Source: Gammaproteobacteria bacterium (GTDB lineage: Bacteria > Pseudomonadota > Gammaproteobacteria > JAPPPA01). From it: a stretch of 64,000 nucleotides of DNA. The notes beneath the pieces are model-generated. The model saw only the letters and a list, made by a program, of their open reading frames with translations, was not told the DNA's origin and made no database searches. Position numbers and translations under genes: made by a program. The stretch is taken from assembly GCA_030425645.1 (NCBI GenBank), contig JAUHZK010000005.1:62001-126000 (forward strand), given 5' to 3'. Within the stretch, counting starts at the first letter, position 1; each line of letters begins with the position of its first letter. Positions 1 to 64,000 of the stretch are shown here, in pieces.

Positions 1-1
1 A

Positions 2-214
2 GTGCTAGTGAGCGGATTTGCCGTGATGTCACTGTCACCGTTTGAACCAAGTGCGCGGATGTCCGAGCTGGCGCTCATCACAATCACCACGGCGCTAATA
101 TTTGATCTGCTATTTTTGCCTGCACTGATCGCCACGGTAGACCGAGCGAAAGCCAAGGTAACCGACGATCAAGTCGACGAAACGGTTAAGCCAGAGGCAT
201 CCATCGCGTTATAG
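2..214 (+). CDS. C-terminus of an RND/MMPL-family exporter (5' truncated by window edge)
   Basis: Only the last 70 residues are visible. They contain two hydrophobic segments, the second ending in FLPALIATVDR, followed by a polar tail. This is the usual end of RND/MMPL exporters, where the last two helices precede a short cytoplasmic tail. The true start lies left of the window; the GTG at position 2 is not a credible start. The last 46 bases overlap the 3' end of the convergent hisI gene. The substrate cannot be inferred. The family call rests on a short stretch. Confidence 0.6.
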   Translation: MLVSGFAVMSLSPFEPSARMSELALITITTALIFDLLFLPALIATVDRAKAKVTDDQVDETVKPEASIAL

Positions 215-564
215 AAACAGTTATTACGATTGGTGTGGCAAGCCGGGCCGGTTTGATTTACGAGTAGCAACAGCGTATCGCCGTCACAGTCAGTGCGCAT
301 TTCTACCAGCTTCTGCACATGGCCAGATGACTCACCCTTGCGCCAATAGGTTTGCCGCGAACGCGACCAGTAACACACTTGGCCAGTGGCTAAGGTTTCT
401 CGAATACTGGCTTCGTTCATCCACGCCATCATCAACACTTCTTTGGTAGCCGCTTGCTGAGCAATCGCGGGAATCAAACCATCAGCGTTGTACCGCAACG
501 CGGCCAAAGTTTCATCTAAGGTGCGCTGGGTACCGTCTGGCGCTTCTTCGAGTAATTTGAACAT
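169..564 (-). CDS. hisI: Phosphoribosyl-AMP cyclohydrolase HisI
   Basis: This 131-residue protein catalyses ring opening of phosphoribosyl-AMP, the third step of histidine biosynthesis, in the cytosol. The family signature is complete: MAWMN at residues 46-50, YWSRSR near 65-70, WRKGESSGH near 74-82, the acidic cluster D92-C93-D94-D96, and Cys109 and Cys116. Cys93, Cys109 and Cys116 are the zinc ligands known for the family. It is the last gene of a leftward cluster, 23 bases behind a metal ABC permease, and not in a his operon. Zur-regulated second copies of zinc enzymes, HisI included, are known in other proteobacteria, so this may be a low-zinc paralogue (inference). Its ligands look canonical, so it is not a zinc-free form. 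Confidence 0.93.
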   Translation of the reverse strand: MFKLLEEAPDGTQRTLDETLAALRYNADGLIPAIAQQAATKEVLMMAWMNEASIRETLATGQVCYWSRSRQTYWRKGESSGHVQKLVEMRTDCDGDTLLLLVNQTGPACHTNRNNCFYNAMDASGLTVSST

Positions 565-587
565 ACTGTGTATTTATTGAAGGCCGC

Positions 588-1331
588 CTAAGATTGACGA
601 CGAGTTCGGCTAAACAAAAACGCATTGTAGCCTAAGCCAGCCACCGCCAGCGCAACCACAACGGCGGGTCCAGCGGGCAAATCCAAATTCACTGATAGCG
701 CAAACCCAAGCACGTAACCAACTACCCCAATGCCCCAGGCACTGCGCAGCCGACGGCTAGCAAGGCTAGGCAACACCAAGGTTGCGAATACAAGGTAGAG
801 GCCGATCATTTGTACCGACGATGTCACCACAAGTGAAAAAAGCAGGTAAAAACCACGCTGCCCGCCCAGAAACCATAACCCCAGCACGGCGCTGTAAAGC
901 AACGCTACCGGCCACAAATCAGCCCAGCCCAACCACAAGATTTGACCCGACAGCAGGCGACTAATGTGTTCAGACGCATGCGGGTCTTGGGCCAACAACA
1001 GCAACACTACCGACGCCGCTACAACATAGACAGAACCGATAATAGCTTCTTGTCGCTGCGGGTAACGCGTCTCGGTCCAAGCTAAGCCAGACGCTGCCAC
1101 CAAAGCCGCCGCCACCGCAAACAGCTGCATTAACCAGCTACCCTCAAAACCGAGCAACACCGCGACAATAACGCCCAAAGCCGCCATCTGTGCGATGGTC
1201 AGGTCAATAAAGATAATGCCGCGTCGCAAAACCTCCTGACCAAACACCACATGCGTCAGCACTACCATCAGCCCCGCCGCAAAAGGCGGCAGCAGCCAAT
1301 GGTAGTTGTGCCAAAGATCGTACATGGTCAA
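588..1331 (-). CDS. Metal ABC transporter permease, ZnuB type
   Basis: The protein has 247 residues and about seven or eight hydrophobic helices, as in the ABC-3 (ZnuB/MntB/TroC) permease family. Segments such as GIIFIDLTIAQMAALG and the late YLVFATLVLPSLASR are typical. It should move zinc or manganese across the inner membrane. Its start lies 4 bases downstream of the binding-protein stop, so the two are probably co-translated. No ABC ATPase gene is present in the cluster, which is odd: znuC usually sits beside znuB. The ATPase must be elsewhere or shared. Metal specificity is inferred from neighbours only. Confidence 0.85.
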   Translation of the reverse strand: MTMYDLWHNYHWLLPPFAAGLMVVLTHVVFGQEVLRRGIIFIDLTIAQMAALGVIVAVLLGFEGSWLMQLFAVAAALVAASGLAWTETRYPQRQEAIIGSVYVVAASVVLLLLAQDPHASEHISRLLSGQILWLGWADLWPVALLYSAVLGLWFLGGQRGFYLLFSLVVTSSVQMIGLYLVFATLVLPSLASRRLRSAWGIGVVGYVLGFALSVNLDLPAGPAVVVALAVAGLGYNAFLFSRTRRQS

Positions 1332-1335
1332 GACG

Positions 1336-2229
1336 TTAGCGTGCTGCTAACAGGCGATCAATACTGATTTGGAACAAAGAATACAAATCCTCTGCACCCT
1401 CAGCACCTGGTGAAAACGGCAGCACGACAGCGGGACTATTTAGCTTACGCGCCAAGCGTTCAGCGTTCTTAGTCGGCTGCGCAGCCGTGGTAAGCACCGC
1501 TAATACCGACTGACCTTCCAACAAATTATGTAACTTCTGTACATGTTTAGCCGAAGGTGGAACGCCGGGTTTCGGCTCTAGTGTCGCCAATCGTTGCAGC
1601 CCCAGCCACTCCGCAAAGTAGCTAAAGTTCTTGTGGTACGCCACGTACTGCAGCCCTTTAAGCGGCGCTGCTTGTTGCTCCCACTGCTCAATGGCGAGCG
1701 CCCAACGCGCCGCAAAATCAACAAAACGTTGGCGATAGTGATGGCTATTTTCAGCATCAACAACCATCAACCGGTCGCGCAACACTTCCGCAATTTGCAG
1801 CAAACGATGTGGATCCAAATGTACATGCGGGTTACCCCCGGCATGCACATCACCCATACTACGCGTGACTTTTTGCAGTACTTCCAGTCGTTCTACTTGT
1901 TCAGCTGCCATTAGATGACCAGGCTGATCCGCTTGAATACGAGGATTGCCGGCCTGTCGTAACAGTACCGGTAACCAACCTACTTCCATTTCAGCGCCTG
2001 TGCAGACCAACATATCGGCCTTGCGGGCTTTAGCCACCAGCGATGGTCGCGCTTCAATGTAGTGCGGATCTTGGTAAGCAGTGGTGGCCGAATAGATCGT
2101 GGCCTCAGGTGCCAACTCTTTCGCCAGCGAGCCCCATTCAGGCTCACAGGCAAAAATGTTTAGCGCCCATGACTGGGCGCTAAACAAACCAGCCAAAGCC
2201 ACTGAAGCAAGCTTAATAAAGCTTCTCAT
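1336..2229 (-). CDS. Zinc/manganese-binding periplasmic protein, ZnuA-like
   Basis: This 297-residue protein is the substrate-binding component of a cluster A-I metal ABC transporter. An N-terminal signal peptide ends near SAQSWA (residues 18-23). Candidate metal ligands are His56 (in DPHYIEARPS), His135/His137 (in NPHVHLDP) and His199 (in YHKNFSYF), followed by a late acidic PGAEGAED stretch. These match the His-His-His-acidic arrangement of ZnuA/TroA proteins. The long His-rich loop of enterobacterial ZnuA is absent. It lies between an outer-membrane barrel gene (15 bases upstream) and the permease gene (4 bases downstream), giving a periplasm-to-cytoplasm route for metal. Confidence 0.88.
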   Translation of the reverse strand: MRSFIKLASVALAGLFSAQSWALNIFACEPEWGSLAKELAPEATIYSATTAYQDPHYIEARPSLVAKARKADMLVCTGAEMEVGWLPVLLRQAGNPRIQADQPGHLMAAEQVERLEVLQKVTRSMGDVHAGGNPHVHLDPHRLLQIAEVLRDRLMVVDAENSHHYRQRFVDFAARWALAIEQWEQQAAPLKGLQYVAYHKNFSYFAEWLGLQRLATLEPKPGVPPSAKHVQKLHNLLEGQSVLAVLTTAAQPTKNAERLARKLNSPAVVLPFSPGAEGAEDLYSLFQISIDRLLAAR

Positions 2230-2244
2230 CAGTAAAGGCTACCG

Positions 2245-3507
2245 CTAGAAGCGGTGCGCGCCATGTGAACCCAAGGAATAAACGTACTGGAGGAAGATTT
2301 GTTGATCTTTTTCCTCACCCGGATGGCGAGAGTCTTCGGTTGAATACTGCAAACGTAGGCGCGAGAACTCGCTATTGCTGTAGTCGAACATAATCGTGCT
2401 ACGCGCCGGCTTCACGTCCTCATCGGCCCAACCACTTTCCTCAATCAAGTCGTCAGCACTGCCAAAACCAGTGAAACTTACATTGCTAAATTGGTTATCT
2501 GAATCCAGCTGGTCGTAACGCAGACCTACACGCCAGCGCGGTACAAATTGATAAACCGCCTGGACGTACCAGCCTGTTTGATCAGCAACGATATTACCGT
2601 CACCCGACTCAGCGTTAGCTGCATCTTCAAACTCAAACTCACCGTCCATCTCGCGCACAAAGTATTCAGCTTGAATCTTCAAATTGCGCTGTTTGGCGTT
2701 GCCGTTGGGCGCCCATTTATATACAAAATCAACACCCGAGATGGTCACGTCACCCAGAAACTCATTATCTGGGGCGTCGCCGCCACCGTGGCTGTGACCG
2801 CCAAGCTCGGTGACAACATCGTCAGCTTGCAAATGGCTGACGCCTAACTGCCAGCTGTTGCTGGCACCAATGTCGCCACCAATATGTGCAAACAACACCG
2901 CCGAACCACGACCATCTTGTGGTGACCCGCCAGTAGGGAAAGCATCGCCACGGGCCCACTCGGCACCCACCTCAAGGAAGGTCTCTGTCGGCGCTATCCA
3001 ACGCGCCTGTAAACCAGTGTCATTAAACTGGCGGCCCAACAAGGCACGGTACACCAGTGGCGCATCAGCAAAGTCCCATGCATGCTTGTGATGCACGTTT
3101 AGGTAACCTAGCTCAGAAAAGAACTTACCGCCCTTAACGGTAAAACCATGCGGTAAAGCCGTGGTTTGGAAAAAGGCCTCTTCAATATCAAGCTCTGTTT
3201 CGCCCTCGTCTTGATGAATGCCCAAGGTAATCTTGCCGTAAAACTTGTCATCAACGTCGGCGCTACCCACCAACTCGATCTCGTTAATAGCAAAACCTTC
3301 TTCAGCCACCCCGGCTTCTCCACCTAGCGGGAAACCAGCAATCTCGTAATCTTCATCGTTGTCATAGATCGCTAAACCAGCATCTAAAATCAAACTAATC
3401 GCAGGGTTAAATTCGGTCGAAGAAATACGGCCGCGATTTTGTGCGTCCGCTACAGAAGAAAAAGCCACAGCCGCAGAAGCAGCCATCCATACAGAAATAT
3501 TTTTCAC
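2245..3507 (-). CDS. Outer-membrane beta-barrel protein with His-rich loop, probable metal porin
   Basis: The 420-residue protein has a signal peptide ending near SVADA (about residue 22), then alternating amphipathic strands with aromatic girdles, and ends in a hydrophobic/aromatic residue pattern (AHRF) suited to outer-membrane insertion. Residues 236-243 form a loop GGHSHGGG, and HHKHAWDF lies at 139-146; both could bind metal. It is not a TonB-dependent receptor: no plug domain is visible. Being just upstream of znuA-like and znuB-like genes, it probably admits zinc or a zinc chelate across the outer membrane. The function is inferred from context; the barrel assignment is from sequence pattern. 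Confidence 0.75.
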   Translation of the reverse strand: MKNISVWMAASAAVAFSSVADAQNRGRISSTEFNPAISLILDAGLAIYDNDEDYEIAGFPLGGEAGVAEEGFAINEIELVGSADVDDKFYGKITLGIHQDEGETELDIEEAFFQTTALPHGFTVKGGKFFSELGYLNVHHKHAWDFADAPLVYRALLGRQFNDTGLQARWIAPTETFLEVGAEWARGDAFPTGGSPQDGRGSAVLFAHIGGDIGASNSWQLGVSHLQADDVVTELGGHSHGGGDAPDNEFLGDVTISGVDFVYKWAPNGNAKQRNLKIQAEYFVREMDGEFEFEDAANAESGDGNIVADQTGWYVQAVYQFVPRWRVGLRYDQLDSDNQFSNVSFTGFGSADDLIEESGWADEDVKPARSTIMFDYSNSEFSRLRLQYSTEDSRHPGEEKDQQIFLQYVYSLGSHGAHRF

Positions 3508-3516
3508 AGGAATATC

Positions 3517-3594
3517 CTAGTTAATCCAATAGCAAGCAACGCCCCGAAATGGGCGTTACAACAATCTCAAACAGTGTTAAGAAGGATTAACTAG
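3517..3594. repeat. Nested inverted repeats between the first two genes of the metal operon
   Basis: Perfect 11-base arms CTAGTTAATCC (3517-3527) and GGATTAACTAG (3584-3594) enclose an inner hairpin with arms AACGCCC (3538-3544) and GGGCGTT (3551-3557). The right outer arm covers the stop codon of the DUF2946-like gene. No T-run follows on either strand, so it is not a standard terminator. It could be an intercistronic mRNA structure or an operator. Confidence 0.7.
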
Positions 3595-3877
3595 CGGGAG
3601 GAGCACGGGATTGGTAGTGCCACTGCTGCTGACGGGCCACCAGCAAAACTGGAACCAACGTAGCGGCAAAAAGAAAGGCCACAAACACCGGCAGCGTTGG
3701 CGATGTCGTCAGGACATCATCAGCAGCTACCAGTTTGCACATCACACAACTATGCTCCGCGCCACCAATGCCTTCAGCTTCGTGATGACCTAGATGGAAC
3801 GCAGCCGCCAGCTGACCGACCAACCAGAGTGCGGCTAGTAGACCAATCCAACGCGAGAGTGTGCGGCGCTTAAACAT
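3587..3877 (-). CDS. Small membrane/periplasmic protein with His/Cys motif (DUF2946-like)
   Basis: The protein has 96 residues, two hydrophobic segments (about 11-27 and 63-80) and, between them, HLGHHEAEG followed by HSCVMCKL. The spacing of His residues and a CxxC pair in a short exported protein resembles the DUF2946 family, often found next to metal-transport genes. It is the first gene of the leftward operon running through the barrel, ZnuA-like, ZnuB-like and HisI genes. A metal-binding or sensing role is plausible but not proven. The family match is by eye and moderate. Confidence 0.6.
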   Translation of the reverse strand: MFKRRTLSRWIGLLAALWLVGQLAAAFHLGHHEAEGIGGAEHSCVMCKLVAADDVLTTSPTLPVFVAFLFAATLVPVLLVARQQQWHYQSRAPPAS

Positions 3878-3913
3878 CCCGCCATTCTGACTGCAAAGCC
3901 AAATAAGCTCAAG

Positions 3914-3928
3914 CCTAAGAGACTTAGG
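3914..3928. promoter_or_regulatory. Short palindrome in the metal-operon/aceE divergent region
   Basis: The sequence CCTAAG-AGA-CTTAGG is a perfect 6-base inverted repeat with a 3-base centre. It lies 37-51 bases upstream of the DUF2946-like start and about 82-96 upstream of aceE, so it could be an operator for either. It does not resemble the AT-rich gammaproteobacterial Zur box or a PdhR box. Confidence 0.3.
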
Positions 3929-4009
3929 AAAGCGGCTAAGTGTTAGAGAGATGGCTTGTATTTAGCTGTATTTACGCCTAAACCCATAGAGAGCAGATAA
4001 GGCGTTTAT

Positions 4010-6673
4010 ATGGCGTTTGAAGTGCATAAATTTAGGGGCACCGACAGCGACCCTCAGGAAACCGATGAGTGGCGAGAGGCGATCCAAGCCGTTATTCAAC
4101 AGGCCGGTCCAGAGCGCGCGCAGTACTTATTACGCAAAGTATTCTATGAGGCCTATGAGGCAGGCGTTGAATTGCCAGACACCTCACACACGCCCTACTT
4201 AAACAGTATTCCTCGTCACCGGCAGCCCGATTATCCCGGCGATTTGGAACTTGAAGACCGCCTCATGCAAGCCATTCGTTGGAACGCCGTCGCCATGGTG
4301 GTCGCAGCCAACAAAGGCGACGCCGACCTAGGTGGCCATATTGCCAGCTACCAATCTTCCGCCGTACTTTACGAAGTCGGCTTTAACCATTTCTGGAAAG
4401 CCAACAAGACACAACAACAAGGTGACCTACTCTATATTCAAGGGCATTCTGCACCCGGTATCTACGCTCGTGCTTTTCTAGAAGGCCGAATCAGCGAAGA
4501 CCAACTCAATCATTTTCGGCGGGAGGTAGATGGCCAAGGGTTATCGTCTTATCCGCACCCTTATCTAATGCCAGAGTTCTGGCAACTCAGCACCGTTAGC
4601 ATGGGTTTAGGGCCGATTATGGCCATCTATCAAGCCCGTTTTATGAAATACCTACAACACCGGAAGCTGTTACCCGCCAGCGGTACAGGCAATCTCGGCC
4701 GCAAGGTTTGGGCCTTTTTAGGGGATGGTGAAACTGACGAGCCCGAAAGCCAGGGCGCGATTGCTTTAGCCGCGCGAGAAAAACTCGACAACCTGATCTT
4801 TGTTATTAACTGCAATCTGCAACGGCTAGATGGGCCGGTTCGCGGCAACGGCAAAATCATTCAAGAGCTAGAAGGTAATTTCCGTGGTGCTGGCTGGCAT
4901 GTCATTAAGGTTATCTGGGGCAGCGGCTGGGACAAACTACTAGAACGCGATCACAAAGGCCTACTGCGGGTACGCATGATGGAATGCGTGGATGGCGAAT
5001 ACCAAGCCTTCCGCGCTACCAACGGCGCCTTTGTACGCCAACACTTTTTTGGCAAATACCCTGAGCTACTAGAAATGGTCGCTGACCTTAGCGACGAGGA
5101 AATTTATTTCGAGCTGTTACGTGGTGGCCACGATTCGGAAAAAGTCTACGCCGCCTATGACGAGGCCTCGCGTAGCGTCGACAAACCCACCGTAATACTG
5201 GCCAAAACCGTGAAAGGATATGGCATGGGCGAAGCCGGTGAAGGCCAAAACATTACCCATCAGCAGAAGAAACTCGCGGCCGATCAGCTACAAAAATTTG
5301 CTGAGCGCTTCCATATTCCGATTACCCCAGAAATGGCTGCCAATCTAAGTTATTACAAACCGGCCGATGACTCGCCGGAGATGCAATATCTGCGGGAACG
5401 CCGTGAAGCTCTCGGCGGTTATTTACCCAGCCGTAACGGCGATGCTGAAAAGCTAAGCATTCCCGATATCAATCTATTCGAGAAACTACTGGAAGACAGC
5501 GGCGAGCGGGAAATTTCTACCACCATGGCGGCGGTGCGTTGCCTGATTGCGATTGCCCGCAACCGTGATATTGGCCCCCGCTTAGTACCAATTGTGGCTG
5601 ACGAGGCACGTACCTTTGGCATGGAGGGCATGTTCCGACAAGTTGGCATTTACGCACCGGAAGGCCAACTCTATGAGCCGGTAGACGCCAAAGACATCAT
5701 GCCCTACCGCGAAGACGAGAAAGGCCAAATACTAGAAGAAGGCATTACCGAAGCCGGCGCCATCTCCTCGTGGATTGCCGCCGCCACCAGCTATGCCAAC
5801 CACGGCGTCAGCATGATCCCGGTCTATATCTTCTATTCCATGTTTGGATTTCAGCGCATTGGGGATCTGGCTTGGGCGGCAGGCGATATGCTTGCGCGAG
5901 GCTTTTTAATCGGCGGCACCTCGGGCCGCACCACGCTAAACGGCGAAGGCCTGCAGCACCAAGATGGCCATAGCCAACTGGTCGCCGGCACCATTCCCAA
6001 CTGCCTTAGCTACGACCCTAGCTTTGCCTATGAAGTCGCCATTATTTTGCATGATGGCTTAAAACGCATGTATGAGCAGAACCAAAACCTGTTCTATTAC
6101 ATCACCACACTGAATGAGAACTACCCACAACCCGCCATGCCCGCGGGCTGCGAAGAAGGCATCTTAAAAGGTTTGTATTGCCCTGCTCCCAACCCCAAGG
6201 CAGAAATACAGCTGCTCAGCTGCGGCGCTATTTTTCGCGAGGCCCAGGCCGCCGCCAAACTGCTGAAAGACGACTACGGCATTAAAGCGCAATGCTGGTC
6301 AGCCACCAGCTTTAACTTGCTCGCACGCGACGGCCATGACTGTGACCGCTACAACCGCCTGAATCCTGAGCAAACACCCAAAACCAGCTGGCTAAACCAA
6401 TGCCTTGCAGACCAGCAAGGTCCGGTTATCGCTGCCAGCGATTATGTACAAGCGTATGCCGAGCAGGTCCGTGCTTTTATCCCATCGCCTTATACCGTAT
6501 TGGGCACAGACGGTTTTGGCCGTTCTGATAGCCGCGAATCACTGCGTAGTTTCTTCGAGGTTGACCGCTACCACATTGTTATCGCAGCACTAGACGCGCT
6601 GGGTAAAGACCGCAGCGACGCCATCAAACGCTACCAAATAGATGCGGAAAAACCGAACCCAAGGGAGGTGTAA
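4010..6673 (+). CDS. aceE: Pyruvate dehydrogenase E1 component (homodimeric type)
   Basis: The protein has 887 residues, the same length as the E. coli enzyme. It is the thiamine-diphosphate-dependent decarboxylase of the pyruvate dehydrogenase complex, converting pyruvate to the acetyl group handed to E2. The thiamine-diphosphate motif begins at GDGETDEPES (about residues 238-247) and continues to the Asn-containing INCN near 269. The conserved QGHSAPGIYARAFLEGR and GRTTLNGEGLQHQDGHS segments are present. It starts just after a short leader region and is followed after 2 bases by aceF. No lpd gene follows within the window. No PdhR site was seen. Confidence 0.97.
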   Translation: MAFEVHKFRGTDSDPQETDEWREAIQAVIQQAGPERAQYLLRKVFYEAYEAGVELPDTSHTPYLNSIPRHRQPDYPGDLELEDRLMQAIRWNAVAMVVAANKGDADLGGHIASYQSSAVLYEVGFNHFWKANKTQQQGDLLYIQGHSAPGIYARAFLEGRISEDQLNHFRREVDGQGLSSYPHPYLMPEFWQLSTVSMGLGPIMAIYQARFMKYLQHRKLLPASGTGNLGRKVWAFLGDGETDEPESQGAIALAAREKLDNLIFVINCNLQRLDGPVRGNGKIIQELEGNFRGAGWHVIKVIWGSGWDKLLERDHKGLLRVRMMECVDGEYQAFRATNGAFVRQHFFGKYPELLEMVADLSDEEIYFELLRGGHDSEKVYAAYDEASRSVDKPTVILAKTVKGYGMGEAGEGQNITHQQKKLAADQLQKFAERFHIPITPEMAANLSYYKPADDSPEMQYLRERREALGGYLPSRNGDAEKLSIPDINLFEKLLEDSGEREISTTMAAVRCLIAIARNRDIGPRLVPIVADEARTFGMEGMFRQVGIYAPEGQLYEPVDAKDIMPYREDEKGQILEEGITEAGAISSWIAAATSYANHGVSMIPVYIFYSMFGFQRIGDLAWAAGDMLARGFLIGGTSGRTTLNGEGLQHQDGHSQLVAGTIPNCLSYDPSFAYEVAIILHDGLKRMYEQNQNLFYYITTLNENYPQPAMPAGCEEGILKGLYCPAPNPKAEIQLLSCGAIFREAQAAAKLLKDDYGIKAQCWSATSFNLLARDGHDCDRYNRLNPEQTPKTSWLNQCLADQQGPVIAASDYVQAYAEQVRAFIPSPYTVLGTDGFGRSDSRESLRSFFEVDRYHIVIAALDALGKDRSDAIKRYQIDAEKPNPREV

Positions 6674-6675
6674 CG

Positions 6676-7950
6676 ATGGCTTCAATCAACATCACCATCC
6701 CCGATCTCGGCGATATTGAAGACGTCGAAGTGATTGAAGTGTTGGTTAAGGTTGGCGACACCATTGCCGCCGATGATCCTGTCATCGTGCTCGAGTCAGC
6801 CAAAGCCTCGATGGATATTCCCTGCCCTACGGCGGGCACCATTGAATCCATCGCCGTTAACGTCGGCGACAAGGTCAATAGCGGCGACGCACTACTGCAA
6901 CTACTCGGCTCAGAGGAAGAGTCCGAATCTGAGCCAGAGCCAGCAACCGCCGCAGAAGCAACTGAAACAGAAAACAACCACCAAGCAGCACCGGCAAACT
7001 TAGAGCCAACAGCCGAGGACGCTGCCAACGATCCAGCACCAGTTAGTAGCAACTCTAGTGCCGGCCCTAGCCCCATTCACGCCAGCCCAGCGGTGCGTCG
7101 TATTGCTAGCGAACACGCCGTTGATCTTAGCCAGATTACCGGCACTGGCCCGCATGGCCGCATTACTAAAGCGGATATACAAAACCATCTCGGACTCCAA
7201 GCTGCGCCGGCTTCGACAGCGACATCCACTTCTCAGCCGAAACCCAGCAGCAGCGAGACCATTGCCCTTAGCCGGATACAAAAACTATCAGCGCAACATC
7301 TGCAGCAAAGCTGGGCCAATATCCCGCACGTCACTCATTTTGACGAAGCCGATATCACCGATTTAGAAGCCTGGCGCCAACAGCTTAAACAACAACAGCC
7401 CGACCAGGCGCTATCGCTACTGCCGTTTGTGATGAAAGCCGTCAGTTATTGCCTCGCGCAAGAGCCGCGTTTTAATAGCCAACTAAGTGCCGACGGCGAA
7501 TCACTACGGCTAAATGCGGAGATCAATCTCGGCATCGCCGTAGATACCGCCGATGGCTTAGTAGTGCCAGTCATCCAGCAGGTTGAGCAACAAGGCGTAC
7601 GATCACTAGCTAAAACCCTCGGCGAGACGGCGCAGCGCGCCCGCGACGGCAAACTGAGCCCAGCCGATCTTAAAGGCGGCAGTTTCACCATTAGCAACCT
7701 AGGTGGCATTGGCGGTCAGCATTTCACGCCGATTATTAATGCCCCAGAAGTCGGTATTTTAGGACTAGGGCAAGCCCGCTGGCAGCTCAAACGTATTGGC
7801 CCGCCGCAACAACAAGGCGACATCGAAGACCGACTAATACAACCGCTAGCACTGTCTTACGACCATCGCGTGATTGACGGTGCCGTGGCCGCGCGTTTTA
7901 TCGCCTTGCTAAAACAAGCATTAGAAGATTTACGCAAAATTTTGTTGTGA
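6676..7950 (+). CDS. aceF: Dihydrolipoamide acetyltransferase (E2) of pyruvate dehydrogenase
   Basis: This 424-residue protein transfers acetyl groups from E1 to CoA. It has one N-terminal lipoyl domain (residues 3-77) with the lipoylated lysine at Lys43 in ESAKASMDIP, an Ala/Glu/Pro-rich linker (about 80-130), a peripheral subunit-binding domain (about 134-172, SPAVRRIASEHAVDL), a second linker, and the catalytic domain ending in the HxxxDG motif, His397 in YDHRVIDG. E. coli has three lipoyl domains, so this is the short form seen in many marine relatives. A strong ribosome site (GGGAGGTG) precedes the ATG, 2 bases after aceE stops, indicating one operon. Confidence 0.96.
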   Translation: MASINITIPDLGDIEDVEVIEVLVKVGDTIAADDPVIVLESAKASMDIPCPTAGTIESIAVNVGDKVNSGDALLQLLGSEEESESEPEPATAAEATETENNHQAAPANLEPTAEDAANDPAPVSSNSSAGPSPIHASPAVRRIASEHAVDLSQITGTGPHGRITKADIQNHLGLQAAPASTATSTSQPKPSSSETIALSRIQKLSAQHLQQSWANIPHVTHFDEADITDLEAWRQQLKQQQPDQALSLLPFVMKAVSYCLAQEPRFNSQLSADGESLRLNAEINLGIAVDTADGLVVPVIQQVEQQGVRSLAKTLGETAQRARDGKLSPADLKGGSFTISNLGGIGGQHFTPIINAPEVGILGLGQARWQLKRIGPPQQQGDIEDRLIQPLALSYDHRVIDGAVAARFIALLKQALEDLRKILL

Positions 7951-8019
7951 GGCTGTCAACCCAAACTGGGGCATTGCGTTGACTTTAGTAAGTACCGAAA
8001 AATCCACCGGGGTCAGCGT

Positions 8020-8565
8020 ATGAAATCTATCAGCTTAATTATTGCCACTGCCGTCATTGTGTTCACGGCTGGCGTCAGCACGGCACAGGCCGGCCCACGT
8101 GTTAGCACGAGCCTGCAACTCCACTTTCCGCATGTCAGCGTCGGTCTACACAGCGGCGGCTATGTCAGCCTACGTGGCCACTATGGTCATCACGGTCATC
8201 ACCATCGGCGTCACCATCACCGACATCACCACCACCGGGGTTACGCCAGCTGGCAGCACCGGCCACGACAGCAACATCACTACGGTTACGACTATGGCTA
8301 CGGCGATAGTTATGCACCGCAGCACTACCACCATCGAGACCAGCGAACCCGAGCAGCCGCCAAGCCTGCCGCTAGCCAACCAATGGCAAAAGCCACAAGC
8401 AGCAGCGAGTTAACTCACAAACATCCGCACCATAAAAACCGTCGCCATCATCGCCACGGACCGCATGATGCTCACGGCAAAATTCATCTACGCCAACATC
8501 AGTTTTGCGCCCAAGAATCGCAGCGACCAGAGGCCTGCCTAGCCAGAATTCATCACCAACATTAG
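8020..8565 (+). CDS. Histidine-rich secreted protein
   Basis: This 181-residue protein has a clear signal peptide (residues 1-24, cleavage after TAQA). The mature part is very rich in His, with a block of alternating His/Arg at about 54-73, Tyr/Gly/His repeats around 85-104, and a second His/Lys/Arg cluster at 133-155. A single Cys-x(9)-Cys pair sits near the end. Such composition suggests periplasmic binding of divalent metals or of anionic surfaces; no enzyme motif is visible. It lies 69 bases after aceF and converges on an araC-type gene. Function is not known; metal binding is inferred from composition. Confidence 0.7.
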   Translation: MKSISLIIATAVIVFTAGVSTAQAGPRVSTSLQLHFPHVSVGLHSGGYVSLRGHYGHHGHHHRRHHHRHHHHRGYASWQHRPRQQHHYGYDYGYGDSYAPQHYHHRDQRTRAAAKPAASQPMAKATSSSELTHKHPHHKNRRHHRHGPHDAHGKIHLRQHQFCAQESQRPEACLARIHHQH

Positions 8566-8588
8566 GGACAGAACTAGAGCAGCTGCCG

Positions 8589-9404
8589 CTAGGGCTCGTC
8601 ACACTGGCAGTTATGTAACTGCAAGTTATTGGGGTTAGCCAGCCAGCTGGGTGAGAAATCGAACATACGCCTGACGGTACGGGCGAAATGAGCCTGATCA
8701 TAAAAACCCACCTCGGCGGCAATATCAGTCAGCATCATGCCGGTTTGCCATAACACCGCTGCCTGCCGCAGCCGCGCCCATAACAGGTACTGACGCACTG
8801 GCAAGCCATACTGCTGCTTAAACAAATGCATAAAACGTGATTCCGACACCTCAGCCTGTTTGGCTAAGGCTTCGATATCTGGGTTTACCGGCAGACTGCG
8901 GCGCAACTCCGTGGCAATAGCTTCAATGCGAGGGTCAAACTCTGGCCGTTCAGGGCGGTAAGCACTAAAGCCGATCAATAGCTGCTCAACTAAATGCCAG
9001 GCGCTATCGCAATCTAAGCTGCCGTTTAGGGCCTCTTGGCACCGTGGTAACAGTGCCGTAATTTTCTCAATGTCGAGCGCAACCGCATCCCGTTCCAGCA
9101 ACACCGGCTCAAGGTAGCGGTACGCCGCACTGTCAGCATCGATCAATAAGTCCAACACGGCACCGTCATGCGTATCGACACACTGCTCGCAGTTTGGCCT
9201 CACCAAGACTGCTCTTGCCGACAGTGGACCGGTATCCGTAGAAACCGTAATCTCGCCATCCAAGCCAATATATAGCGAGGCTGGGAAGTGCATATGCGGC
9301 GTATTAGCCAAGGACCGGCTCGCCATCATCAATACACCCTGCCACAGCCAAACGTGATTGGTTGCTGGCTGTTGCTCAGAATGATGGCTAGGCTTAGAAG
9401 TCAT
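8589..9404 (-). CDS. AraC-family transcriptional regulator
   Basis: The 271-residue protein ends in a typical AraC double helix-turn-helix domain (about 170-262): ALAKQAEVSESRFMHLFKQQ for the first helix-turn-helix and DIAAEVGFYDQAHFARTVRR for the second. The N-terminal part has an AraC-type cupin-like character (HMHFPASLYIGLDGE, about 39-53) with CEQC near 74-77. It is transcribed away from the Mpo1-like gene, and a 12-base imperfect inverted repeat lies between them, so it probably controls that gene and itself (inference). The inducer is unknown. Confidence 0.9.
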   Translation of the reverse strand: MTSKPSHHSEQQPATNHVWLWQGVLMMASRSLANTPHMHFPASLYIGLDGEITVSTDTGPLSARAVLVRPNCEQCVDTHDGAVLDLLIDADSAAYRYLEPVLLERDAVALDIEKITALLPRCQEALNGSLDCDSAWHLVEQLLIGFSAYRPERPEFDPRIEAIATELRRSLPVNPDIEALAKQAEVSESRFMHLFKQQYGLPVRQYLLWARLRQAAVLWQTGMMLTDIAAEVGFYDQAHFARTVRRMFDFSPSWLANPNNLQLHNCQCDEP

Positions 9405-9416
9405 TTTTTTGATGAT

Positions 9417-9488
9417 TTTTAGTCACGACAGTTGCGTACAAGCATGGCATAAACAATAGGCATAAAGTAACCTCAATCGTGACCAAAA
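9417..9488. promoter_or_regulatory. Inverted repeat in the araC / Mpo1-like divergent promoter region
   Basis: Arms TTTTAGTCACGA (9417-9428) and TCGTGACCAAAA (9477-9488) match at 11 of 12 positions and lie 48 bases apart, about four to five helical turns. They flank the divergent start region, as expected for operator half-sites or paired sites of the adjacent regulator. Confidence 0.5.
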
Positions 9489-9513
9489 GATTACTGGCTA
9501 GGAGGATTTATCC

Positions 9514-10014
9514 ATGCGTACATTAGAAGAATTTTTGAACGAATACGCAAAGACCCATATGAACCCGGTGAACTCCGCTATTCATATGATTTGCGTTCCC
9601 ATTATCGTAGTTTTCACACTGGGCCTAGTGTGGGGCGCCACTGATCTTATCTATGGCGGCTATCTAGCCGGTAAAACCATCGCCGGTATCGACGCCTTCT
9701 TGCTACTCAACGGCGGCACCTTAGGCGTTATCTTTATGCTGCAGTTTTACGCACGCCTAAATATGAAGCTATTTGTGATTATGATCGGCTTCCTCGCCTT
9801 TAGCTGGTGGGTGCTCTACAGCATTCATACCGCTGGTTATAACGTGCTACTCGTTTCTGCCGTGATTTGGGTGGCCGCATGGATTGGCCAATTTATCGGC
9901 CACCATATTGAAGGCGCCAAACCTTCATTTACCGACGACCTAGTATTTCTACTGATCGGCCCAGCCTTTGTACTTAACAAAGTACTACGCAAAACTGGTG
10001 GTGCTTGGGTTTAA
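9514..10014 (+). CDS. Mpo1-like (DUF962) membrane protein
   Basis: The protein has 166 residues and four or five hydrophobic helices. The N-terminus carries the family signature: EEFLNEYAKTHMNPVNSAIHMICVP, with conserved Asn and His residues, and a later GQFIGHHIEGAKPSF stretch supplies the second His cluster. Yeast Mpo1 in this family is an Fe-dependent dioxygenase acting on 2-hydroxy fatty acids; bacterial members are mostly uncharacterised. An AGGAGG ribosome site sits 8 bases before the ATG. It is divergent from the AraC gene and followed by a terminator-like repeat. Confidence 0.82.
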   Translation: MRTLEEFLNEYAKTHMNPVNSAIHMICVPIIVVFTLGLVWGATDLIYGGYLAGKTIAGIDAFLLLNGGTLGVIFMLQFYARLNMKLFVIMIGFLAFSWWVLYSIHTAGYNVLLVSAVIWVAAWIGQFIGHHIEGAKPSFTDDLVFLLIGPAFVLNKVLRKTGGAWV

Positions 10015-10034
10015 ACCCCACTACCAACCAAATT

Positions 10035-10104
10035 AAAAATGGGACAGACCCGTTTGGGTCTGTCCCATTTTTTATTTCGGTTGGGTCTGTCCCATTTTTT
10101 ATTT
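10035..10104. repeat. GGGACAGACCC hairpin with tandem half-copy, probable terminator
   Basis: A 17-base perfect stem (10035-10051 with 10056-10072, loop GTTT) is built on GGGACAGACCC and ends in a T-run, so it can terminate the Mpo1-like gene. A 24-base direct copy of its right half with the T-run follows (10054-10077 and 10081-10104). The second copy overlaps the last codons of the convergent gene. The motif is one that recurs between genes in many gammaproteobacteria (general knowledge), so it may be a REP-like mobile repeat as well. Confidence 0.75.
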
Positions 10105-10596
10105 ACCTGGCCCCTTTCCATTACTAACTTGGACTAGACCACCCAGCAAATCAGACGGAATATTCCTAAATTTAGCTCTCAGATAAATAACAATAAGCAC
10201 CCATATCAACATTAAATGAGTAAACAAAAATACAAAAATATTATGATCAAAACGGCTAAGTGAATATGGGTGTACAACCTCTGAATCTATTTTTACTTCA
10301 ACGGGCGTTACAGAGTTAATAAACCTTTTCCAATAACCGCTAACCCAACGATGTTTCAAAAGGGCTGCTTCATCACACCCTAGGTTTTCGGACTTAAAAG
10401 GTACTACCCTTTTATTTTCAACATTTAATTCGAGAAGCCTGGCGCCGTGTTTGAGCCTATGGCAAGAAACACCAGTAATTCTACCTTCAAAGAATTCAGC
10501 ACCCTCTAGGGCTCCCGCCTCGGCAGCATACCAATACCAATTAAATGGCAATATAAACAGCAAAATGAAGGATATACGTTTACTAATTTTAGTCAT
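10099..10596 (-). CDS. Hypothetical protein with N- and C-terminal membrane segments
   Basis: The family is not recognised. The 165-residue product has a hydrophobic N-terminus (8-24), an exposed central domain of about 100 residues with two Cys (in GVSCHRL and NLGCDEA), and a second hydrophobic segment (about 120-142) followed by a short basic tail. It is preceded by a GGGGGG ribosome site. Its base use is more AT-rich than its neighbours, and its 3' end runs into the GGGACAGACCC repeat, so it may have arrived with mobile sequence. No function can be given. Confidence 0.6.
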   Translation of the reverse strand: MTKISKRISFILLFILPFNWYWYAAEAGALEGAEFFEGRITGVSCHRLKHGARLLELNVENKRVVPFKSENLGCDEAALLKHRWVSGYWKRFINSVTPVEVKIDSEVVHPYSLSRFDHNIFVFLFTHLMLIWVLIVIYLRAKFRNIPSDLLGGLVQVSNGKGPGK

Positions 10597-10729
10597 TTAC
10601 CCCCCGATACCTTTTTGTTCATCTATCTACTTATTCAGTCATCTCGAACACATGCAACGGTGCCTGAGTCGCAAATTTATATTCGGGCAGACCCAAGAAG
10701 GTTGATACCACTTTTTTATCATTTTTTTG

Positions 10730-11668
10730 CTAACTGGCTTTACTGGCAGCAATAGTCACCCAATCCGCCACATCGGCTAGACGTGCTAAATATTGTTCAC
10801 GGCTACTAACGTTGCCAACGAGCTGCTGTTTTAGTTCTTCTCGCAGTTTATCTACCAGCTTATTCAAACGCCGTTGATGTAAACCTAACTTAGCCTGTAG
10901 CGGATCGGTAACAAAACCTGACATTGAGGCTGCGAGGGCGAGAATCACAATTAACAGCAACGTGGCGATAATACGTGCTCCCCAGTCAACTTCCGGCGGA
11001 AACCAGCCATACCAAACCCGCCCTAGGCGCTCACCTAACCAGAAGTCGCGCACAGCGTTTTCCCATGCCCACCAGCTGGCGAGTGCCGCGCCTCCACCTA
11101 AGGCCCCCGGCGTAAACTGTTTAAAGGCTACCGCGCCAAAAGCAGCCATGCCTAGGCTACTGGATAACTCTGCAATCGCCGTGCGGGCTCCAAACAAGCG
11201 CGCTTTTAATTGCTGGCTTTGTGACTGCAGTACATTGCCTTCTAAGGCCTGCTGCCAAACCACTTCGTCAATACCGGCAACGTCGGCCATATAGCGTAAT
11301 AAGGGATCCGGTTCCTTAGGACTGATATCCAGCAGTTCTTTTTCGATTAAGCCGGTGAGATGCCGCTGCAAGCGAGTGGAAAATCCAACTGGCAGACGCC
11401 CGATAAAATCACAAGCCCGAGGCCAACCGCATAATCGCAACAACTGCCCCAGCAACTGCAGCAATAACCAAAAAGGCGCCCAGGCAATATTCAGCGGCAC
11501 GCGCAGCAAATCCCAGCCAAAGGCTTGCCGATTTAACCGCCGCGAACCGGCGCCCTGCAAATGCCTGCTGACAAAGCTATCAATGCGGCTTTGGCAGTCA
11601 TCGCAATAGCGGTCAATCGCGGTTTCTAGCGAAGGCTGTTGTTCGGTGCTCACACTCGGTACTCGCAT
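10730..11668 (-). CDS. Conserved membrane protein (DUF6635-like)
   Basis: The 312-residue protein has an amphipathic N-terminal part with a conserved-looking FGWDLLRVPLNIAWAPFWLL stretch (about 50-70), a Gly/Ala-rich hydrophobic pair (about 170-200), another helix around 236-255, and a basic C-terminal coiled segment. The N-terminal pattern resembles uncharacterised proteobacterial membrane proteins (DUF6635), by memory only. No catalytic motif is visible. It is alone on its strand between an AT-rich hypothetical gene and a divergent hydrolase gene. Confidence 0.6.
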   Translation of the reverse strand: MRVPSVSTEQQPSLETAIDRYCDDCQSRIDSFVSRHLQGAGSRRLNRQAFGWDLLRVPLNIAWAPFWLLLQLLGQLLRLCGWPRACDFIGRLPVGFSTRLQRHLTGLIEKELLDISPKEPDPLLRYMADVAGIDEVVWQQALEGNVLQSQSQQLKARLFGARTAIAELSSSLGMAAFGAVAFKQFTPGALGGGAALASWWAWENAVRDFWLGERLGRVWYGWFPPEVDWGARIIATLLLIVILALAASMSGFVTDPLQAKLGLHQRRLNKLVDKLREELKQQLVGNVSSREQYLARLADVADWVTIAASKAS

Positions 11669-11829
11669 TCGGCATTTAGGGGGATTCTGGATACGGTTAA
11701 AGAATTAGATGGGTGACTGATTACCGCGCCAGCCAGCTTACGCGCGGCAACCACTCGCTTGCTAAGCTTACTGTGGCAAAGTTAGGCTGTTATTAGCAAA
11801 TTTTATCCAATCTTGGGGGAGTGGACGGC

Positions 11830-12759
11830 GTGAAAAAAGGTTTACTGATTGTCATTTTGGTATTGGCGGCAGCGGTGGCTTGGGCCAATTTATTTCCAGC
11901 TCAGTTTATGGGCGTGGCCCTAACCGCAGAGCGCGACCGCAATGGCCTAAGTTATAAAACCACTGAAGTTGATGGCGAAACTTGGCACTACCTTGAAGGT
12001 GGCATTGGTCAGGCCGAAACCGTAGTGATGGTGCATGGTTTTGGTGGTGACAAAGATAACTGGACGCGTTTTGCTGGCTCTATCACCCCCTTCTACCATG
12101 TGATTAGCATGGACTTACCCGGCTTTGGCCAATCCGCCCGCCATGAGGGTTGGAGCTATCGTATTGGCGACCAGGCAGATCGTGTTCATAAGTTTTTAAC
12201 ATCGATTGGCGTCAACCGCTTCCACTTGGTTGGTAACAGCATGGGCGGCAATCTCACCGGGGTTTATACCCATCGTTACCCAGACAGTGTGATTACCATG
12301 GGCTTGTTTAATAACTCGGGCACTGCCGAGCCAGTTGCTAGCGAAATGACCAAACGGCGCGAGGCTGGCGAGCCTAACCCCTTAGTGATTAGTGCGATTG
12401 AAGAATACGACGCCTTGCTTGATTTTGTGTCGGTCAAAAAACCTTGGCTGCCCGCGCCGGCGAAAAAATACTTCGCCCAAAAAGCGCTCGATAACGCAGC
12501 CTTTAATACCTATATCTTTAACCAATACAAAGGCGACCGCGGTGCCGCGTTAGAAGACAAACTGCCCTCGATTACGCAGCCGACCCTAATCCTTTGGGGC
12601 GATGGCGATGATGTACTCGACAAAAGCCGTATTGACGTAATGACGCCCTTGTTAGCCAACGAGACCGTTGTGATCATGCCAGAAACCGGTCACGTACCGA
12701 TGGCAGAACGCCCCGGCCAAACCGCGCAGCATTACCTTAGCTTTATTAACCAACACTAA
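11830..12759 (+). CDS. Membrane-anchored alpha/beta hydrolase
   Basis: This is an esterase/lipase-like alpha/beta hydrolase with an N-terminal signal anchor. The oxyanion segment VHGFGGDKDNW, the nucleophile elbow GNSMGG, the acid in WGDGDDVLD and the His in TGHVPMAERP are all visible in order. Two GTG starts are possible: 11821, and 11830, which has GGGGGAG at 8 bases and is preferred here (309 residues). It is followed after 4 bases by a HIT-family gene, so they are likely co-transcribed. The substrate is unknown; lipases of this type act on acyl esters. Confidence 0.85.
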   Translation: MKKGLLIVILVLAAAVAWANLFPAQFMGVALTAERDRNGLSYKTTEVDGETWHYLEGGIGQAETVVMVHGFGGDKDNWTRFAGSITPFYHVISMDLPGFGQSARHEGWSYRIGDQADRVHKFLTSIGVNRFHLVGNSMGGNLTGVYTHRYPDSVITMGLFNNSGTAEPVASEMTKRREAGEPNPLVISAIEEYDALLDFVSVKKPWLPAPAKKYFAQKALDNAAFNTYIFNQYKGDRGAALEDKLPSITQPTLILWGDGDDVLDKSRIDVMTPLLANETVVIMPETGHVPMAERPGQTAQHYLSFINQH

Positions 12760-12763
12760 ACTC

Positions 12764-13171
12764 ATGGGAGCTTTTGCATTACATCCGCAGCTAGCGGCCG
12801 ACACCATAGAAGTCGGCTCCGCCGGTTTATGCTCGGTACTGCTAATGAACGACAGCCAATACCCCTGGCTGATTCTGGTACCGCAACGGCCTGATATCCG
12901 TGAGGTATACGACCTAAGCGCCAGCGACCAAAGCCAGCTGTGGCAAGAGGTCAGTCATTGCGGCCAAGGGCTGATGGACTTGCACCGTGGTTTTAAACTC
13001 AATATCGGCGCCTTGGGCAATATGGTGCCGCAGCTACATATCCATGTGATTGCCCGCCAAACCGATGACCCGGCTTGGCCTGGGCCGGTGTGGGGAGTTA
13101 AGCCTGCAGTGGCTTATTCTGAGGATGAGTTAGCTGCGTATTTGCCGCAGTTGCGGGAGTTGCTCGGATAG
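12764..13171 (+). CDS. HIT-domain protein
   Basis: This 135-residue histidine-triad protein would hydrolyse or transfer nucleotides from small nucleotide conjugates. The signature appears as PQLHIHVIAR (about residues 88-97): two of the three His of the classic HxHxH are present and the first position is Gln, a variant common in this proteobacterial subgroup. Upstream, NDSQYPWLILVPQRPD matches the usual N-terminal half. It follows the hydrolase gene directly. Confidence 0.9.
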   Translation: MGAFALHPQLAADTIEVGSAGLCSVLLMNDSQYPWLILVPQRPDIREVYDLSASDQSQLWQEVSHCGQGLMDLHRGFKLNIGALGNMVPQLHIHVIARQTDDPAWPGPVWGVKPAVAYSEDELAAYLPQLRELLG

Positions 13172-13211
13172 CACTCGCATAGGTCTGTATCACTTGCGGA
13201 TGAGCCGGCTA

Positions 13212-13798
13212 GCGGTTGTTTCGGGCCTGCCACTTTGCTGGTGTCGGTTTCGGCCTTTAGAAGGTTTTATACGCTTTCGGTAAGTTTCCTTGGTGCGGGC
13301 CGAGTGACTTTTCTTTGTCTCGCCAAAGAAAAGTAACCAAAAGAAAGGCGATCCCACCATGCGGCCCCTCCGGGGTCCCCTGCGCTACTCGCCAAATCGA
13401 GCGCCTGCGGAACTCGCTTCGCTCAAACAGGCCGCAGGCTCCATCTCGATTTAGCTCCGTTGCTCGGCCGCATAGAAGGCAAGGGTACTGCTAACCAGCT
13501 GCATTGGTAGCGTGAGGTCTTTCCCTAAAGGCCCCTTTTGCGCAGCTGAGCATCGCAGGGGATTTTGGATTGAGGGAGCGGCTTGTTTGAGCGCAGCGAG
13601 TTCCCGCGACCGCCAAAATCCGCGAGAAGCGCAAGGAACCCCGAAGGGGCTGCGCGGTTGGCGGTGGCTTTTTTGGTTACTTTTTTCGCCAAGGAAAAAA
13701 GTAACTCGGCCTCACCAACAAACTTACCGAAAGCGGATAGAACCCTCTAGGGCCGAAACAACCACGAGCCAAGGTTAAGCCCCTAAACCGACACCAAG
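13212..13798. repeat. Long palindromic repeat element, copy A
   Basis: No gene lies in this 640-base gap. Positions 13240-13765 match 56405-56942 in the same orientation at high identity. The element is itself a giant imperfect palindrome: the left arm (GGTTTCGGCC ... CGCTTTCGGTAAG ... GGGCCGAGTGACTTTTC ... AAAGAAAAGTAACCAAAAG) is mirrored by the right arm (GTTACTTTTTTCGCC ... AAGTAACTCGGCC ... CTTACCGAAAGCG ... GGGCCGAAACAACC). The inner parts also pair, around TTTGAGCG-AGCGAGTTCC. In this copy outer pieces extend to 13212 and 13798. It has no coding signature and could be a non-autonomous mobile repeat or a structured DNA/RNA site. Confidence 0.85.
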
Positions 13799-13811
13799 GT
13801 CTTGCGCGGTA

Positions 13812-14591
13812 TTAGATAAACACCCGCCGCAAAATCTCAGTCGTGCGACTCTCTGGATTCTCACGAATCTTCTGCTCTTCCTTACCCAGCTGCTTAAACA
13901 AACCATCCAAGGCGCCGTTGGTAACGTGATCATCTAGATTTAGATCAACATCAGCAATGTTGTTGTCTTTTAGGAACATGGTTACCGGCGCGGCAATGCG
14001 TTGCAGCTGTTTGTAGCTACGCGTGACGCCGGTATCAGATGTCGCCCGCGATACTAATGGACGAAAACGTTTATACAGCTCACCCTCGGTTGCGTTACGC
14101 AGAAATTCTGTAGCCGACTGAGGGCCGCCTTCGACAATACTTTTTACATCCGCCAATTGCAGGCTTCGAATGGCATTGCCAAAAATTTCAGCCGCCTCGG
14201 GTACCGCACTCTCTGCGGCGCGATTCAAGGTGACGATAAAGTTGTCGACCATTTCTTCTTGGCCCAGCTTCCGCAACGGCCCTTCCAAATAGCTCAGTTC
14301 CTGCGGGGCTTCGATACGCACCAAAGGATTGGCAGAAAAGCCGCCGGTTTTGCCAAGCTGATTGATAGCGCGCTCAACACCAACCGCCAGCGCTTCGCGC
14401 ACGCCTTCTACCATCTCGGTTTCAGATAACACTGCCAAGGCGTTCTGTTCGATGGAGCTACTGTCGCCACCACCAAATAAACCGCCAAAGGTTTCCTCAA
14501 ACCAGTCCCCAAAACCCGCTTGCGCAGGTGCACTGATGGCCACGCTCGTGGCGATAAGCAATACAGATAAATAACGCACATTACACCCCAT
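13812..14591 (-). CDS. DUF4197 exported protein
   Basis: The protein is 259 residues from the ATG at 14591, which places a proper signal peptide (RYLSVLLIATSVAISAPAQA) at the N-terminus. An in-frame ATG at 14636 would add 15 residues but lies inside two terminator hairpins. The mature protein is helical, with GFGDWFEETFGGLFGG near its start and the AINQLGKTGGF/NPLVRI region and later FKQLGKEEQKIR typical of DUF4197 proteins. Function of the family is unknown; the protein is probably periplasmic. Confidence 0.82.
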   Translation of the reverse strand: MGCNVRYLSVLLIATSVAISAPAQAGFGDWFEETFGGLFGGGDSSSIEQNALAVLSETEMVEGVREALAVGVERAINQLGKTGGFSANPLVRIEAPQELSYLEGPLRKLGQEEMVDNFIVTLNRAAESAVPEAAEIFGNAIRSLQLADVKSIVEGGPQSATEFLRNATEGELYKRFRPLVSRATSDTGVTRSYKQLQRIAAPVTMFLKDNNIADVDLNLDDHVTNGALDGLFKQLGKEEQKIRENPESRTTEILRRVFI

Positions 14592-14593
14592 AG

Positions 14594-14625
14594 AAAAAAC
14601 GTTGGCTATTAGACCAGAAGCCAAC
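14594..14625 (-). terminator. Second of two stacked terminators upstream of DUF4197
   Basis: On the minus strand, arms GTTGGCT (complement of 14619-14625) and AGCCAAC (complement of 14601-14607) are followed by a run of six T (14594-14599). It lies only 3 bases before the DUF4197 start codon, so it may attenuate transcription entering that gene. Confidence 0.6.
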
Positions 14626-14636
14626 AAAAAATTCAC

Positions 14637-14666
14637 AGCCTGCCGCTACAGCCGCAGCGGCAGGCT
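14637..14666 (-). terminator. Terminator after the penicillin acylase gene
   Basis: A perfect 11-base stem AGCCTGCCGCT/AGCGGCAGGCT with an 8-base loop is followed on the minus strand, 4 bases on, by a T-run. It begins 8 bases after the acylase stop codon. Confidence 0.75.
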
Positions 14667-14673
14667 CGCCCTA

Positions 14674-17433
14674 TTAGTTGGGATCAAACTCAATAATATG
14701 GATCCAACTGCCACGATCTTGGTGCGGCATGGTGATGCAAGGCCCCGCCAACGGGTTGGCCAAACCACAGACATCGGCCCGCGCGTGCATACGTTTGTAT
14801 TCAGTGACCGCGGTGGCCGCACCATAATCCGCTTCTAATTGCGTTTGAGCACTACTAAATGCCGCCTGTAGAAACTCGGTTTCGGTGCGTCCCTTTAGCC
14901 AGTCGTCGTAGTGCAAGGCTAAACTGCTATCGTCGGCCTTAAATATCCGCACCAGTAGTTTGTGGAAGGTGCCCACGTCATAAGGGTGGTTGCCGCGGGC
15001 ATTGTGGCGAGCAATAAAATCCGTGGGCAATACGTCGCTTACCAACTCGTCTACCATCGCCGCTACGATGGCACTAAAGATAGTCGCCGCAGCGGTATCT
15101 TTCGATGCTTCTGCATCCTCAGCTGCGAGCGGATCAATAGCGTCGTTGTAATGCTGGCCATCCCATTGCTGCAGCTCGACTAGCATTTGTTGCTGCTTAG
15201 CAGACAGGTCACAGGGATTCGCTGCACCTAAGCAGCGATTAATCACCGGCAGCAGCGCATAGCTTTTGGGGTCAATACGGCCAATACGCTTATCAAAATC
15301 AAACAAGTCTTGATAATTGACACCGGCAACATCATCACCATGACCGTCTACTGCGCCGCTGACTTCAGCGGTTAGCAGCTCTTCCCAAATTCGGTTGCGG
15401 CCGTCGATAGCACTTGGCTCTTGCGAGGCAGCACCGCCGGTTCCCTCACCCCATGCTTTGGCGGGTTTGTTATTCCAGTTATGCATATAACCACGGCTGG
15501 GGTTAATGCTATGCGGCGTATTTTCAAACACCAAGGTATCGCAATGATCCTGACTACCGTCGCCCTTAGCCGGCAAGCGTTGGTCGTAAGTCGGATGCCG
15601 CCAAGGGTGCAAACCCGGATGGTAATAAGCGATATTGCCGTCGGCGTCGGCATACATGGTGTTTTCGTTCCAGCTCACCTTGCTCATCGCCTCATGGAAC
15701 TCGTCAAAGTTCTGCGCCCTCGCCCAAGCCAGCACGCCTTCCACGGTTTCAATTTCACGCATCCACATGCCATATTGCACGGCTCTCGCAAGCTTGCCGT
15801 CAGCAGAACGCGCCACCACCGGCCCATGTACGGTGCGGCATACGCGAATATCTTGCGAATTTAAGCCGACGGGCCCGGCCGGCACGCCAGCCGCCGAACT
15901 GCGGTACGCGATCACTTCATCACGGCAGTCCATTTGTTTTTCTTCGCCGTCATGCAAATAGGTTTCTGGCCCCGTTAGCTCAACCACAAAACTGTCGATG
16001 GTCTTCGACTCGCCCGTAGTCAACGCCCAAGCAACTCGGGTGCCGTAACCAATACCAACAACCGGCAGGCCGGGAACACCTACACCCCGTGAGGCGTAAC
16101 CACCGCCAACCACTTCTAGTTCGTAAAACAGCGTTGGGTAGCTATAACCCAGCTGCGGAGCTGACAAAATCAGAGTACTGTCGCCTTCACTGGCGGTGTC
16201 ATTAACAGTGACCTGATAAGACGCCGAAATACGACTCACCGGTTCACGGTTGTTATAGCGTTCCAGTGCTGCACTCAGTAGCTCCGGCGGATACGGAAAC
16301 TCATAATCTTCGGGTAACTTAGCCTGTACCGGTGGCGGCTCAGGGAAGTGGCCGGTTCCGTCACCGCGCGCCAGTTCCGGCGGCAGGCTTTCGGCATAGT
16401 CCATTGCGGCCTCTAGTACCGCCTCACGTAGGGGCTCCGGGGTCGAAATATTGGTGAACTCAGCGTCGGTGACGGTCACCGTGGCTTTTTTGTCATCGAC
16501 CCACAACACGTCTTTAAAAATTTGCCGCGCTAGCAGGCGGCCATGATCAGCCGTTAGATTCTGCAGCAGGCTAACGTTAGCCATCTCGTCGCCACCATTG
16601 GCGGCCACAAAGCGTGTCATATACACACCTAATGCGAGCACATCTAGCGGATTGATATGCGACGGCGTGTATTGCAGCGCTAACATTTCCATTGGTAACT
16701 CGGCCGCTAAATCCAGCGGGTTGTTTACCCGATCAATCCAGGCATTGGCACCAGCCACATAACCGTCAAGCGCGTCTTTCGCTAAATCTGAGAGATTGTC
16801 GTAGAACTGCTGGTACTCGGCTTGGCTATAGCGCAAGGTCTTGCGCTGCACGTCATCAGCAACGTCGCCCGTGCCCGTTAACGCTGAAAAGGTACCGGCA
16901 CCTTGTCGCAGCGCGGCATCCATTAAAAACAGTCGGTCTTGGGCAGTAACGTAACCGGCGCCATACCAAACCGCGTAACCGGTATCACCGTGGATAACGG
17001 GCACACCGAAGTCAGCCCGGTAAATTTTTACGTTGCCATCGCCACTATCTAAATCATGTTCAGGCGACAAGGCCGCAACGTCAGTAAAGGCACCGTCTTT
17101 AAACTGGCTGTTCCAATACATCTCCCGTTGATCATCGTAATGGTCGCCATAACTGTCAGGATCTTGATTCGGTAGCGGCGACGTCAACGGACTAATATGA
17201 CCACTGTTACCAGGCGGCATGATGTTCGCCACATTCATAGTGAAATCATTCACTGCATTCTGTGGTTTTACCTGATAGCTACTTTGCGGAATGGGTTGTG
17301 GCAGGCAGGCCAATTCGCTGACCTCTACCACCGTATCGCCGCCATCTGTTACTGCGTCAGTAGCGGGCGAACCGCCACAAGCCGTTAATAACAACAAGCT
17401 GGCACTTGCTGCTAATAGAAGTTTTAAGGTCAT
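14674..17433 (-). CDS. Penicillin acylase-family lipoprotein
   Basis: This 919-residue Ntn-hydrolase of the penicillin amidase family would cleave amide bonds (acyl-homoserine lactones or other N-acyl compounds in relatives). A lipobox LLLLTACGG (Cys19) marks an exported lipoprotein. The alpha-chain signature DFGVPVIHGDTGYAVWYGAGY and QDRLFLMDAALRQGAGT is clear. The expected nucleophile of the beta chain lies near residues 401-406, where RISASYQV replaces the usual S-N-x-W, keeping Ser but losing Asn. Downstream, GVPGLPVVGIGYGTRVAWALTTG matches the family. The substitution could change or weaken self-processing. Confidence 0.88.
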   Translation of the reverse strand: MTLKLLLAASASLLLLTACGGSPATDAVTDGGDTVVEVSELACLPQPIPQSSYQVKPQNAVNDFTMNVANIMPPGNSGHISPLTSPLPNQDPDSYGDHYDDQREMYWNSQFKDGAFTDVAALSPEHDLDSGDGNVKIYRADFGVPVIHGDTGYAVWYGAGYVTAQDRLFLMDAALRQGAGTFSALTGTGDVADDVQRKTLRYSQAEYQQFYDNLSDLAKDALDGYVAGANAWIDRVNNPLDLAAELPMEMLALQYTPSHINPLDVLALGVYMTRFVAANGGDEMANVSLLQNLTADHGRLLARQIFKDVLWVDDKKATVTVTDAEFTNISTPEPLREAVLEAAMDYAESLPPELARGDGTGHFPEPPPVQAKLPEDYEFPYPPELLSAALERYNNREPVSRISASYQVTVNDTASEGDSTLILSAPQLGYSYPTLFYELEVVGGGYASRGVGVPGLPVVGIGYGTRVAWALTTGESKTIDSFVVELTGPETYLHDGEEKQMDCRDEVIAYRSSAAGVPAGPVGLNSQDIRVCRTVHGPVVARSADGKLARAVQYGMWMREIETVEGVLAWARAQNFDEFHEAMSKVSWNENTMYADADGNIAYYHPGLHPWRHPTYDQRLPAKGDGSQDHCDTLVFENTPHSINPSRGYMHNWNNKPAKAWGEGTGGAASQEPSAIDGRNRIWEELLTAEVSGAVDGHGDDVAGVNYQDLFDFDKRIGRIDPKSYALLPVINRCLGAANPCDLSAKQQQMLVELQQWDGQHYNDAIDPLAAEDAEASKDTAAATIFSAIVAAMVDELVSDVLPTDFIARHNARGNHPYDVGTFHKLLVRIFKADDSSLALHYDDWLKGRTETEFLQAAFSSAQTQLEADYGAATAVTEYKRMHARADVCGLANPLAGPCITMPHQDRGSWIHIIEFDPN

Positions 17434-17519
17434 GATCTCCTCCAGACCGCGGGCATAACTGCGCTTAAAACTAAGCTGATTATTTATTTGCGATCAGTAT
17501 AAAGACCTTTAAGCCGGCA

Positions 17520-18692
17520 TCAAAGTAAGCGAGTCGTCCACCAAAAGCTGGCGAGACCCAGCAACAACACAGCGATAATGTTTGGGATCATCTGCCAATG
17601 CCGCTGCAACATAGCCAGTAGCGGCCACGCTATCGCCACCACCAGCAATTGGCCCAACTCCACACCCAAGTTAAAGCCCAATAGGCTGCTGGCCATATCG
17701 GCGTTTGGCAATGACAAGGCCCCGAGTACAGAAGCAAAGCCGCAGCCGTGAATCAGACCAAAGGCAACGGTCACCGCCGCCCTGCTCTGTGACTGCCATT
17801 TAGGCGCTGCTTGCAACGCAGCAAAATAACCAACCGCAAATAGCGCCAGTCCAAACAACAACCATGCGGAAACACCTTGCCACAGCGCCCACAGCAGCAA
17901 GAACAACGGTAAGAGCAGCCAATAACCTGCGGGCCGCTTGAGCGCCAGGAACTCAACCGCGACCAAGGCAATCGACCAAGCAATGACCGCCTCTATCAAC
18001 ACAATATTAGGTGCTAGCCAGCCTAGCGTCGCCGCGACCAATGTGGCGCTATGGCCCAGGGTGAAACCACTGATCAGCCACAGCAGTGAACGCCAATGGT
18101 TAGCCAGCAACAGCAAGGCGAGTACAAACGCTAAGTGATCCCAACCCTCAAGAATATGGATAACGCCTAATTCTAGAAAACTCCCGAAACCACTTGATTG
18201 GGGTTCTGCCATTGCCAATTGCCAGCGGCTATCGCGCAGGCTAAGAACGCGATCAATATTTCCGTTGGGAGACTGCCAACGCGCAAAATGCAGATGGTTA
18301 GGCGCGGACTGCAGCAAAATGTCAGTCTCAATCGCCCATTCGGCATCGTTGCCCTTGTCCTTCGGGTTCTGCGCGCAGTCAAAACTCCAACTGACCAACA
18401 ACCAGCCGGGTTGGAATTTATGCATGCGACCCGCGTCAGCTACGCACGACGCTTGGTTAACCCAAAGGCGCAAGTGGCTCTGCAAATAGTCCACCACTTT
18501 GCCTTGATACGCGTCGGTATATTGAGGATCTAGCCCAACGCGAGTGAGGTCGAGTTCAGAGATACGCACTGAAACCGCTGGCCCCTGTTGCAGCACCCAA
18601 GAGCTGTAGGAACTGCCCTGCTGATGCGCGCCAACCGCCGTGGGTAAGCACAGCAAAACCAGTAACAGCGGTATATGACCAAAACGGCGCAT
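17520..18692 (-). CDS. HupE/UreJ-family membrane protein
   Basis: The start at 18692 gives MRRFGHIPLLLVLLCLP plus a cleavable signal (ending AVGAHQ) and 390 residues; a longer frame from 18836 overlaps the parvulin gene and is rejected. The periplasmic N-terminal half (about 25-180) precedes six or seven helices beginning with LELGVIHILEGWDHLAFVLALLLL, whose His and Asp in GxxHILxGxDHLxF are the HupE/UreJ signature. HupE/UreJ proteins are linked to nickel or other metal handling. Its start follows the parvulin stop by 1 base, so they are translationally coupled. Confidence 0.86.
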   Translation of the reverse strand: MRRFGHIPLLLVLLCLPTAVGAHQQGSSYSSWVLQQGPAVSVRISELDLTRVGLDPQYTDAYQGKVVDYLQSHLRLWVNQASCVADAGRMHKFQPGWLLVSWSFDCAQNPKDKGNDAEWAIETDILLQSAPNHLHFARWQSPNGNIDRVLSLRDSRWQLAMAEPQSSGFGSFLELGVIHILEGWDHLAFVLALLLLANHWRSLLWLISGFTLGHSATLVAATLGWLAPNIVLIEAVIAWSIALVAVEFLALKRPAGYWLLLPLFLLLWALWQGVSAWLLFGLALFAVGYFAALQAAPKWQSQSRAAVTVAFGLIHGCGFASVLGALSLPNADMASSLLGFNLGVELGQLLVVAIAWPLLAMLQRHWQMIPNIIAVLLLGLASFWWTTRLL

Positions 18693-18693
18693 C

Positions 18694-19584
18694 TTAGCGC
18701 CAGCTTTCAGTGATTTGGACTGAATACTCGTCGCGCAAGTTAGCCAACAACAAACGCAAGGCTTGCTCGCCTTGTTGGCGCTGCCAGGCGCGCGTAACTT
18801 GTTCTCGTACCTGTTCAAAGTCGGCAACTTCGCCACGCACCGCCGCGACTACATGCAGTACCGCAAGGCCGCTATCAAACGGTTCTAAAACCAGCACCTC
18901 TGGCGACTGTTTCGCCAAGGCGGCGCTGACCAAGGACTGGCCTAGGTAGTCCCGCAGCTTATTAACGGGCAGCGGCCGATCCGGCAAATACGTTTGCCGC
19001 TGCACTTGCCATTGCTGACTTTGCTCAGCCGTCAATTGGCCGTACTCACGTAATGCAGCTGCCAGCGCTTGCGCATTAACCTGTAGTTGTTGGCGTGTTA
19101 ACTGCCCTTGCGCCAACCGATAGAGACGTAGATGACGTTGTTCGCTTGCGGCAAATTGCGCGGCGTTAGCGGCATACCATTCACGCAAAACACTTTCATT
19201 CGGGGCCTCTGCCGCAGCATTGGCACGCAGTAGACTCATAACGGCTTGCACCAGCGGCTTGCGTACCGTTGGATCGTCTCGCACCAAACCCAAGTTCACG
19301 CCGTATTGCAGCAACAGTTGCTCATCAACCAAGCGCTGCAACACCTGTCGCTCTTGCGCCGCAGTTATCGGCTCACGACGACTACTATTGGCGGCGTCTA
19401 TGGCTAGCTGTAGTTCCGCCTTAAGAATGTCTTGGTCGGCCACCCGCGCCACTACCGTGTCCGGCAGGCGGCCACTCCAGCCACTGGCCAGCTGGCTCCA
19501 GGCAATCACCATTCCCAAAAGCATGGCGCCTAGGGCGACGCAAAGCAGTAATGGTTTTGTATTTTGTTCTATTGGCTTTTGCAT
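18694..19584 (-). CDS. Parvulin-type peptidyl-prolyl isomerase (PpiC/SurA-like), membrane anchored
   Basis: The protein has 296 residues. A single N-terminal membrane anchor (about 11-31) is followed by a SurA-N-like helical region (ADQDILKAELQLAIDAA; QVLQRLVDEQLLLQYGV) and a parvulin-type C-terminal half with the LEPFDSGLAVLHVVA segment. Several conserved catalytic parvulin residues are not obvious, so a chaperone role is as likely as isomerase activity. It is the first gene of a two-gene unit with the HupE gene and is divergent from DUF3604, whose start lies 78 bases away. Confidence 0.75.
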   Translation of the reverse strand: MQKPIEQNTKPLLLCVALGAMLLGMVIAWSQLASGWSGRLPDTVVARVADQDILKAELQLAIDAANSSRREPITAAQERQVLQRLVDEQLLLQYGVNLGLVRDDPTVRKPLVQAVMSLLRANAAAEAPNESVLREWYAANAAQFAASEQRHLRLYRLAQGQLTRQQLQVNAQALAAALREYGQLTAEQSQQWQVQRQTYLPDRPLPVNKLRDYLGQSLVSAALAKQSPEVLVLEPFDSGLAVLHVVAAVRGEVADFEQVREQVTRAWQRQQGEQALRLLLANLRDEYSVQITESWR

Positions 19585-19662
19585 GGTCTTGATTATGTAG
19601 ACATCGACTTAATAGTGAGCGCAGTATACTCAGCAAAAAACTATTACAAATTGGACACTGAG

Positions 19663-21900
19663 ATGAAGCCAACCACAAAGCTACTATGTGCATTGAGTGC
19701 CATCTTCCTCATATGGCTTGTGTACGACAGCCAAGGCACCCCTGAAACCAACGGTGAGCCTGTGGCGCAAGCTCGTCCCCCGGCCTGGCAAGCACAAGAA
19801 ACCCAACGCCACAGTGTCGCCGACAGTCAAATTTTGTTTGGTGACTTCCACGTTCACACGACCTTTTCCATGGACGCCCACGGCTGGTCTATGCCCGTTT
19901 TGGGCGGAGAAGGCCTGCACCCACCTTCGGAAGCCTGCGACTACGCACGTTTTTGTTCCGGCTTAGATTTTTGGAGCTTTAACGATCACGCCGAAGGGCT
20001 AACGCCCTGGCATTGGCAAGAAATTAAAGACACCGTGCGCGCCTGCAATGCAGTGTCTGGCGCCCCCGAAAACCCAGACATGGTCACCTACCTAGGCTGG
20101 GAATGGACCCAAATGGGCAACACCCGCGACAGCCACTATGGGCACAAGAACGTCATTATCAAAGACACCGCGGAAGCAGATGTACCCACCCGCCCAATTA
20201 GCTCCGGTCTAGTCGCTTGGGAAGCCATGCGCAACAACCCCCTCGGGCCAGTCGAAACCTTCTTGTCGCCGTATATGGACTTCAAAAACCGTGATGCCCA
20301 ACAAAGTCTGCGCTTAAAACAAAAGAACTTGTTAGCAGTTGAGGTCTGCGACACCGAGGTGCATGTTAATGACCTGCCTACGGAATGTCTGGAATACGCC
20401 GAAACGCCTAATGAGCTATTCCGCAAACTAGATGAAGGTGGCTGGCAAAGCCTAGTCATTCCCCACGGCAACACTTGGGGCTTTTATACACCGCCGGGCG
20501 CCAGCTGGGACAAGCAGCTTAGCAAGGCCCAACACGATCCTAAACGACAAACCCTAGTGGAAGCCTTCTCAGGCCACGGCAACAGCGAAGAATATCGCGA
20601 TTGGCGCGCCGTAAGCTTTGACGAGGCAGGTAATGAGGTCTGCCCGGCACCCAGTGAAGGTTACTTGCCTTGCTGTCACCGCGCTGGCGAGATTATCCAG
20701 GACCGTTGTGAACAACCCGACAGTGCCGAATGCGTAGCCAAAGTAGAAAAAGCCAAAGGTGATTACCTAGCGGCCGGCCGCGCTGGCCATCTGACTATCC
20801 CCAACACCGCACCAGAAGACTGGCTAGCCTGCGGCCAATGCACCGATTGTTATTTGCCGGCGCTCAGCACACGCCCGGCACTCAGCACCCAGTACGCCTT
20901 GGCTCTGCGTAACTTTGAAGAAACGGACGAAAACGGCGAACCGCTGGCCTTTCGTTGGGGCTTTATTGCTAGTTCAGACAACCACGCCGCCCAGCCCGGC
21001 ACCGGCTACAAAGAGATTGGCCGCCACAAAAGCACCGAAGCAGCGGGCGCTACCAATGCCTTGACCCAGAAAAGCTTTGTCGAGGCGGCCAAGGCCAAAG
21101 GTGGCGACCCAACCGTTTCTGTGCCCTTCGACATCAACAAAACCAAATACAACTTCCTGCAAGTTAACGAGATGGAGCGCCAAGGCAGCTATTTTTATAC
21201 CGGCGGTTTAGTCGCCGTGCATAGTGACGGCCGCGACCGCGACAGTATTTGGAAAGCACTGGAGAACAATCAAGTTTATGGCACCAGTGGCGAACGGATC
21301 TTGCTCTGGTTTGACGCACAGCAAGACAAGGTTACCCACACGATGGGCAGCCAAATCAGAACGCAGACGCCACCTCTATTTAGCGTCCGCGCCTTGGGTT
21401 CATTCCAACAACTGCCGGGCTGCCCGGAGCATTCAGTTAAGGCCCTCGGCGAGGCGCGGCTTGACTATATGTGTGGCGGCGAATGCTACAACCCAAGTGA
21501 TAGTCGCAATCAGATTGAACGCATCGAAATTATTCGCATTCGACCGCAAGCTCATCCCAATGAAGACATTGGCGACCTTATCGACGACGTTTGGAAGAGC
21601 TTTAGCTGCGACACAGCCGCGCAACAATGGGGCGATGGCTGCCAAGTCAGCTTTAGCGACCCCGAATACAGCGGCGAACGCGAATTTATTTACTACGCGC
21701 GCGCCATCCAACAAGCCCAGCCGGTAATTAATGGCGGCCAACTACGCTGTACGCTTAACGACGAGGGGCAATGTATTGACGTTGACCCTTGCTATGGTGG
21801 CCCGCACCTAACCGCAAGAGAAGACGATTGTCTGGCGCCAGCAACGGAACGGGCTTGGTCATCGCCTATTTACCTTATTCCGCCACGCCCAACACTATGA
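19663..21900 (+). CDS. DUF3604 exported protein with PHP-like motif
   Basis: The ATG at 19663 gives 745 residues with an N-terminal signal anchor (about 5-20). The core begins GDFHVHTTFSMDA, a His-x-His motif like that opening PHP-type metal-dependent hydrolases, followed by DFWSFNDHAE, YLGWEWTQ and SDNHAAQPGTGY, which supply further His/Asp ligands. These are characteristic of DUF3604. Many Cys pairs (CGQCTDC, CGGECYN) suggest disulphides outside the cytoplasm. It is divergent from the parvulin-HupE pair. The reaction is not known. Confidence 0.88.
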   Translation: MKPTTKLLCALSAIFLIWLVYDSQGTPETNGEPVAQARPPAWQAQETQRHSVADSQILFGDFHVHTTFSMDAHGWSMPVLGGEGLHPPSEACDYARFCSGLDFWSFNDHAEGLTPWHWQEIKDTVRACNAVSGAPENPDMVTYLGWEWTQMGNTRDSHYGHKNVIIKDTAEADVPTRPISSGLVAWEAMRNNPLGPVETFLSPYMDFKNRDAQQSLRLKQKNLLAVEVCDTEVHVNDLPTECLEYAETPNELFRKLDEGGWQSLVIPHGNTWGFYTPPGASWDKQLSKAQHDPKRQTLVEAFSGHGNSEEYRDWRAVSFDEAGNEVCPAPSEGYLPCCHRAGEIIQDRCEQPDSAECVAKVEKAKGDYLAAGRAGHLTIPNTAPEDWLACGQCTDCYLPALSTRPALSTQYALALRNFEETDENGEPLAFRWGFIASSDNHAAQPGTGYKEIGRHKSTEAAGATNALTQKSFVEAAKAKGGDPTVSVPFDINKTKYNFLQVNEMERQGSYFYTGGLVAVHSDGRDRDSIWKALENNQVYGTSGERILLWFDAQQDKVTHTMGSQIRTQTPPLFSVRALGSFQQLPGCPEHSVKALGEARLDYMCGGECYNPSDSRNQIERIEIIRIRPQAHPNEDIGDLIDDVWKSFSCDTAAQQWGDGCQVSFSDPEYSGEREFIYYARAIQQAQPVINGGQLRCTLNDEGQCIDVDPCYGGPHLTAREDDCLAPATERAWSSPIYLIPPRPTL

Positions 21901-22043
21901 CAACGGCAGCGCTAGCAAACATTAGCTCAACGACAGTTAATGTGCGTTTGCAATAAACAAATATACCTTGAATTCCAGTTCACTTAGGTTAGGCTCAATG
22001 ATCGCGCAAGCGAAACTCTAATTACCTAAGTGAGTATAGCCCT

Positions 22044-23318
22044 ATGAAGTATTGGATGATTTTACTAAGCGCCTGCTTATTGCAAGGCTGCTTTTTGTTT
22101 AGTGACGATGACAGCTTTGATTCCGGTAGCAAAGCTGATTTAAGCGATAAAGAAACGGCCACCAAAGTAGCCATTGCCCTTGCCGAATATTTGGAACTGC
22201 CGGGACTAGACGGCCCTAGCGCTACCTCAAGAGAGGCTGACAGCAAAGCCGACGCTGAGACTAAAGCGTCATCAGAAGCGTCGAGCAGCGAAAGTTTTGA
22301 CTTTATCTGTGTTGAAGATAGCAACGATGAAGTGGGCAGCGGCACAGGCTCTCGCAGCTTCAACTCGAGCGTTAGTGAAGACGACAGCAGCTTTAACTTC
22401 AGCCAAAGCCGTACGCTAAATAATAGCTTTACAAACTGTACCGCCGGAATAGGCAAACGCATGAGCAGCGGCAACCTATTTGTCACTTACAACGGTGGCG
22501 GCGACCGCAGCTTTAACGACAGCCGTTCAGGCTCAACGACAGAGACCGAAGATGAGGTTACTCAGGTAAGCGGCTTTAGCCATAGCGCCAATATCAAACG
22601 TGACCTAACCATCAGCTACATTATTGAGGCGGATGAACCGGAACCACTAGCCGCCCCCGAACCCCGCGACAGCGTCAGCGAAACCGCTGACATTAGCTAT
22701 ACCGTTAACGTAGACAGAAGTGCTAACTTTGAGCGCTCCGAGACGCGCACAAACCCAGTCGTCAAAGATGATATAGACGACCGCGTTTCACCGCCTTCGG
22801 AAAGTGAAGTAGTAATCACGCACAGCGAAAACACCCGCGAAACTGAAGTGATTAACGTCATCGATAACGATAACGATCACAGTGCCGAACAACGCGTCAA
22901 CCTAACTTACGCTACCAACTACAACCAGGAAGACGAAGTCTACGAACACACCATCGATGGCAGTTATGGCTTCTTTTTCGAGAACGTTCCAAGCGTCGAA
23001 CCAGCTTCTGCCAAAGAGGCCGAAATGGAACCGGCACCGGAGCTATGCCCAAGCGGCTCGGTGGATGTTGACACCTTAGCGCCGATTACCAGCGAAAGCG
23101 TAGACGGTGAATTTGCTAGTGGTTCCGTGATGTTAAGTTCAGGTGATGACTCCATTACCATTACTTACGCTGAAGGCGAGCTCACCATTACCTATAACGA
23201 TGAAGAGCTTGATGTGGAAACTGCGCTTGTTGAATACCCTGAGGTTTGCTTCCCGCAGGCACCTGATTTCCGCAAGCTGCCTAAACCGCGTGCCGACGGT
23301 GGTGGTCGCCCAGGCTAA
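22044..23318 (+). CDS. Acidic, Ser/Asp-rich lipoprotein of unknown function
   Basis: The 424-residue product begins with a lipoprotein signal (lipobox LLQGC, Cys16) followed by SDDDS. It is strongly acidic and Ser-rich, with recurring short motifs of the form RSFN-S/D-S (residues ~105-165) and alternating ISYxVNVDRS-like strands (around 185-240), suggesting a beta-rich repetitive surface protein. Three Cys lie outside the lipobox. No family was recognised. It stands alone and ends before a strong terminator. It could be an outer-membrane surface or matrix protein (guess). Confidence 0.6.
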   Translation: MKYWMILLSACLLQGCFLFSDDDSFDSGSKADLSDKETATKVAIALAEYLELPGLDGPSATSREADSKADAETKASSEASSSESFDFICVEDSNDEVGSGTGSRSFNSSVSEDDSSFNFSQSRTLNNSFTNCTAGIGKRMSSGNLFVTYNGGGDRSFNDSRSGSTTETEDEVTQVSGFSHSANIKRDLTISYIIEADEPEPLAAPEPRDSVSETADISYTVNVDRSANFERSETRTNPVVKDDIDDRVSPPSESEVVITHSENTRETEVINVIDNDNDHSAEQRVNLTYATNYNQEDEVYEHTIDGSYGFFFENVPSVEPASAKEAEMEPAPELCPSGSVDVDTLAPITSESVDGEFASGSVMLSSGDDSITITYAEGELTITYNDEELDVETALVEYPEVCFPQAPDFRKLPKPRADGGGRPG

Positions 23319-23344
23319 ACCTAGTCGCGACATTCCGTTGCAAG

Positions 23345-23370
23345 AAAACCCAGCCTAGGCTGGGTTTTTT
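23345..23370 (+). terminator. Rho-independent terminator after the acidic lipoprotein
   Basis: Stem AACCCAGCCT/AGGCTGGGTT is preceded by A residues and followed by a T-run, 27 bases after the stop codon. Confidence 0.85.
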
Positions 23371-23408
23371 ATGGCCTATATCAAAACAGGGATCGGCAAA
23401 AACGACAG

Positions 23409-23442
23409 GCAAAAAAAAACCCGCGTCAAACAACGTGGGCTT
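23409..23442 (-). terminator. Possible terminator for the peroxiredoxin gene
   Basis: On the minus strand CCCACG and CGCGGG can pair with one mismatch, followed by nine T. It lies about 165 bases beyond the peroxiredoxin stop, so the link is tentative. Confidence 0.4.
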
Positions 23443-23605
23443 TAAAGCTACAGGAAGGAGGATAAATCAGTGCGGTCCTGAACCGCACTAAGGTAATACT
23501 AATAGCAGCTGAAAATGAATTCAATAACTTTTCGAAAATAATCTACAAATCAGTAGAAAAAATCGCTAGCCGCTGGCCGAAACCCACCAGCGGCGCACTT
23601 ATTAC

Positions 23606-24133
23606 CTAAGCCTGACCTTTCAAATAAGCCAACATGGTGTCGGCATCACTGACCTCAAACGGGTCTGTTGGGCAGTTATCTTGAAAGTCCGGTTCAACAA
23701 ACGCTTTTTCAATATTGCCGTCATTAACCACCATCGCGTAGCGCCATGAGCGCAAGCCAAAGCCTAAATTGGCTTTGTCGACCAACATGCCCATTTGGCG
23801 AGTAAAGTCGGCGTTACCATCCGGCAACATTTTCACTTTGTCGGCCCCAATGTGTTTACTCCACTGGAACATCACAAACGCGTCGTTAACGCTTAGACAA
23901 TAAATATCATCAACACCCTGCGCAGCGATCTCTTCGTACAGCTCTTCGTAACGCGGCAGGTGGGTACTGCTACAAGTAGGGGTAAAGGCACCGGGTAGCG
24001 AAAACACTACCACGCGGCGGCCTCCAAAAATGTCGGCGCTGCTGCGATCTTGCCAGCGGAACGGATTAGGGCCTTCGACAGACTCGTCGCGAACGCGAGT
24101 TTTGAAAATTACGTTGGGGACTTGGTTACGCAT
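23606..24133 (-). CDS. Peroxiredoxin, Prx5 subfamily
   Basis: This 175-residue thiol peroxidase reduces hydrogen peroxide and organic peroxides. The active-site segment PGAFTPTCSSTHLPRY carries the peroxidatic Cys54. A late Cys in DNCPTDPFEVSDADTML could be the resolving or a spare Cys. It lacks the C-terminal glutaredoxin domain of hybrid Prx5 proteins, so reduction must come from a separate thioredoxin or glutaredoxin. The ribosome site is AAAGGAG. An OxyR-type site lies 60-96 bases upstream, fitting peroxide control. Confidence 0.92.
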   Translation of the reverse strand: MRNQVPNVIFKTRVRDESVEGPNPFRWQDRSSADIFGGRRVVVFSLPGAFTPTCSSTHLPRYEELYEEIAAQGVDDIYCLSVNDAFVMFQWSKHIGADKVKMLPDGNADFTRQMGMLVDKANLGFGLRSWRYAMVVNDGNIEKAFVEPDFQDNCPTDPFEVSDADTMLAYLKGQA

Positions 24134-24192
24134 CTTACTGCTCCTTTGATTAACTACCAGGCCAGTATGGACACGCGCTTAAAATTTATCAA

Positions 24193-24229
24193 ACTGATAT
24201 GTTTTATGTTTTTTATAGTTTTTATCTAT
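24193..24229 (-). promoter_or_regulatory. Candidate OxyR binding site upstream of the peroxiredoxin
   Basis: On the minus strand the order is ATAG-N7-CTAT-N7-ATAA-N7-CAGT, exactly the 37-base spacing of the OxyR consensus (ATAG-N7-CTAT-N7-ATAG-N7-CTAT). The first two tetramers are perfect, the third 3/4 and the fourth 2/4; the inner T and A of the first half also match. It sits 60 bases before the start codon. Confidence 0.6.
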
Positions 24230-24279
24230 TTAAATAAAATTGCTATCAAGCGACCATACTAAGGAATATTAAATGCCAT

Positions 24280-24318
24280 AAAAAAAACGCCCGCGAGGCA
24301 GACCTGGCGAGCGCTTTT
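24280..24318 (-). terminator. Terminator after the MAPEG gene at 24.4 kb
   Basis: On the minus strand CGCTCGCCAGG pairs with CCTCGCGGGCG (one mismatch, one G-U), followed by seven T. It is about 45 bases past the stop codon. Confidence 0.7.
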
Positions 24319-24364
24319 AGAAAGCCGTTGTGGCACAACGGCAACTAGCAAACCGACGGTTGGA

Positions 24365-24781
24365 TTAGATGCAACCGCATAATGCCAATACCCAATAAAC
24401 CAAAATCGCCCACTGTACGAACAAAGCGTTAGCACGGAAGAGCACGGCGATGGCGCTGGTACTGATTACATGAATGGCGCTCTGCGCAATCCGTGCAATT
24501 AAGTAATAGCAAGCCAGGCCTTCCATCACCGCTAATTGATCAAGACCGATTGCTGCCAGTAATACAGCGGCGTAAACCGGAAGGTTTTCGATGCAATTCA
24601 GGTGCGCGTGATGGATACGCGTAATGATGGCGGGGTCTTCCCAGGTCTGCGCGCCGCGTGTCCAAGAATTAAATGGGGTTTTTCCAAGCAAACCCATGGT
24701 GGCCCGGTAGCCCACATAGGCAAAAGCCAACCCAATGGTTAGAGCGACAAAGCCAAGTAAGGTCGCAATTGCAGCACTCAT
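24365..24781 (-). CDS. MAPEG-family membrane protein (first of two in the window)
   Basis: The start at 24781 has a GGAG site 8 bases upstream and gives 138 residues with four hydrophobic helices. RIHHAHLNCIENLPVYAAVLL is the MAPEG signature region (Arg, His, Asn-x-x-Glu-Asn), as in microsomal glutathione transferase-like proteins. The role in bacteria is unclear; handling of lipophilic electrophiles or peroxides would suit the adjacent peroxiredoxin (inference). Confidence 0.82.
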   Translation of the reverse strand: MSAAIATLLGFVALTIGLAFAYVGYRATMGLLGKTPFNSWTRGAQTWEDPAIITRIHHAHLNCIENLPVYAAVLLAAIGLDQLAVMEGLACYYLIARIAQSAIHVISTSAIAVLFRANALFVQWAILVYWVLALCGCI

Positions 24782-24951
24782 GGTGAATCTCCTAATTATG
24801 TTGTGCGCAAGCAGCATAACGCCGGCATCTGACAATGCCTAGCCCCAGCTAAAACAACAAAAACCCAAGCAAACTAGGTAGTGCCCTTCTGACCTACAGC
24901 GCGTTACACTGGCCGCCCCTTTTTACTTCAACGCCACCCAGAGCCGAACTC

Positions 24952-25635
24952 ATGACTACTGCTTCTTTACGCCTCGAAGGCAACATCCATGTACTGACAA
25001 TGACCAACGGCGAAAACGGCAATGTAATGAACCCGGAGTCACTGGCTGACCTCAACGCTTTATTGGACGAAGTAGAAAGCTATGACGGCAACACCGCGCT
25101 TATCTTAACTAGCGACCACGCCAAGCATTGGTGCAATGGCATTGATTTAGCGCTGTTAAAGGCCAAAGGTATTGCCGCGGTTAAACAAGAATTTGTACCC
25201 GAACTAGACAAACTGCTACTGCGTCTGGCCATGCTCAATGCACCAGTCGTGGCTCACATAACCGGCAACTGTTACGCCGGCGGCGCACTGCTGGCCTGCG
25301 CGGCTGATTTTCGCGCCATGCGTAGCGATTACGGTCGTTTTTGCTTTGCTGAAATTGATGTGCCGATTATCTTTAGCGCCCCAATGCAAGGCCTTTTGAA
25401 CTGCCTGCACGACCGACAAACCGTGGATCATCTTATCCTCACTGGCGAAGCTATTACCGGCGATATCGCCGAGCAAACCCAAGTGGCCGACTTTAGCGGC
25501 ACCCATGAAGAAACCTGGGCTTGGTGCTGGCAACTCGCCGACACATTAGCTAAGAAAGATCGTGCCACCTATGTCGGCATCAAACGCGATCGCCGGGCGC
25601 TGCTGCACTCAGCTTTTGCTGCATTGAATCAATAA
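24952..25635 (+). CDS. Enoyl-CoA hydratase/isomerase-family protein
   Basis: This short crotonase-fold protein (227 residues) acts on acyl-CoA thioesters. The oxyanion-hole segments are HWCNGIDLALL (about 60-70) and GNCYAGGALLACAADFRAM (about 106-124). FAEIDVPI follows where isomerase-type members place a key acidic residue. The family is usually 250-270 residues; here the C-terminal helices are short. Delta3,delta2-enoyl-CoA isomerase is the most likely activity, but this cannot be settled from sequence alone. Confidence 0.86.
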   Translation: MTTASLRLEGNIHVLTMTNGENGNVMNPESLADLNALLDEVESYDGNTALILTSDHAKHWCNGIDLALLKAKGIAAVKQEFVPELDKLLLRLAMLNAPVVAHITGNCYAGGALLACAADFRAMRSDYGRFCFAEIDVPIIFSAPMQGLLNCLHDRQTVDHLILTGEAITGDIAEQTQVADFSGTHEETWAWCWQLADTLAKKDRATYVGIKRDRRALLHSAFAALNQ

Positions 25636-25687
25636 CTTGTCGCGCTGAGTCAACACTTCCTGCGCTCACTCAGCGCACACTGCCGCA

Positions 25688-26986
25688 ATGACATCTCCGC
25701 ACACCCAATTTGTTCGCCAACGTTGGTTAGGCTTCGCACTGTTAATTGCGGCCTATATGATCGGCTTTTTTCACCGTATGGCCCCCGGCGCCGTGTCTGC
25801 CGATCTCATGGCCAGCTTCAATACCACGGCGGCGGCGCTCGGCTCTCTCGCCGCGGCTTATTACTACATTTATACAGCCCTACAGCTGCCCGCCGGGGTG
25901 GTTGCTGACACCCTTGGCCCTCGCTATAGCATTGGTATTTTTATGCTCATCGCTGGCGCTGGCTCAGCCATCTTCGGCTTAGCTCCCAGCCTTGAGTGGG
26001 CCGCGGTTGGGCGTGTGCTAATGGGCCTTGGGGTTTCTTTTACCTTTGTTGGCTTAATGAAATACAACTCGCTTTGGTTCCCGGAGCGACGCTATGGCTT
26101 AATTTCAGGCCTCACCATTACCTTAGGCAATATGGGTGCCATCATGGCAGCCACACCACTCGCTTGGGCGGTAGAAATAACCGAATGGCGTAACGTCTTT
26201 TTAGGTATTGGCATTGCAACGGCGGTGGTCGCTGCGGTGATTATGGGGCGGGTCAAAAACTCACCGGAAGACGCAGGCCTACCGAGCCTACGAGAGATGG
26301 AAAATGAAGCGCCTCACGCAGAACCAGAGCATCACTGGATCAAGGAGCTCGGCGCGGCATTAGCCAACCCCAAAGTTTGGCCCGGCTTTGTCGCCATGTT
26401 TGGCATGGCCGGCACCGTGTTCGCCTTTGCCGGACTCTGGGGTGTGCCGATCCTACGCGACCTATTCGAACTCGATCGCACTGCCGCCACCAGTTACACC
26501 ACGGTGATGCTAATTGGCCTCGCCATTGGCTCCATGAGCAGCGGCAGCCTTTCTGACTACCTTGGCTATCGCAAACCGGTGATTATTTGTTTTGCCCTGC
26601 TTGGCGTTCTCGGCTGGGCCGGTCTGCTGTGGCTAGACTGGACACCGGGTGTACTGGCTTACAGCCTTTATCTAATGATTGGCATCTCGGGCGGCGGCAT
26701 TTCGGTTATCTACGCAGCGGTTAAAGAAACCTGCCCACCATTATTTGCGGGCATGACGATCGCCGTTGTGAATACCGGCCTGTTCCTAGGTGCAGCCGTG
26801 GCACAACCGTTGTTTGGCTGGGTGTTAGATCAAACTTGGAGTGGCGCCATGCTGGATAACATTCCGCGTTACGCGGCCAGTGACTACGATAACGGCCTAC
26901 TGCTTTTCCTAGCCTTATCTAGCACGGGCTTAGTCGCTAGCTTGTTACTGACCGAAACCCGCTGCCAAAACATCAGCAAACGCTAA
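25688..26986 (+). CDS. Major facilitator superfamily transporter
   Basis: The 432-residue protein has 12 hydrophobic helices. The loop after helix 2 carries the MFS signature in the form GVVADTLGPRYS, and GSLSDYLGYRKP is its second-half equivalent. The N-terminus AYMIGFFHRMAPGAVSADL is like the anion/organic-acid group that includes NarK- and GlpT-like members. It follows the crotonase gene after 52 bases on the same strand. The substrate is unknown. Confidence 0.9.
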   Translation: MTSPHTQFVRQRWLGFALLIAAYMIGFFHRMAPGAVSADLMASFNTTAAALGSLAAAYYYIYTALQLPAGVVADTLGPRYSIGIFMLIAGAGSAIFGLAPSLEWAAVGRVLMGLGVSFTFVGLMKYNSLWFPERRYGLISGLTITLGNMGAIMAATPLAWAVEITEWRNVFLGIGIATAVVAAVIMGRVKNSPEDAGLPSLREMENEAPHAEPEHHWIKELGAALANPKVWPGFVAMFGMAGTVFAFAGLWGVPILRDLFELDRTAATSYTTVMLIGLAIGSMSSGSLSDYLGYRKPVIICFALLGVLGWAGLLWLDWTPGVLAYSLYLMIGISGGGISVIYAAVKETCPPLFAGMTIAVVNTGLFLGAAVAQPLFGWVLDQTWSGAMLDNIPRYAASDYDNGLLLFLALSSTGLVASLLLTETRCQNISKR

Positions 26987-27094
26987 TTTAGAACCCTCGT
27001 TCAATTATTTGCTCGCATCCCAGTCCGCTGGCAGAATGCTAGCCAAATTAAAGTCACCGCCTAAGCGCTGTGGCTTGCTGACGAGGGAATTCAA

Positions 27095-29440
27095 ATGCGT
27101 TCTTTATTTACCGGCCTAGTCACGGCAACGGTGCTATTAACCGTCGCCGCTTGCGGCAACAACTCACCACGTATTAATGCTGGCGGTGGTACCACACCAC
27201 CTGTGACGCCACCAGTTGAACCACCCGGCAACACCGCCCCCACCGCGGTTGACGACAACCTCAACATTGGCATGAACGCGCCGCGAAATACGGTCTTAGT
27301 ACTGAATAATGACAGCGACAACGAAGGCAACCTAAGCCTACTCTCGGTTGAGTCACTGTCGGCAAATGGCGGCAAAGTGCGGCTGAATGACAGTGGTGAC
27401 GCGGTCATTTATGAACCACCTTTGAATTACAGCGGCAACGACTCGGTTAGCTACACTGTTAGCGATGGCTTCAGAACCGCCAGCGCCAATATCAACGTCA
27501 CCATTACCCAACATTTACCCGGCATTCGACCCTGTGAACTGGAGGCCGCCGAGCGCATAGCCAGCGGACGACCCTACTGTTTTGATGTGCTGATACCAGC
27601 GGCCGATGGGCACAATATTGGTGCCACGGTATTTGTGCCTGCCGACGCTGGCGCTAGCCGGCCACCCAGCATTATTCATGCTCATGGCTTTGGCGAAGCC
27701 CGTTTTGCCGACTTGGAAAACCCCAATGCGTTTATGGTTAACCGCGTCACCGCGCAGTCGTTGTTAGAACTATGGCATGAAGGCTATTGGGTCATTAGCT
27801 ACGACCAACGCGGCTTTGGCGCTCACTTAATGTGGGGCCCGACCACCGAAAGCGCCTTCACTGATGGCGAAATAACCTGCCTAGCGCCGGACGATCCCAA
27901 CTGCATCGATATTATGAGTCCCGAACGCGAAGCCCGCGACCTCGTCGACGTAACCGATTGGATGATCGCCAATCTACGCGAAGGCTTTACGGTGACCGCC
28001 GCCAACGGTGGCACCACCTTTAATCCACCACCGGCTAATGCCCCGGTCTTATTCGCGGAAGACACACCCAACGACCCGATCCTAGGCACCATCGGCCTTT
28101 CCTACGGTGGCGGTTTCCAGACCATGGGCACCGCAGCCGATGGCGTTATCAACGGTGGCCAAACGCGGGTTAACACCATCGTTCCGGTCACCACTTGGTA
28201 TGACATACGCTACTCACTAGCGCCGAACGACATTCCTAAAAGCGGCTGGATAGAATTCCTCACGGTTGCCACCAGCCTCGGCACCATTACCCCGTCTCCT
28301 ACGGGTGATCTCGCCACCATGGGCATCGAGGCACTGGTACTCGACAACATTAGCGATGCTAGCTACAACACGCTTTATACCCGTACACCGCGCAGCTACT
28401 GCGAAAACATGGGCGATGATAGCTTTGCCATCGATGCCGACCTAGAGCCCGCCATCGGCAACGGCAGCATTCCTAGCAATCCGCCCAGCGTGTTTATGAT
28501 CCAAGGCCAGCGAGATCTGTTATTTAACTATAACGAGGCCATCGACCTAGCTCGCTGCTACGAGAGCGCCGGCTCTGACGATGTGCGCGTTCTGATTCAA
28601 ACTGATGGCCATGTATTGCCCGCCGCACAGCCACCGTCCTATAAAGGCCTTACCGAAATCATCTATGTCGACGAAGTGGTCTACTGTGACAGCCAAGGCA
28701 ACACCCCGCTCAGTACCCGCGAGCTCATCTCTGGCTGGTTCCGCGAAAAGCTCGGTGTGATTGACGATACAGTCAGCCCCCTCAACGCCAACGCCATGCC
28801 CGCGGTATGCACCACACATTTTGAACCACAGGCGGCGCCGATTTCTGGCAACAGCTTTAGCTCACTAAGCCAAATTACAACGGGCGATGCCAGCGGTGGT
28901 AATTACACCTTCAGCTTAGACAGCGACGCCACTGCCGCCGGCGACCAGCCGGTGACTTTTGTCATTCCCGGCCTACCCGGAGTCAGCCTTTACGACCAAA
29001 CGCTATTGACCGCCAGCGAAGAAATGGATATTTCCGGCATCCCACTCCTAAACCTCAACGTCAATGCCACCGGTACTCCAAATATCTTGGGCCTGATCGA
29101 TGATCCCAGATTCTTTGTCTCGATCGGCTTTATCCGTAACGGCGACACCACCTTCAACGTGATTGCTGACCAAATAACACCCATCAGCGGCAACCCGCCA
29201 CCGCTGCTAGGTTGCTGCAATGTGAGTTACAGCTTCCCGCGCACTGATGGCCATTATCCAGAACAGGTGGGCGAAACCGTGGGCCGCATGAGCGGCTTTG
29301 CTGCCAAGCTTAACGCCGGCGACCAATTGGTATTACGCATTACCGGCAACGAAGCACTCTACAACCTGCATGGCACCCTCCCCGGCCTCTACTCCGTCAG
29401 TCTTAGCGGTAGCGTGCAGATACCTGTGCTTAGCCCTTAA
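27095..29440 (+). CDS. Exported CocE/X-Pro-type hydrolase lipoprotein with Ig-like N-domain
   Basis: This 781-residue protein starts with a lipobox (TVAAC, Cys20). After a Thr/Pro linker comes a cadherin/Big-type repeat of about 90 residues (APTAVDDNLNIGMN ... NYSGNDSVSYTVSDGFRT). The alpha/beta hydrolase core follows, with HAHGFGEARF, ISYDQRGFGAH and the nucleophile elbow GLSYGGGFQT, then DGHVLPAA as candidate catalytic His. The C-terminal 200 residues are beta-rich, like the jelly-roll of X-prolyl dipeptidyl peptidases and cocaine esterase. It probably acts outside the cytoplasm on esters or peptides. Confidence 0.8.
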   Translation: MRSLFTGLVTATVLLTVAACGNNSPRINAGGGTTPPVTPPVEPPGNTAPTAVDDNLNIGMNAPRNTVLVLNNDSDNEGNLSLLSVESLSANGGKVRLNDSGDAVIYEPPLNYSGNDSVSYTVSDGFRTASANINVTITQHLPGIRPCELEAAERIASGRPYCFDVLIPAADGHNIGATVFVPADAGASRPPSIIHAHGFGEARFADLENPNAFMVNRVTAQSLLELWHEGYWVISYDQRGFGAHLMWGPTTESAFTDGEITCLAPDDPNCIDIMSPEREARDLVDVTDWMIANLREGFTVTAANGGTTFNPPPANAPVLFAEDTPNDPILGTIGLSYGGGFQTMGTAADGVINGGQTRVNTIVPVTTWYDIRYSLAPNDIPKSGWIEFLTVATSLGTITPSPTGDLATMGIEALVLDNISDASYNTLYTRTPRSYCENMGDDSFAIDADLEPAIGNGSIPSNPPSVFMIQGQRDLLFNYNEAIDLARCYESAGSDDVRVLIQTDGHVLPAAQPPSYKGLTEIIYVDEVVYCDSQGNTPLSTRELISGWFREKLGVIDDTVSPLNANAMPAVCTTHFEPQAAPISGNSFSSLSQITTGDASGGNYTFSLDSDATAAGDQPVTFVIPGLPGVSLYDQTLLTASEEMDISGIPLLNLNVNATGTPNILGLIDDPRFFVSIGFIRNGDTTFNVIADQITPISGNPPPLLGCCNVSYSFPRTDGHYPEQVGETVGRMSGFAAKLNAGDQLVLRITGNEALYNLHGTLPGLYSVSLSGSVQIPVLSP

Positions 29441-29484
29441 AGCCATTTACACTGCTAGCCGAAGCATTGAGTAAGGAATTCGGC

Positions 29485-29910
29485 ATGACTCATAGTCGCG
29501 CACAAAGGCTACTCGGCTGGGGACTCTCTTGGGGCCCTTACAGCCTCTTTGTTGCCATTGCCTTAGGGTTAAGCTGGCACCCACAAATGCTAGTTTTCGA
29601 TGGCGGCGCCGGTGCAGCGAAGATCTGTGTTTGGCTGGTTTGGTTGGCTTTCTTGCTGTATTCAATCCGCGCCAGCCATCAGGAAAACTTTTTCAAAACC
29701 GTCCGCGCACTTAACCAAACCTGGTGGGGACGCCAAATTGGCATTGATTTATATATTAGTGTCGCGCTTTCGCTTGCCGTGGTGTATCTGCACGCCGGCT
29801 CTTGGATTGTTTTCGGCCTCTGGCTGATTCCGATTTTGCTATTCGCCAATCTCGCTATTTTGCTTTATTTGGCCATCCATTTTGACAGCCTACTCGCCCT
29901 ATTGAGCTAA
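29485..29910 (+). CDS. Small four-helix membrane protein, unknown
   Basis: The ATG at 29485 has an AAGGA site 8 bases upstream and gives 141 residues; the upstream TTG at 29467 is less likely. About four hydrophobic helices fill the protein (SWGPYSLFVAIALGLSW; ICVWLVWLAFLLYSI; IDLYISVALSLAVVYL; LWLIPILLFANLAILL). No family motif was recognised. It lies between the CocE-like lipoprotein and an SDR gene. Confidence 0.65.
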   Translation: MTHSRAQRLLGWGLSWGPYSLFVAIALGLSWHPQMLVFDGGAGAAKICVWLVWLAFLLYSIRASHQENFFKTVRALNQTWWGRQIGIDLYISVALSLAVVYLHAGSWIVFGLWLIPILLFANLAILLYLAIHFDSLLALLS

Positions 29911-29996
29911 TCCCGGTGGGTAGGGTCTCTACCTTAGGTCGCCAATCGACTAACAATTCCGCTACAGTGCTAGGCAATTAAACCTAGTGCGTTGCC

Positions 29997-30767
29997 ATGG
30001 ACTTAACCAACAAAACCATACTCATTACTGGCGCTTCTTCCGGCATTGGCCGCTGTGTTGCTAAGCAGCTTGGCGCTCGAGGTAATCGTATTGTGATTAC
30101 TGCCCGTCGGCAAAACCTACTCGACGCCTTGGCAGCTGAAATCCAACAAGCCGGCGGCGAATGCTTAGCCATCGCCTCAGACGCCTTAAACGAGGCAGAT
30201 GCACAACGTGTGGTTAACGAAGCGGTGCAACACTTTGGCGCCATCGACGCTGCACTACTGAATATCGGTGACGGCCCTTCCTTCAATATGGCCAGCGAAA
30301 CCGCCGCTGCCATTAAGGCCAATATGGCCCTTAATTACGACACTTTGGTTAACTACCTAGTGCCGCTAATCCAACAGATGAAGCAGCAACAGCATGGCCT
30401 GATTACACACACCAATTCATTGGCTGGTTTTCTCGGCCTGCCGCAACAGGGGCCCTACTCCGCAGCCAAAGCCGCTGGGCGTATCTTGATGGATACCTGC
30501 CGGGTTGAACTGGCGCCTTACAATATTAAATTTTGCAGTGTCTATCCGGGTTTTGTTGCCACCGAACGCGTAGCCGAAGATGGCATTCCCGCGCCCATGG
30601 AGATATCCGAAGAACGGGCCGCGCAATACATTATCCACGCCATGCGAAAAGAGAAGATGGACTATCTTTTCCCAGCGGTGATGCGCTGGTTGATGCGCTT
30701 GGAACATATCTTGCCGAAGCCTATCGTCAATGCGCTCAGCAAACGCATGATGGCCGAAGATTATTAA
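29997..30767 (+). CDS. Short-chain dehydrogenase/reductase
   Basis: This 256-residue NAD(P)-dependent oxidoreductase shows the cofactor motif TGASSGIG (12-19), the catalytic Ser/Tyr/Lys with THTNSLAGF and YSAAKAAGR, and a C-terminus (MRWLMRLEHILPKPIVNALSKRM) like membrane-associated SDRs acting on lipids or ketones. The pattern ARRQNLLDALAAEIQQAGGE fits NADP preference (Arg after the second strand). The next gene starts 11 bases downstream. Confidence 0.92.
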   Translation: MDLTNKTILITGASSGIGRCVAKQLGARGNRIVITARRQNLLDALAAEIQQAGGECLAIASDALNEADAQRVVNEAVQHFGAIDAALLNIGDGPSFNMASETAAAIKANMALNYDTLVNYLVPLIQQMKQQQHGLITHTNSLAGFLGLPQQGPYSAAKAAGRILMDTCRVELAPYNIKFCSVYPGFVATERVAEDGIPAPMEISEERAAQYIIHAMRKEKMDYLFPAVMRWLMRLEHILPKPIVNALSKRMMAEDY

Positions 30768-30778
30768 GGCCAACTCCA

Positions 30779-31231
30779 ATGAGCATTGCCAATAGTTACA
30801 ACTTCCGTCAGCTGACGCCTAATTTAAGCAGCAGCGGTGTGGTGGGCCCTAACCGTTTAAAAGGCTTGGCCGATGAAGCGTATGAATGTGTGATTAACCT
30901 ACTCCCCAACCACAGCGAATACGCCGTTGCCGAAGAGCAACAGGCCGTCGAACAGCAAGGGTTAGACTATATTTATATTCCAGTGGATTGGGAGCAGCCA
31001 AGCACAGCCGACTATCAAGCAACAGTCACCGCCCTAGCCGACAACCAAACTCGCAAGACCCATATTCACTGTGCCGCCAACTGGCGTGTTAGCGGCTTTT
31101 ACAGTTGCTACGCCGTTAGCGAAAAAACCTGGTCTACAGAGCAGGCCCGCGAGCATATCTCTGGGCTGTGGCAGCCGCAGAAATTTCCGCAGTGGCAGGC
31201 GTTATTGGCCGAACTAGGCCTAACTTTTTAG
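30779..31231 (+). CDS. Protein tyrosine phosphatase-like protein
   Basis: From the ATG at 30779 the product is 150 residues. HCAANWRVSGF (about 99-109) is a CX5R phosphatase loop, and YIPVDWEQPS corresponds to the general-acid region of the small bacterial PTP/DSP-like family (beta-lactamase-hydrolase-associated type). A longer frame from 30533 overlaps the SDR gene by 230 bases and is rejected. It is likely co-transcribed with the SDR. Confidence 0.82.
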   Translation: MSIANSYNFRQLTPNLSSSGVVGPNRLKGLADEAYECVINLLPNHSEYAVAEEQQAVEQQGLDYIYIPVDWEQPSTADYQATVTALADNQTRKTHIHCAANWRVSGFYSCYAVSEKTWSTEQAREHISGLWQPQKFPQWQALLAELGLTF

Positions 31232-31367
31232 TCTTCACTATCCCTCACAGAATTTATTCGAGGCGCTTGCCTGACTCCAGAGCCAAGCACTATCTCGTCT
31301 ACACCGCCAAGGTAGCTACCAAGCGCTTGCTTTATGCTGCAACGCAATAAAGCTATAGGAACCCGTC

Positions 31368-32243
31368 ATGGACGAAAGTTTATTTCCCGCGCCGATGCTA
31401 AAGGCGTTTCGTTTGCTATTTAATTCCGTCGGCCGCGTGTTTCCCAAAGCCATGGGTAAATACGCCGCCAAGTTGATGACCACGCCACAAAACTTTCCGG
31501 CACCAAAACGCGAACTTGATGGCGTTAGCGACGCCGAAGAAGTGACATTAAGCAACGGTATTCGAGCTTGGCACTGGGGCCAGAAAGGTCAACCCATTGC
31601 CCTGATTGCGCATGGCTGGATGGGTCGCGCGAGCCAAATGTTTGCCTATGCACAGGCCTTCGCTAAGGCTGGCTATGAAGTCTACTCGATTGCCCTACCG
31701 GGCCATGACGGCTCTGCCGGGCTTGGTAAACAAGGCAATCGTACGCACCCGGTTCATACGCGTCAGGTAATCGGCCAGGTGGCTAAAGAGCTGGGTGAAA
31801 TTGAAGTCGCGGTTGCCCACTCCTACGGTGCAGCTTGTTGCATGTGGTCAATTACTGACGAGGGTGCCAATATCAAACATATGATTTCAGTGGCCTCGCC
31901 AACGCATTATTTGCATCGCGAATTTGCCGAGATATTCCATATTCGTGGCCGTTGCTTGGATGGTTTTATCGATGGCATGAGCGAGTTCATGAACTTCCCG
32001 GTCGACAAGATCAACTTTGAAGATATCGTTACCGATGAGATGCAAAGCAAAATGCCACCACTGCTAATCTTGCACGGCCGCGACGATGTGGAGGCGCCGC
32101 TCTGGCACGCCGAGAAAAACGCAGAAATCATTCAACAGGCCGATCTGATCGTGGTTGATGACTGCAACCACCGTAAGATTACTTGGGACCCCAATGCTAT
32201 TAACGCTGCCCAAAACTGGCTGCAGCAACAGCAGGCTGCTTAG
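31368..32243 (+). CDS. Alpha/beta hydrolase
   Basis: In this 291-residue hydrolase the oxyanion segment is IAHGWMGRASQM, the nucleophile elbow AHSYGAAC, the acid HGRDDVEAPLWH, and the catalytic His is in DDCNHRKITWD. N-terminal residues 1-35 resemble those of family members acting on acyl esters. Its stop overlaps the convergent NYN gene by 4 bases (shared TTAG). Confidence 0.86.
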   Translation: MDESLFPAPMLKAFRLLFNSVGRVFPKAMGKYAAKLMTTPQNFPAPKRELDGVSDAEEVTLSNGIRAWHWGQKGQPIALIAHGWMGRASQMFAYAQAFAKAGYEVYSIALPGHDGSAGLGKQGNRTHPVHTRQVIGQVAKELGEIEVAVAHSYGAACCMWSITDEGANIKHMISVASPTHYLHREFAEIFHIRGRCLDGFIDGMSEFMNFPVDKINFEDIVTDEMQSKMPPLLILHGRDDVEAPLWHAEKNAEIIQQADLIVVDDCNHRKITWDPNAINAAQNWLQQQQAA

Positions 32244-32725
32244 AGTAGTAAATCTTCGCCAATGGGGTGGAAACGGCTGGCGGCGTTAATCAATGCATTA
32301 GCGGTCAGGGTTTCTACCCCATAAACCTCAGCCTCGATACCGTATTCGCGAATCACCTTAAGTAGCAAAAGATCGAAGTCGCCGTCCCCCGACAGCAATA
32401 TCACCTTGTCCACTTTCGGTGCCCAATCCAGCATATCAATGGCAATGCCAACGTCCCAGTCGCCTTTGGCCGAACCGTCGGCGCGCTGAATAAACGGTTT
32501 CGTCTTAACCTCAAAACCAATATGTTTTAGGGCATCTCTAAACTTGGCTTGGCCATCGTCGCCTTCGCGATAAATGGCGTAGGCATTGGCGGCTACGATT
32601 TGTTGTTGCTGGCTAAGCTGTTGCCAAAACCGGCGGTAGCTGAAGGAACGACGAAAGGCATCACGCGTGGTGTAGTAGATGTTTTGCACATCACAAAAGA
32701 TTCCGACCTTTTTCTTATTTTTCAA
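32240..32725 (-). CDS. NYN-domain (LabA/DUF88) putative nuclease
   Basis: This 161-residue protein has the PIN-like NYN fold. Conserved acidic residues appear in GIFCDVQNIYY (Asp13), KGDWDVGIAIDML (about 87-99) and LLSGDGDFDLLL (about 110-121), the set used for metal-dependent RNA cleavage in relatives. Its upstream region is the insertion point of the integrated element (left repeat starts at 32764), so its promoter may be affected by the insertion. Confidence 0.9.
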   Translation of the reverse strand: MKNKKKVGIFCDVQNIYYTTRDAFRRSFSYRRFWQQLSQQQQIVAANAYAIYREGDDGQAKFRDALKHIGFEVKTKPFIQRADGSAKGDWDVGIAIDMLDWAPKVDKVILLSGDGDFDLLLLKVIREYGIEAEVYGVETLTANALINAASRFHPIGEDLLL

Positions 32726-32763
32726 TGACTTAAACCATTTTTTCGTTTAAAGTGCCCCACAAT

Positions 32764-32782
32764 GGGACACTTTTGGGGCACC
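32764..32782. repeat. Left attachment-site repeat (attL candidate)
   Basis: GGGACACTTTTGGGGCACC matches 38734-38752 at 18 of 19 positions. It is flanked by GTGCCCCA (32752-32759), so TGGG(G/A)CAC-type motifs occur three times here, as expected for recombinase core and arm sites. Confidence 0.65.
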
Positions 32783-32786
32783 TACA

Positions 32787-34067
32787 ATGATCGGTGTTGA
32801 TTTAACAGGCTTAGAAATTCGCTCTGGCTCGGTCAGACTTTCCTTCCAATGGAACGGCAAAAGACACAAGAAAACCGTAGGTAAAGCGACCGATGAAAAC
32901 ATAGCGAAAGCCAGCCGTATTTATCATCAAATCAAACAGCACATAGACAACGATACTTTTAATGAGGCGGTGTTTGAAGCAATCCTTGATCAGAAATACC
33001 AACACTCTGGCAGGACGGTTAAACACATTATTGATATGTATCTAGAACGAAACCGCTTCAATGCGGAGCTGGGTAAATACAAAAAAAGCACTCTCTATCA
33101 AGAAGAGCGAAGTTTGCAAAAGCTATTAACGGTTGTCCCACACAATACAAATATTAGTGAAATAACGACAACGACCCTTTATCAAATAGAGCACCAATTT
33201 GTCATTGAAGAAAAGATTGCTCGAAATACCTGCAACTCTCACTTATCAATTTATAAAAAATTGCTCAACTATGCCTACGAAGAGAATTTTATTGAGAGAC
33301 ACCCCTTTGACGGCTACAAGCCGACAAAGAACGAAAACAAGCAAATCACTATTGACGATATATATCAGCCTGACGATATACGAGACATAAGGAGAGCACT
33401 GGTTAACTGCCCAGCCATTTATCACTGTATTTTCAACTATCTCGAATTTTGTTTTTTCACCGGACTGCGACAGGCCGAAGTTCGAGGCTTGCAGGTCGAA
33501 GAGGTTTCTTATATTTCAGACGAAATATTAAGAACAAGACTTGCGAATGACAAAATCACAATCAATCGAAATTTTACTTACGGCGAGTTTGGTCCCGTTA
33601 AAACCGATAAAAGTGCCAGAACGATTGCACTACACCCACAAGCAAAAGTAGCTCTTCAAAATCAGCTAGATTTAATACGACGATTGAATGAAAAGGAACA
33701 AACCAGAATAGAACACGGTTTTATTTGGTTCTCACCAAAAGATTTACAGCCAATCTATTGCCCTAAATCCTTCAATTATTACTATCGAAAATTAATGAAG
33801 AACACGGAAGTCAGACCAATAAGGCCGTTAAAAAATTTCCGTCATAGTTTCGCTGTCAATATGCTCATAGGCGGTGCTAACCCCTTTTATCTGGCTGAAT
33901 ATTTAGGGCATTGCGATTTAACAATGTTGTATAAAGTCTACGGCAACCTAATTAATCAAGATATTGATACATTGGAGTTGAGCAAACTGCGGCTTGACCC
34001 CGACTATCATTTAACCGAAGCAGAAGAACAAGCACAAAAAGATAGTCAACCAGATTTGACTTGGTAG
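32787..34067 (+). CDS. Tyrosine recombinase (phage-type integrase)
   Basis: The 426-residue protein has an N-terminal arm/SAM-like region (about 90-185) and a catalytic domain with Arg in FTGLRQAEVRGL (~227), KNFRHSFAVN (box II, Lys in place of His, Arg ~352), LGHCDLT (His ~376) and the nucleophile Tyr in KVYGN (~385). Only 4 bases separate the left repeat from its ATG, so no promoter fits inside the element in the integrated state. It should integrate and excise the element at the 19-base repeats. Confidence 0.93.
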   Translation: MIGVDLTGLEIRSGSVRLSFQWNGKRHKKTVGKATDENIAKASRIYHQIKQHIDNDTFNEAVFEAILDQKYQHSGRTVKHIIDMYLERNRFNAELGKYKKSTLYQEERSLQKLLTVVPHNTNISEITTTTLYQIEHQFVIEEKIARNTCNSHLSIYKKLLNYAYEENFIERHPFDGYKPTKNENKQITIDDIYQPDDIRDIRRALVNCPAIYHCIFNYLEFCFFTGLRQAEVRGLQVEEVSYISDEILRTRLANDKITINRNFTYGEFGPVKTDKSARTIALHPQAKVALQNQLDLIRRLNEKEQTRIEHGFIWFSPKDLQPIYCPKSFNYYYRKLMKNTEVRPIRPLKNFRHSFAVNMLIGGANPFYLAEYLGHCDLTMLYKVYGNLINQDIDTLELSKLRLDPDYHLTEAEEQAQKDSQPDLTW

Positions 34068-34139
34068 AAGTTGCCGAACTCGGCAGCTTAACTGCCATAA
34101 TTGACAAAAAAACAGGTTTATCAGGAGGACCTAACTAAA

Positions 34140-34676
34140 ATGAAAAAAGCAGTGTTGTTTGTATTTGCGGTGTTGGTTGGTGTTTGGCTGGCTTACATTT
34201 CAATGATGGTCGGCATTATTCCGCAGCCGGAATTTTTAGCATTGACCAAGCCAGACAAGTTCAGTGAGCTAGGCGATAGTTTGGCAGCCATTGATGGGCT
34301 ATTTACTGCGATTGCAATTTTGTTGGGTCTGGTTGCCATCCTACTGCAAGGCAGAGAATTGCAAGCGAGCACTGAAGCCCAAACTGAACAAGCAATGGCT
34401 CTTAAGGAGCAGATGCAACAACAAGAAACCAGCAACCGATTAAATGCTTATACAGCACGATTACAGTATCTCATCGCTGATAACGAAAGGCTGGAACGAC
34501 AAGCCGCGAATGTCAAAGGCCAGATCGATAACTTTGGTCCGTATGACAAAGGAACACCCAGAGAAGAGGATTTGACGAAACTCTGGGATATTCTCAAAGC
34601 CACACAAGAAAGACGAAAGCGACAAAATTTAGAAGTGTCTGAGATCGATGCAAAAATCAAAAAACTGCTGGCTTGA
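34140..34676 (+). CDS. Two-TM coiled-coil protein, abortive-infection-like N-terminal architecture
   Basis: The start at 34140 follows a GGAGG site and gives 178 residues. Two membrane helices (about 4-24 and 54-70) are separated by FSELGDSLAAIDGLFT, and the second is followed by LLQGRELQASTEAQ and a long coiled coil to the end. This order, with GDSxxAxxxLFT before helix 2 and xLQxxEL after it, resembles putative phage abortive-infection (PutAbiC-type) proteins, but the C-terminal domain of those is missing or shorter. It is in the accessory slot after the integrase. A defence role is only a hypothesis. Confidence 0.6.
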   Translation: MKKAVLFVFAVLVGVWLAYISMMVGIIPQPEFLALTKPDKFSELGDSLAAIDGLFTAIAILLGLVAILLQGRELQASTEAQTEQAMALKEQMQQQETSNRLNAYTARLQYLIADNERLERQAANVKGQIDNFGPYDKGTPREEDLTKLWDILKATQERRKRQNLEVSEIDAKIKKLLA

Positions 34677-34677
34677 T

Positions 34678-35304
34678 TTACTCAACACATATCTCGAAAG
34701 ACCTAGAAGCCGTGTCGGTCCTGCTACCGCCGTTATATCTGGTTCCTTTAACATACCTAGACCAAACAAAATTTAATCTAGCTCTGTCGCCTGAGGTTGC
34801 ATTAGGGACATAGACATAAATGTTGCTATTACCGTAGATAGTTACGGCTGTACCCCAAGAGGTTCCATTAGTGCTTACATATCCGTCAGCACTGCTAATA
34901 ACCATTTTGTCTCTACTGCCTAAAGAAGAACCGTAAGGCCAAACTTCTTTGATATACACAAATTTGCTCTTATTGGGCAGCTTGTCGGCTTGTTCATACA
35001 TTCTGACAAGGGTGCCGTTGTAACGACTATGGGTAATGCTTGAGCTGTTTTGGTGGCACAAGAAATAATCAGCATCTTCATTACTTTCTGTCTCTGCTGC
35101 TGTTGGGTCGCCACAGTTCGTTGTGCATTCTGGTGAATTAAAAGAAGGGCTTGTAGCAACTGCACCGCCACCACCTATAAATATTGAACTGTCATATTGT
35201 GGGTGTGGATCAATGTTTCCGTACTCTTCATTAAAAGGAACGGCACCCGCAAGAGGTGATAGCAGCGAGGCCGTTATAAAAGTCATTATTATTTTTCTAT
35301 TCAT
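34678..35304 (-). CDS. Secreted protein with four Cys, unknown
   Basis: From the ATG at 35304 (GGAG upstream) the product has 208 residues and a signal peptide RKIIMTFITASLLSPLAGA. The mature part has Cys residues in PECTTNCGD, YFLCHQ and the C-terminal FEICVE, suggesting two disulphides, and is rich in Ser, Tyr and Gly with likely beta structure. Its start overlaps the stop of the MobC-like gene by a few bases, so the two are coupled. No family was recognised; a surface or exclusion-type role would suit a mobilization operon (guess). Confidence 0.65.
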   Translation of the reverse strand: MNRKIIMTFITASLLSPLAGAVPFNEEYGNIDPHPQYDSSIFIGGGGAVATSPSFNSPECTTNCGDPTAAETESNEDADYFLCHQNSSSITHSRYNGTLVRMYEQADKLPNKSKFVYIKEVWPYGSSLGSRDKMVISSADGYVSTNGTSWGTAVTIYGNSNIYVYVPNATSGDRARLNFVWSRYVKGTRYNGGSRTDTASRSFEICVE

Positions 35305-35593
35305 TGTTATTCTCCGGTTTGGGGGAGAACTCAGGAATATCAAACAACAATCTCTCGACTAATTCATAGTCCGCTTCTTTCAGTGCTTCCTTGCACACAG
35401 ACAAAATATTCTCTCTTGTCTTAGGCCCGCCTTTCTCATATCGCTTCAGTAAAGCAAACCCCATTAAAAATTTTGCTCTGCTTTGGTGCTTTCGTCTCGC
35501 TGCCGAAATTCTTCTCTTAACCAAGTTAAGTTTCTGTCTTTCCCTGTTGACCCTTTGTTCTTGTAATTTTAATTTATTCTCTAAGTTCCCCAT
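35297..35593 (-). CDS. MobC/TraD-like mobilization accessory protein
   Basis: The protein has 98 residues from the ATG at 35593. The N-terminal half is a highly charged coiled coil (LENKLKLQEQRVNRERQKLN), followed by RRKHQSRAKFLMGFALL and a short acidic tail. A basic Arg/Lys coil with a KxLMGxALL-type segment, divergent from a MobA/MobL relaxase, is the usual form and position of the small TraD/MobC accessory proteins of MOBQ-type plasmids. Assignment is by layout and composition. It overlaps the secreted-protein gene. Confidence 0.55.
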   Translation of the reverse strand: MGNLENKLKLQEQRVNRERQKLNLVKRRISAARRKHQSRAKFLMGFALLKRYEKGGPKTRENILSVCKEALKEADYELVERLLFDIPEFSPKPENNNE

Positions 35594-35635
35594 AAATAAA
35601 TAATAACATAAATAATTTATATTTTGCAAATAAAA

Positions 35636-35649
35636 TTAACTTAAGTTAA
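35636..35649. promoter_or_regulatory. Perfect palindrome upstream of the MobC-like gene
   Basis: TTAACTTAAGTTAA is a perfect 14-base palindrome 43 bases upstream of the MobC-like start, in an AT-rich promoter-like region; candidate operator for autoregulation. Confidence 0.45.
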
Positions 35650-35700
35650 AATATAAATACGATGAAAAATAAAATAGGAAAAATATAAACCAAAAATTAA

Positions 35701-35793
35701 CTTACAGAATTATTTCTGTAAGCCCACTTCTACATTGTTCCAATGTGTGGGGTCTAAAAAGGGTTAAAACCCTTTGCCGACGGCTTATCCCGC
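35701..35793. other. Candidate origin of transfer (oriT)
   Basis: Four inverted repeats lie in a row just upstream of the relaxase gene: CTTACAGAA/TTCTGTAAG (35701-35722), CCCAC..ACATTG/CAATGT..GTGGG (35723-35751), AAAGGGTT/AACCCTTT (35758-35775) and GCCG-A-CGGC (35776-35784). The last is followed by TTATCCCGC (35785-35793), close to the YATCCTG-type nick region of IncP-like plasmids. Position between mobC-like and relaxase genes is typical for oriT. The nick site is inferred. Confidence 0.5.
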
Positions 35794-35832
35794 TTTATTT
35801 TTCTTCGAAAAACAAAGAGAAGAAAAAAGAGC

Positions 35833-36807
35833 ATGCTGTATCACCTACAACACAAAAATCACACACGAAAAGATGGGCAGAATGCTGTGAAAATGGCTGC
35901 TTATCGTTCTGGTGAAAAGTTGTATGACGATAGAACAGGTAGAACCTATTCTTCTGGTGATCCTGAAAGGGTCGGACATAAAGAAATTTTGTTGCCTGAC
36001 TCTGCACCCCGCAGGTTCCTGGACCGTGAAACCTTATGGGGTGAAGTCGAACAAGCTGAGAAAAGAAAGGATTCTCAACTATGCCGCGAGTTCGAAATTT
36101 CTTTGCAACAAGAATTCACGAAAGAGCAAAACATTTCGGCGGCTCGAAAGTTTTCACAGCAATTTGTTGATGAAGGCTTAATTGCCGATATGTGCTTTCA
36201 TGGGTTAGATACACATAACCCGCATGTGCATATTTTGCTTACCACCCGAGAACTCACCCCTACTGGCTTTGGCAAGAAGATTCGCAAACACAGCAACAAC
36301 GGTAAGGACTGGTATAACAAAAAAGACGAAATGGAATACTGGCGAGAAAGTTGGGCCACTATTGTCAATCAACAGTTTGAAGCGATTGAACAGTTTGAAG
36401 AGGTTGCAGTGCCTAAGAGAGTTGACCATCGTTCTTATGAAAGACAAGGTTTAGATATACAGCCAACAAGACGAATACCAGCAGAAGAATACAGAGCGAA
36501 TAATCCTGAGGTTCAAGCCGTTAAGCAGCAGAGGAAGTTCAACAAAATGTATCTGCTCCAAAGAGTTGCTGTGCTTATAGCAAAACGAGCCTACGAGAAA
36601 ACCAAGCAGAAAGTTCAGCAAATTTTGTTAGATAGAAAGCTGGTTGCTGAAAGCAAACAAGAATTCAAAGCATCACAACAGCAGCCGAAATATAGAGGCG
36701 GTTTAAATCAACTGATTGCGGATAAAACAAGAGACGAACCCAAGCCACAGAGAGCACCGCCAAGACGAAAACCACCTGACGACGATTTAGGATATTCAAT
36801 GTCATAA
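35833..36807 (+). CDS. MobA/MobL-family relaxase
   Basis: The 324-residue protein should nick oriT and pilot the single strand in mobilization. Tyr24 in MAAYRSGE is the catalytic tyrosine position of motif I. Motif III is complete: CFHGLDTHNPHVHILLTTR with His123, His128, His131 and His133. W-x-x-W and NQQFE segments and HRSYERQGLDIQPT follow, as in MOBQ relaxases. It lacks a primase or helicase domain, so it is a short form. The C-terminus is basic and Pro-rich. The GAGAAGAAAAAAGAG leader provides the ribosome site. Confidence 0.9.
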   Translation: MLYHLQHKNHTRKDGQNAVKMAAYRSGEKLYDDRTGRTYSSGDPERVGHKEILLPDSAPRRFLDRETLWGEVEQAEKRKDSQLCREFEISLQQEFTKEQNISAARKFSQQFVDEGLIADMCFHGLDTHNPHVHILLTTRELTPTGFGKKIRKHSNNGKDWYNKKDEMEYWRESWATIVNQQFEAIEQFEEVAVPKRVDHRSYERQGLDIQPTRRIPAEEYRANNPEVQAVKQQRKFNKMYLLQRVAVLIAKRAYEKTKQKVQQILLDRKLVAESKQEFKASQQQPKYRGGLNQLIADKTRDEPKPQRAPPRRKPPDDDLGYSMS

Positions 36808-36829
36808 AAAAGCCACCGCTGGGGTGGCT
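36805..36829 (-). terminator. Terminator after the 84-residue hypothetical gene
   Basis: AGCCACC-GCTGG-GGTGGCT forms a 7-base stem; on the minus strand it ends in six T, just beyond the stop at 36842. It also lies at the end of the relaxase gene on the other strand. Confidence 0.75.
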
Positions 36830-36841
36830 ATAGCTCATGTC

Positions 36842-37096
36842 TTATTCAAGACTACTGGAGGAAGTTGGTAATTTAGGCCACTTGGATCCGTAGCTCAGTA
36901 TTTTCCCAATGCTTTGTTGCGGATTACTTTCATCATATTCACCCCAGTATTCTTTTATATCCATTACTTTGCCCTGAGACATGTCTAGGCAACGAATGAA
37001 GGCATAAGATTTAAGGCCGTTTCTTTGATAAACAAGCAAACAGTCAGGGTGAGTATCATCGTAAATTAGTGTTCCGTTTGAATTTGTAGCTTTCAT
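36842..37096 (-). CDS. Small hypothetical protein of the element
   Basis: The start at 37096 is preceded by AGGAAAT at 6 bases and gives 84 residues; an upstream ATG (37117) is less likely. The sequence is soluble, mixed alpha/beta, with LLVYQRNGLKSYAFIRCLDM and a Ser-rich tail. No family was recognised. It sits between two terminators, so it is its own transcription unit, which suggests a small regulatory or accessory protein. Confidence 0.5.
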   Translation of the reverse strand: MKATNSNGTLIYDDTHPDCLLVYQRNGLKSYAFIRCLDMSQGKVMDIKEYWGEYDESNPQQSIGKILSYGSKWPKLPTSSSSLE

Positions 37097-37179
37097 AAAT
37101 AATTTCCTCATGGTCAAGAGCTATAAGGAAATCATATTAAGCTTACGACTAAACTCAATTAGCATTACTAATAAGCAAT

Positions 37180-37208
37180 AAAAAAGCCACCGCATCGGTG
37201 GCTTTTTT
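37180..37208. terminator. Bidirectional terminator after the RepL-like gene
   Basis: A perfect 13-base stem AAAAAAGCCACCG/CGGTGGCTTTTTT with loop CAT serves both strands; it lies 55 bases beyond the RepL-like stop. The stem core repeats that of the 36805 terminator. Confidence 0.88.
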
Positions 37209-37263
37209 ACAAATTCTTTATTATTTATTTTGAAGGAGAAAGAATTTTACTCAGGATTTAGAT

Positions 37264-37782
37264 TTATTTTACCAGCCTTAAATTATTTGTCAATTCTTTA
37301 TTACCACATTTAGGCTTATTATTTTCTTTTTTAGGGTAATTTAAATAAGCCAATTTATCTTTTTTAAGCCTGTTGTGGGTGGCGACCCTTTTCTCATGAT
37401 TGCCTTTCCATCCAAGACTAGGCGACAACTCATAGTCATAACCAAAGTCTCTATCGAAATTTTGTATGAATATATTGTGTTGAACGAATTGCTTTAAAGC
37501 CCTGTTGAGGGTTGAAAGCCCTATGCTTAGTTCCTTTGCGACCTTGTTCTTACACAAAGTAATCTTGTTGTTATTGTTACAACGAGAAAAGATCAGATAC
37601 ATAAGTATGTTGGTTTGCTTGTCTGTTAATAAACCGCTTTTTATGAGTTTGGTGAACTCTCCATGAAACATACTTATATATCCTATATCTAATTTATCTT
37701 TTCTTTCTGGCTTTATTGTGACTGGTAAAGTATTTCCGTCTCTATCATGAAATACTCTCGTATCTTCTCTATATCTTTCCAT
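37264..37782 (-). CDS. RepL-like plasmid replication protein (winged helix)
   Basis: The protein has 172 residues. GLLTDKQTNILMYLIFSRC and NKVAKELSIGLSTLNRALKQF form a winged helix-turn-helix (about 47-100), followed by the YELSPSLGWKGNHEKR segment that is typical of RepL-type replication/maintenance proteins (a Leu/Asn-Pro-x-x-x-W-K-G-N signature). The C-terminus is Lys/Asn-rich. With the relaxase it suggests that the element can replicate as a plasmid when excised. The region upstream carries palindromes and short direct repeats fitting a replication origin. Rep function is by family resemblance. Confidence 0.7.
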   Translation of the reverse strand: MERYREDTRVFHDRDGNTLPVTIKPERKDKLDIGYISMFHGEFTKLIKSGLLTDKQTNILMYLIFSRCNNNNKITLCKNKVAKELSIGLSTLNRALKQFVQHNIFIQNFDRDFGYDYELSPSLGWKGNHEKRVATHNRLKKDKLAYLNYPKKENNKPKCGNKELTNNLRLVK

Positions 37783-37880
37783 TTTTTTATTCCTGAGTTA
37801 ATTAAATGCTGCCGCACTTAATTATTCATGTCAAATATAGAAGTTATATACACATAAAAATCAATGGAAATTTGGTTGTG

Positions 37881-37983
37881 TTAGTAAAATACTAATAGAG
37901 AAAAAATAGAGCCTTACTACATAAGGCTTGTAGAGCATCTGTTGCTCGCTAGCGAGCAAATAGCAACCGCCAGCGAACAAATA
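37881..37983. other. Palindromes and short direct repeats, candidate origin/operator region
   Basis: This AT-rich divergent region holds TTAGTA-AAA-TACTAA (37881-37895), AGCCTTA-CTACA-TAAGGCT (37910-37928), the perfect 18-base palindrome TTGCTCGCTAGCGAGCAA (37942-37959) and two direct repeats AGCGA(G/A)CAAATA at 37951-37962 and 37972-37983, 21 bases apart (two helical turns). The layout suits a plasmid origin with iteron-like sites or paired operators. Confidence 0.5.
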
Positions 37984-38068
37984 TAAAAATAAATTACGAA
38001 TAGCATTGTTAATTTATTTATTTTGCATTTACTATTAATTTTCCAGTTGCCTATTTAGGAAAATTTAG

Positions 38069-38431
38069 ATGGTTAAGCAAGTTGAAGAGTTAGATGCACA
38101 GATTGCTGTGTTACAGCAGCGGAAAGAAGACCTTCTCAAGCAATATGAAGCTCATACAGAGCTTGCAGAGCGATGTAAGGCAGTTGTAGCCGAAGTGAAC
38201 GGTGCAATCGCTCAGGCGGGCTTAGATAAAGCCGAGTTTTATGAGTTGTGTGGTTTGCCCGTGGTGCCGCAGAAGAAAAGCAAGGGGAAACGGAACCAAC
38301 CGACCAAACGATACAAAAACCCTGTTGATGGTCAGCCGGATATTGTGTGTGCTCGCTTAACCAAGGAGTTAATCGAATACAGGAAGCAACATGGCGAAGA
38401 AGCTCTCGCAGCATTACTTATTACAAAGTGA
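38069..38431 (+). CDS. Small basic coiled-coil protein, possible nucleoid-type regulator
   Basis: The N-terminal half of this 120-residue protein (VEELDAQIAVLQQRKEDLL) is a coiled coil, the middle is Lys-rich (KKSKGKRNQPTKRYKNP), and the end is a short helix. A coiled coil plus basic linker and YKNPxDG resembles H-NS-like regulators in outline, but the H-NS DNA-binding loop is not evident. It is divergent from the RepL-like gene across the palindrome region. The next gene overlaps it by 41 bases. Confidence 0.5.
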   Translation: MVKQVEELDAQIAVLQQRKEDLLKQYEAHTELAERCKAVVAEVNGAIAQAGLDKAEFYELCGLPVVPQKKSKGKRNQPTKRYKNPVDGQPDIVCARLTKELIEYRKQHGEEALAALLITK

Positions 38432-38705
38432 GTTTTTGATGGAAATGAACGACAAAGTGTTTGACAAGGTTGAGCAATGTTTTGTCGCAGCCAAACTGGA
38501 TGAATTACTTAGTGAGTTCCCCTTCGCCGCTTTTACTGTTGCCGACCTTTCGCAGCACTTTGAAGTCAGCGATGCGGTTATTAAGCGGCGGTTGGAACGA
38601 ATTTTTATGACTGGCTACCTCCCCTCAATAAAGATAGGTAGTTGTTTCATAGTTGCTCATTGCTACGAGGATTTGAAAGAGGGGATCGGGATACCCACTG
38701 GATAG
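38391..38705 (+). CDS. Helix-turn-helix protein at the right end of the element
   Basis: This protein is 104 residues from the ATG at 38391, which has AGGAAG 5 bases upstream; an internal ATG at 38439 is possible. FTVADLSQHFEVSDAVIKRRLER (about 48-70) reads as a helix-turn-helix, followed by IKIGSCFIV wing-like strands. Size and position beside the attachment site suggest an excisionase-like or copy-control factor. It overlaps the preceding gene and would lead into the integrase after circularisation. Confidence 0.6.
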   Translation: MAKKLSQHYLLQSEFLMEMNDKVFDKVEQCFVAAKLDELLSEFPFAAFTVADLSQHFEVSDAVIKRRLERIFMTGYLPSIKIGSCFIVAHCYEDLKEGIGIPTG

Positions 38706-38733
38706 AAATGGCAAGGGAGAAATTGCCATTTTT

Positions 38734-38752
38734 GGGACATTTTTGGGGCACC
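38734..38752. repeat. Right attachment-site repeat (attR candidate)
   Basis: GGGACATTTTTGGGGCACC is the partner of 32764-32782. It continues into a palindrome TGGGGCAC-C-GTGCCCCA (38744-38760), and a further TGGGACAC lies at 38772-38779, giving four related 8-base motifs on this side. Confidence 0.65.
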
Positions 38753-38890
38753 GTGCCCCAAGAAAACGGCCTTGGGACACCACTAAGTTATTGATTTATA
38801 TACAGTATATGTGGTTTTATAAATATTTTGCACATCTACAAATACAGCGACTTTCTGCAACTCAGCCAAAAAACTCAGCCTAAACCGAAG

Positions 38891-40522
38891 CTAGCGATTG
38901 CCGTTGACGTCGCCGCCGCGACTATTGCCGCCACGACCCGCTTGGCCACCTGAACGGCCGCCACCACGGCGTCCAGACGAGCGACCCGCTGAACGACCCT
39001 GATTACGCTGTTGGCCACCAGACTTGCCACGACCGCCGCCACGACGACCGCCACCATAGTTGTCGAACACCACCGGACGGTTTTCATTGGAGACATCTGG
39101 GCGATTGCCATCAATATCGCCATTCGCGTCGCGCACCTTTTGCGGGCTTGCTTTAGCGTTACCGTTAACCGCTTTCTTGTTACCAGTCGACTGCCGTTGT
39201 TTGCCGTCGTCACGGCCCTGACGTGAGCCGCTATTGGCTTTATGCCGTTTGTTCTTGCCAGCCGGCTTATGACCACGCGCAGTATCGCCGGAGCGCTGAC
39301 CGTCCTGGTGTTCGCCGCGTGGTTTCTTCGGCTTTTTCGGTTTCTTAGGCTTAATCGGACGCGTATCTAAGTCGCGCTCAGGCACGTTGTGCTGTGGTTC
39401 AAAACCGTCGACCAACTGCCGCGGTATTAATTGTTGGATGAGCCGTTCAATGCCAAACAAGTCATTGGCTTCGTCGGCACAAACTAATGACACCGCTTGG
39501 CCGCTTGCCCCTGCACGGCCAGTACGGCCAATACGGTGCACGTAATCTTCAGCCACATTCGGCAGGTCATAGTTAACCACCTGCGGCAACTGATCAATAT
39601 CTAAACCACGGGCAGCGATATCGGTCGCTACCAAGGCGCGCACTGTGCCGGCCTTAAAATCTGCCAAGGCCCGGGTGCGCGCACCTTGGCTCTTATTACC
39701 ATGAATGGCGGCGGCTTTAATCCCTGCAGCCTCTAATTGCTTAGCCAGACGGTTAGCACCGTGTTTAGTGCGAGAGAAAACCAGTACCTGTTGCCAATCA
39801 TGCTCATGGATAAGATGACAAAGTAGCCGCGACTTTTGCTTTTTATCAACCGGTACCAACCACTGTTTAACCGACTTAGCGGTGGAGTTTGGCGGCGTCA
39901 CCGAGACCTCGACCGGGTCGCGCACAATGGTTTTCGCCAAGGCACGGATATCGTCAGAGAAGGTCGCCGAAAACATTAAATTTTGACGCTGCTCTGGCAC
40001 GATTTTGAGTATTTTGCGGATGTCATGAATAAAGCCCATGTCGAGCATGCGGTCAGCTTCATCCAAAATCAGTACTTCAAGCTGGTCAAAGCGAATAGCG
40101 TTCTGGTTAAACAAATCCAACAAGCGGCCAGGAGTGGCAACCAACACATCTACGCCACCACGCAAACGCATCATTTGTGGATTGATCTTCACCCCACCGA
40201 AAACAACTTCTGACTTCAGCGGCAAATTTTTGCCATAACCGGCAACGTTTTCGCCCACCTGTGCAGCCAGCTCTCGCGTTGGCGTTAGCACCAGCGCCCG
40301 AACTTGGTTGGCCTTCACTCGAGGACCATCACTCAATCGTTGTAATAGCGGCAGCGTAAAACCTGCCGTTTTACCAGTGCCTGTTTGGGCAGCGGCCATC
40401 ACATCACGCCCGGCTAGCACCGGCGGAATGGCTTTTTCTTGAATGGGAGAAGGTTTGCTGTAACCTTTTTCGGCCACAGCGTCCAATATAGCGGGCGACA
40501 ACCCTAACGCGTCAAACTGCAA
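38891..40522 (-). CDS. rhlE: DEAD-box RNA helicase, RhlE type
   Basis: This ATP-dependent RNA helicase shows all motifs: Q motif ([11 protein letters not shown]), [30 protein letters not shown], and [11 protein letters not shown] long C-terminal tail after about residue 380 has [12 protein letters not shown] blocks and ends in RGG-rich repeats that bind RNA. A TTG at 40522 gives MQFDALGLS, matching the family N-terminus; a GTG at 40564 would add 14 residues. It is the gene immediately right of the integrated element, transcribed toward it. Confidence 0.92.
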
Positions 40523-40687
40523 AATGATTTCTCGAAATCGGGGGAAACTGTGTGGAACCAGCACATTTCCCTAACAAGATTATGCGAGAAAACCACACCA
40601 ATTGCTTTGGCGCTTCTCGCGGCAGAGCCGCAGCATACAGCATGCGCTTGCTCTACACTACGAAGACCACTTATTGAGATCAGTCAA

Positions 40688-41092
40688 ATGAACGAATACT
40701 TACAGGCCTACCAAGCTGCTGTTATCTGCCTAGGCCTTGCCGGCGGCTTAATCGTGCTGCAGATTTTGATTGCCGACGTGGTCGCCATTGCCAATAAACA
40801 TACCCCCGGAATGCCCATAGACCAAGGCCATGGCAGCTTCTTGTTCCGCAGCGCACGTAGCGCCGCCAACACCGGCGAAACTCTCTCGGCGTTTATTGCC
40901 TGCCTACTATTCTGCTTATTTATTGGCGCCAATCCGGAATGGACCAATGGCCTCGCCATGCTCTACATCGGCGCAAGAGTCGCGCATATGGTCAGCTACT
41001 ACCTCGACTGGAGGCTGGCCCGATCTGCGATCTTCGCCTTCACTATTGTCGCCATTGTCGGTCTATGCGGACTTGGGTTCTCCAGTATTTAA
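40688..41092 (+). CDS. MAPEG-family membrane protein (second of two in the window)
   Basis: The start at 40688 gives 134 residues with four helices. FRSARSAANTGETLSAFIACLLFCLF is the MAPEG signature region (Arg, Asn-x-x-Glu). A longer frame from 40550 would add 46 residues of unlikely composition. It begins a tightly packed rightward set: the VOC gene starts 9 bases later and further genes overlap. Confidence 0.78.
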   Translation: MNEYLQAYQAAVICLGLAGGLIVLQILIADVVAIANKHTPGMPIDQGHGSFLFRSARSAANTGETLSAFIACLLFCLFIGANPEWTNGLAMLYIGARVAHMVSYYLDWRLARSAIFAFTIVAIVGLCGLGFSSI

Positions 41093-41101
41093 GGCCTGAT
41101 A

Positions 41102-41470
41102 ATGCACGAGCAACACGAAAAAATTAACTATCTCGAACTACCGGCAAGCAACCTCAAGGCCGTCAAAGATTTCTTCGAAACCGTGTTTCAATGGCAGTTC
41201 ACTGACTATGGCCCTGAGTACACTGCGTTCTCAAACAGCGCCGGCATAGACGGTGGTTTTTACCAAGCCAACTGCCATTCCAGCACCCAAAACGGCGCTG
41301 CGCTAGTGGTTTTTTACAGCGGCAATTTAGCGGCGACGCAAGCCAAAATCGCCGCCGCCGGCGGCAAAATTGTAAAACCAATTTTCAGTTTTCCCGGCGG
41401 CCAGCGTTTTCACTTTACCGATCCTTGCAGCAATGAATATGCGGTTTGGTCAGACCAGGGAGTGGACTAA
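41102..41470 (+). CDS. VOC-superfamily (glyoxalase-like) protein
   Basis: This 122-residue single betaalphabetabetabeta-repeat protein of the vicinal oxygen chelate fold has INYLELPASNLKAVKDFFETVF at the start, the FPGGQRFHFTDPCSNEYAVW end typical of this bacterial VOC subgroup, and a metal-type Glu in NEYAVW. It probably works as a homodimer. The substrate is not known. Its TAA overlaps the next ATG by one base. Confidence 0.86.
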   Translation: MHEQHEKINYLELPASNLKAVKDFFETVFQWQFTDYGPEYTAFSNSAGIDGGFYQANCHSSTQNGAALVVFYSGNLAATQAKIAAAGGKIVKPIFSFPGGQRFHFTDPCSNEYAVWSDQGVD

Positions 41471-41865
41471 TGCGTCTGCCGGCTCTGATCATTGCTCTTA
41501 GCCTTAGTGCCAGCTGGGCACCAATGGCCACTGCTGAAACGCTACCGCCAGGACAGCGGGACGGCGAATTGCGCCAGCATATGAACCAACTACAAGCCTG
41601 GGATGCAGAACAACAGCAATGGCTGATGCCGGTCGAATTTTGGCAGCAGTACGCGGCACGCCGCGGCGGCTTAAGTTGGGGGCGCGGCGCCATCTACCCG
41701 CCCTACGGCGAGGTCAAAGAACATGATACATTCATGGTCGAGACCACCGCCGGCCCTTGTTTAATGGAGTTTTTCCACGGCCGCTGGCGGCGCGCCAATG
41801 ATGTGCGCCGCTGGGACACAAAATTCACTCATTACGCGGGTTGCCCGCATGTATTCGACGAATGA
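41470..41865 (+). CDS. Small exported protein, unknown
   Basis: The protein is 131 residues with a signal peptide RLPALIIALSLSASWAPMATA. The mature part has WLMPVEFWQQYAARRGGLSWG and a Cys pair (GPCLMEF, YAGCPHVF). The family is not recognised. It starts on the VOC stop codon (TAATG) and overlaps the following cupin-like gene (ATGA), so four genes are translated as one unit. Confidence 0.7.
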   Translation: MRLPALIIALSLSASWAPMATAETLPPGQRDGELRQHMNQLQAWDAEQQQWLMPVEFWQQYAARRGGLSWGRGAIYPPYGEVKEHDTFMVETTAGPCLMEFFHGRWRRANDVRRWDTKFTHYAGCPHVFDE

Positions 41866-42476
41866 ACAAAGCCATACCGACCGCCGTTGCCAGCAGTGAA
41901 CTTAGTCAATTTTTGCAGCAGCCACTATTAACCGACTGCCTCAGCAAAACCCCGGCACAGCTATTTACACTGACCGAAACCCTGCCCCTCAAAAAGATCA
42001 GCTCAGCCGCCGGGCCCTATTTAGAGCGTTATTTTTTGCTGGAAGAAGACGGTTGTTTCGCCTACCTGCACCGTTTTGTTAACGAAGATGCACGCGACGA
42101 GGGCGTACACGACCACCCTTGGGAACTCGCCTTTAGCCAAGTGCTGCATGGCGGTTATCGGCAACAGGCCAGCGTCAGTACGGTATGCCCAGGAGAGCCG
42201 GTCATTCTTGAAGAACACGAACTGCTAGCCGGTGACAGCAACCTAATCAGGGGCCAGGATTTTCATAAAATCACCGCCGTTGACAACGAAACATGGACGC
42301 TGTTCGTGCACACACAATGGTGTCGCCCTTGGGGATTTCTACACGGCAACCCGCATACCGGTGAGTTTACGCACCAGCAGCACCCATCCGACCCCAACCA
42401 CCGCTGGTGGCCGCAAGCTGCGCTTGCGCAAGACAGCCAGCGGCAGCCATTTACCGACACACAACTCGTCGCCTAA
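41862..42476 (+). CDS. Cupin-like protein
   Basis: The 204-residue product starts at the ATGA overlap. GVHDHPWELAFSQVLHGGYRQQ and DFHKITAVDNETWTLFVHTQW give the His/Glu pattern of a double-stranded beta-helix (cupin) with metal ligands His-x-His and later His. Cysteine-dioxygenase-like or other cupin oxygenases are possible. It ends the packed unit that began with the MAPEG gene. Confidence 0.72.
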   Translation: MNKAIPTAVASSELSQFLQQPLLTDCLSKTPAQLFTLTETLPLKKISSAAGPYLERYFLLEEDGCFAYLHRFVNEDARDEGVHDHPWELAFSQVLHGGYRQQASVSTVCPGEPVILEEHELLAGDSNLIRGQDFHKITAVDNETWTLFVHTQWCRPWGFLHGNPHTGEFTHQQHPSDPNHRWWPQAALAQDSQRQPFTDTQLVA

Positions 42477-42577
42477 CTCGCAAGCTACTAACCACAGTCA
42501 CTAAAGCTCAGCCTGCTATCGACGGCTCGCGCATTTCCATTACAATCAAAATGGATTAGTAAATAAGCGAGACAACC

Positions 42578-44011
42578 ATGCTAACGCGCGCCCTGACCGC
42601 CATATTGATATTGCTGTTAGCAGCATGTGAGAACCCTGACTCTAGCGGCAATACGGGCTCTGATGGCGGCCCTATCATTACCGTTCCGCCTGAAGTGAGC
42701 GTCACAGAATGCGAAAACAACCCGCCCAGCGACGCTATCGGCCGCTTTCAATGTAGCTGGGTTTATCGCGCACTCAGCCTTCAGCGCCAGCTAAATTTAG
42801 CGCTACCACTACGTGAGGCGCAGATTTTCTCTAGCCACAACTCTTACAACAGCAGCGCGTACCCTGGGCTTTCCACCAGCGACCTCAACCAAACACGTTC
42901 TTTGGTAGAACAGTTTCAACTGGGCGTGCGCTCTTTTGAACTCGACGTGCACTGGATTTTTCACGCCGCCAGCGCCGGTTTTGCGCCGGTGACTTGTCAT
43001 GGCCTCGGCGCCGGCCAAGAGCACCTCGGCTGTACCGCAGCCGACCGCCATCTCAACGAAACCTTAGACGAGATCGTTGCCTTCCTAGCGTCAGAACAAG
43101 GCCGCGGCCAACTACTATTTCTGGACTTAGAGAACCACCTGAGCCCCGCTCCATTAAGCGGCATCGGCACCAGCACTGAGGTTGCACATGCAGAGACCCT
43201 AGAAGCCATCGTAAATAAACTAGGTGACTTTATTTACCAGCCAAGCGGCAATGGCGGCTGTCAAAGCATGCCCATGGATATTAGCCAGAACGAGATTTTA
43301 GCAACGGACAAACGTATCGTGCTGAATGCCCCCTGCAGCCAAGCGGGTTGGGAGAACTGGGCCTTTGACGTCGGCTCGGTGCGCCAAGGCCAAAAAGCCC
43401 ATACCGGTTTTTCAGGCTACCCTGACTGCGATAGCGGCGACTTTGCATTTGACGATTACCGCCAGCGCTGGATACGCGAATGGGAAGATACCACTTTGGT
43501 CGGCGCTGCAACTAACAGCTCATTGCAACGGATGAGCGCACAACATTTACAAGATATGGCGCATTGCGGCGTGAACTTAATTAGCCTTGACAGGATTGAC
43601 CCGGAGCCGCCGCAAGTTGGCGTTGGCAACCCTAGCTATGTTGGCCAAGGGGTCGATTTTGAGGCTTTGGTCTGGAGCTGGGCGACCGGCAAACCAGCGC
43701 TAAACAACGAACTCAATTGCGCCTATCTAGACCTCAGTGACGGGCGTTTTCATGACGGCCTGTGCAGCGACCAGCGTGCCTACGCTTGCCTGCGCGATGA
43801 CGCTCTACAAGCACCGGTTGCGTCGACCAACGATCTTTGGCGCATTCAGGCCGATGGTGACTTTGAATCGGCCAACTGCCCTGCTGGCTACCATTTTGCA
43901 CGACCTGGAAACGGCTGGTTTAAACAACAGTTAGTGGAAACCCTTAGCACCACTAGCGACAGCAGTGTTTGGGTGAACTACCACGAAACCGCAGTTAATC
44001 GTTGGAACTAA
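42578..44011 (+). CDS. Exported PI-PLC-like phosphodiesterase lipoprotein
   Basis: This 477-residue protein has a lipobox (LLAAC, Cys17). The catalytic core has SHNSYNSSAYPG (first catalytic His), VRSFELDVHWIFH and PVTCHGLG (second His), then LLFLDLENHLSP, the order of the X-domain of phosphatidylinositol-specific phospholipase C-like TIM barrels. Several Cys outside these motifs suggest disulphides. The C-terminal 100 residues (YACLRDDALQ ... NCPAGYHFARPG) are a separate Cys-containing module. It probably cleaves phosphodiesters of lipids outside the cell. Confidence 0.78.
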   Translation: MLTRALTAILILLLAACENPDSSGNTGSDGGPIITVPPEVSVTECENNPPSDAIGRFQCSWVYRALSLQRQLNLALPLREAQIFSSHNSYNSSAYPGLSTSDLNQTRSLVEQFQLGVRSFELDVHWIFHAASAGFAPVTCHGLGAGQEHLGCTAADRHLNETLDEIVAFLASEQGRGQLLFLDLENHLSPAPLSGIGTSTEVAHAETLEAIVNKLGDFIYQPSGNGGCQSMPMDISQNEILATDKRIVLNAPCSQAGWENWAFDVGSVRQGQKAHTGFSGYPDCDSGDFAFDDYRQRWIREWEDTTLVGAATNSSLQRMSAQHLQDMAHCGVNLISLDRIDPEPPQVGVGNPSYVGQGVDFEALVWSWATGKPALNNELNCAYLDLSDGRFHDGLCSDQRAYACLRDDALQAPVASTNDLWRIQADGDFESANCPAGYHFARPGNGWFKQQLVETLSTTSDSSVWVNYHETAVNRWN

Positions 44012-44058
44012 GCAGTTGGAACCAAACAGATACCATTAAACCGGAAGGGTTGGACGAC

Positions 44059-45513
44059 CTAGGTCATCCAACGCACGGCAAATTTTACAAACCGCTTCAC
44101 GAACGGGGTGTACGGTGCCGAGAACAACTGCGTCAAAGCAAAACGGTCACGAACAACGCCGCGTTCATGCGAAAAGGCTTTGAAGCCATGAATGCCATGT
44201 GAGTTTCCGATGCCGCTATTGTTGGCGCCGCCAAACGGTACATTGTGATTCAGGAATTGCACCAAACAGGTATTAATCGCCGCATCACCTGAGCTAGTGC
44301 TAGCCAAGACTTTCTTAATGCGTGCCTCATTTTTTGAGTACACATATAAAGCCAACGGTTTCTCGCCCGCATTGATGTAGTCAATCGCTTCTTGTTGATC
44401 CTGCCACGTCACCAATGGCAATACCGGGCCGAAGATTTCCTCTTCCAAGATACGCGCATTGCGCGGCACATTGATTAACACCGTTGGCTGGATATAACGG
44501 TCATCAACATCAACTTCACCGCCTATCGCAACCTCAGCGCCTTTCTCAACCGCGTCGTCAATCAAGCCTTGAATACGTTTAACGTGATTGACGTTAATGA
44601 TGCGCGTGTAATCAGGCGAGCTTTTCTGAGCGGCTGCTGTGTTGCCGTAACGGGTTTTGAGCACAGCATCAAAGGCTTGCAGAAACTCGGCCTGAGCGGC
44701 CTCTTCAATCAATAAATAATCCGGCGCGATACAAATCTGGCCGGCGTTACTGCATTTACCAAACGCCAACGAACCGGCGGCGTCTTTCATATTTACCGTG
44801 CTATCAATCACCGCCGGGCTTTTGCCACCTAGTTCAAGGGTGACCGAGGTTAGATTCTGCGCACAGGCTGACATCACGATTTTGCCAACCTGAGGGGAGC
44901 CGGTGAAAAAGCAGTGATCAAATTTCAGTGCAAGTAGCGCCTGCGAAGTCTCTGCGGCACCTTGGAAAACAGCCACTTCAGATTCGTCGAAAGCGTCTTC
45001 AACAATTTCTTGAATCACGCGGCTGGTTGCCGGGGTCATTTCCGACGGTTTTAACATCGCCGTATTGCCTGCTGCTAAAGCCGAAATCAACGGCCCGAGC
45101 ATCAGATTAACTGGGAAGTTCCAAGGCGCAATAATCAGACACACGCCTTTGGGTTCATAAGTAATTTTGCTAAAAGTGCCCAGCAAGGCCTTTGTCGCCG
45201 GCACTTTAACGGGCTTCATCCAGTGCTTTAGCTCCGCCATCGCGTGTTTGGCGTCCTGCATGACCACCATCATTTCGGCCAGATCCGCTTCGGTTTCCGG
45301 CTTACGCAGATCTTCGTACAAAGCGTCATAGATGGCCTGTTCGCGAGCCATCACCGACTCTTTCAAACGCCGAATACGCTCAACTCGCTCTTTAGCGGTC
45401 GAATGCCGCCACTGCAATGCAGTCTGCTGCTGCAAAGAAAAAATCCGCTGCATCTCAGCGGCCTGCATTGCCAAATTATTATCGGCAGAAATGACTTGCG
45501 CAGTCTCGTTCAT
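44059..45513 (-). CDS. Class-3-type aldehyde dehydrogenase
   Basis: The start at 45513 has GGAGAC upstream and gives 484 residues. It oxidises aldehydes to acids with NAD(P). IIAPWNFPVNL, TLELGGKSPAV (general base Glu), NAGQICIAPDYLL (nucleophile Cys ~261) and EEIFGPVLPL are present. The overall form, with a C-terminal YTPFVKRFVKF amphipathic tail, fits the ALDH3 / coniferyl-aldehyde group acting on fatty or aromatic aldehydes, often membrane-associated. A frame from 45591 would add 26 basic residues and is not preferred. Confidence 0.92.
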   Translation of the reverse strand: MNETAQVISADNNLAMQAAEMQRIFSLQQQTALQWRHSTAKERVERIRRLKESVMAREQAIYDALYEDLRKPETEADLAEMMVVMQDAKHAMAELKHWMKPVKVPATKALLGTFSKITYEPKGVCLIIAPWNFPVNLMLGPLISALAAGNTAMLKPSEMTPATSRVIQEIVEDAFDESEVAVFQGAAETSQALLALKFDHCFFTGSPQVGKIVMSACAQNLTSVTLELGGKSPAVIDSTVNMKDAAGSLAFGKCSNAGQICIAPDYLLIEEAAQAEFLQAFDAVLKTRYGNTAAAQKSSPDYTRIINVNHVKRIQGLIDDAVEKGAEVAIGGEVDVDDRYIQPTVLINVPRNARILEEEIFGPVLPLVTWQDQQEAIDYINAGEKPLALYVYSKNEARIKKVLASTSSGDAAINTCLVQFLNHNVPFGGANNSGIGNSHGIHGFKAFSHERGVVRDRFALTQLFSAPYTPFVKRFVKFAVRWMT

Positions 45514-45742
45514 TATTTGTTGTCTCCATTTACGCTTATGGCGCTTTACGCAAGCTCTGAGTGTAGACCCCACAACCCTCGCGGTAAACACCGTGCAAAT
45601 GGCACAGACACAAACTGCAAAACCAGCGCCGCTTGGGAAAACCCAAAACCGTTACAAGCTGCTAACCTGTACCAACGACGCATAACGACGTCGTCATAAC
45701 TAAAACAAACGACACCTTGTTGGGTTTACGGAAAACAACAGA

Positions 45743-48142
45743 GTGAACAAGACTGACACTACACAAGCCTTAGCCGCGGGCACGCGGCGCAACCGCCCAT
45801 TACAAGCCGCCATCACCCTGCAATACGCCGAAGCCGTTATGGCTCTAGTGGCGGGCGCCATCTTTGTCTATATCTTTTTCGGCAAGGTATCGACGGCCGC
45901 TCTGATTGCTTGGTGGTCCAGCTCAGCACTACTCGGCTGCGGCATGGCGCTGTACCTATACAACGCCAGCACGGCCAACAATATACTGCTAGAAAACCGT
46001 GCGATTGATTGGATCACGCTCTATCGAGTTGCCATTACCGGCCTATGGACATTGCTGCAATATTTTTCTGTTAGCAGCCAAGACCCTAATTTAGAGGTCA
46101 TGCCGGCTTTTCTAACTGGCTTCATCCTGATTTTTAACGCCTTTATTAATTTATCGCTGAAGCGCTACCTAGTTATCGCTGTGCCGCAACTTTTGGCACT
46201 GGCTTATTTCACCACGCAGCTACCGGCATACACAGTGGACTACGCGTTAGTAACGGCGGTAGTTAGCGTCGGCCTGATTCCAGCTGCCTACGCCATTGAA
46301 AAGGCATTTAGAGATTACGTCGACACCTCGACCCGAGAAACCCAATATCGCCGCGCGTCGGTCACGGCTGAGCGACATATTGAAGATATCGCCCAAGCCT
46401 TAGGCGACAGCCAGCAACAACTGCAGTTATTTGCCGATAACACCCAAGATGTGATCGCGCTGCATGACTTAGACGGCGATTTCCAATTCGTCAGCAAATC
46501 GATCAACACCTTAACCGGCTTCGATGCCCAAGAGTTGATTGGTCAATCACCACGACAGTTTATTGCCGCTGAGGACTACCGCGGTCTCTTGGCTCGCTAC
46601 CAAGCGCATAATCAAGATCAGTTTTTCTCCGCACCACTGCGATTTAGAGCGGTCGGCAAAGACGGCACCACGACCTGGGTTGAAACCGTGATGCGGCCGG
46701 TAGCGAATGAAGCCGAAGGCCAGATTTTGGCCATGGTTAGTTCAACCCGAGATATTTCCTCGCAGATCAGCCTAGAAGAAAGCCTTCATAAACAAGCCCG
46801 CAGAGACGCACTGACCGGTTGCTACAACCGCAAAACTTTCGATGAACGGTTACAGCGACTAGTCGAAACCGCTAATTCTCAGCATCAAACGCATGCCCTT
46901 ATCTACATTGACCTCGATCAATTTAAGATCATTAATGACAGCTGCGGACATGCCGCCGGCGACGCCTTATTGGTAGAGCTGTCTGCACGCCTACGTCAGC
47001 AGGCCAACGCCAACACTTGCGTTGCCCGGCTTGGCGGTGACGAGTTTGGAATTCTGCTAGAAAATTGCGGCACCAATGAAGCCACTCGCTTCGCAAACCA
47101 GTTACGTTCCAAACTTAGCCACAAGGACTTCGAATACCACCAACAATTTTTCTCTATGGCCGCCAGTTTTGGCATTGCCATTATTGATGACTCGGTGATT
47201 AGTGCCCAAGAAGCCCTACGCCGTGCTGACGTGGCCTGTTACGTCGCCAAAGCAAGCGGCCGCAATGGCATCCACCTGTGGCTTGACGGCGATCGCATGG
47301 TCAACAGTCATACCGAAGCCGTTAACCTAGCAACAACAGTGAAACAGGCCATCGACGAAGACCGCGTACGCTGTTTTGGGCAAATGGTAGTACCGCTAAC
47401 CGCCGATAACCCCAGCGCTCCACATTGCGAGGTATTAACCGCGATTGACCTTGGTGATGGCGAATATCTCGCACCAACTAAATATCTGCCCGCACTAGAG
47501 AAGTTTGGCTTATGCACCGACTACGATCACCACGTATTGGAAGCCACCTTGCACGCCATGCAACAAACCCATAACGGTCAAGCACAGGGTTGGGGTTGGG
47601 TTTCAGTCAACCTCTCGGCGCAAACGGTGTGCAACCCACCGTCGTTAGAGATTATTACCGCCCTATTTCAGCGCTATAACGTTAGTCCTAAAAATATCTG
47701 CTTCGAAATCACCGAAACAGCGCGCTTGCAGAACATGAGCAACGCCCTAACGCTGTTAAACGGTCTACATGATATGGGTTGTATGTTGGCTTTAGATGAC
47801 TTTGGCAGCGGCCATAGCAGCTTTGAGCACTTACTCAAATTACCGTTTGATATCGTCAAAATTGACGGTCAGTTTATTGCCAACCTCGCCAGCAACCCAC
47901 ACAGCCAGTCGATCGTGGAAGGCATTTGCAAACTGGCAGAGCAACTGGATATTCTGACGGTAGCCGAAATGGTTGAAGATGCCGTAACCGCCAAGACCGC
48001 CCAACAGCTTGGTGTGAATTATGGACAAGGGTTTTATTTGGCTAACCGCCAAGCGCTAACCACACTTCTATCCACGGAGGTAAAGAACCTAGTATTGGAC
48101 ACCAAAGTCCTGCCGCTATTTCCTGAATCAACTGGAGCATAA
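45743..48142 (+). CDS. Membrane PAS-GGDEF-EAL protein (c-di-GMP turnover)
   Basis: This 799-residue protein from a GTG start has five or six membrane helices (about 30-190), a coiled linker, a PAS domain (about 225-340), GGDEF with an intact motif GGDEFGIL (~431-438), and an EAL-like domain (~530-780). The EAL motif itself reads EVL (CEVLTAID) and lacks the usual following Arg; other residues (FEITET, LDDFGSG, VKIDGQF) are kept, and AEMVED replaces AEGVE. It may make c-di-GMP, with weak or altered hydrolysis. The ligand of the membrane sensor is unknown. Confidence 0.92.
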   Translation: MNKTDTTQALAAGTRRNRPLQAAITLQYAEAVMALVAGAIFVYIFFGKVSTAALIAWWSSSALLGCGMALYLYNASTANNILLENRAIDWITLYRVAITGLWTLLQYFSVSSQDPNLEVMPAFLTGFILIFNAFINLSLKRYLVIAVPQLLALAYFTTQLPAYTVDYALVTAVVSVGLIPAAYAIEKAFRDYVDTSTRETQYRRASVTAERHIEDIAQALGDSQQQLQLFADNTQDVIALHDLDGDFQFVSKSINTLTGFDAQELIGQSPRQFIAAEDYRGLLARYQAHNQDQFFSAPLRFRAVGKDGTTTWVETVMRPVANEAEGQILAMVSSTRDISSQISLEESLHKQARRDALTGCYNRKTFDERLQRLVETANSQHQTHALIYIDLDQFKIINDSCGHAAGDALLVELSARLRQQANANTCVARLGGDEFGILLENCGTNEATRFANQLRSKLSHKDFEYHQQFFSMAASFGIAIIDDSVISAQEALRRADVACYVAKASGRNGIHLWLDGDRMVNSHTEAVNLATTVKQAIDEDRVRCFGQMVVPLTADNPSAPHCEVLTAIDLGDGEYLAPTKYLPALEKFGLCTDYDHHVLEATLHAMQQTHNGQAQGWGWVSVNLSAQTVCNPPSLEIITALFQRYNVSPKNICFEITETARLQNMSNALTLLNGLHDMGCMLALDDFGSGHSSFEHLLKLPFDIVKIDGQFIANLASNPHSQSIVEGICKLAEQLDILTVAEMVEDAVTAKTAQQLGVNYGQGFYLANRQALTTLLSTEVKNLVLDTKVLPLFPESTGA

Positions 48143-48151
48143 GGCAGCAAC

Positions 48152-49873
48152 ATGAAAGCGTTATATAACCTAGTGCTAATCAGCCTCGCCGTTGTCGCTA
48201 TTGGACTTTGGTTGGCCTGGAAAAACCTCAACCCACAACCGCCAACCACCCAAGTTTGGATAAACGGCGAATTCATTACCGCCAACGAACAAAATGCTAC
48301 CGCTAGCGCCATTGCGATAGAAGAAGACACGATCGTTGCGGTTGGTGATCGCAGCGATGTACAGCAGTGGGTTGAAGCCGGCGCAACCACTATCGACCTC
48401 AAAGGGCGTGCTGTATTACCGGGGTTTATTGAAGCCCACGGCCATTTTCCCGGCGTCGGCCTCTACGCTATTTTTGCAGATCTAAATGCTCCACCGATTG
48501 GCAATATCACCAACATTCCAGATTTGCTTAGCCAACTAGCGCAACAAAGAGACGCCGGTGCCAACCCCATTGTTGGAATGGGATACGACGACAGCCAAAT
48601 GCAGGAGCATCGCCACCCAACGCGGGCCGAACTCGATAGCGTTAGCACCGACACTCCAATTTATATCATCCACATCAGTGGTCATATGGGGGTATTAAAT
48701 AGCGCCGCCTTGGCTGCCGAAGGCATTGACGAATCTACGCCAGAACCTGCCGGCGGCGAGATTAAACGAGACGACAACGCCGAACTAAATGGCTTACTAA
48801 CTGAAACGGCATTTATTCCGCTATTTCTGAAGCTCACTCAGTTGAGCAGCATTGATCAACTGAGAGTCACACTAGATGGCGTTAAGAAATACGCCGCACA
48901 AGGCTATACCACGGTTCAGAATGGACTGGCCAATCGCAACCATATTCGCGGTTTACGCCTCGCCAAAAAAATCGGTGTAGTACCGCAACGGGTGGTCGTT
49001 TGGCCGAATCAGGAAACCACGCTTAAGCAGCTAGATGGCGACATCGAGCTGCCGGCAAGCGATGGCAAGCACTTCTTTGTGGGTGCTCGTAAGTTCCAAG
49101 CTGATGGCTCCATTCAGGGTTATACCGGCCACCTAAGCCAGCCATATCATATCGCTGGCCACGGCCATGCCAGCGGTTATCGCGGGTTCGCCGCCATTAA
49201 CGCGGCAACACTTAGCCAACAGGTTTCTCGGGTGCACTGTGCTGGCCAGCAAACAGCTATTCACGGTAATGGCGACGCCACTATCGATAACATTCTCACA
49301 GCTTGGGAACAGGCCCAAAGCCAGTGTCCACAAAAAGACCTACGGCACATTCTGATTCACGCGCAAACCATACGCAGCGACCAGCTACTAAGAATGGCCG
49401 CACTCAACTCTAGCTCGGGCCTAAACGTTTCTCCTAGCTACCATATCGTTCACCCCTACTACTGGGGCGACCGACACCAACGCCAATTCCTTGGCCCCGA
49501 CCGCGCACAGCGGATTAGCCCTACTGCCGAAACGCTAGCGAGCGGTTTGCGCTTTAGTACGCATTTAGACGCACCGGTGGTGCCGGTCGACAGCACACTC
49601 AGGTTATGGGCACCTGTCAGCCGCAACACCCACGGCGGTGACACCTTGGGCCCAGAACAAACGGTTGATGTCATGCAGTCCATTCGCGCCATGACCATCG
49701 ATGCCGCATGGCAAATGCATTTAGATGCTGATGTCGGCTCAATAGAGGTTGGGAAATACGCAGACTTGGTGGTGCTAGATAAGAACCCGCTGACTGTTCC
49801 CAGCAACGAACTTCGCAGCATTCAAATCATGCAAACCGTGGTCGGCGGTGTACCAATCTACAGCCGCCCATAA
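48152..49873 (+). CDS. YtcJ-type amidohydrolase, membrane-anchored
   Basis: This 573-residue metal-dependent hydrolase has an N-terminal anchor (about 5-25), then a small beta domain and the TIM barrel. VLPGFIEAHGHFPG gives the HxH metal pair, HISGHMGVLN is typical of YtcJ, and AIHGNGDATID and ILIHAQTIRSDQ supply later His ligands; VGSIEVGKYADLVVLDKNPL is the closing segment. It starts 9 bases after the GGDEF-EAL gene. The substrate is unknown. Confidence 0.88.
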   Translation: MKALYNLVLISLAVVAIGLWLAWKNLNPQPPTTQVWINGEFITANEQNATASAIAIEEDTIVAVGDRSDVQQWVEAGATTIDLKGRAVLPGFIEAHGHFPGVGLYAIFADLNAPPIGNITNIPDLLSQLAQQRDAGANPIVGMGYDDSQMQEHRHPTRAELDSVSTDTPIYIIHISGHMGVLNSAALAAEGIDESTPEPAGGEIKRDDNAELNGLLTETAFIPLFLKLTQLSSIDQLRVTLDGVKKYAAQGYTTVQNGLANRNHIRGLRLAKKIGVVPQRVVVWPNQETTLKQLDGDIELPASDGKHFFVGARKFQADGSIQGYTGHLSQPYHIAGHGHASGYRGFAAINAATLSQQVSRVHCAGQQTAIHGNGDATIDNILTAWEQAQSQCPQKDLRHILIHAQTIRSDQLLRMAALNSSSGLNVSPSYHIVHPYYWGDRHQRQFLGPDRAQRISPTAETLASGLRFSTHLDAPVVPVDSTLRLWAPVSRNTHGGDTLGPEQTVDVMQSIRAMTIDAAWQMHLDADVGSIEVGKYADLVVLDKNPLTVPSNELRSIQIMQTVVGGVPIYSRP

Positions 49874-49889
49874 GTCCAGAAAAACAGCG

Positions 49890-51344
49890 CTAGCGGCCTT
49901 GTAGCGGCTGCGCCAAAATCCATAGACCAGAAGCGGTAAAAGCCATCATTAGCAACAACATCGGCAGCTGGCTCCAGCTGGCTGAGCGTGCCTGTGGGAA
50001 CACCCGCAATGCCAACATATGCGCCACGGCGACGCTAGCAACATGCCCGGCCAAAATCAGAAAGACCTGACTATTCCAGACCTTACCCATGTCCGGAATG
50101 ATCGGCATACGCATCGCATAAAAAGTACCAAACAGATCCCAGCCCCAGCCAAATGGATCAGAAAACAATCCCCGAATTTTGACGCCCTGCGTCAGCAACA
50201 GGGTGTAGTAATGGGTGGCATGGTAAACCACGGCAATAGGAACCAAACTCAAGGCAAAGGTTGATAACAGCTGCGGTAGCGTTAACACGCTTTTGGTCAA
50301 CCGCTGGCCCAACCATAAAAACAAGGCGAACAGGCCCAGGTAAAGAAACGGCGACAGCAACAGCACCACCGTTTCATAGCCTATATACCAGGGCCTTAGC
50401 TGCGCATAGGCGTAAACCGGTTTCTGATCAATCAGCGCCTCAATCCAGCCGTATGGGTCATACCAAAACCAAGCAAACCATTGTTTGGTTTCACGTAGGC
50501 CGTCAAATGCGGTCGATGACAACATAAACAGAATAAAGACCGTTAGGCTGAGTTCAACCCGCGAAGCCGACAACAAGCCAGCAAACGGCCAGCGCAAACC
50601 CCAACGTTTTTTCCCAGCCGCGTCAGGGTCATAGTGAATGGGTGAACAGAGCGCCAACAAACGCATAAATACGGCAAAAAATTCACCATATTGAAACCAG
50701 TCGCGGCGTCCCCAGCAGAGCACGCCAACAACATTTATCACGCTGTAAATCAACAACCAAAGCGATAACGAAAACGGCCGCGTACTACCCAATAACTCAA
50801 TCCAAATAAATCCCATATAGAGGATCACCGCGGGCCAATAAGCCCAACGGCGTGGATAGCGCCAACGCCCCGTCTCCAGGATAGGAAGTAGTGCCGAACC
50901 CCAACGCACCAAGCTTTGCCAGGGATTAAGCATCGCGTACCAATTGCCAAACAAGGCCACAAAGTAGCTAAACCCGAGCGTAAACATGACCCAGAACAGC
51001 GTCATGTTGATGTTGCGAGAGGAGTCTTGATTGCCAATAAAACCACTGACAATACTCAGCACCAACAGCAGCACGGTGGTAATTTGCAACAGCAATTTAA
51101 GTCGGATGCGTCGCGCAAAAGAAAGTACTACAGCATCGCCAAACCACTTCTCAGAAGCGGCTTGCACGCTAGAGCGCCCCATAAATAACGCCAGTACTAC
51201 AAAGGACAACAGCAACGCCGCCACCGCGCCGTAGATATACATCCAATACGGCATGGGTAACTTATACGGTTGAATAAAGGCGTGCGCCTGAGCCGTTGCG
51301 GAAACAGCCCACATGGCCAGCGCCGTAAATAAGTAACGCATCAC
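49890..51344 (-). CDS. Multi-pass membrane protein resembling fenitrothion hydrolase FedA-type proteins
   Basis: The 484-residue protein has a signal peptide ending QAHA and about twelve helices. The start of the mature part, AHAFIQPYKLPMPYWMYIYGAVAALLLSFVV, has the same layout as bacterial membrane proteins annotated as fenitrothion hydrolase (AHG....LP.P.W then a helix), and conserved Trp/Pro/Tyr patterns such as GNWYAMLNPW, DPFGWGWDLFG and YHATHYYTLLL run through it. The upstream cupredoxin-like gene overlaps it by 4 bases. The native role is unknown; copper or electron transfer is possible (inference). Confidence 0.6.
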   Translation of the reverse strand: MMRYLFTALAMWAVSATAQAHAFIQPYKLPMPYWMYIYGAVAALLLSFVVLALFMGRSSVQAASEKWFGDAVVLSFARRIRLKLLLQITTVLLLVLSIVSGFIGNQDSSRNINMTLFWVMFTLGFSYFVALFGNWYAMLNPWQSLVRWGSALLPILETGRWRYPRRWAYWPAVILYMGFIWIELLGSTRPFSLSLWLLIYSVINVVGVLCWGRRDWFQYGEFFAVFMRLLALCSPIHYDPDAAGKKRWGLRWPFAGLLSASRVELSLTVFILFMLSSTAFDGLRETKQWFAWFWYDPYGWIEALIDQKPVYAYAQLRPWYIGYETVVLLLSPFLYLGLFALFLWLGQRLTKSVLTLPQLLSTFALSLVPIAVVYHATHYYTLLLTQGVKIRGLFSDPFGWGWDLFGTFYAMRMPIIPDMGKVWNSQVFLILAGHVASVAVAHMLALRVFPQARSASWSQLPMLLLMMAFTASGLWILAQPLQGR

Positions 51345-51706
51345 CGTGGATACACCTCAAGGCTGGCAAGAGGAATGCCACTTTCCTCTAACTCAAGCAA
51401 ATAACGCCCCGGCAAACGGGCCTCAAAACTTAGCGTTGCTAAACGCCCTGCTAGGATTGGCTGTTGAATTTCATAGCCATGTAAATGCAGCAAGTCCGAC
51501 TGATCAGTTGTCACCGAAATTTCCACTGGGTAGCCCTCGCGCGCGACCAGCACTGCCGGGCCAGCGACTACGCCGCCAGTTACGCTTAAATGATAGCTCA
51601 AGCGGCCATTTTGTTCTGCGTCGTCAAATTCTTGGGGCTCCAAAAAGACCCAAAGGCCGGCCAGCAAAACGACTGTGGCCAAACCTATGATTAGGGATTT
51701 CAACAT
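51341..51706 (-). CDS. Membrane-anchored cupredoxin-like small protein
   Basis: This 121-residue protein has an N-terminal anchor (4-24) and a beta-rich domain: VAREGYPVEISVTTDQSD, LLHLHGYEIQQPI and RLPGRYLLELEESG follow the cupredoxin order with the His region of strand 4. The Cys/His/Met set of a type-1 copper site is incomplete (no Cys seen near the end), so copper binding is uncertain. It overlaps the FedA-like membrane gene (ATGA), so they are one unit. Confidence 0.6.
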   Translation of the reverse strand: MLKSLIIGLATVVLLAGLWVFLEPQEFDDAEQNGRLSYHLSVTGGVVAGPAVLVAREGYPVEISVTTDQSDLLHLHGYEIQQPILAGRLATLSFEARLPGRYLLELEESGIPLASLEVYPR

Positions 51707-51774
51707 TTTGATTATCGATTAAATATGCACGCGCACAGTTACGGAGTAGACCGTTTCGGCCGCTCAGCCAGCGG

Positions 51775-52398
51775 CTAAAGATTTTTGCGGTAGTCTTTCT
51801 CTACCTCTCGGTCGATCAATTTAGCGGCTGCCTTGGCAGCCATGCCTTTGCCAAGTTTAGCTTGCGCAATCTGCTTACCAAAAGAAACCTTGGTACCTTC
51901 GGCCCAGCTGTCTGGCTGCCACGCTTTGCTACGTTTGAACGCCTTCGCGCAATGAAAAAATACCTCTTCGATCTCTACCTTGATCAACAATAAAGCTGGC
52001 TTTCCATTGGCCGCCATTTGCTCTTGCAGTGAAGGGTCTAAACATAAGGTCGCACGACCGTTAACACGCAAAGTTTCCTCAACGCCCGGCTGTACAAAGA
52101 TCAAACCAATGCGGCCGTTATCGAGAATATTTTCAAAACCCATCATCAATTTGTTGCCGGGGCGTTCAGGAATAATCAAGGTCTGTTCATCAACAATACT
52201 GACAAAACCTGCGGCGTCGCCTTTTGGGGAAACCGTGGGACGCCCATCAACATTCACGGTCGACAGAAATAGCAGCGGTGTCGCGCCGATAAACTCACGT
52301 GAAACGTCGTCTAGGCGACTACCAATTTTTTCCTTGGTAAACGGATGTGGGTTACCCAGTAGCTGCCGTAAACTCTCAGCGTCTTCGATCCGCTGCAT
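51775..52398 (-). CDS. FMN-dependent PPOX-family flavoprotein
   Basis: The start at 52398 has AGGAGG at 6 bases and gives 207 residues. FLSTVNVDGRPTVSPKGDAAGFV and TLIIPERPGNKLMMGFENILDN are the flavin-binding segments of the pyridoxamine-phosphate-oxidase-like split-barrel group (MSMEG_1061-like subgroup). It is just downstream of the SDR gene (1 base between stop and start), so they are coupled. Confidence 0.88.
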   Translation of the reverse strand: MQRIEDAESLRQLLGNPHPFTKEKIGSRLDDVSREFIGATPLLFLSTVNVDGRPTVSPKGDAAGFVSIVDEQTLIIPERPGNKLMMGFENILDNGRIGLIFVQPGVEETLRVNGRATLCLDPSLQEQMAANGKPALLLIKVEIEEVFFHCAKAFKRSKAWQPDSWAEGTKVSFGKQIAQAKLGKGMAAKAAAKLIDREVEKDYRKNL

Positions 52399-52399
52399 A

Positions 52400-53260
52400 T
52401 TAGGCCTCCTGTTGCTGAGCGTTGCCCGGGTTCGTTTTCTTCGCCTTGGCAACACCAGTCACATTGTCCATGCGTCGAATCAACCAGCGGTAAGACACCG
52501 GCATTAATCGTTGCAGGCGGTCTAGCAACTTGGCGTCTTGTCCAATAATTAACTTCACCTTTTCTTTTTCCATGGCTCGCAATATCTGCGCCGCAGCCTT
52601 GTCTGGCGATGTCATCGCAATCTTGTCAAAGCTCTTACTAATAGCCGCCTTGGTATTACCGTCGCCGGCATCATCGACCCGAGCGTTGCGGACAATATTG
52701 GTTTGAATACCACCCGGGTGAACCGACAAACTATGCACGCCGGTGCCAGCTAAATCCTGCGTCATGACTTCTGTATAACCGCGCACGGCAAACTTGGCCG
52801 CGCAATAAGCGCTGTTACCCGGCCAGGCAATTTGCCCGTACAAACTACTGATATTGACGATATAGCCGGTATTACGCGCTAGCATTTGGGGCAACACGGC
52901 GTGCGTGCCATAAATAACACCCCAAAAATTAATATTCATCACCCATTCAAGATCATCGTAATTGAGGTCTTGGGCACGTTGTAGCAAGGCAACACCTGCG
53001 TTGTTAATCACTGCGTCAACCACGCCGTAATGATCAATTGCCTGCTTAGCAAAATCCTCAAATGCACGCTTATCAGCAACATCTAACTGGGCCGAGAGTA
53101 CTGGCGTCTGCAAGCTAGTTTCGGTTTCTTGTAAGCCGTCAGCGTCCCAGTCTGCCAACGCCAATTTAGCGCCCTTGGCGGATAACTGCTGCGCCAGCGC
53201 ACGACCAATACCGGAGCCAGCACCGGTAACCAGTACCACCTTATTAGCCAATGAATACAT
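52400..53260 (-). CDS. Short-chain dehydrogenase/reductase
   Basis: This 286-residue NAD(P) oxidoreductase shows TGAGSGIG (13-20), NNAG (about 87-90), Ser in NISSLYGQ and YCAAKFAV, the full catalytic set. The C-terminal LQRLMPVSYRWLIRRMD is like the membrane-associated SDRs of lipid metabolism. It is divergent from a TetR regulator across a palindromic site and precedes the PPOX gene in the same unit. Confidence 0.93.
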   Translation of the reverse strand: MYSLANKVVLVTGAGSGIGRALAQQLSAKGAKLALADWDADGLQETETSLQTPVLSAQLDVADKRAFEDFAKQAIDHYGVVDAVINNAGVALLQRAQDLNYDDLEWVMNINFWGVIYGTHAVLPQMLARNTGYIVNISSLYGQIAWPGNSAYCAAKFAVRGYTEVMTQDLAGTGVHSLSVHPGGIQTNIVRNARVDDAGDGNTKAAISKSFDKIAMTSPDKAAAQILRAMEKEKVKLIIGQDAKLLDRLQRLMPVSYRWLIRRMDNVTGVAKAKKTNPGNAQQQEA

Positions 53261-53370
53261 CTTGTTCTCCTCAACGCGTCATTCTGTTTTTAATCTTGAT
53301 AGCGCTTCACTGTAACAGGCCGGCCGCAGCCGACAATAGAAGCTAGTTTTGACAATAGTCACTTTCACAT

Positions 53371-53397
53371 TTGACATCTGACAACACAATATGTCAA
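53371..53397. promoter_or_regulatory. Inverted repeat operator between SDR and TetR genes
   Basis: TTGACAT (53371-53377) and ATGTCAA (53391-53397) form a 7-base inverted repeat with a 13-base centre. It covers the first possible TetR ATG (53391), so start 53409 is preferred and the site is a likely autoregulatory operator. Confidence 0.55.
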
Positions 53398-53408
53398 TAT
53401 TTTTGACT

Positions 53409-54080
53409 ATGAACGTTGTCACAAACACTAAAACCGTTGCCAGCCATGGTCGCATGTACCGCGGCGAAAGCCAGGCGGATAGGCAGAAAGAGCGCCGCGA
53501 AAAGCTCTTGGCCGCCGCCCTTGAGGTCATCGGAACGGAAGGATTCAAAGCCGCTACCGTCCGTAAAGTATGCCGTCAGGCGGGCCTTACTGAACGCTAC
53601 TACTACGAAGCCTTTGGTAATGCCCAAGGCATGCTGCAACAGGTATATGAACAACAGGTTGGCCGCCTTGCCAATTCACTTTACTTAGCCGTCGAGTCGG
53701 TTGAACAAGTGCCTACCGCAATGGCCGAAGCCGCGCTGACCAGCCTATTTGGCTCGATTAAAAAAGACCCGCGCATGGCGCGCATTATTTATATCGAGAT
53801 CGTTGGCGTCAGCGAAGAGCTAGACGAGGTATATCGACAGGGTCAGCGCCGCTTTGACCAGCTATTAGTGGGCTTATCTACCAAGCTCTACCCTGCCGAA
53901 AATGTCGCTGACCTTGACGACGAGCTAGTTGCCAGCGCCCTTGTCGGCGCAATTACCCAAGTCTCTAGAGACTGGGTATTAGCCAACTTCGATCGCAGCA
54001 TCACCACTTTAGTTAATAACATGATGGCGCTGGTTATCGGCGTCATTACTCATTTACAAAATCGCAAACCTAGCCGCTAG
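53409..54080 (+). CDS. TetR-family transcriptional regulator
   Basis: The protein is 223 residues from 53409. The N-terminal helix-turn-helix reads ALEVIGTEGFKAATVRKVCRQAGLTERYYYEAFGN, and the rest is the helical ligand-binding domain. It is divergent from the SDR-PPOX unit and followed by the aldehyde dehydrogenase, 12 bases on, so it probably represses both. The inducer is perhaps an aldehyde or acyl compound (inference). Confidence 0.9.
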   Translation: MNVVTNTKTVASHGRMYRGESQADRQKERREKLLAAALEVIGTEGFKAATVRKVCRQAGLTERYYYEAFGNAQGMLQQVYEQQVGRLANSLYLAVESVEQVPTAMAEAALTSLFGSIKKDPRMARIIYIEIVGVSEELDEVYRQGQRRFDQLLVGLSTKLYPAENVADLDDELVASALVGAITQVSRDWVLANFDRSITTLVNNMMALVIGVITHLQNRKPSR

Positions 54081-54092
54081 GCGGGAGCTTCC

Positions 54093-55679
54093 ATGAATAT
54101 GCCTACATCGCCATTCGGCGTTACACAATCATTTAACCCAGCCACCGGCGAAAGCCTCGGCGGCCTTCCAAACACGAACATGGAAGACTTCCCAGCATTG
54201 GTGGCGAAAGCCCGCCAAGCGCAAAAAATATGGGGCGCAATGGCCTTCAACGAGCGTCGCCAGCACATCGAAAAGATGCGTCGTTACATCGTCGATAACG
54301 GTGACAAAATCGCCGGCATTATCAGCGCCGAAAACGGCAAGACTCGCCAAGATGCACTGGTAACCGAGGTTATCCCGAGTTCGCTAGCTTGCGCTTGGTA
54401 CGGCAAACACAGTGCCCGCGTTTTAAAACAAGAAAACCGCTCGGCTGGCAGCATTATTTTTATGCAAAAGCACAGCAAGGTGGTTCACCTGCCTTTAGGT
54501 GTGGTCGGCATTATTAGCCCTTGGAACTACCCACTTTCCATCCCGTTTGGCGAAGTCATCATGGGCTTAATGGCCGGTAACGCGGTAATGTTGAAAGTGG
54601 CCGCGGCAACGCCATTGGTCGGTAAAGTTATTGAAGATATCGTCGCCGCCGGTGACTTACCCGACGGTCTGTTTACTCATGTCGTTGGTTCTGGCGGAGC
54701 GGTATCGACCGCTATGTTCGAGCAACGTTTCGATAAAGTCTTCTTCACGGGTTCAGTACCTACCGGCAAACAGCTCATGGCCCAAGCAGCCGCGACCTTA
54801 ACGCCACTTTCACTAGAGCTAGGCGGCAAAGACCCGATGGTGGTTCTAGCTGACGCTGACCTCGATCGCGCTACCAATGGTGCCATTTGGGGTGGTTTCC
54901 AAAATGCCGGCCAAACCTGTGCAGGTATTGAACGGATTTACGTAGACGCCAAAATTTACGATGAATTTATGGCGTTAATGAAAGCCAAAACCAAAGCATT
55001 GCGCCACGGCGTAGGCGCCAACCCCGGCGACGCTGACATTGGCTCTATGACCACTGAAAAGCAGTTGCAAACGGTACAAAAGCAGCTGGACGACGCATTG
55101 GCTAAAGGCGCCGTTGTCGAGGCGCAGTCGCAGGCCGTCGGCGATACCAGCAAAGGTCTATTCCACCCGGCCACGCTGATCAGTAACGTCAATACCGATA
55201 TGGAAGTAATGGTGGAAGAAACCTTCGGCCCAATCCTACCGGTGGAAAAATTCACCGATATCGACGACGCCATTGCCCGCGCCAACGACTGCACCATGGC
55301 GCTAACTGCCTCTGTTTGGGGCAACCGCGGCGCCCACGACGTAGCCCAACGCTTAGTCGCTGGCGTAGTTGCTGTTAACGATCACCTAATGACTCATGGC
55401 ATGTCAGAAATGCCTTGGGGTGGCCCGAAAGAATCTGGCCTAGGTCGTACTCATGGCCCTGAAGGCCTACTGGAAATGACACGCCCACAAGGTGTGACAT
55501 GGGATCGCTTTAAAGGTAAGCGCAACCTATGGTGGTATCCGCAAGACGAGAAAAGCTACGCGGCCTTAGAAGCGGCCCTAGTGATGGGCAACACCAAGAA
55601 CCCAATCACATTCTTGGGTGCCGCGTTTAAAGTGTTACCAGCGATGGTGCGCGGCATGCTGACGACTTGGAAGCCCTAA
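54093..55679 (+). CDS. Aldehyde dehydrogenase
   Basis: This 528-residue enzyme has IISPWNYPLSIPFGE, LELGGKDPMVV, NAGQTCAGIERIY (nucleophile Cys ~276) and EETFGPILPV. The C-terminal extra 50 residues (YPQDEKSYAALEAALVMGN ... MVRGMLTTWKP) include a hydrophobic segment that may bind membrane. It is followed by a strong terminator and probably oxidises a medium- or long-chain aldehyde (inference from neighbours). Confidence 0.93.
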   Translation: MNMPTSPFGVTQSFNPATGESLGGLPNTNMEDFPALVAKARQAQKIWGAMAFNERRQHIEKMRRYIVDNGDKIAGIISAENGKTRQDALVTEVIPSSLACAWYGKHSARVLKQENRSAGSIIFMQKHSKVVHLPLGVVGIISPWNYPLSIPFGEVIMGLMAGNAVMLKVAAATPLVGKVIEDIVAAGDLPDGLFTHVVGSGGAVSTAMFEQRFDKVFFTGSVPTGKQLMAQAAATLTPLSLELGGKDPMVVLADADLDRATNGAIWGGFQNAGQTCAGIERIYVDAKIYDEFMALMKAKTKALRHGVGANPGDADIGSMTTEKQLQTVQKQLDDALAKGAVVEAQSQAVGDTSKGLFHPATLISNVNTDMEVMVEETFGPILPVEKFTDIDDAIARANDCTMALTASVWGNRGAHDVAQRLVAGVVAVNDHLMTHGMSEMPWGGPKESGLGRTHGPEGLLEMTRPQGVTWDRFKGKRNLWWYPQDEKSYAALEAALVMGNTKNPITFLGAAFKVLPAMVRGMLTTWKP

Positions 55680-55708
55680 GACGGCATCTAGGGTCAACCT
55701 TTTGGCAC

Positions 55709-55740
55709 AAAGGGGCGGTTTTTCCGCCCCTTTGTTGTTT
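55709..55740 (+). terminator. Terminator after the aldehyde dehydrogenase
   Basis: AAAGGGGCGG/CCGCCCCTTT with a T5 loop, followed by GTTGTTTT, 30 bases past the stop. Confidence 0.88.
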
Positions 55741-55771
55741 TACACTAGTGAAAACATCGTAAGGAAACACC

Positions 55772-56377
55772 ATGAAATTCGGCATCATTGTTGGCTCTAT
55801 GCAAAATGACTCAGGCAGCGCCAAAGTAGGCCGCTACTGCGCTGAGCAATTGCAAAACAACGGCCATACCAGCTACACCCTAGACCTAGGCGCCAACCCT
55901 CTTCCGATGTGGGACAACAGTATCTGGAAAGGCGACGAAGAATGGAAAGCCGTCCTTAGTCCGATCTCCGCTGAGCTAGAAAGCTGTGACGGCTTTGTCG
56001 TTATCAGCCCCGAATACAACGGCATGGTCCCAGCCGCGTTGAAGAACTTTTTCCTTTGCTTTGGCAATGCTGTGCTTGGCCACAAACCGGCTCATATCGC
56101 TGCCGTATCTGCAGGCATTGGTGGCAGTTACCCGATTGCCGAACTGCGTATGAGCAGCTACAAAAACTGCCGTATCTGCTTTACCCCAGAACACACCATC
56201 GTGCGCCATGTTGGTAGCGTATTAAACACTGGCGGCAAGAATGACACTGAGCAGCAGCAACGTACCGTCGAACGGCTGGATTACGGTCTTGCTGTGCTGG
56301 TGGAATACGCTAAAGGTCTGGCGCAGGTACGTGCCAGCGGTGTGATTGATCATGAGCGGTTTGGTAACGGCATGTAG
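55772..56377 (+). CDS. NADPH-dependent FMN reductase-family protein
   Basis: This 201-residue flavodoxin-like protein has the phosphate-binding loop GSMQNDSGSAKVG (8-20) and SPEYNGMVPAALKNFF (about 88-103), the flavin signature of the FMN_red/ArsH/ChrR group. It ends just before the second palindromic repeat. The specific acceptor (quinone, chromate or FMN itself) cannot be told. Confidence 0.88.
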   Translation: MKFGIIVGSMQNDSGSAKVGRYCAEQLQNNGHTSYTLDLGANPLPMWDNSIWKGDEEWKAVLSPISAELESCDGFVVISPEYNGMVPAALKNFFLCFGNAVLGHKPAHIAAVSAGIGGSYPIAELRMSSYKNCRICFTPEHTIVRHVGSVLNTGGKNDTEQQQRTVERLDYGLAVLVEYAKGLAQVRASGVIDHERFGNGM

Positions 56378-56404
56378 CACTTCCAGGCTCCTAATAGCTT
56401 GGGT

Positions 56405-56942
56405 GGTGTCGGTTTCGGCCTTTAGAAGGTTTTTACGCTTTCGGCGAATCTGTTGGTGCGGGCCGAGTGACTTTTCTTTGCGTCGCCAAAGAAAAGTAAC
56501 CAAAAGAAAGGCGATCCCACCATGCGGCTGCTTCGCAGTCCCCTGCGCTACTCGCCAAATCGAGCGCCTGCGGGAACTCACTCCGCTAACGCTCCGTTCA
56601 AACAGGCCGCAGGCTCAATCTCGATTTAGCTCCGTTGCTCGGCCGCATAGAAGGGCAAAGGTACTGCTAACCAGCATTCTCCTTTACGTGGAGTCTTTCC
56701 TCTAAGGCCCCTTTTGCGCAGCTGAGCATCGCAGTGGATTTTGGATTGAGGGAGCGGCTTGTTTGAGCGTTAGCGAGTTCCCGCGACCGCCAAAATCCGC
56801 GAGAAGCGCAAGGTACCCCGAAGGGGCTGCGCGGTTGGCGGTGGCTCTTTTGGTTACTTTTCTCGCCATAGAGAAAAGTAACTCGGCCTTACCAACAAAC
56901 TTACCGAAAGCAGACGGAACCCTCTAGGGCCGAAACAACCAC
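56405..56942. repeat. Long palindromic repeat element, copy B
   Basis: This is the second copy of the element at 13240-13765, in direct orientation, with the same terminal motifs (GGTGTCGGTTTCGGCC at the left, GGGCCGAAACAACCAC at the right) and the same internal mirrored arms. Differences are mostly in the inner loop (for example an insert near 56585-56600, CTCCGCTAACGCTCCG). It fills the 587-base gap between the FMN reductase and the next gene; no coding sequence is seen in it. Confidence 0.88.
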
Positions 56943-56964
56943 CAGAAAACCTATCCCACCATGT

Positions 56965-57951
56965 TTATACAATCAGCGTGGCTGCCTCTTTAGAAGCATA
57001 AAAAGCCCCAAGCCGACGCCTCAACAACGCCTCCAAATACCCAGTGTCAACCAAGGCCTCAATCAAGGGCGGTAATAAGGCTGCCGCTTCAGCTTTGATC
57101 ATCTCAGCGCCTACCCCTACATCCGCCAAGGCTTCGGTAATGGGTTTATCGCCATAGCTGGCAAAGTAAGCATCAATGCCTTCATTCAACAAGGTCTGGA
57201 AATACGCTGTTTGCCGCAACTCCATCCAAAAACGCTGACCATAGGCGGCCATGCCTTGCAGTTCGTCTTCTTGCAGCACATCAGCAACCGACAAATTAGC
57301 TTGCGCTACGATGGCCCAAACCTCATCGACCAGCTCTCGTAGTCGTTCTTCATTTAATGAGGTCTGTAAAAAGCTCTTACTTTGACGGGCAATGTTTTTA
57401 GCATTGGCTTTGATGTAGCCACGCAAACGCTTTTCTAATTGCCCATCTATTTGCTTGCCTAGCGCACCAGCGCCCTTGGCCAAGAAGCCAGATACCGAAC
57501 CTAATTTTTCTGTCCCCGCGGCCAGATAGTCGCGAATGCCGTTATACAAAATATCGGACACCAGCATAGTGAATAGCGGGCTTTCGATAGAACCGGCAAT
57601 AATCGCATCACGCAATTCAGATAACGCCAGTATTTGCTCAACACTGTCTTCAAGTAACGACTCGCTAACAATGTCGCCGAGCTGTGTCTCACGATTTACC
57701 GGCAACGCCACAAGGTGCGCCGCAATGCCTGCCACCAGCTCAGCAATGGAGTCCGGTAATGGCATTTCCACCACCAAACTCTGGGCCGCATTTTTAACCC
57801 GCTCGGCGTTGCTGAGCTGATTCAATGGCGTGCTTTGAGCCCAGGCAAAAAACGCCTCGGTCTCTGTTTCTATTTGCTGCGGTAGTTTGTTAGTCCACTG
57901 CGAAAGCTCAAAGGCAACGTGGGCATCAAGCAGCTGGTCAGCAGCACTCAT
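56965..57951 (-). CDS. Conserved helical protein of unknown function
   Basis: The 328-residue protein is mostly helical and acidic, with no clear membrane segment, though LEKLGSVSGFLAKGAGALG-like stretches (about 145-165) are amphipathic. The family is not recognised. Its start follows the RibH-like gene by 6 bases, so the two form an operon. Confidence 0.65.
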   Translation of the reverse strand: MSAADQLLDAHVAFELSQWTNKLPQQIETETEAFFAWAQSTPLNQLSNAERVKNAAQSLVVEMPLPDSIAELVAGIAAHLVALPVNRETQLGDIVSESLLEDSVEQILALSELRDAIIAGSIESPLFTMLVSDILYNGIRDYLAAGTEKLGSVSGFLAKGAGALGKQIDGQLEKRLRGYIKANAKNIARQSKSFLQTSLNEERLRELVDEVWAIVAQANLSVADVLQEDELQGMAAYGQRFWMELRQTAYFQTLLNEGIDAYFASYGDKPITEALADVGVGAEMIKAEAAALLPPLIEALVDTGYLEALLRRRLGAFYASKEAATLIV

Positions 57952-57957
57952 GCGTTC

Positions 57958-58446
57958 TTACTCCTGCGTAAGAGTGTCTTGCCAATGTAGCAACTCGGTA
58001 AGCGCAAATACCGCCTCAAGGCCTTTATTGGATTCACTGTCGTCCGAACGGGCGGCGGCGTCATCTAGGCTAGTGACACCGATGACTTCGTTAATAATAG
58101 GCTTATTGTGTTTTAAAGAGACTTGCCCGAAGCCTTCTACCACGGTTTGCAACACCGAAGCATCGTGGGTAGTCGCGCCTTGCAGCACCACACCAAAGGC
58201 CATTACCGCTGATAGTTCAGGATCACTTTCAAACAGCATATTGGCGGCCAGCGGCAACTCTAAGGAGCCAGGCAAAGTATGTACGCTAATGTTGTCGCGG
58301 CTAACGCCAGCGTCTTGCATCTCAGCGATGGCACGATCCACCATCGCATCCACAAACTGCGGGTGCCACATTGCCGCCACAATCGCGACCTTAGCGTTTG
58401 GAATTTTATGAAACTGTTCTTTCTTTTTAGGTAAAAAGCCGGCCAC
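57958..58446 (-). CDS. ribH: 6,7-dimethyl-8-ribityllumazine synthase-like protein
   Basis: This 162-residue protein has the lumazine synthase fold. VAAMWHPQFVDAM (substrate aromatic site, Trp instead of Phe), LPGSLELPLAA, and GVVLQGATTHDASV with the catalytic His are in place, and NKGLEA near the end matches. It is away from other riboflavin genes, is divergent in sequence, and is paired with an unknown 328-residue protein, so a second or altered role is possible. Confidence 0.85.
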   Translation of the reverse strand: MAGFLPKKKEQFHKIPNAKVAIVAAMWHPQFVDAMVDRAIAEMQDAGVSRDNISVHTLPGSLELPLAANMLFESDPELSAVMAFGVVLQGATTHDASVLQTVVEGFGQVSLKHNKPIINEVIGVTSLDDAAARSDDSESNKGLEAVFALTELLHWQDTLTQE

Positions 58447-58467
58447 TGAGCCACTCCATTTGAATCA

Positions 58468-59952
58468 TCAATTGGATGCGAGTGTACAGCGATTTTTACC
58501 TGCGTTTTTAGATTCGTACATTGCTCGATCGGCAGCCTCAACTAAGTCGGCAGCGTTACCGGCATGATCAGGGAAAATAGCTAAACCCGCACTGGCCGAA
58601 ATACTGACCTTGCAGCTTTGGCCGTCACTGACAACACAGTCAATATCATCAATCGCCGCACAGAGCCGGCTAACGGCAACCAAGGCTCCTTCTGCGGAGT
58701 CGACCTGCGAAATCAAAACCAGAAACTCATCGCCACCAACGCGAGCCACGATATCGAAATTCCTAACCTTATCGGTTAAACGCTTAGCCACTAGTTGCAA
58801 CAAACGGTCACCGGCCGGGTGGCCATGTTCGTCGTTCACAAGCTTAAAGCCATCTAGGTCCAGATAAGCCAACGCAAATTTGCCGCCCTGCGCGTCGTGA
58901 TTGGCTATGGCTTCCTCGAGCCGCTGGTCGAATAGACGCCGCTTAGGCAGCTCGGTGAGTTCGTCGTAATGGGCCATGCGGTGCAAGGCCTTCTCCGCCA
59001 CTACGCGGGCCGCCACCTCATTCTCAAGTTTGTCCTGAGTTTTGGCGCGAATAACCGCCATTCTTGAAGAATACCGCCACAAGCCCATAAACAACATGAG
59101 TTTGATCGCTAACAATATGCCCGCAATTAGGACCAAACGCGGCCACCAACTTAGATAATCTTCAACGCACTCGTCAGGGGGGAGCGCCGTTACCTCTAGC
59201 GACTCTCCATAGAATTCCGACACTTTGGTGGCTGGCCATTGGCGGCCAACTCCAACGCGGTCGATATCGCGAGAAAACACACTCTCGCCGCCAATGCCAA
59301 CTTGTATGCCTAAATATTGGTATTCCGAAGCCGGCGCTGAGATGACGTAATCAAGCCAGTCGCCAATACGGAAAACCGCAAGCACAAAGCCATGAAACAG
59401 CTGTTGCCCATGTTGGTCAGCCACATAAGTAGGCAGATACAACAGAAAACCCTGGCCGCCCTGAACCAGCTCGATGACACCAGTCACCATGGTCTGACCG
59501 CTGTCCCTAGCAGCCTGCAAGGCCTTCATTCGTCGTGGTTCAAATGCAGATTGCATACCGACTACATTTTGATTGCCGATTAACGGCTGCGTCCACCGAA
59601 CGATGTAACTCGAATCAATCCATTGCAGCGCCTGAAAACCGGGGAAGTCCTGGTAGATCATTTCCGCCTGCTGTAAAAAACGCGGCTTATCAAGGCCGCC
59701 TTCGGCAGACCAACGCTTGGTGAGTCGTTTCAGCGCCGCCTCACGCACCGCGAGGTCTCGCTGAATCGCGGTGGTGATATCAACCGCATGGTCTAAGGTA
59801 TGGGCCTCCAGCTCTTGCTGCTGGCGCTGGTCAAGTTGCCAATAGGCGTAAATGGCAAGCCCGATTACCAAACTGCCCGTCAGCAAAAGCCAAAAGGCAT
59901 CGCGTACGAGCACGTGCCAAGCACGCCGTTGTTGTGTAGCTTCCAATAGCAT
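58468..59952 (-). CDS. Diguanylate cyclase with CHASE sensor
   Basis: The protein is 494 residues from the ATG at 59952 (AGGA/GGGG upstream; a GTG at 59970 is possible). A membrane helix (about 20-40), a periplasmic CHASE-type domain (FPGFQALQWIDSSYIVRWTQP, and FLLYLPTYV), a second helix (about 285-305) and a GGDEF domain with intact GGDEFLVL (~404-411). It should make c-di-GMP in response to a periplasmic signal. Its 5' end faces away from the WS/DGAT gene. Confidence 0.92.
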   Translation of the reverse strand: MLLEATQQRRAWHVLVRDAFWLLLTGSLVIGLAIYAYWQLDQRQQQELEAHTLDHAVDITTAIQRDLAVREAALKRLTKRWSAEGGLDKPRFLQQAEMIYQDFPGFQALQWIDSSYIVRWTQPLIGNQNVVGMQSAFEPRRMKALQAARDSGQTMVTGVIELVQGGQGFLLYLPTYVADQHGQQLFHGFVLAVFRIGDWLDYVISAPASEYQYLGIQVGIGGESVFSRDIDRVGVGRQWPATKVSEFYGESLEVTALPPDECVEDYLSWWPRLVLIAGILLAIKLMLFMGLWRYSSRMAVIRAKTQDKLENEVAARVVAEKALHRMAHYDELTELPKRRLFDQRLEEAIANHDAQGGKFALAYLDLDGFKLVNDEHGHPAGDRLLQLVAKRLTDKVRNFDIVARVGGDEFLVLISQVDSAEGALVAVSRLCAAIDDIDCVVSDGQSCKVSISASAGLAIFPDHAGNAADLVEAADRAMYESKNAGKNRCTLASN

Positions 59953-60083
59953 ATGACCCCATTCCTGCACCCCGCAGGGACGCTGCCGGTTGCTGGCAGC
60001 GGGGTCATGATACTACGAACCGATATATTTATCGATTGTTCATTAATTTTATGGCGATTTACAGAACGGCGTTAAACTATTAA

Positions 60084-61439
60084 TTAGCTGTTCTCCAGTT
60101 CACGTAAACCGTCTTCCAAATAGCGCAGAATATTCTGCATATGCGGCACGGTACGGCGACAGGCAATCACACCAAACTCAAGCTGACCGTTATAGCTATT
60201 TAAAGTGATGTTGAGCGCCTGGCCATCCAACACAATTGACACTGGATATGTGCCCTCCAGCTTGGCGCCGTAGTAATACAAGGCCTTTTTAGGACCCGGC
60301 ACATTAGAAATAGTGATGTTAAATGCCTGCCACTCGGGCGCGATACCCGCGGCCATATTGGCGCCATTTACCGCCAGCACCGTGGCAACATAATTCATGA
60401 TTTCGGTTTGCGTCATAGTCGCAAAACGTTCTTTCATATGTTGCATAGATGACTTAATTTTCTTCAGGCGCTTAATGGGATCGGCTTCGTCGGTTGCCAG
60501 ATTGGCCAACAGTAAACCGACCTGATTACCAGAAATTGAGTCGTCTTCACGCAAAGACACCGGCACCATGCCGATAAGCGGCTTGTCTGGCAGCGCGTCT
60601 TGTTCCAGTAAATACTGCCGCATGGCACTGGCACACATTGCCAACACCACGTCGTTTAAGGTCGCGTTGTGACGCTTACCCGCCGCTTTAATGCGCTCTA
60701 AATCCCAGTCTTGCGCGGCAAAACGCCGCGAACCCGTCACCCGAGTGTTGAACAACGTTTTAGGCGCTTGGAAGGCTGACACGTAATCAGGGTCATTACT
60801 GAGCGAGGCTCTAATACTTCTCACAACCTCTTGCGTCACCCGCGGCAACGACCGCGCCTGTTGGTTCAGCACATCGGCCAATGCAGTTAAGCCATCGAGC
60901 GGCTCGGCCTTTTTGGCACTGCGTTTTTTGCTGGGTGGCATGGCCCAGACCGGCACCATGTCTCTCTCTTGCGGGTCTTCACTAAGCGACTTCTGCAGTA
61001 AGCGCATGGCCGCCACACCATCAACTAAGGCGTGGTGAATTTTGACGTAAATGGCAATACGGCCATCTTCAATGCCGTCGATCACATACATTTCCCAAAG
61101 TGGGCGATTGCGGTCGATTAAATTTGAATGCAGCTGTGATACCAACGCCAGCAGCTCACGAATACGCCCAGGCTTTGGCAGCGCCAGGTGTCGAACGTGA
61201 TACTCCGGGTCAAAGTCGTTTTCGTCTTCCCAGAACCAGACGCCTAACTTCCGCGTTAGGCGCTTATTAAACGGCGCATATAAGGTCTTATGCGAACGCA
61301 TCTTCTCAACCATCTTGGCGCCGAAGGTCTCATCAGCGTCCGCTGGCGGCGTATATAGCTGCATACCGCCTACGTGCATCGGTTGATTGGTCTTTTCCAG
61401 CCACAAAAAGCCAGAGTCAATTGCGTTTACAGGCTTCAT
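60084..61439 (-). CDS. Wax ester synthase / acyl-CoA:diacylglycerol acyltransferase
   Basis: The start at 61439 follows GGGGAGG and gives 451 residues; a frame from 61487 is less likely. The active-site KIHHALVDGVAAM (HHxxxDG, about 130-142), NRPLWEMYVIDG (PLW motif) and TLNDVVLAMCA (ND motif) are all present. It esterifies fatty alcohols or diacylglycerol with acyl-CoA to make storage lipid, at the membrane or lipid-body surface. Confidence 0.94.
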   Translation of the reverse strand: MKPVNAIDSGFLWLEKTNQPMHVGGMQLYTPPADADETFGAKMVEKMRSHKTLYAPFNKRLTRKLGVWFWEDENDFDPEYHVRHLALPKPGRIRELLALVSQLHSNLIDRNRPLWEMYVIDGIEDGRIAIYVKIHHALVDGVAAMRLLQKSLSEDPQERDMVPVWAMPPSKKRSAKKAEPLDGLTALADVLNQQARSLPRVTQEVVRSIRASLSNDPDYVSAFQAPKTLFNTRVTGSRRFAAQDWDLERIKAAGKRHNATLNDVVLAMCASAMRQYLLEQDALPDKPLIGMVPVSLREDDSISGNQVGLLLANLATDEADPIKRLKKIKSSMQHMKERFATMTQTEIMNYVATVLAVNGANMAAGIAPEWQAFNITISNVPGPKKALYYYGAKLEGTYPVSIVLDGQALNITLNSYNGQLEFGVIACRRTVPHMQNILRYLEDGLRELENS

Positions 61440-61542
61440 CGCCACCCTCCCCAAATTTATTTTTAACTGACACAAAAGCGTCAGCACTAACGCTATAAAC
61501 TACATCATATCTTATTGCTTACTCGCATCATTCAAGCTGCTC

Positions 61543-62622
61543 ATGGCCGAACCATTAAAAAACGTCTACAGCCCTGAGCTGATCACCCGCATGGCCGATT
61601 GCATTAGCCAACAACATGCCGCTTTTGATGCGGCCGGCTTTTGTAGCGCTGTATTTGCCGGTGACTGGGACTCGTTAGAGCTGAAAGCTCGCATGTCTCG
61701 CATCCGCGAATGCATTCACCAACAATTGGCTTTGCCCTATGCGCGGGCAATCAACGTACTGAATAGCGTTGTGCCCGAGTTTAGCGGCTTTGAAGCCATG
61801 CTGTTTCCCGAGTTTATCCAAGCCTACGGTCTAGACGACTGGGAAACCTCAATACCCGCGCTAGCGCTATTCACCCAACACTCCAGCAGCGAGTTCGCCG
61901 TACGTCCATTTATTGAGCAAGACCCCAAGCGCATGATGGCGCAGATGCTAGCTTGGGCCAACAGCGACAACCACCATGTCCGCCGCCTGGCTTCTGAAGG
62001 CTGCCGCCCTCGCCTACCTTGGGCCCCGGCGCTACCTGCATTCAAGCAAGACCCAGCACCTATTTTCCCCATTCTAGAAAAGCTTAAGCGCGACGATGAA
62101 GACTATGTGCGCCGCTCAGTAGCCAATAACCTCAACGACATTAGCAAAGATCATCCCGACCTCGTGCTCAACTGGTGCCGCGATAACATTGGTCAGCATC
62201 CGCATACGGACTGGATTATCAAACATGCTTGTCGCGGCCTACTTAAGGCCAGCCACCCATTGGCACTCGCTCTGTTCGGATATCAGGCACCACATGGCCT
62301 GAGCGTTGCTAGCTTCGGAACCAATAAAACCGAACTCCGCGAAGGCGATCAATTACAAATCAATGCCTCCCTCTCCGCACCACAACAGCTAGGTAAATTA
62401 CGCGTGGAATATTTGGTGCACTACGTCAAAGCCAATGGCAGCCGCGCCGCCAAAGTCTTTATCTTTTCAGAGGGAGAATTTACAGAGTCTCGCAAACTCT
62501 TTACCCGGCGGCATAGCTTTGAACGCATGACAACACGCATTCATTATCCCGGCGAACACAAAATTGAATTACGCGTTAACGGCTGGGTGCTTGCCGAAAC
62601 GCAAGTTGAACTGCTGGCTTAA
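61543..62622 (+). CDS. DNA alkylation repair (AlkC/AlkD-like HEAT) protein
   Basis: This 359-residue HEAT-like repeat protein, with ALALFTQHSSSEFAVRPFI, DNHHVRRLASEGCRPRLPWA and EDYVRRSVANNLNDISKDHPD, is typical of the AlkC-type DNA alkylation repair family. The C-terminal ~100 residues (LREGDQLQINASLSA ... HKIELRVNGWVLAE) form an added beta-domain, as in longer AlkC proteins. Its stop and the convergent cyclase stop share TTAA (62619-62622). Confidence 0.9.
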   Translation: MAEPLKNVYSPELITRMADCISQQHAAFDAAGFCSAVFAGDWDSLELKARMSRIRECIHQQLALPYARAINVLNSVVPEFSGFEAMLFPEFIQAYGLDDWETSIPALALFTQHSSSEFAVRPFIEQDPKRMMAQMLAWANSDNHHVRRLASEGCRPRLPWAPALPAFKQDPAPIFPILEKLKRDDEDYVRRSVANNLNDISKDHPDLVLNWCRDNIGQHPHTDWIIKHACRGLLKASHPLALALFGYQAPHGLSVASFGTNKTELREGDQLQINASLSAPQQLGKLRVEYLVHYVKANGSRAAKVFIFSEGEFTESRKLFTRRHSFERMTTRIHYPGEHKIELRVNGWVLAETQVELLA

Positions 62623-63899
62623 CTTAAGCGAATGGCTTCGGTTTCGCCGCTATAGCCTTTCAAACCCAACCGCAGCTCGGCGGTTTGACCAACGCCAACA
62701 TCGGTCAGAATTTCTCCATTAGCGGCTTTGTCACATAAACGTGCTGCCATATTCACCGCCGAACCAACAGCAACATACTCTAAGCGGCGCGAGCCGCCTA
62801 CAGCTCCAGTGGTCACCGTACCTGAGGCAACACCAACACCCAAGCCAACTTGCCCAGCTGTGCGTTGCTCAATCAACACGCAACCTTTTTCACGAATCTC
62901 CTTAGCCATCGTTTCTGCTCGCGCGCGGTGATCTTCTAAGGGAACCGGTGCACCTACTAAGGTCAGCACGCCATCACCGGCATGATCTTTCACCGTACCA
63001 CCCACCGCTTGCGCAGCCTCATGCACCACTGCGTAATAGTCATGTAGCAAACTCAAAACCTGCTTACTGTCATTTTCAGCGGCGTATTTGGTAAATCCGC
63101 GCAGGTCGCAGGCAACCACAGAAATCTCTAACTCATCTGGTTGAATGGCAGACTTAAAGCCCTTCTCTCGCACCATATGCGCCACCTCTTTAGGCATAAA
63201 GCGGCGCATAAAGGTGGCACGTTGCCCCTGCACAATCAGATAGCGAATATTGCCAGCGAAGTAGATGAGTAACCCCACACCCAGCACGATCGGAATTAAA
63301 TAAGCCGTACTCTGTTGCGACCACCAAGTAGCCGCCATAAAGAACGGCACCGACACCACCATATAGACCAGTCGATCTTTCTCTGCGCGGTCGATCGGTC
63401 GCATATAGGTAATCAGAACCGACAGGCCCGTTAGCCACAAAGCGATCTGTTGCGGTAAGAAGTGAATCCAAAAGGCCAAGTGAAATACTTCGCCGGGGTT
63501 AGAGAACAACACAGGAAACTGAATCGGCCGCAGATGCGGAAAGATAATCACCAGTATCCAGTAGGCGACGATGAGCAGCTGCGCAACGCGTTCAATGATG
63601 CCGCCAAACCAACGACGCCCTTCCTCTTGCGCCAGCATTTTGCCCACGCGCCGCACCCACTCAATGCCGGCGAGCGTGGCAAAAGCCTCATAACTGCGCC
63701 CCACAATGGCGGAAAAGGTCGGCCATTGGTTCATCGGGTAAGTCACCGCCGCCACCGTCCATAAGGCGGCCAAGCCTACCAACGCCAGAAACAACGACGA
63801 CGCTCGGGTGGTAGGTGAATTCTTGTCGGCGCGATAAAAGATACCGGCCATGCCGATCGCAATCATCGACACCAGAATAGTGGCTATATGCTTCTCCAT
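62619..63899 (-). CDS. Membrane-bound class III adenylate/guanylate cyclase
   Basis: The 426-residue protein has about six N-terminal helices (5-205), then a cyclase homology domain: VVACDLRGFTKYA (first metal Asp), KDHAGDGVLTLVGAP (second metal Asp), GVGVASGTVTTGAVGG and NMAARLCDKA. Residues choosing ATP over GTP cannot be read with certainty. It is convergent with the alkylation repair gene. Confidence 0.9.
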   Translation of the reverse strand: MEKHIATILVSMIAIGMAGIFYRADKNSPTTRASSLFLALVGLAALWTVAAVTYPMNQWPTFSAIVGRSYEAFATLAGIEWVRRVGKMLAQEEGRRWFGGIIERVAQLLIVAYWILVIIFPHLRPIQFPVLFSNPGEVFHLAFWIHFLPQQIALWLTGLSVLITYMRPIDRAEKDRLVYMVVSVPFFMAATWWSQQSTAYLIPIVLGVGLLIYFAGNIRYLIVQGQRATFMRRFMPKEVAHMVREKGFKSAIQPDELEISVVACDLRGFTKYAAENDSKQVLSLLHDYYAVVHEAAQAVGGTVKDHAGDGVLTLVGAPVPLEDHRARAETMAKEIREKGCVLIEQRTAGQVGLGVGVASGTVTTGAVGGSRRLEYVAVGSAVNMAARLCDKAANGEILTDVGVGQTAELRLGLKGYSGETEAIRLS

Positions 63900-63932
63900 C
63901 GCTGCAGTTTATGTTTTTCCTGTGCGTTAAAC

Positions 63933-63963
63933 AAAAAAAGCCAGCGGTAACCCGCTGGCTTTT
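63933..63963 (-). terminator. Terminator at right edge, for a gene entering from beyond the window
   Basis: AAAGCCAGCGG-TAAC-CCGCTGGCTTT has A and T runs on either side. It lies just past a minus-strand stop in a partial frame ending LYQQLAAS (63974-64000, one of several possible frames), so an upstream gene probably ends here. Confidence 0.7.
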
Positions 63964-64000
63964 CAAAGCGTAGCTAACTCGCCGCTAGTTGCTGGTACAA

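Follow-up and report, generated by a model that had tools for sequence, protein, structure and literature searches.

Background

The PIT or TM_ECO element of Escherichia coli, one of the intrastrand triplex repeats of proteobacteria, is a G/C-rich intergenic motif present in multiple copies, whose pyrimidine-purine-purine order makes a triplex possible within one DNA strand (PMC4666352). Holder et al. reported that these intrastrand triplex repeats fold in vitro, that no stable triplex was detected in vivo and no regulatory role was found, and that the surroundings of the repeats are more variable (PMC4666352). At five sites two E. coli motifs are inverted with respect to each other, and these pairs always consist of a type A and a type B motif (PMC4666352).

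Other intergenic palindromic or MITE-like repeats, such as YPAL, ERIC and RU/BIME, are dispersed, gene-free palindromes like the element described here. In RNA, H-type pseudoknots with a major-groove triple helix occur in telomerase RNA and in the SAM-II and preQ1-II riboswitches, all of them single RNAs with known roles; telomerase RNA and MALAT1 serve as comparison cases for RNA triple helices.

In this work we analyzed a palindromic gap between two genes in a 64,000-nucleotide stretch (the window) of the genome of a gammaproteobacterium (G000). The palindrome belongs to a dispersed non-coding repeat family, whose full-length members carry two inverted folding modules.

Results

Extent and folding of the palindrome

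From an alignment of 11 full copies and an analysis of their ends, copy A of this hetero-palindrome was delimited to 543 nt (Table 1). The interval 13212-13798 given in a preliminary description of the window contains the repeat, but its true ends are at about 13230 and 13772, and the rest corresponds to an end-like motif and unique flank. The same description spoke of a giant palindrome with pairing outer and inner arms; four pairs of inverted repeats were indeed found (Table 1), and the fold computation it had proposed gave an RNA-fold energy of -305.9 kcal/mol for the 543-nt stretch, versus -196.2 (sd 6.0) in dinucleotide shuffles (z = -18.3, 0/100).

The ends common to the copies are of the type TTTGGCT(A/G)GTG...GTTTCGGCC, and the flanks beyond them are unrelated. 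At some A ends (L001, which is copy A, L004, L008, and the right flank of L009) a second end-like unit is located 29-30 bp further out; an element with such a doubled A end may carry a tandem end or be nested within an older copy. Neither an open reading frame nor a sigma-70-type promoter was found within the element, and the Rfam models gave 0 matches, even at E 5 for the palindrome region. The element is non-autonomous, as had been suggested, in the sense that it is accompanied by neither an open reading frame nor a transposase.

Table 1. Coordinates of the element and its surroundings in the window
Feature	Position	Strand	Details
Left neighbour gene	12764..13171	+	135 aa, putative HIT-like by eye; points into the element
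Extra end-like motif beyond left end	13207..13228	+	also at A ends of L004 and L008 and in extra partial copy beside L009
Hetero-palindrome, copy A	13230..13772		543 nt; A module left, B module right
Left terminal inverted repeat	13234..13255	+	TTTGCTGGTGTCGGTTTCGGCC; common to A ends of copies
Inverted repeat pair	13258-13287/13720-13749		90%
Inverted repeat pair	13298-13312/13697-13711		93%
Inverted repeat pair	13329-13342/13671-13684		100%
Inverted repeat pair	13409-13479/13534-13604		72%
Module A pseudoknot/triple helix (predicted)	13304..13354	-	S1a GGGATCGCC, linker TTTCTTTT, hairpin loop GCGAGA
Module A long stem	13359..13473	-	read from sequence; P1 and P2 covary across taxa; loops
Module A P1	13359-13366/13466-13473
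Module A P2	13394-13401/13445-13452
Module A P3	13403-13410/13432-13439
Module A P4 hairpin	13365-13375
Module A conserved tip	13411-13429		AACTC..TCAAACA
Variable centre	13474..13539	.	~350 bp of other DNA instead in copy L015/L013
Module B long stem	13540..13655	+
Module B P1	13540-13546/13649-13655
Module B P2	13560-13568/13613-13621
Module B conserved segment	13548-13558		GAGCATCGCAG
Module B conserved segment	13624-13636		GAGAAGCGCAAGG
Module B P4 hairpin	13639-13649		GAA loop
Module B pseudoknot/triple helix (predicted)	13658..13705	+	S1a GTGGC; linker TTTTTT 13669-13674; hairpin 13676-13705
Right terminal inverted repeat	13751..13772	-	TTGGCTCGTGGTTGTTTCGGCC (minus-strand reading); common to B ends
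Right neighbour gene	13812..14636	-	274 aa; points into the element
Second full copy (L007)	56398..56945	.	89% identical to copy A

Each half of the palindrome is a folding module

The palindrome had been regarded as an imperfect mirror of itself. Its arms do pair, but they correspond to a conserved folding module, with a predicted pseudoknot and triple helix, that is present tail to tail in two versions, A and B, which have diverged from each other. Going outward from the centre, each module has a long stem whose internal loops are conserved, then a small hairpin, and lastly an H-type pseudoknot, all on the outward strand. The pseudoknot block has the order GGG-S1a-L1-GG-hairpin, in which S1a forms base pairs with the loop of the hairpin (TCGC/GCGA, TGTC/GACA, CGGC/GCCG, TGGT/ACCA and others), and each such motif is at the foot of a conserved structured arm of ~190 nt, the conserved loops of which are GAGCATCGCAG and GAGAAGCGCAGGGAACC. 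P1 and P2 of this arm covary, with permutations as good in 0/3,000 and 0/5,000 cases, respectively. On the outward strand, loops of the type C(GNA)G close 36/63 P4 tips and 12/24 P3 tips, and the complementary TNC type was found in none. C(GNA)G loops are unusually stable in DNA, and are favoured in DNA rather than in RNA; hence the reading tilts, short of proof, to single-stranded DNA.

The linker matches the stem under Hoogsteen rules

In Hoogsteen terms the pyrimidine linker L1 is exactly complementary, in parallel orientation, to the purine strand of the hairpin (linker/stem tract pairs are, for example, TTTCTTTT/AAAGAAAA and TTCTCTTT/AAGAGAAA), and a triplex with the linker parallel to the stem purine strand is predicted in each module. 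L1 is exact at offset 0 in 50/50 outward-strand sequences representing three tract types, and at any shift the mean match is about half; the nine low-scoring rows of the offset list are the same sites on the opposite strand. In 24 diverse sequences the Hoogsteen match of linker and stem holds at 192/192 positions (184 in the best of 20,000 permutations), and the S1 pairing at 93/96 (78 in the best permutation). An alignment of pseudoknot and stem (A1), made of 24 sequences hand-picked from the matches, one per type, with few mismatches remaining in the full list, has 98.1% of its cells paired and 65 two-sided changes versus 20.7 in shuffles; its covariation score is 0.421, versus at most 0.153 after sliding by one to three columns.

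Changes in the tracts are also informative individually. Within G000, the B arms switch jointly between AAAAAA/TTTTTT and AGAAAA/TCTTTT, with the single exception of L008. At interruptions of the purine strand, L1 carries G opposite T-A (L163, L180) and T opposite C-G (L038, L157), which are the known choices in parallel triplexes. The pyrimidine strand of the stem has T in place of C in one sequence (G036:C226), where L1 still matches the purine strand. With its Y and R positions left free, a search pattern had matches in 19/274 genomes of the class, and its reversed control 0 in the same 274 genomes; a covariance model restricted to the pseudoknot recovered 27 places in G000 and had matches in 15/120 genomes of the phylum. 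As in intrastrand triplexes of the PIT/TM type, the pyrimidine, purine and third-strand tracts are all on one strand, although the TM_ECO consensus CCCTCNCCCN3-6GGGNGAGGGN3GGGNGAGGG is not matched, the tracts here being A/T-rich. By this predicted triplex the element is of the same kind as the PIT/TM repeats, and is not TM_ECO itself.

It has been proposed for the E. coli TM motifs that they are passive repeats which cause genome instability and have no role of their own. For the present element we consider this highly improbable. PMC4666352 does tie triplex repeats to variable loci, with no regulatory role found, and one junction between two element sites in a sister genome is rearranged or misassembled (see below); nonetheless, several independent stems and the triplex covary across many genera, which implies that the fold is maintained.

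Copies in the genome and at the orthologous sites of a sister species

The preliminary description knew of two copies 43 kb apart. The second one exists (L007, Table 1), between convergent genes for an FMN-reductase-like protein and a 328-aa protein, but G000 (2.75 Mb in 16 contigs) has 11 full-length and 4 altered copies, the other full ones being 88-93% identical to copy A. Instead of only two copies without shared ends there are, in consequence, about 15 with common ends. Arms A and B are ~70% complementary and remain distinct in every copy. Among the altered copies, L012 has an insert of ~80 bp in its B arm, which is also present in the truncated L017, and L014 consists of the left half only. 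The centre of L013/L015 (G000:C10:113267-114104) is swapped for ~350 bp of unrelated DNA, and the copy at the matching site of the sister genome G001 is of normal length.

In addition, G000 has 8-9 short single-module relatives, in which the inner module alone is found behind a different hairpin. Those designated L018, L019, L021, L022, L024, L026, L029 and L030 have the inner stem in common with the palindrome and the hairpin GTCTATTTTTGAGGCATCAAAAATAGAC; the A/T run adjoining this hairpin also resembles a triplex linker, and 7/8 of these relatives lie between convergent genes.

Five sites (L001, L004, L005, L008, L010) are empty in G001, where the same gene pairs are 0-90 bp apart, and four of these hold an ordinary two-way terminator made of an A-run, a hairpin and a T-run. 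Therefore, copies come or go, and two genomes cannot separate gain in G000 from loss in G001. G001 has copies at the sites matching L003, L006/L007, L009, L014 and L015, and since about five sites are shared some copies must be old. The arms cluster largely by genome, with the A and B groups separate, and the orientation differs between G000 and G001 in 3/6 site comparisons, which indicates that copies have been homogenised within genomes or that sites have been re-occupied. In G001 (L069, G001:C160) the neighbours of two different element sites are joined, the left one of the first to the right one of the second; this L006/L007 junction reflects either recombination between copies or a misassembly.

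The supposed mobility of the element finds support in the five empty sites; against it, no target duplication was visible and no matching transposase was found. The alignment of the copies, which had been recommended to define ends and target duplications, gave the former at ~13230 and ~13772, and neither a target-site duplication nor an exact junction was visible at the filled/empty pairs, the flanks of which are too diverged from the empty sites. An ordinary MITE, i.e. a shortened insertion sequence mobilized through its terminal inverted repeats by a DDE transposase and carrying the inner structure as baggage, would account for the dispersed repeats of many copies, for the terminal inverted repeats of ~22 bp, and for the empty sites. 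This origin is nevertheless improbable: a search of G000 for a transposase or any other gene-bearing element with the same ends found none, target duplications are not visible, and across families the inner fold is conserved while the ends are lineage-specific. The chance that the element is of the REP type and moved by a Y1 (RAYT) transposase is slighter still, almost negligible; one Y1_Tnp gene exists in G000, but this only Y1 transposase of the genome has flanking copies of a REP of its own, TGGGACAGACCCATTTGGGTCTGTCCCA, which bears no similarity to the palindrome, and a RAYT/REP origin was rejected. This REP surrounds the Y1 gene at L201 2850-2877, 3515-3542 and 3979-4006, and another is present at 10037-10070 of the window.

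Copies lie between convergent genes

In G000, all full copies (11/11) and 14/15 of all copies are between convergent genes, many of them 6-30 bp from a stop codon, versus 56/385 junctions (14.5%) in a 464-kb sample of G000 with genes called by our own codon model; by our arithmetic, the binomial p of this excess is about 1e-9 or lower. The element had been described as not explained by any gene, and it is gene-free, but every full copy has the stop codon of a convergent gene on either side. The sole non-convergent copy, L012, is upstream of an htpX-like gene and has same-strand genes on both sides. Co-directional genes mostly flank the modules found in other taxa, and a convergent location was for that reason ruled out as a general rule of the family.

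A canonical terminator is absent on both sides at 7/11 full-copy sites; among background convergent gaps, 12/44 have a two-way terminator. This absence, together with L001 and L008, where G001 has an ordinary terminator at the orthologous site and G000 only the element, is consistent with a structured RNA, in which read-through transcripts of the neighbours would end in a U.A-U/C+.G-C triple-helix pseudoknot that blocks exonucleases or stops transcription, the palindrome being a two-way 3'-end element. The H-type pseudoknot, with its linker placed as in RNA triplexes of the telomerase type, is compatible with this proposal. However, there is no Rfam match and no sigma-70-type promoter was found inside the element, C(GNA)G loops are favoured by DNA rather than RNA, and inward transcription from the neighbours reads the proximal arm on the complementary strand; we regard a structured RNA as a possible but rather doubtful explanation.

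Distribution in other taxa

That related AAAAGTAACCAAAAG blocks recur in other proteobacteria, as the preliminary description stated, was borne out. From the left arm, a 43-nt block recurs exactly in Aggregatibacter, Actinobacillus, Mannheimia, Bibersteinia, Rodentibacter and Lonepinella, and also in Silvimonas, Comamonadaceae, Thiogranum and several MAGs; in many of these carriers it is part of one arm of a 300-600-bp palindrome with the same plan. The module, often paired alike, is found in Pasteurellaceae, Silvimonas, Burkholderiales and other Gammaproteobacteria, and across families the inner pseudoknot, predicted triplex and stems are conserved. With the queries used, BLASTN gave no match in 5,426 E. 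coli genomes, and phage and viral contigs likewise yielded no copy.

A MAG labelled Bacteroidales (L114) contains the 43-nt block twice in exact form, by contamination or transfer. Several Pasteurellaceae copies (L096, L138, L143, L144, L112, L149) have DNA-uptake signal sequences in the centre between the modules, of the AAGTGCGGT or ACAAGCGGT types and often as inverted pairs. G/C-rich triplex-like runs of the E. coli TM kind, CCCTCTCCC..GGGAGAGGG, are located in or beside the elements L119 and L082. An integron attC array was a candidate for the gene-poor region of G035, which showed only inner-module fragments among ordinary repeats.

Discussion

The explanation that we favour, to which we would give an even chance, is that of a dispersed non-coding, probably non-autonomous mobile element, composed of two diverged, mutually inverted copies of a folding module, that works as a folded single-stranded nucleic acid, probably DNA. 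The modules would act as folded single-stranded DNA upon strand separation, and a putative enzyme supplied in trans would recognise the folded ends and move or copy the element into gene 3' ends. We propose that copies survive at these junctions because they are harmless there and can separate the two transcripts, and that arms A and B stay different owing to the instability expected of a perfect palindrome of 540 bp. The function, the moving enzyme and the level of action are what we infer, and the choice of DNA over RNA would follow from the loop type and the triplet rules.

More tentatively, and with a good deal of doubt, the family could represent an undescribed class of mobile elements widespread in Beta- and Gammaproteobacteria, whose two ends would be recognised as folded single-stranded DNA by a putative enzyme. 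Each end would be a structured arm having hairpins capped by GNA loops and, in pseudoknotted form, a triple helix, the third strand of which would co-evolve with the stem under Hoogsteen rules, interruptions included.

The base-by-base upkeep of a three-stranded match by natural selection across many genera is rare evidence for a triple helix that matters in living bacteria. The co-changing linker, stem and pseudoknot loop provide ready-made variants for testing, and gene pairs that hold the element in one genome and lack it in the other are a natural experiment on the effect on convergent transcription and on the mode of movement.

No match by sequence was found in the literature. The family, A/T-rich, pseudoknotted and long-armed, is without a description in the literature searched, and to judge from the sequences it would be widespread and little described. 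The repeats tabulated in PMC2267715 are mostly of 40-170 bp, and no pseudoknot or triplex architecture is described there. Ppu-1 of Pseudomonas putida, listed in a survey of stem-loop families (PMC2267715) as an intergenic, structured family of 617 bp with 39 copies, is similar in size, copy number and location, and could be of the same kind; compared by description only, it is a lead and not a match. With telomerase RNA and the SAM-II and preQ1-II riboswitches the module has in common a pyrimidine linker 1 running alongside the stem 2 purine strand in parallel; in contrast to them, it is part of a paired, dispersed genomic element that may act as DNA or as RNA. With respect to TM_ECO, which is a motif of 34-37 nt (PMC4666352), the present element differs in its A/T-rich tract, in a linker locked by a pseudoknot, and in its arrangement as a palindrome of ~540 bp.

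Follow-up and report, generated by a model that had tools for sequence, protein, structure and literature searches.

Gene content of the element

The window, by which we mean the whole 64-kb stretch of DNA analysed here, contains an AT-rich island (GC 0.32-0.46, against ~0.50-0.56 in the surrounding DNA, in line with an earlier preliminary description). This island is an element of 6,144 bp core to core (~32682-38836, both 11-bp cores included), and its int, mobQ and repL genes are open over their full length and retain conserved motifs. Its features are:

32682..38836: whole element, from empty-site comparison
32787..34067, plus strand: tyrosine integrase, 426 aa (Phage_integrase, N-terminal Arm-DNA-bind_2, SAM_5)
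34101..34676, plus strand: membrane and coiled-coil protein, putative accessory (a homologue with 46% identity is encoded by the second element of the genome)
34678..35343, minus strand: probable secreted protein, cargo (signal-peptide-like start; no family match)
35297..35629, minus strand: 110-aa protein (no family match)
35701..35751: putative oriT upstream of mobQ (hairpin CTTACAGAA/TTCTGTAAG, then GCCCACTTCTACATTG..CAATGTGTGGG)
35833..36807, plus strand: MOBQ relaxase, MobA_MobL/MobQ, 324 aa (Pfam 2e-58; NCBIfam MobQ 207.3 bits, cut-off 200 bits)
36842..37117, minus strand: 91-aa protein (no family match)
37179..37209: strong hairpin with T-tracts on both strands, a predicted terminator between repL and the 91-aa gene (from the sequence)
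37264..37782, minus strand: RepL-family protein of predicted replication function, 172 aa (PF05732 24.1 bits, curated cut-off 20.3 bits; motif YELSPSLGWKGN, corresponding to YRLNPQFGWKGT in plasmids)
37783..38068: AT-rich non-coding region upstream of repL (18-bp palindrome TTGCTCGCTAGCGAGCAA at 37942-37959)
38069..38431, plus strand: coiled-coil protein, gene 1 of a two-gene operon (open reading frame list and family search)
38391..38705, plus strand: small HTH protein adjoining attR (open reading frame list and family search)

All modules of the "compact integrated mobilizable plasmid with RepL, relaxase and integrase" proposed in the preliminary description were thus identified. Its statement that no transfer apparatus is present also holds, as we found no T4SS gene (coupling protein, mating pore) within the element, and profiling of the whole host genome gave no VirB4 or VirD4 family matches. 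The same genome carries a second element of 7.4 kb, located at a tRNA-Lys gene and encoding a RepL-like protein, a MOBP-type relaxase and a different integrase. With VirB4 and VirD4 absent from the host, both elements would need an outside helper.

Searches assigned no function to the accessory protein, whose one further homologue lies in an unrelated gene array of another genome (G048). The HTH protein is a candidate excision or regulatory factor, and an excised circle would place its gene directly upstream of attP and int. The region upstream of repL may serve as an operator or an origin. No defence family of note was found in a defence-family check, and no RNA family in an RNA-family check.

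Mobilization and replication modules

The relaxase retains the motif I tyrosine (AAYRSG) and the HNPHVH motif and lacks a long C-terminal domain. It is 43% identical over 207 aa, catalytic motifs included, to the relaxase of pDESACI.02, a 3,897-bp plasmid of Desulfosporosinus acidiphilus. This plasmid shares with the element a MobQ and RepL backbone (RepL identity 25-28%) and a similar putative oriT region; unlike the element, it is a free plasmid of a Firmicute host and has no integrase. As to the oriT-like hairpins of the preliminary description, the hairpin sequence upstream of mobQ resembles MOBQ oriTs, aligning with the upstream regions of four plasmid MOBQ genes (GCGCACTTATACA). Its core has 2 mismatches to the consensus, and such matches are not rare (4 found against 4.6 expected in 64 kb); the argument for a putative oriT therefore rests on position and hairpin, the core motif alone being not significant in 64 kb.

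The RepL-like protein is only 23-29% identical to plasmid RepLs, and its alignment to them by hhalign reached 97.2% (E 3e-11). At strict limits it had no match in phages, viral contigs or plasmids; a relaxed limit gave weak plasmid matches, mostly to RepL/HTH genes of 1.5-4 kb plasmids. Weak similarity to phage O/DnaD families was also seen. A single-sequence AlphaFold model (pLDDT 41) was too poor for use. In the 1.3-4 kb RepL plasmids, found mainly in Enterobacterales, the RepL-family protein is likely the sole replication gene; those inspected carry no integrase, and their relaxases are MOBV, MOBP or none.

It is conceivable, though on balance we doubt it, that this protein is a regulator, leaving the element without a replicon of its own. 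It is of the winged-helix type, its homologue in the 7.4-kb element scores best with HTH_36/MarR models, and the RepL-annotated protein SEN1990 of the Salmonella island ROD21, which seems to be a regulator, is dispensable for maintenance of that island (PMC10655114). Against this, the closest outside matches are RepL/HTH genes of very small, gene-poor plasmids and the GWKG-bearing C-terminal motif is conserved, whereas SEN1990 reportedly lacks the conserved Asn-Pro residues of RepL proteins (PMC10655114).

Insertion into the 5' end of an NYN-domain gene

The ends of the element were defined against an empty site in a genome of the same genus (G001), in which a DEAD-box helicase gene is followed ~10 bp on by an intact 161-aa NYN gene. 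The features at the two ends are:

32240..32725, minus strand: NYN-domain (PIN-like) target gene (PF01936, E 3e-41)
32682..32692, plus strand: attL core TTTTGCACATC, corresponding to NYN codons DVQN on the minus strand
32763..32782, plus strand: left repeat, read as an arm-type integrase site (TTGGGGCA motif at 32773)
38732..38781, plus strand: right cluster of four arm-type motifs TTGGG[AG]CA (38732+, 38743+, 38754-, 38772+), including the repeat at 38733-38752
38826..38836, plus strand: attR core TTTTGCACATC, from empty-site comparison
38826..38869, minus strand: displaced original NYN 5' end with TTG start, MAELQKVAVFVDVQN, beside the DEAD-box gene

The crossover lies in the two 11-bp core blocks. 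Joining the window flanks at the core yields a 161-aa NYN protein that matches the G001 protein end to end, and in the rebuilt attB the core falls within an inverted repeat, GTAGATGT-GCAAA-ACATCTAC. The first 11 codons of the present NYN gene (32693-32725, MKNKKKVGIFC) are element DNA, and the displaced original 5' end reads on into element DNA (IYKTT...). The two NYN-like 44-mers at the left and right ends are identical at 31 of 44 positions, the next-best spot within the element reaching 24 of 44. The site is protein-coding, and the 64-kb window has no tRNA gene, in agreement with the non-tRNA site described previously.

The motif D[VI]QN[IL]YYT is present at the insertion point in all 30 NYN genes examined, among which only that of the window lies beside an integrase gene. 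The rebuilt gene begins with TTG and lacks a clear ribosome site, and the element DNA upstream of this start gave no promoter-like match, so that its expression is uncertain; we infer that the protein may be made and active. A literature search found no report of NYN/LabA/DUF88 genes as integration sites.

The bounding repeats of the preliminary description (TGGGACACTTTTGGGGCACC at 32763-32782 and TGGGACATTTTTGGGGCACC at 38733-38752) do exist: they are identical at 19 of 20 positions and lie 5,970 bp apart, ~80-90 bp inside the true junctions (~80 on the left, 84 on the right). Five of the seven TTGGG[AG]CA motifs in the 64 kb are found at the two ends of the element, and we now read the repeats as candidate arm-type sites, which they resemble. 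An exact search for the arm sites in viral contigs gave no match.

The integrase is only ~22-31% identical to any relative found, in domain-length alignments. Single-protein and alignment searches of genome contigs, viral contigs and 369 genomes of the class revealed no integrase relative adjoining an NYN gene, and pattern searches of ~85,000 species genomes and 2.9 million viral contigs revealed no relative with the same integrase. The preliminary description had suggested looking for the same gene order elsewhere; MobQ with RepL does recur on the free 3.9-kb Desulfosporosinus plasmid, and no occurrence with this integrase was found.

This isolation of the integrase, the short relaxase, the lack of a T4SS in the genome and the finding of the element in one species genome only would all fit a decayed, immobile remnant of an old integration, retained solely because the NYN gene depends on its 5' end. 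We consider this unlikely, since int, mobQ and repL are full-length with conserved motifs, both ends have arm and core sites, the base composition of the island is still foreign, and its absence from G001 implies that the 6.1-kb element is not fixed in the genus.

Far less credible is the reading in which the 20-bp repeats are themselves the attachment sites and the right end resembles NYN by chance. The repeats are nearly identical, both adjoin the ends of the element, and their motif cluster is real. Joining the flanks at the repeats, however, leaves two tandem NYN 5' ends and aligns worse to the empty site (an 81-nt gap and 220 gap columns, against an 11-nt gap and 44 gap columns for the core join), and the right-hand remnant KVAVFVDVQN occupies the position of the G001 gene start. 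The preliminary description had itself named as refuting the case in which the repeats are not the junctions, and the empty site in G001, which places the cores at 32682 and 38826, rules the repeats out as junctions.

Known mobile elements and a proposed life cycle

The element is integrated in the chromosome with definable att sites, encodes its own recombinase and relaxase, and has no coupling protein or mating pore. Judged from its sequence, it is a canonical, that is relaxase-bearing, integrative mobilizable element (IME or iMOB; PMC5704250, PMC11389934). Canonical IMEs such as NBU1/Tn4555 (MobP) and the Firmicutes MobV IMEs combine integrase, relaxase and oriT without a coupling protein or mating pore, as does the element with its putative oriT, and some contain plasmid or phage replication genes (PMC5704250); we found no mention of an NYN insertion site for them (PMC5704250). 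The earlier view that the element belongs to no named family was therefore overstated, the more so as ROD21 provides a precedent (PMC10655114). The kind itself is already known; the insertion site, the integrase and the replicon type are new, and the element is unusually small and unusually located for its kind.

ROD21 of Salmonella (Enterobacteriaceae) is an excisable island with a MobQ relaxase (SEN1980) and the RepL-annotated winged-helix protein SEN1990 (PMC10655114). ROD21-like islands, compared by description only, resemble the element in these respects, but ROD21 has pilus-like, TraD-like and many other genes that the element lacks (PMC10655114). Only the integrase, MobQ and RepL-like types are common to both, and the other genes of the element match no family. 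The dusA islands integrate at the start of a conserved gene and bring along replacement 5' coding sequence, the first beta strand included (PMC4482086). The element resembles them in its 5'-end insertion and replacement coding sequence; it differs in its target, an NYN-domain gene instead of dusA, and so falls outside this group, whose diverse members have the integrase as sole common feature (PMC4482086).

A further analogue of 5'-end integration with new 5' coding sequence is SXT in prfC. That the element is a phage satellite and not a conjugative hitchhiker is hardly conceivable: a phage-type integrase, small size and the weak matches between RepL and phage O/DnaD families could suggest it, but its genes include no capsid, terminase or packaging homologue and it carries a MOBQ relaxase with an oriT-like site.

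We propose, with considerable confidence in the scheme as a whole, that this canonical IME in the NYN gene excises, replicates through RepL, is mobilized through MobQ by a helper and re-integrates. The integrase would bind the arm sites at both element ends and the core site, and attP would recombine with the chromosomal NYN gene at the GATGTGCAAAA block of its conserved DVQN motif. Once integrated, the element supplies the new start MKNKKKVGIFC, which preserves the NYN reading frame together with its predicted first beta strand; a remnant of the gene, its original 5' end, stays behind next to the DEAD-box helicase gene. The excised circle could be maintained by RepL replication. After nicking by the MobQ relaxase at an oriT upstream of mobQ, the DNA would pass through the T4SS of another element before re-integrating at the same conserved site.

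More tentatively, the two elements of this genome might be independent members of an as yet unnamed class, very small IMEs formed when RepL-type mini-plasmids repeatedly gained a tyrosine integrase and became integrative; we hold this possible and not yet probable. In such a class a RepL-like protein and an accessory membrane protein would be common to the MOBQ/NYN and MOBP/tRNA-Lys members, and the MOBQ/NYN member would target a motif that gammaproteobacteria-like relatives of its class have conserved.

Here an element has integrated at the most conserved coding motif in the gene of a PIN-like nuclease and has repaired that gene. An NYN orthologue occurs in 45 of the 369 genomes sampled from the class, which points to a possibly wide host range. 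According to a 2017 review, no relaxase-bearing IME had been described in Proteobacteria (PMC5704250); a precisely delimited 6-kb example in a proteobacterial-type genome is of that undescribed kind. Its RepL is also a replicon type outside the IME replication proteins listed there, namely Rep_3, RepA/RepC, DnaC/replisome-organizer and Rep_trans (PMC5704250). With two different RepL-bearing IMEs in one T4SS-less genome, both the origin of integrative elements from plasmids and the question of whether excised IMEs replicate become directly testable.

Insertion site and ends of the element

The window covers positions 62001-126000 of contig C11 in the source genome, G000 (16 contigs, 2.75 Mb). 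It carries an AT-rich island between a gene for an NYN-domain (PIN-like) protein and a DEAD-box helicase gene, and contains no tRNA. Nine main open frames are found in the island:

tyrosine integrase with an arm-binding domain
34101-34676, membrane/coiled-coil protein
protein, probably secreted
110-aa protein
MobQ relaxase
91-aa protein, flanked on both sides by near-identical terminator hairpins (ATAAAAAAGCCACCG..GGTGGCT; 36804-36829 and 37178-37203)
RepL-family protein
small operon of a coiled-coil protein and an HTH protein

The 34101-34676 protein has a homologue (~43%) in another sampled genome, G048 (contig C8; record L061, 9759-10292), within an AT-rich stretch of unrelated genes that almost all share one strand and may form a cassette array. 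Elsewhere in the window, GC dips locally to 0.42 at 10001-11000, around a gene for a 165-aa membrane protein; no mobile gene was seen there.

In G001, the sole same-genus genome for empty-site comparison, the DEAD-box gene is followed after ~10 bp by an intact 161-aa NYN gene (MSAASKIAVFVDVQNIYYTT...). The window's NYN gene starts MKNKKKVGIFCDVQNIYYTT..., and at the element's right end, adjacent to the DEAD-box gene, is a second NYN start, MAELQKVAVFVDVQN; common to both is an 11-bp block, TTTTGCACATC, at 32682 and 38826. Joining the flanks at this core yields a 161-aa protein that matches the G001 NYN protein end to end. The 20-bp repeats at 32763 and 38733, which the preliminary description took for the junctions, fail in this respect, as joining there does not restore the protein and leaves a longest gap of 81 in the alignment to the empty site, versus 11 for the core. 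Because only the core join restores the NYN protein, sequence comparison places a 6,144-bp element within the NYN gene, where it replaces the first codons. A perfect inverted repeat of 8 bp, with GCAAA between its arms, contains the core in the rebuilt attB, as expected of a tyrosine recombinase core site.

The motif TTGGG[AG]CA occurs seven times in the 64 kb, with five of the copies falling within the element's two ends. As it clusters there and the integrase carries an arm-binding domain, these repeats are most naturally read as putative arm-type integrase-binding sites.

The 30 NYN loci compared across the class, among them the window's, all carry D[VI]QN[IL]YYT at the insertion point; a DEAD-box match lies within the 1.5 kb examined beside the gene in eight (G001 included), and an integrase adjoins it in the window's locus only. 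NYN homologues at ~50% identity or more occur in 45 of 369 class genomes, counting this one. Islands in dusA likewise replace the start of their target gene, including the first beta strand of its product (PMC4482086).

Mobilization and putative replication genes

With AAYRSG and HNPHVH retained, the relaxase shares 43% identity over 207 aa with its counterpart on pDESACI.02, a Desulfosporosinus plasmid. Upstream of mobQ, GCCCACTTCTACATTG..CAATGTGTGGG aligns with GCGCACTTATACATTG..CAATGTGTGCG of pDESACI.02, and the region also aligns with those upstream of three other MOBQ genes. Matching changes in the two arms of the outer stem (CGCAC/GTGCG to CCCAC/GTGGG) preserve its pairing. A 2-mismatch oriT match alone is not significant in 64 kb, and the case for a putative oriT is made by the hairpin and its position upstream of mobQ. 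No VirB4 or VirD4 family was found in the whole genome, and therefore the helper must be external.

The RepL-like protein scores over the Pfam RepL cut-off, and profile comparison gave 97.2% probability (E 3e-11). It had no match at 1e-5 among 72,556 plasmids; at a relaxed limit the matches fell mostly on genes of 1.5-4 kb plasmids, including one of 1,526 bp with RepL and one other gene, and pDESACI.02, with MobQ, RepL and two small genes. Function cannot be deduced from the name, since the RepL-annotated protein of the Salmonella excisable island ROD21 is dispensable (PMC10655114). A perfect 18-bp palindrome, TTGCTCGCTAGCGAGCAA, lies upstream of repL (37942-37959); small RepL plasmids also have palindromes directly upstream of repL (e.g. 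AGTTACCAATAATGGTAAC), and by this analogy such sites may be origins or operators. Annotations often label the RepL-type initiators of 1-2 kb enterobacterial plasmids (e.g. records L065 and L210) as regulators of the MarR family or the helix-turn-helix type, and RepL replicons are thus probably under-counted.

Relation to known elements and a second insertion

As judged from its sequence, the element has the testable features of a canonical (relaxase-bearing) integrative mobilizable element (IME), with a putative oriT recognized by alignment only. A 2017 review held that no IME of canonical type had been described in Proteobacteria, and RepL is not among the IME replication proteins it covers (PMC5704250). 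The host of the present element is itself taken for a proteobacterium on the basis of the genes found together with its own. The nearest precedent in gene types is ROD21. Our searches recovered no integrase relative above ~31% identity over a domain-length alignment, and none of those found lies beside a NYN gene; the pattern method overlooks moderately diverged relatives, and absence is not proven.

A second compact insert of 7.4 kb is present in the same genome (G000:C16, ~112180-119606; ~6680-14107 of record L049), bounded by tRNA-Lys(ttt) gene repeats of at least 39 bp. It encodes:

integrase, differing from that of the window's element
DUF4224 protein
MOBP-type relaxase with a NikA-like partner
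RepL-like protein (hhalign 98%)
46% homologue of the 34101-34676 membrane/coiled-coil protein

That a single genome harbours two distinct IMEs built to one plan suggests a recurring route.
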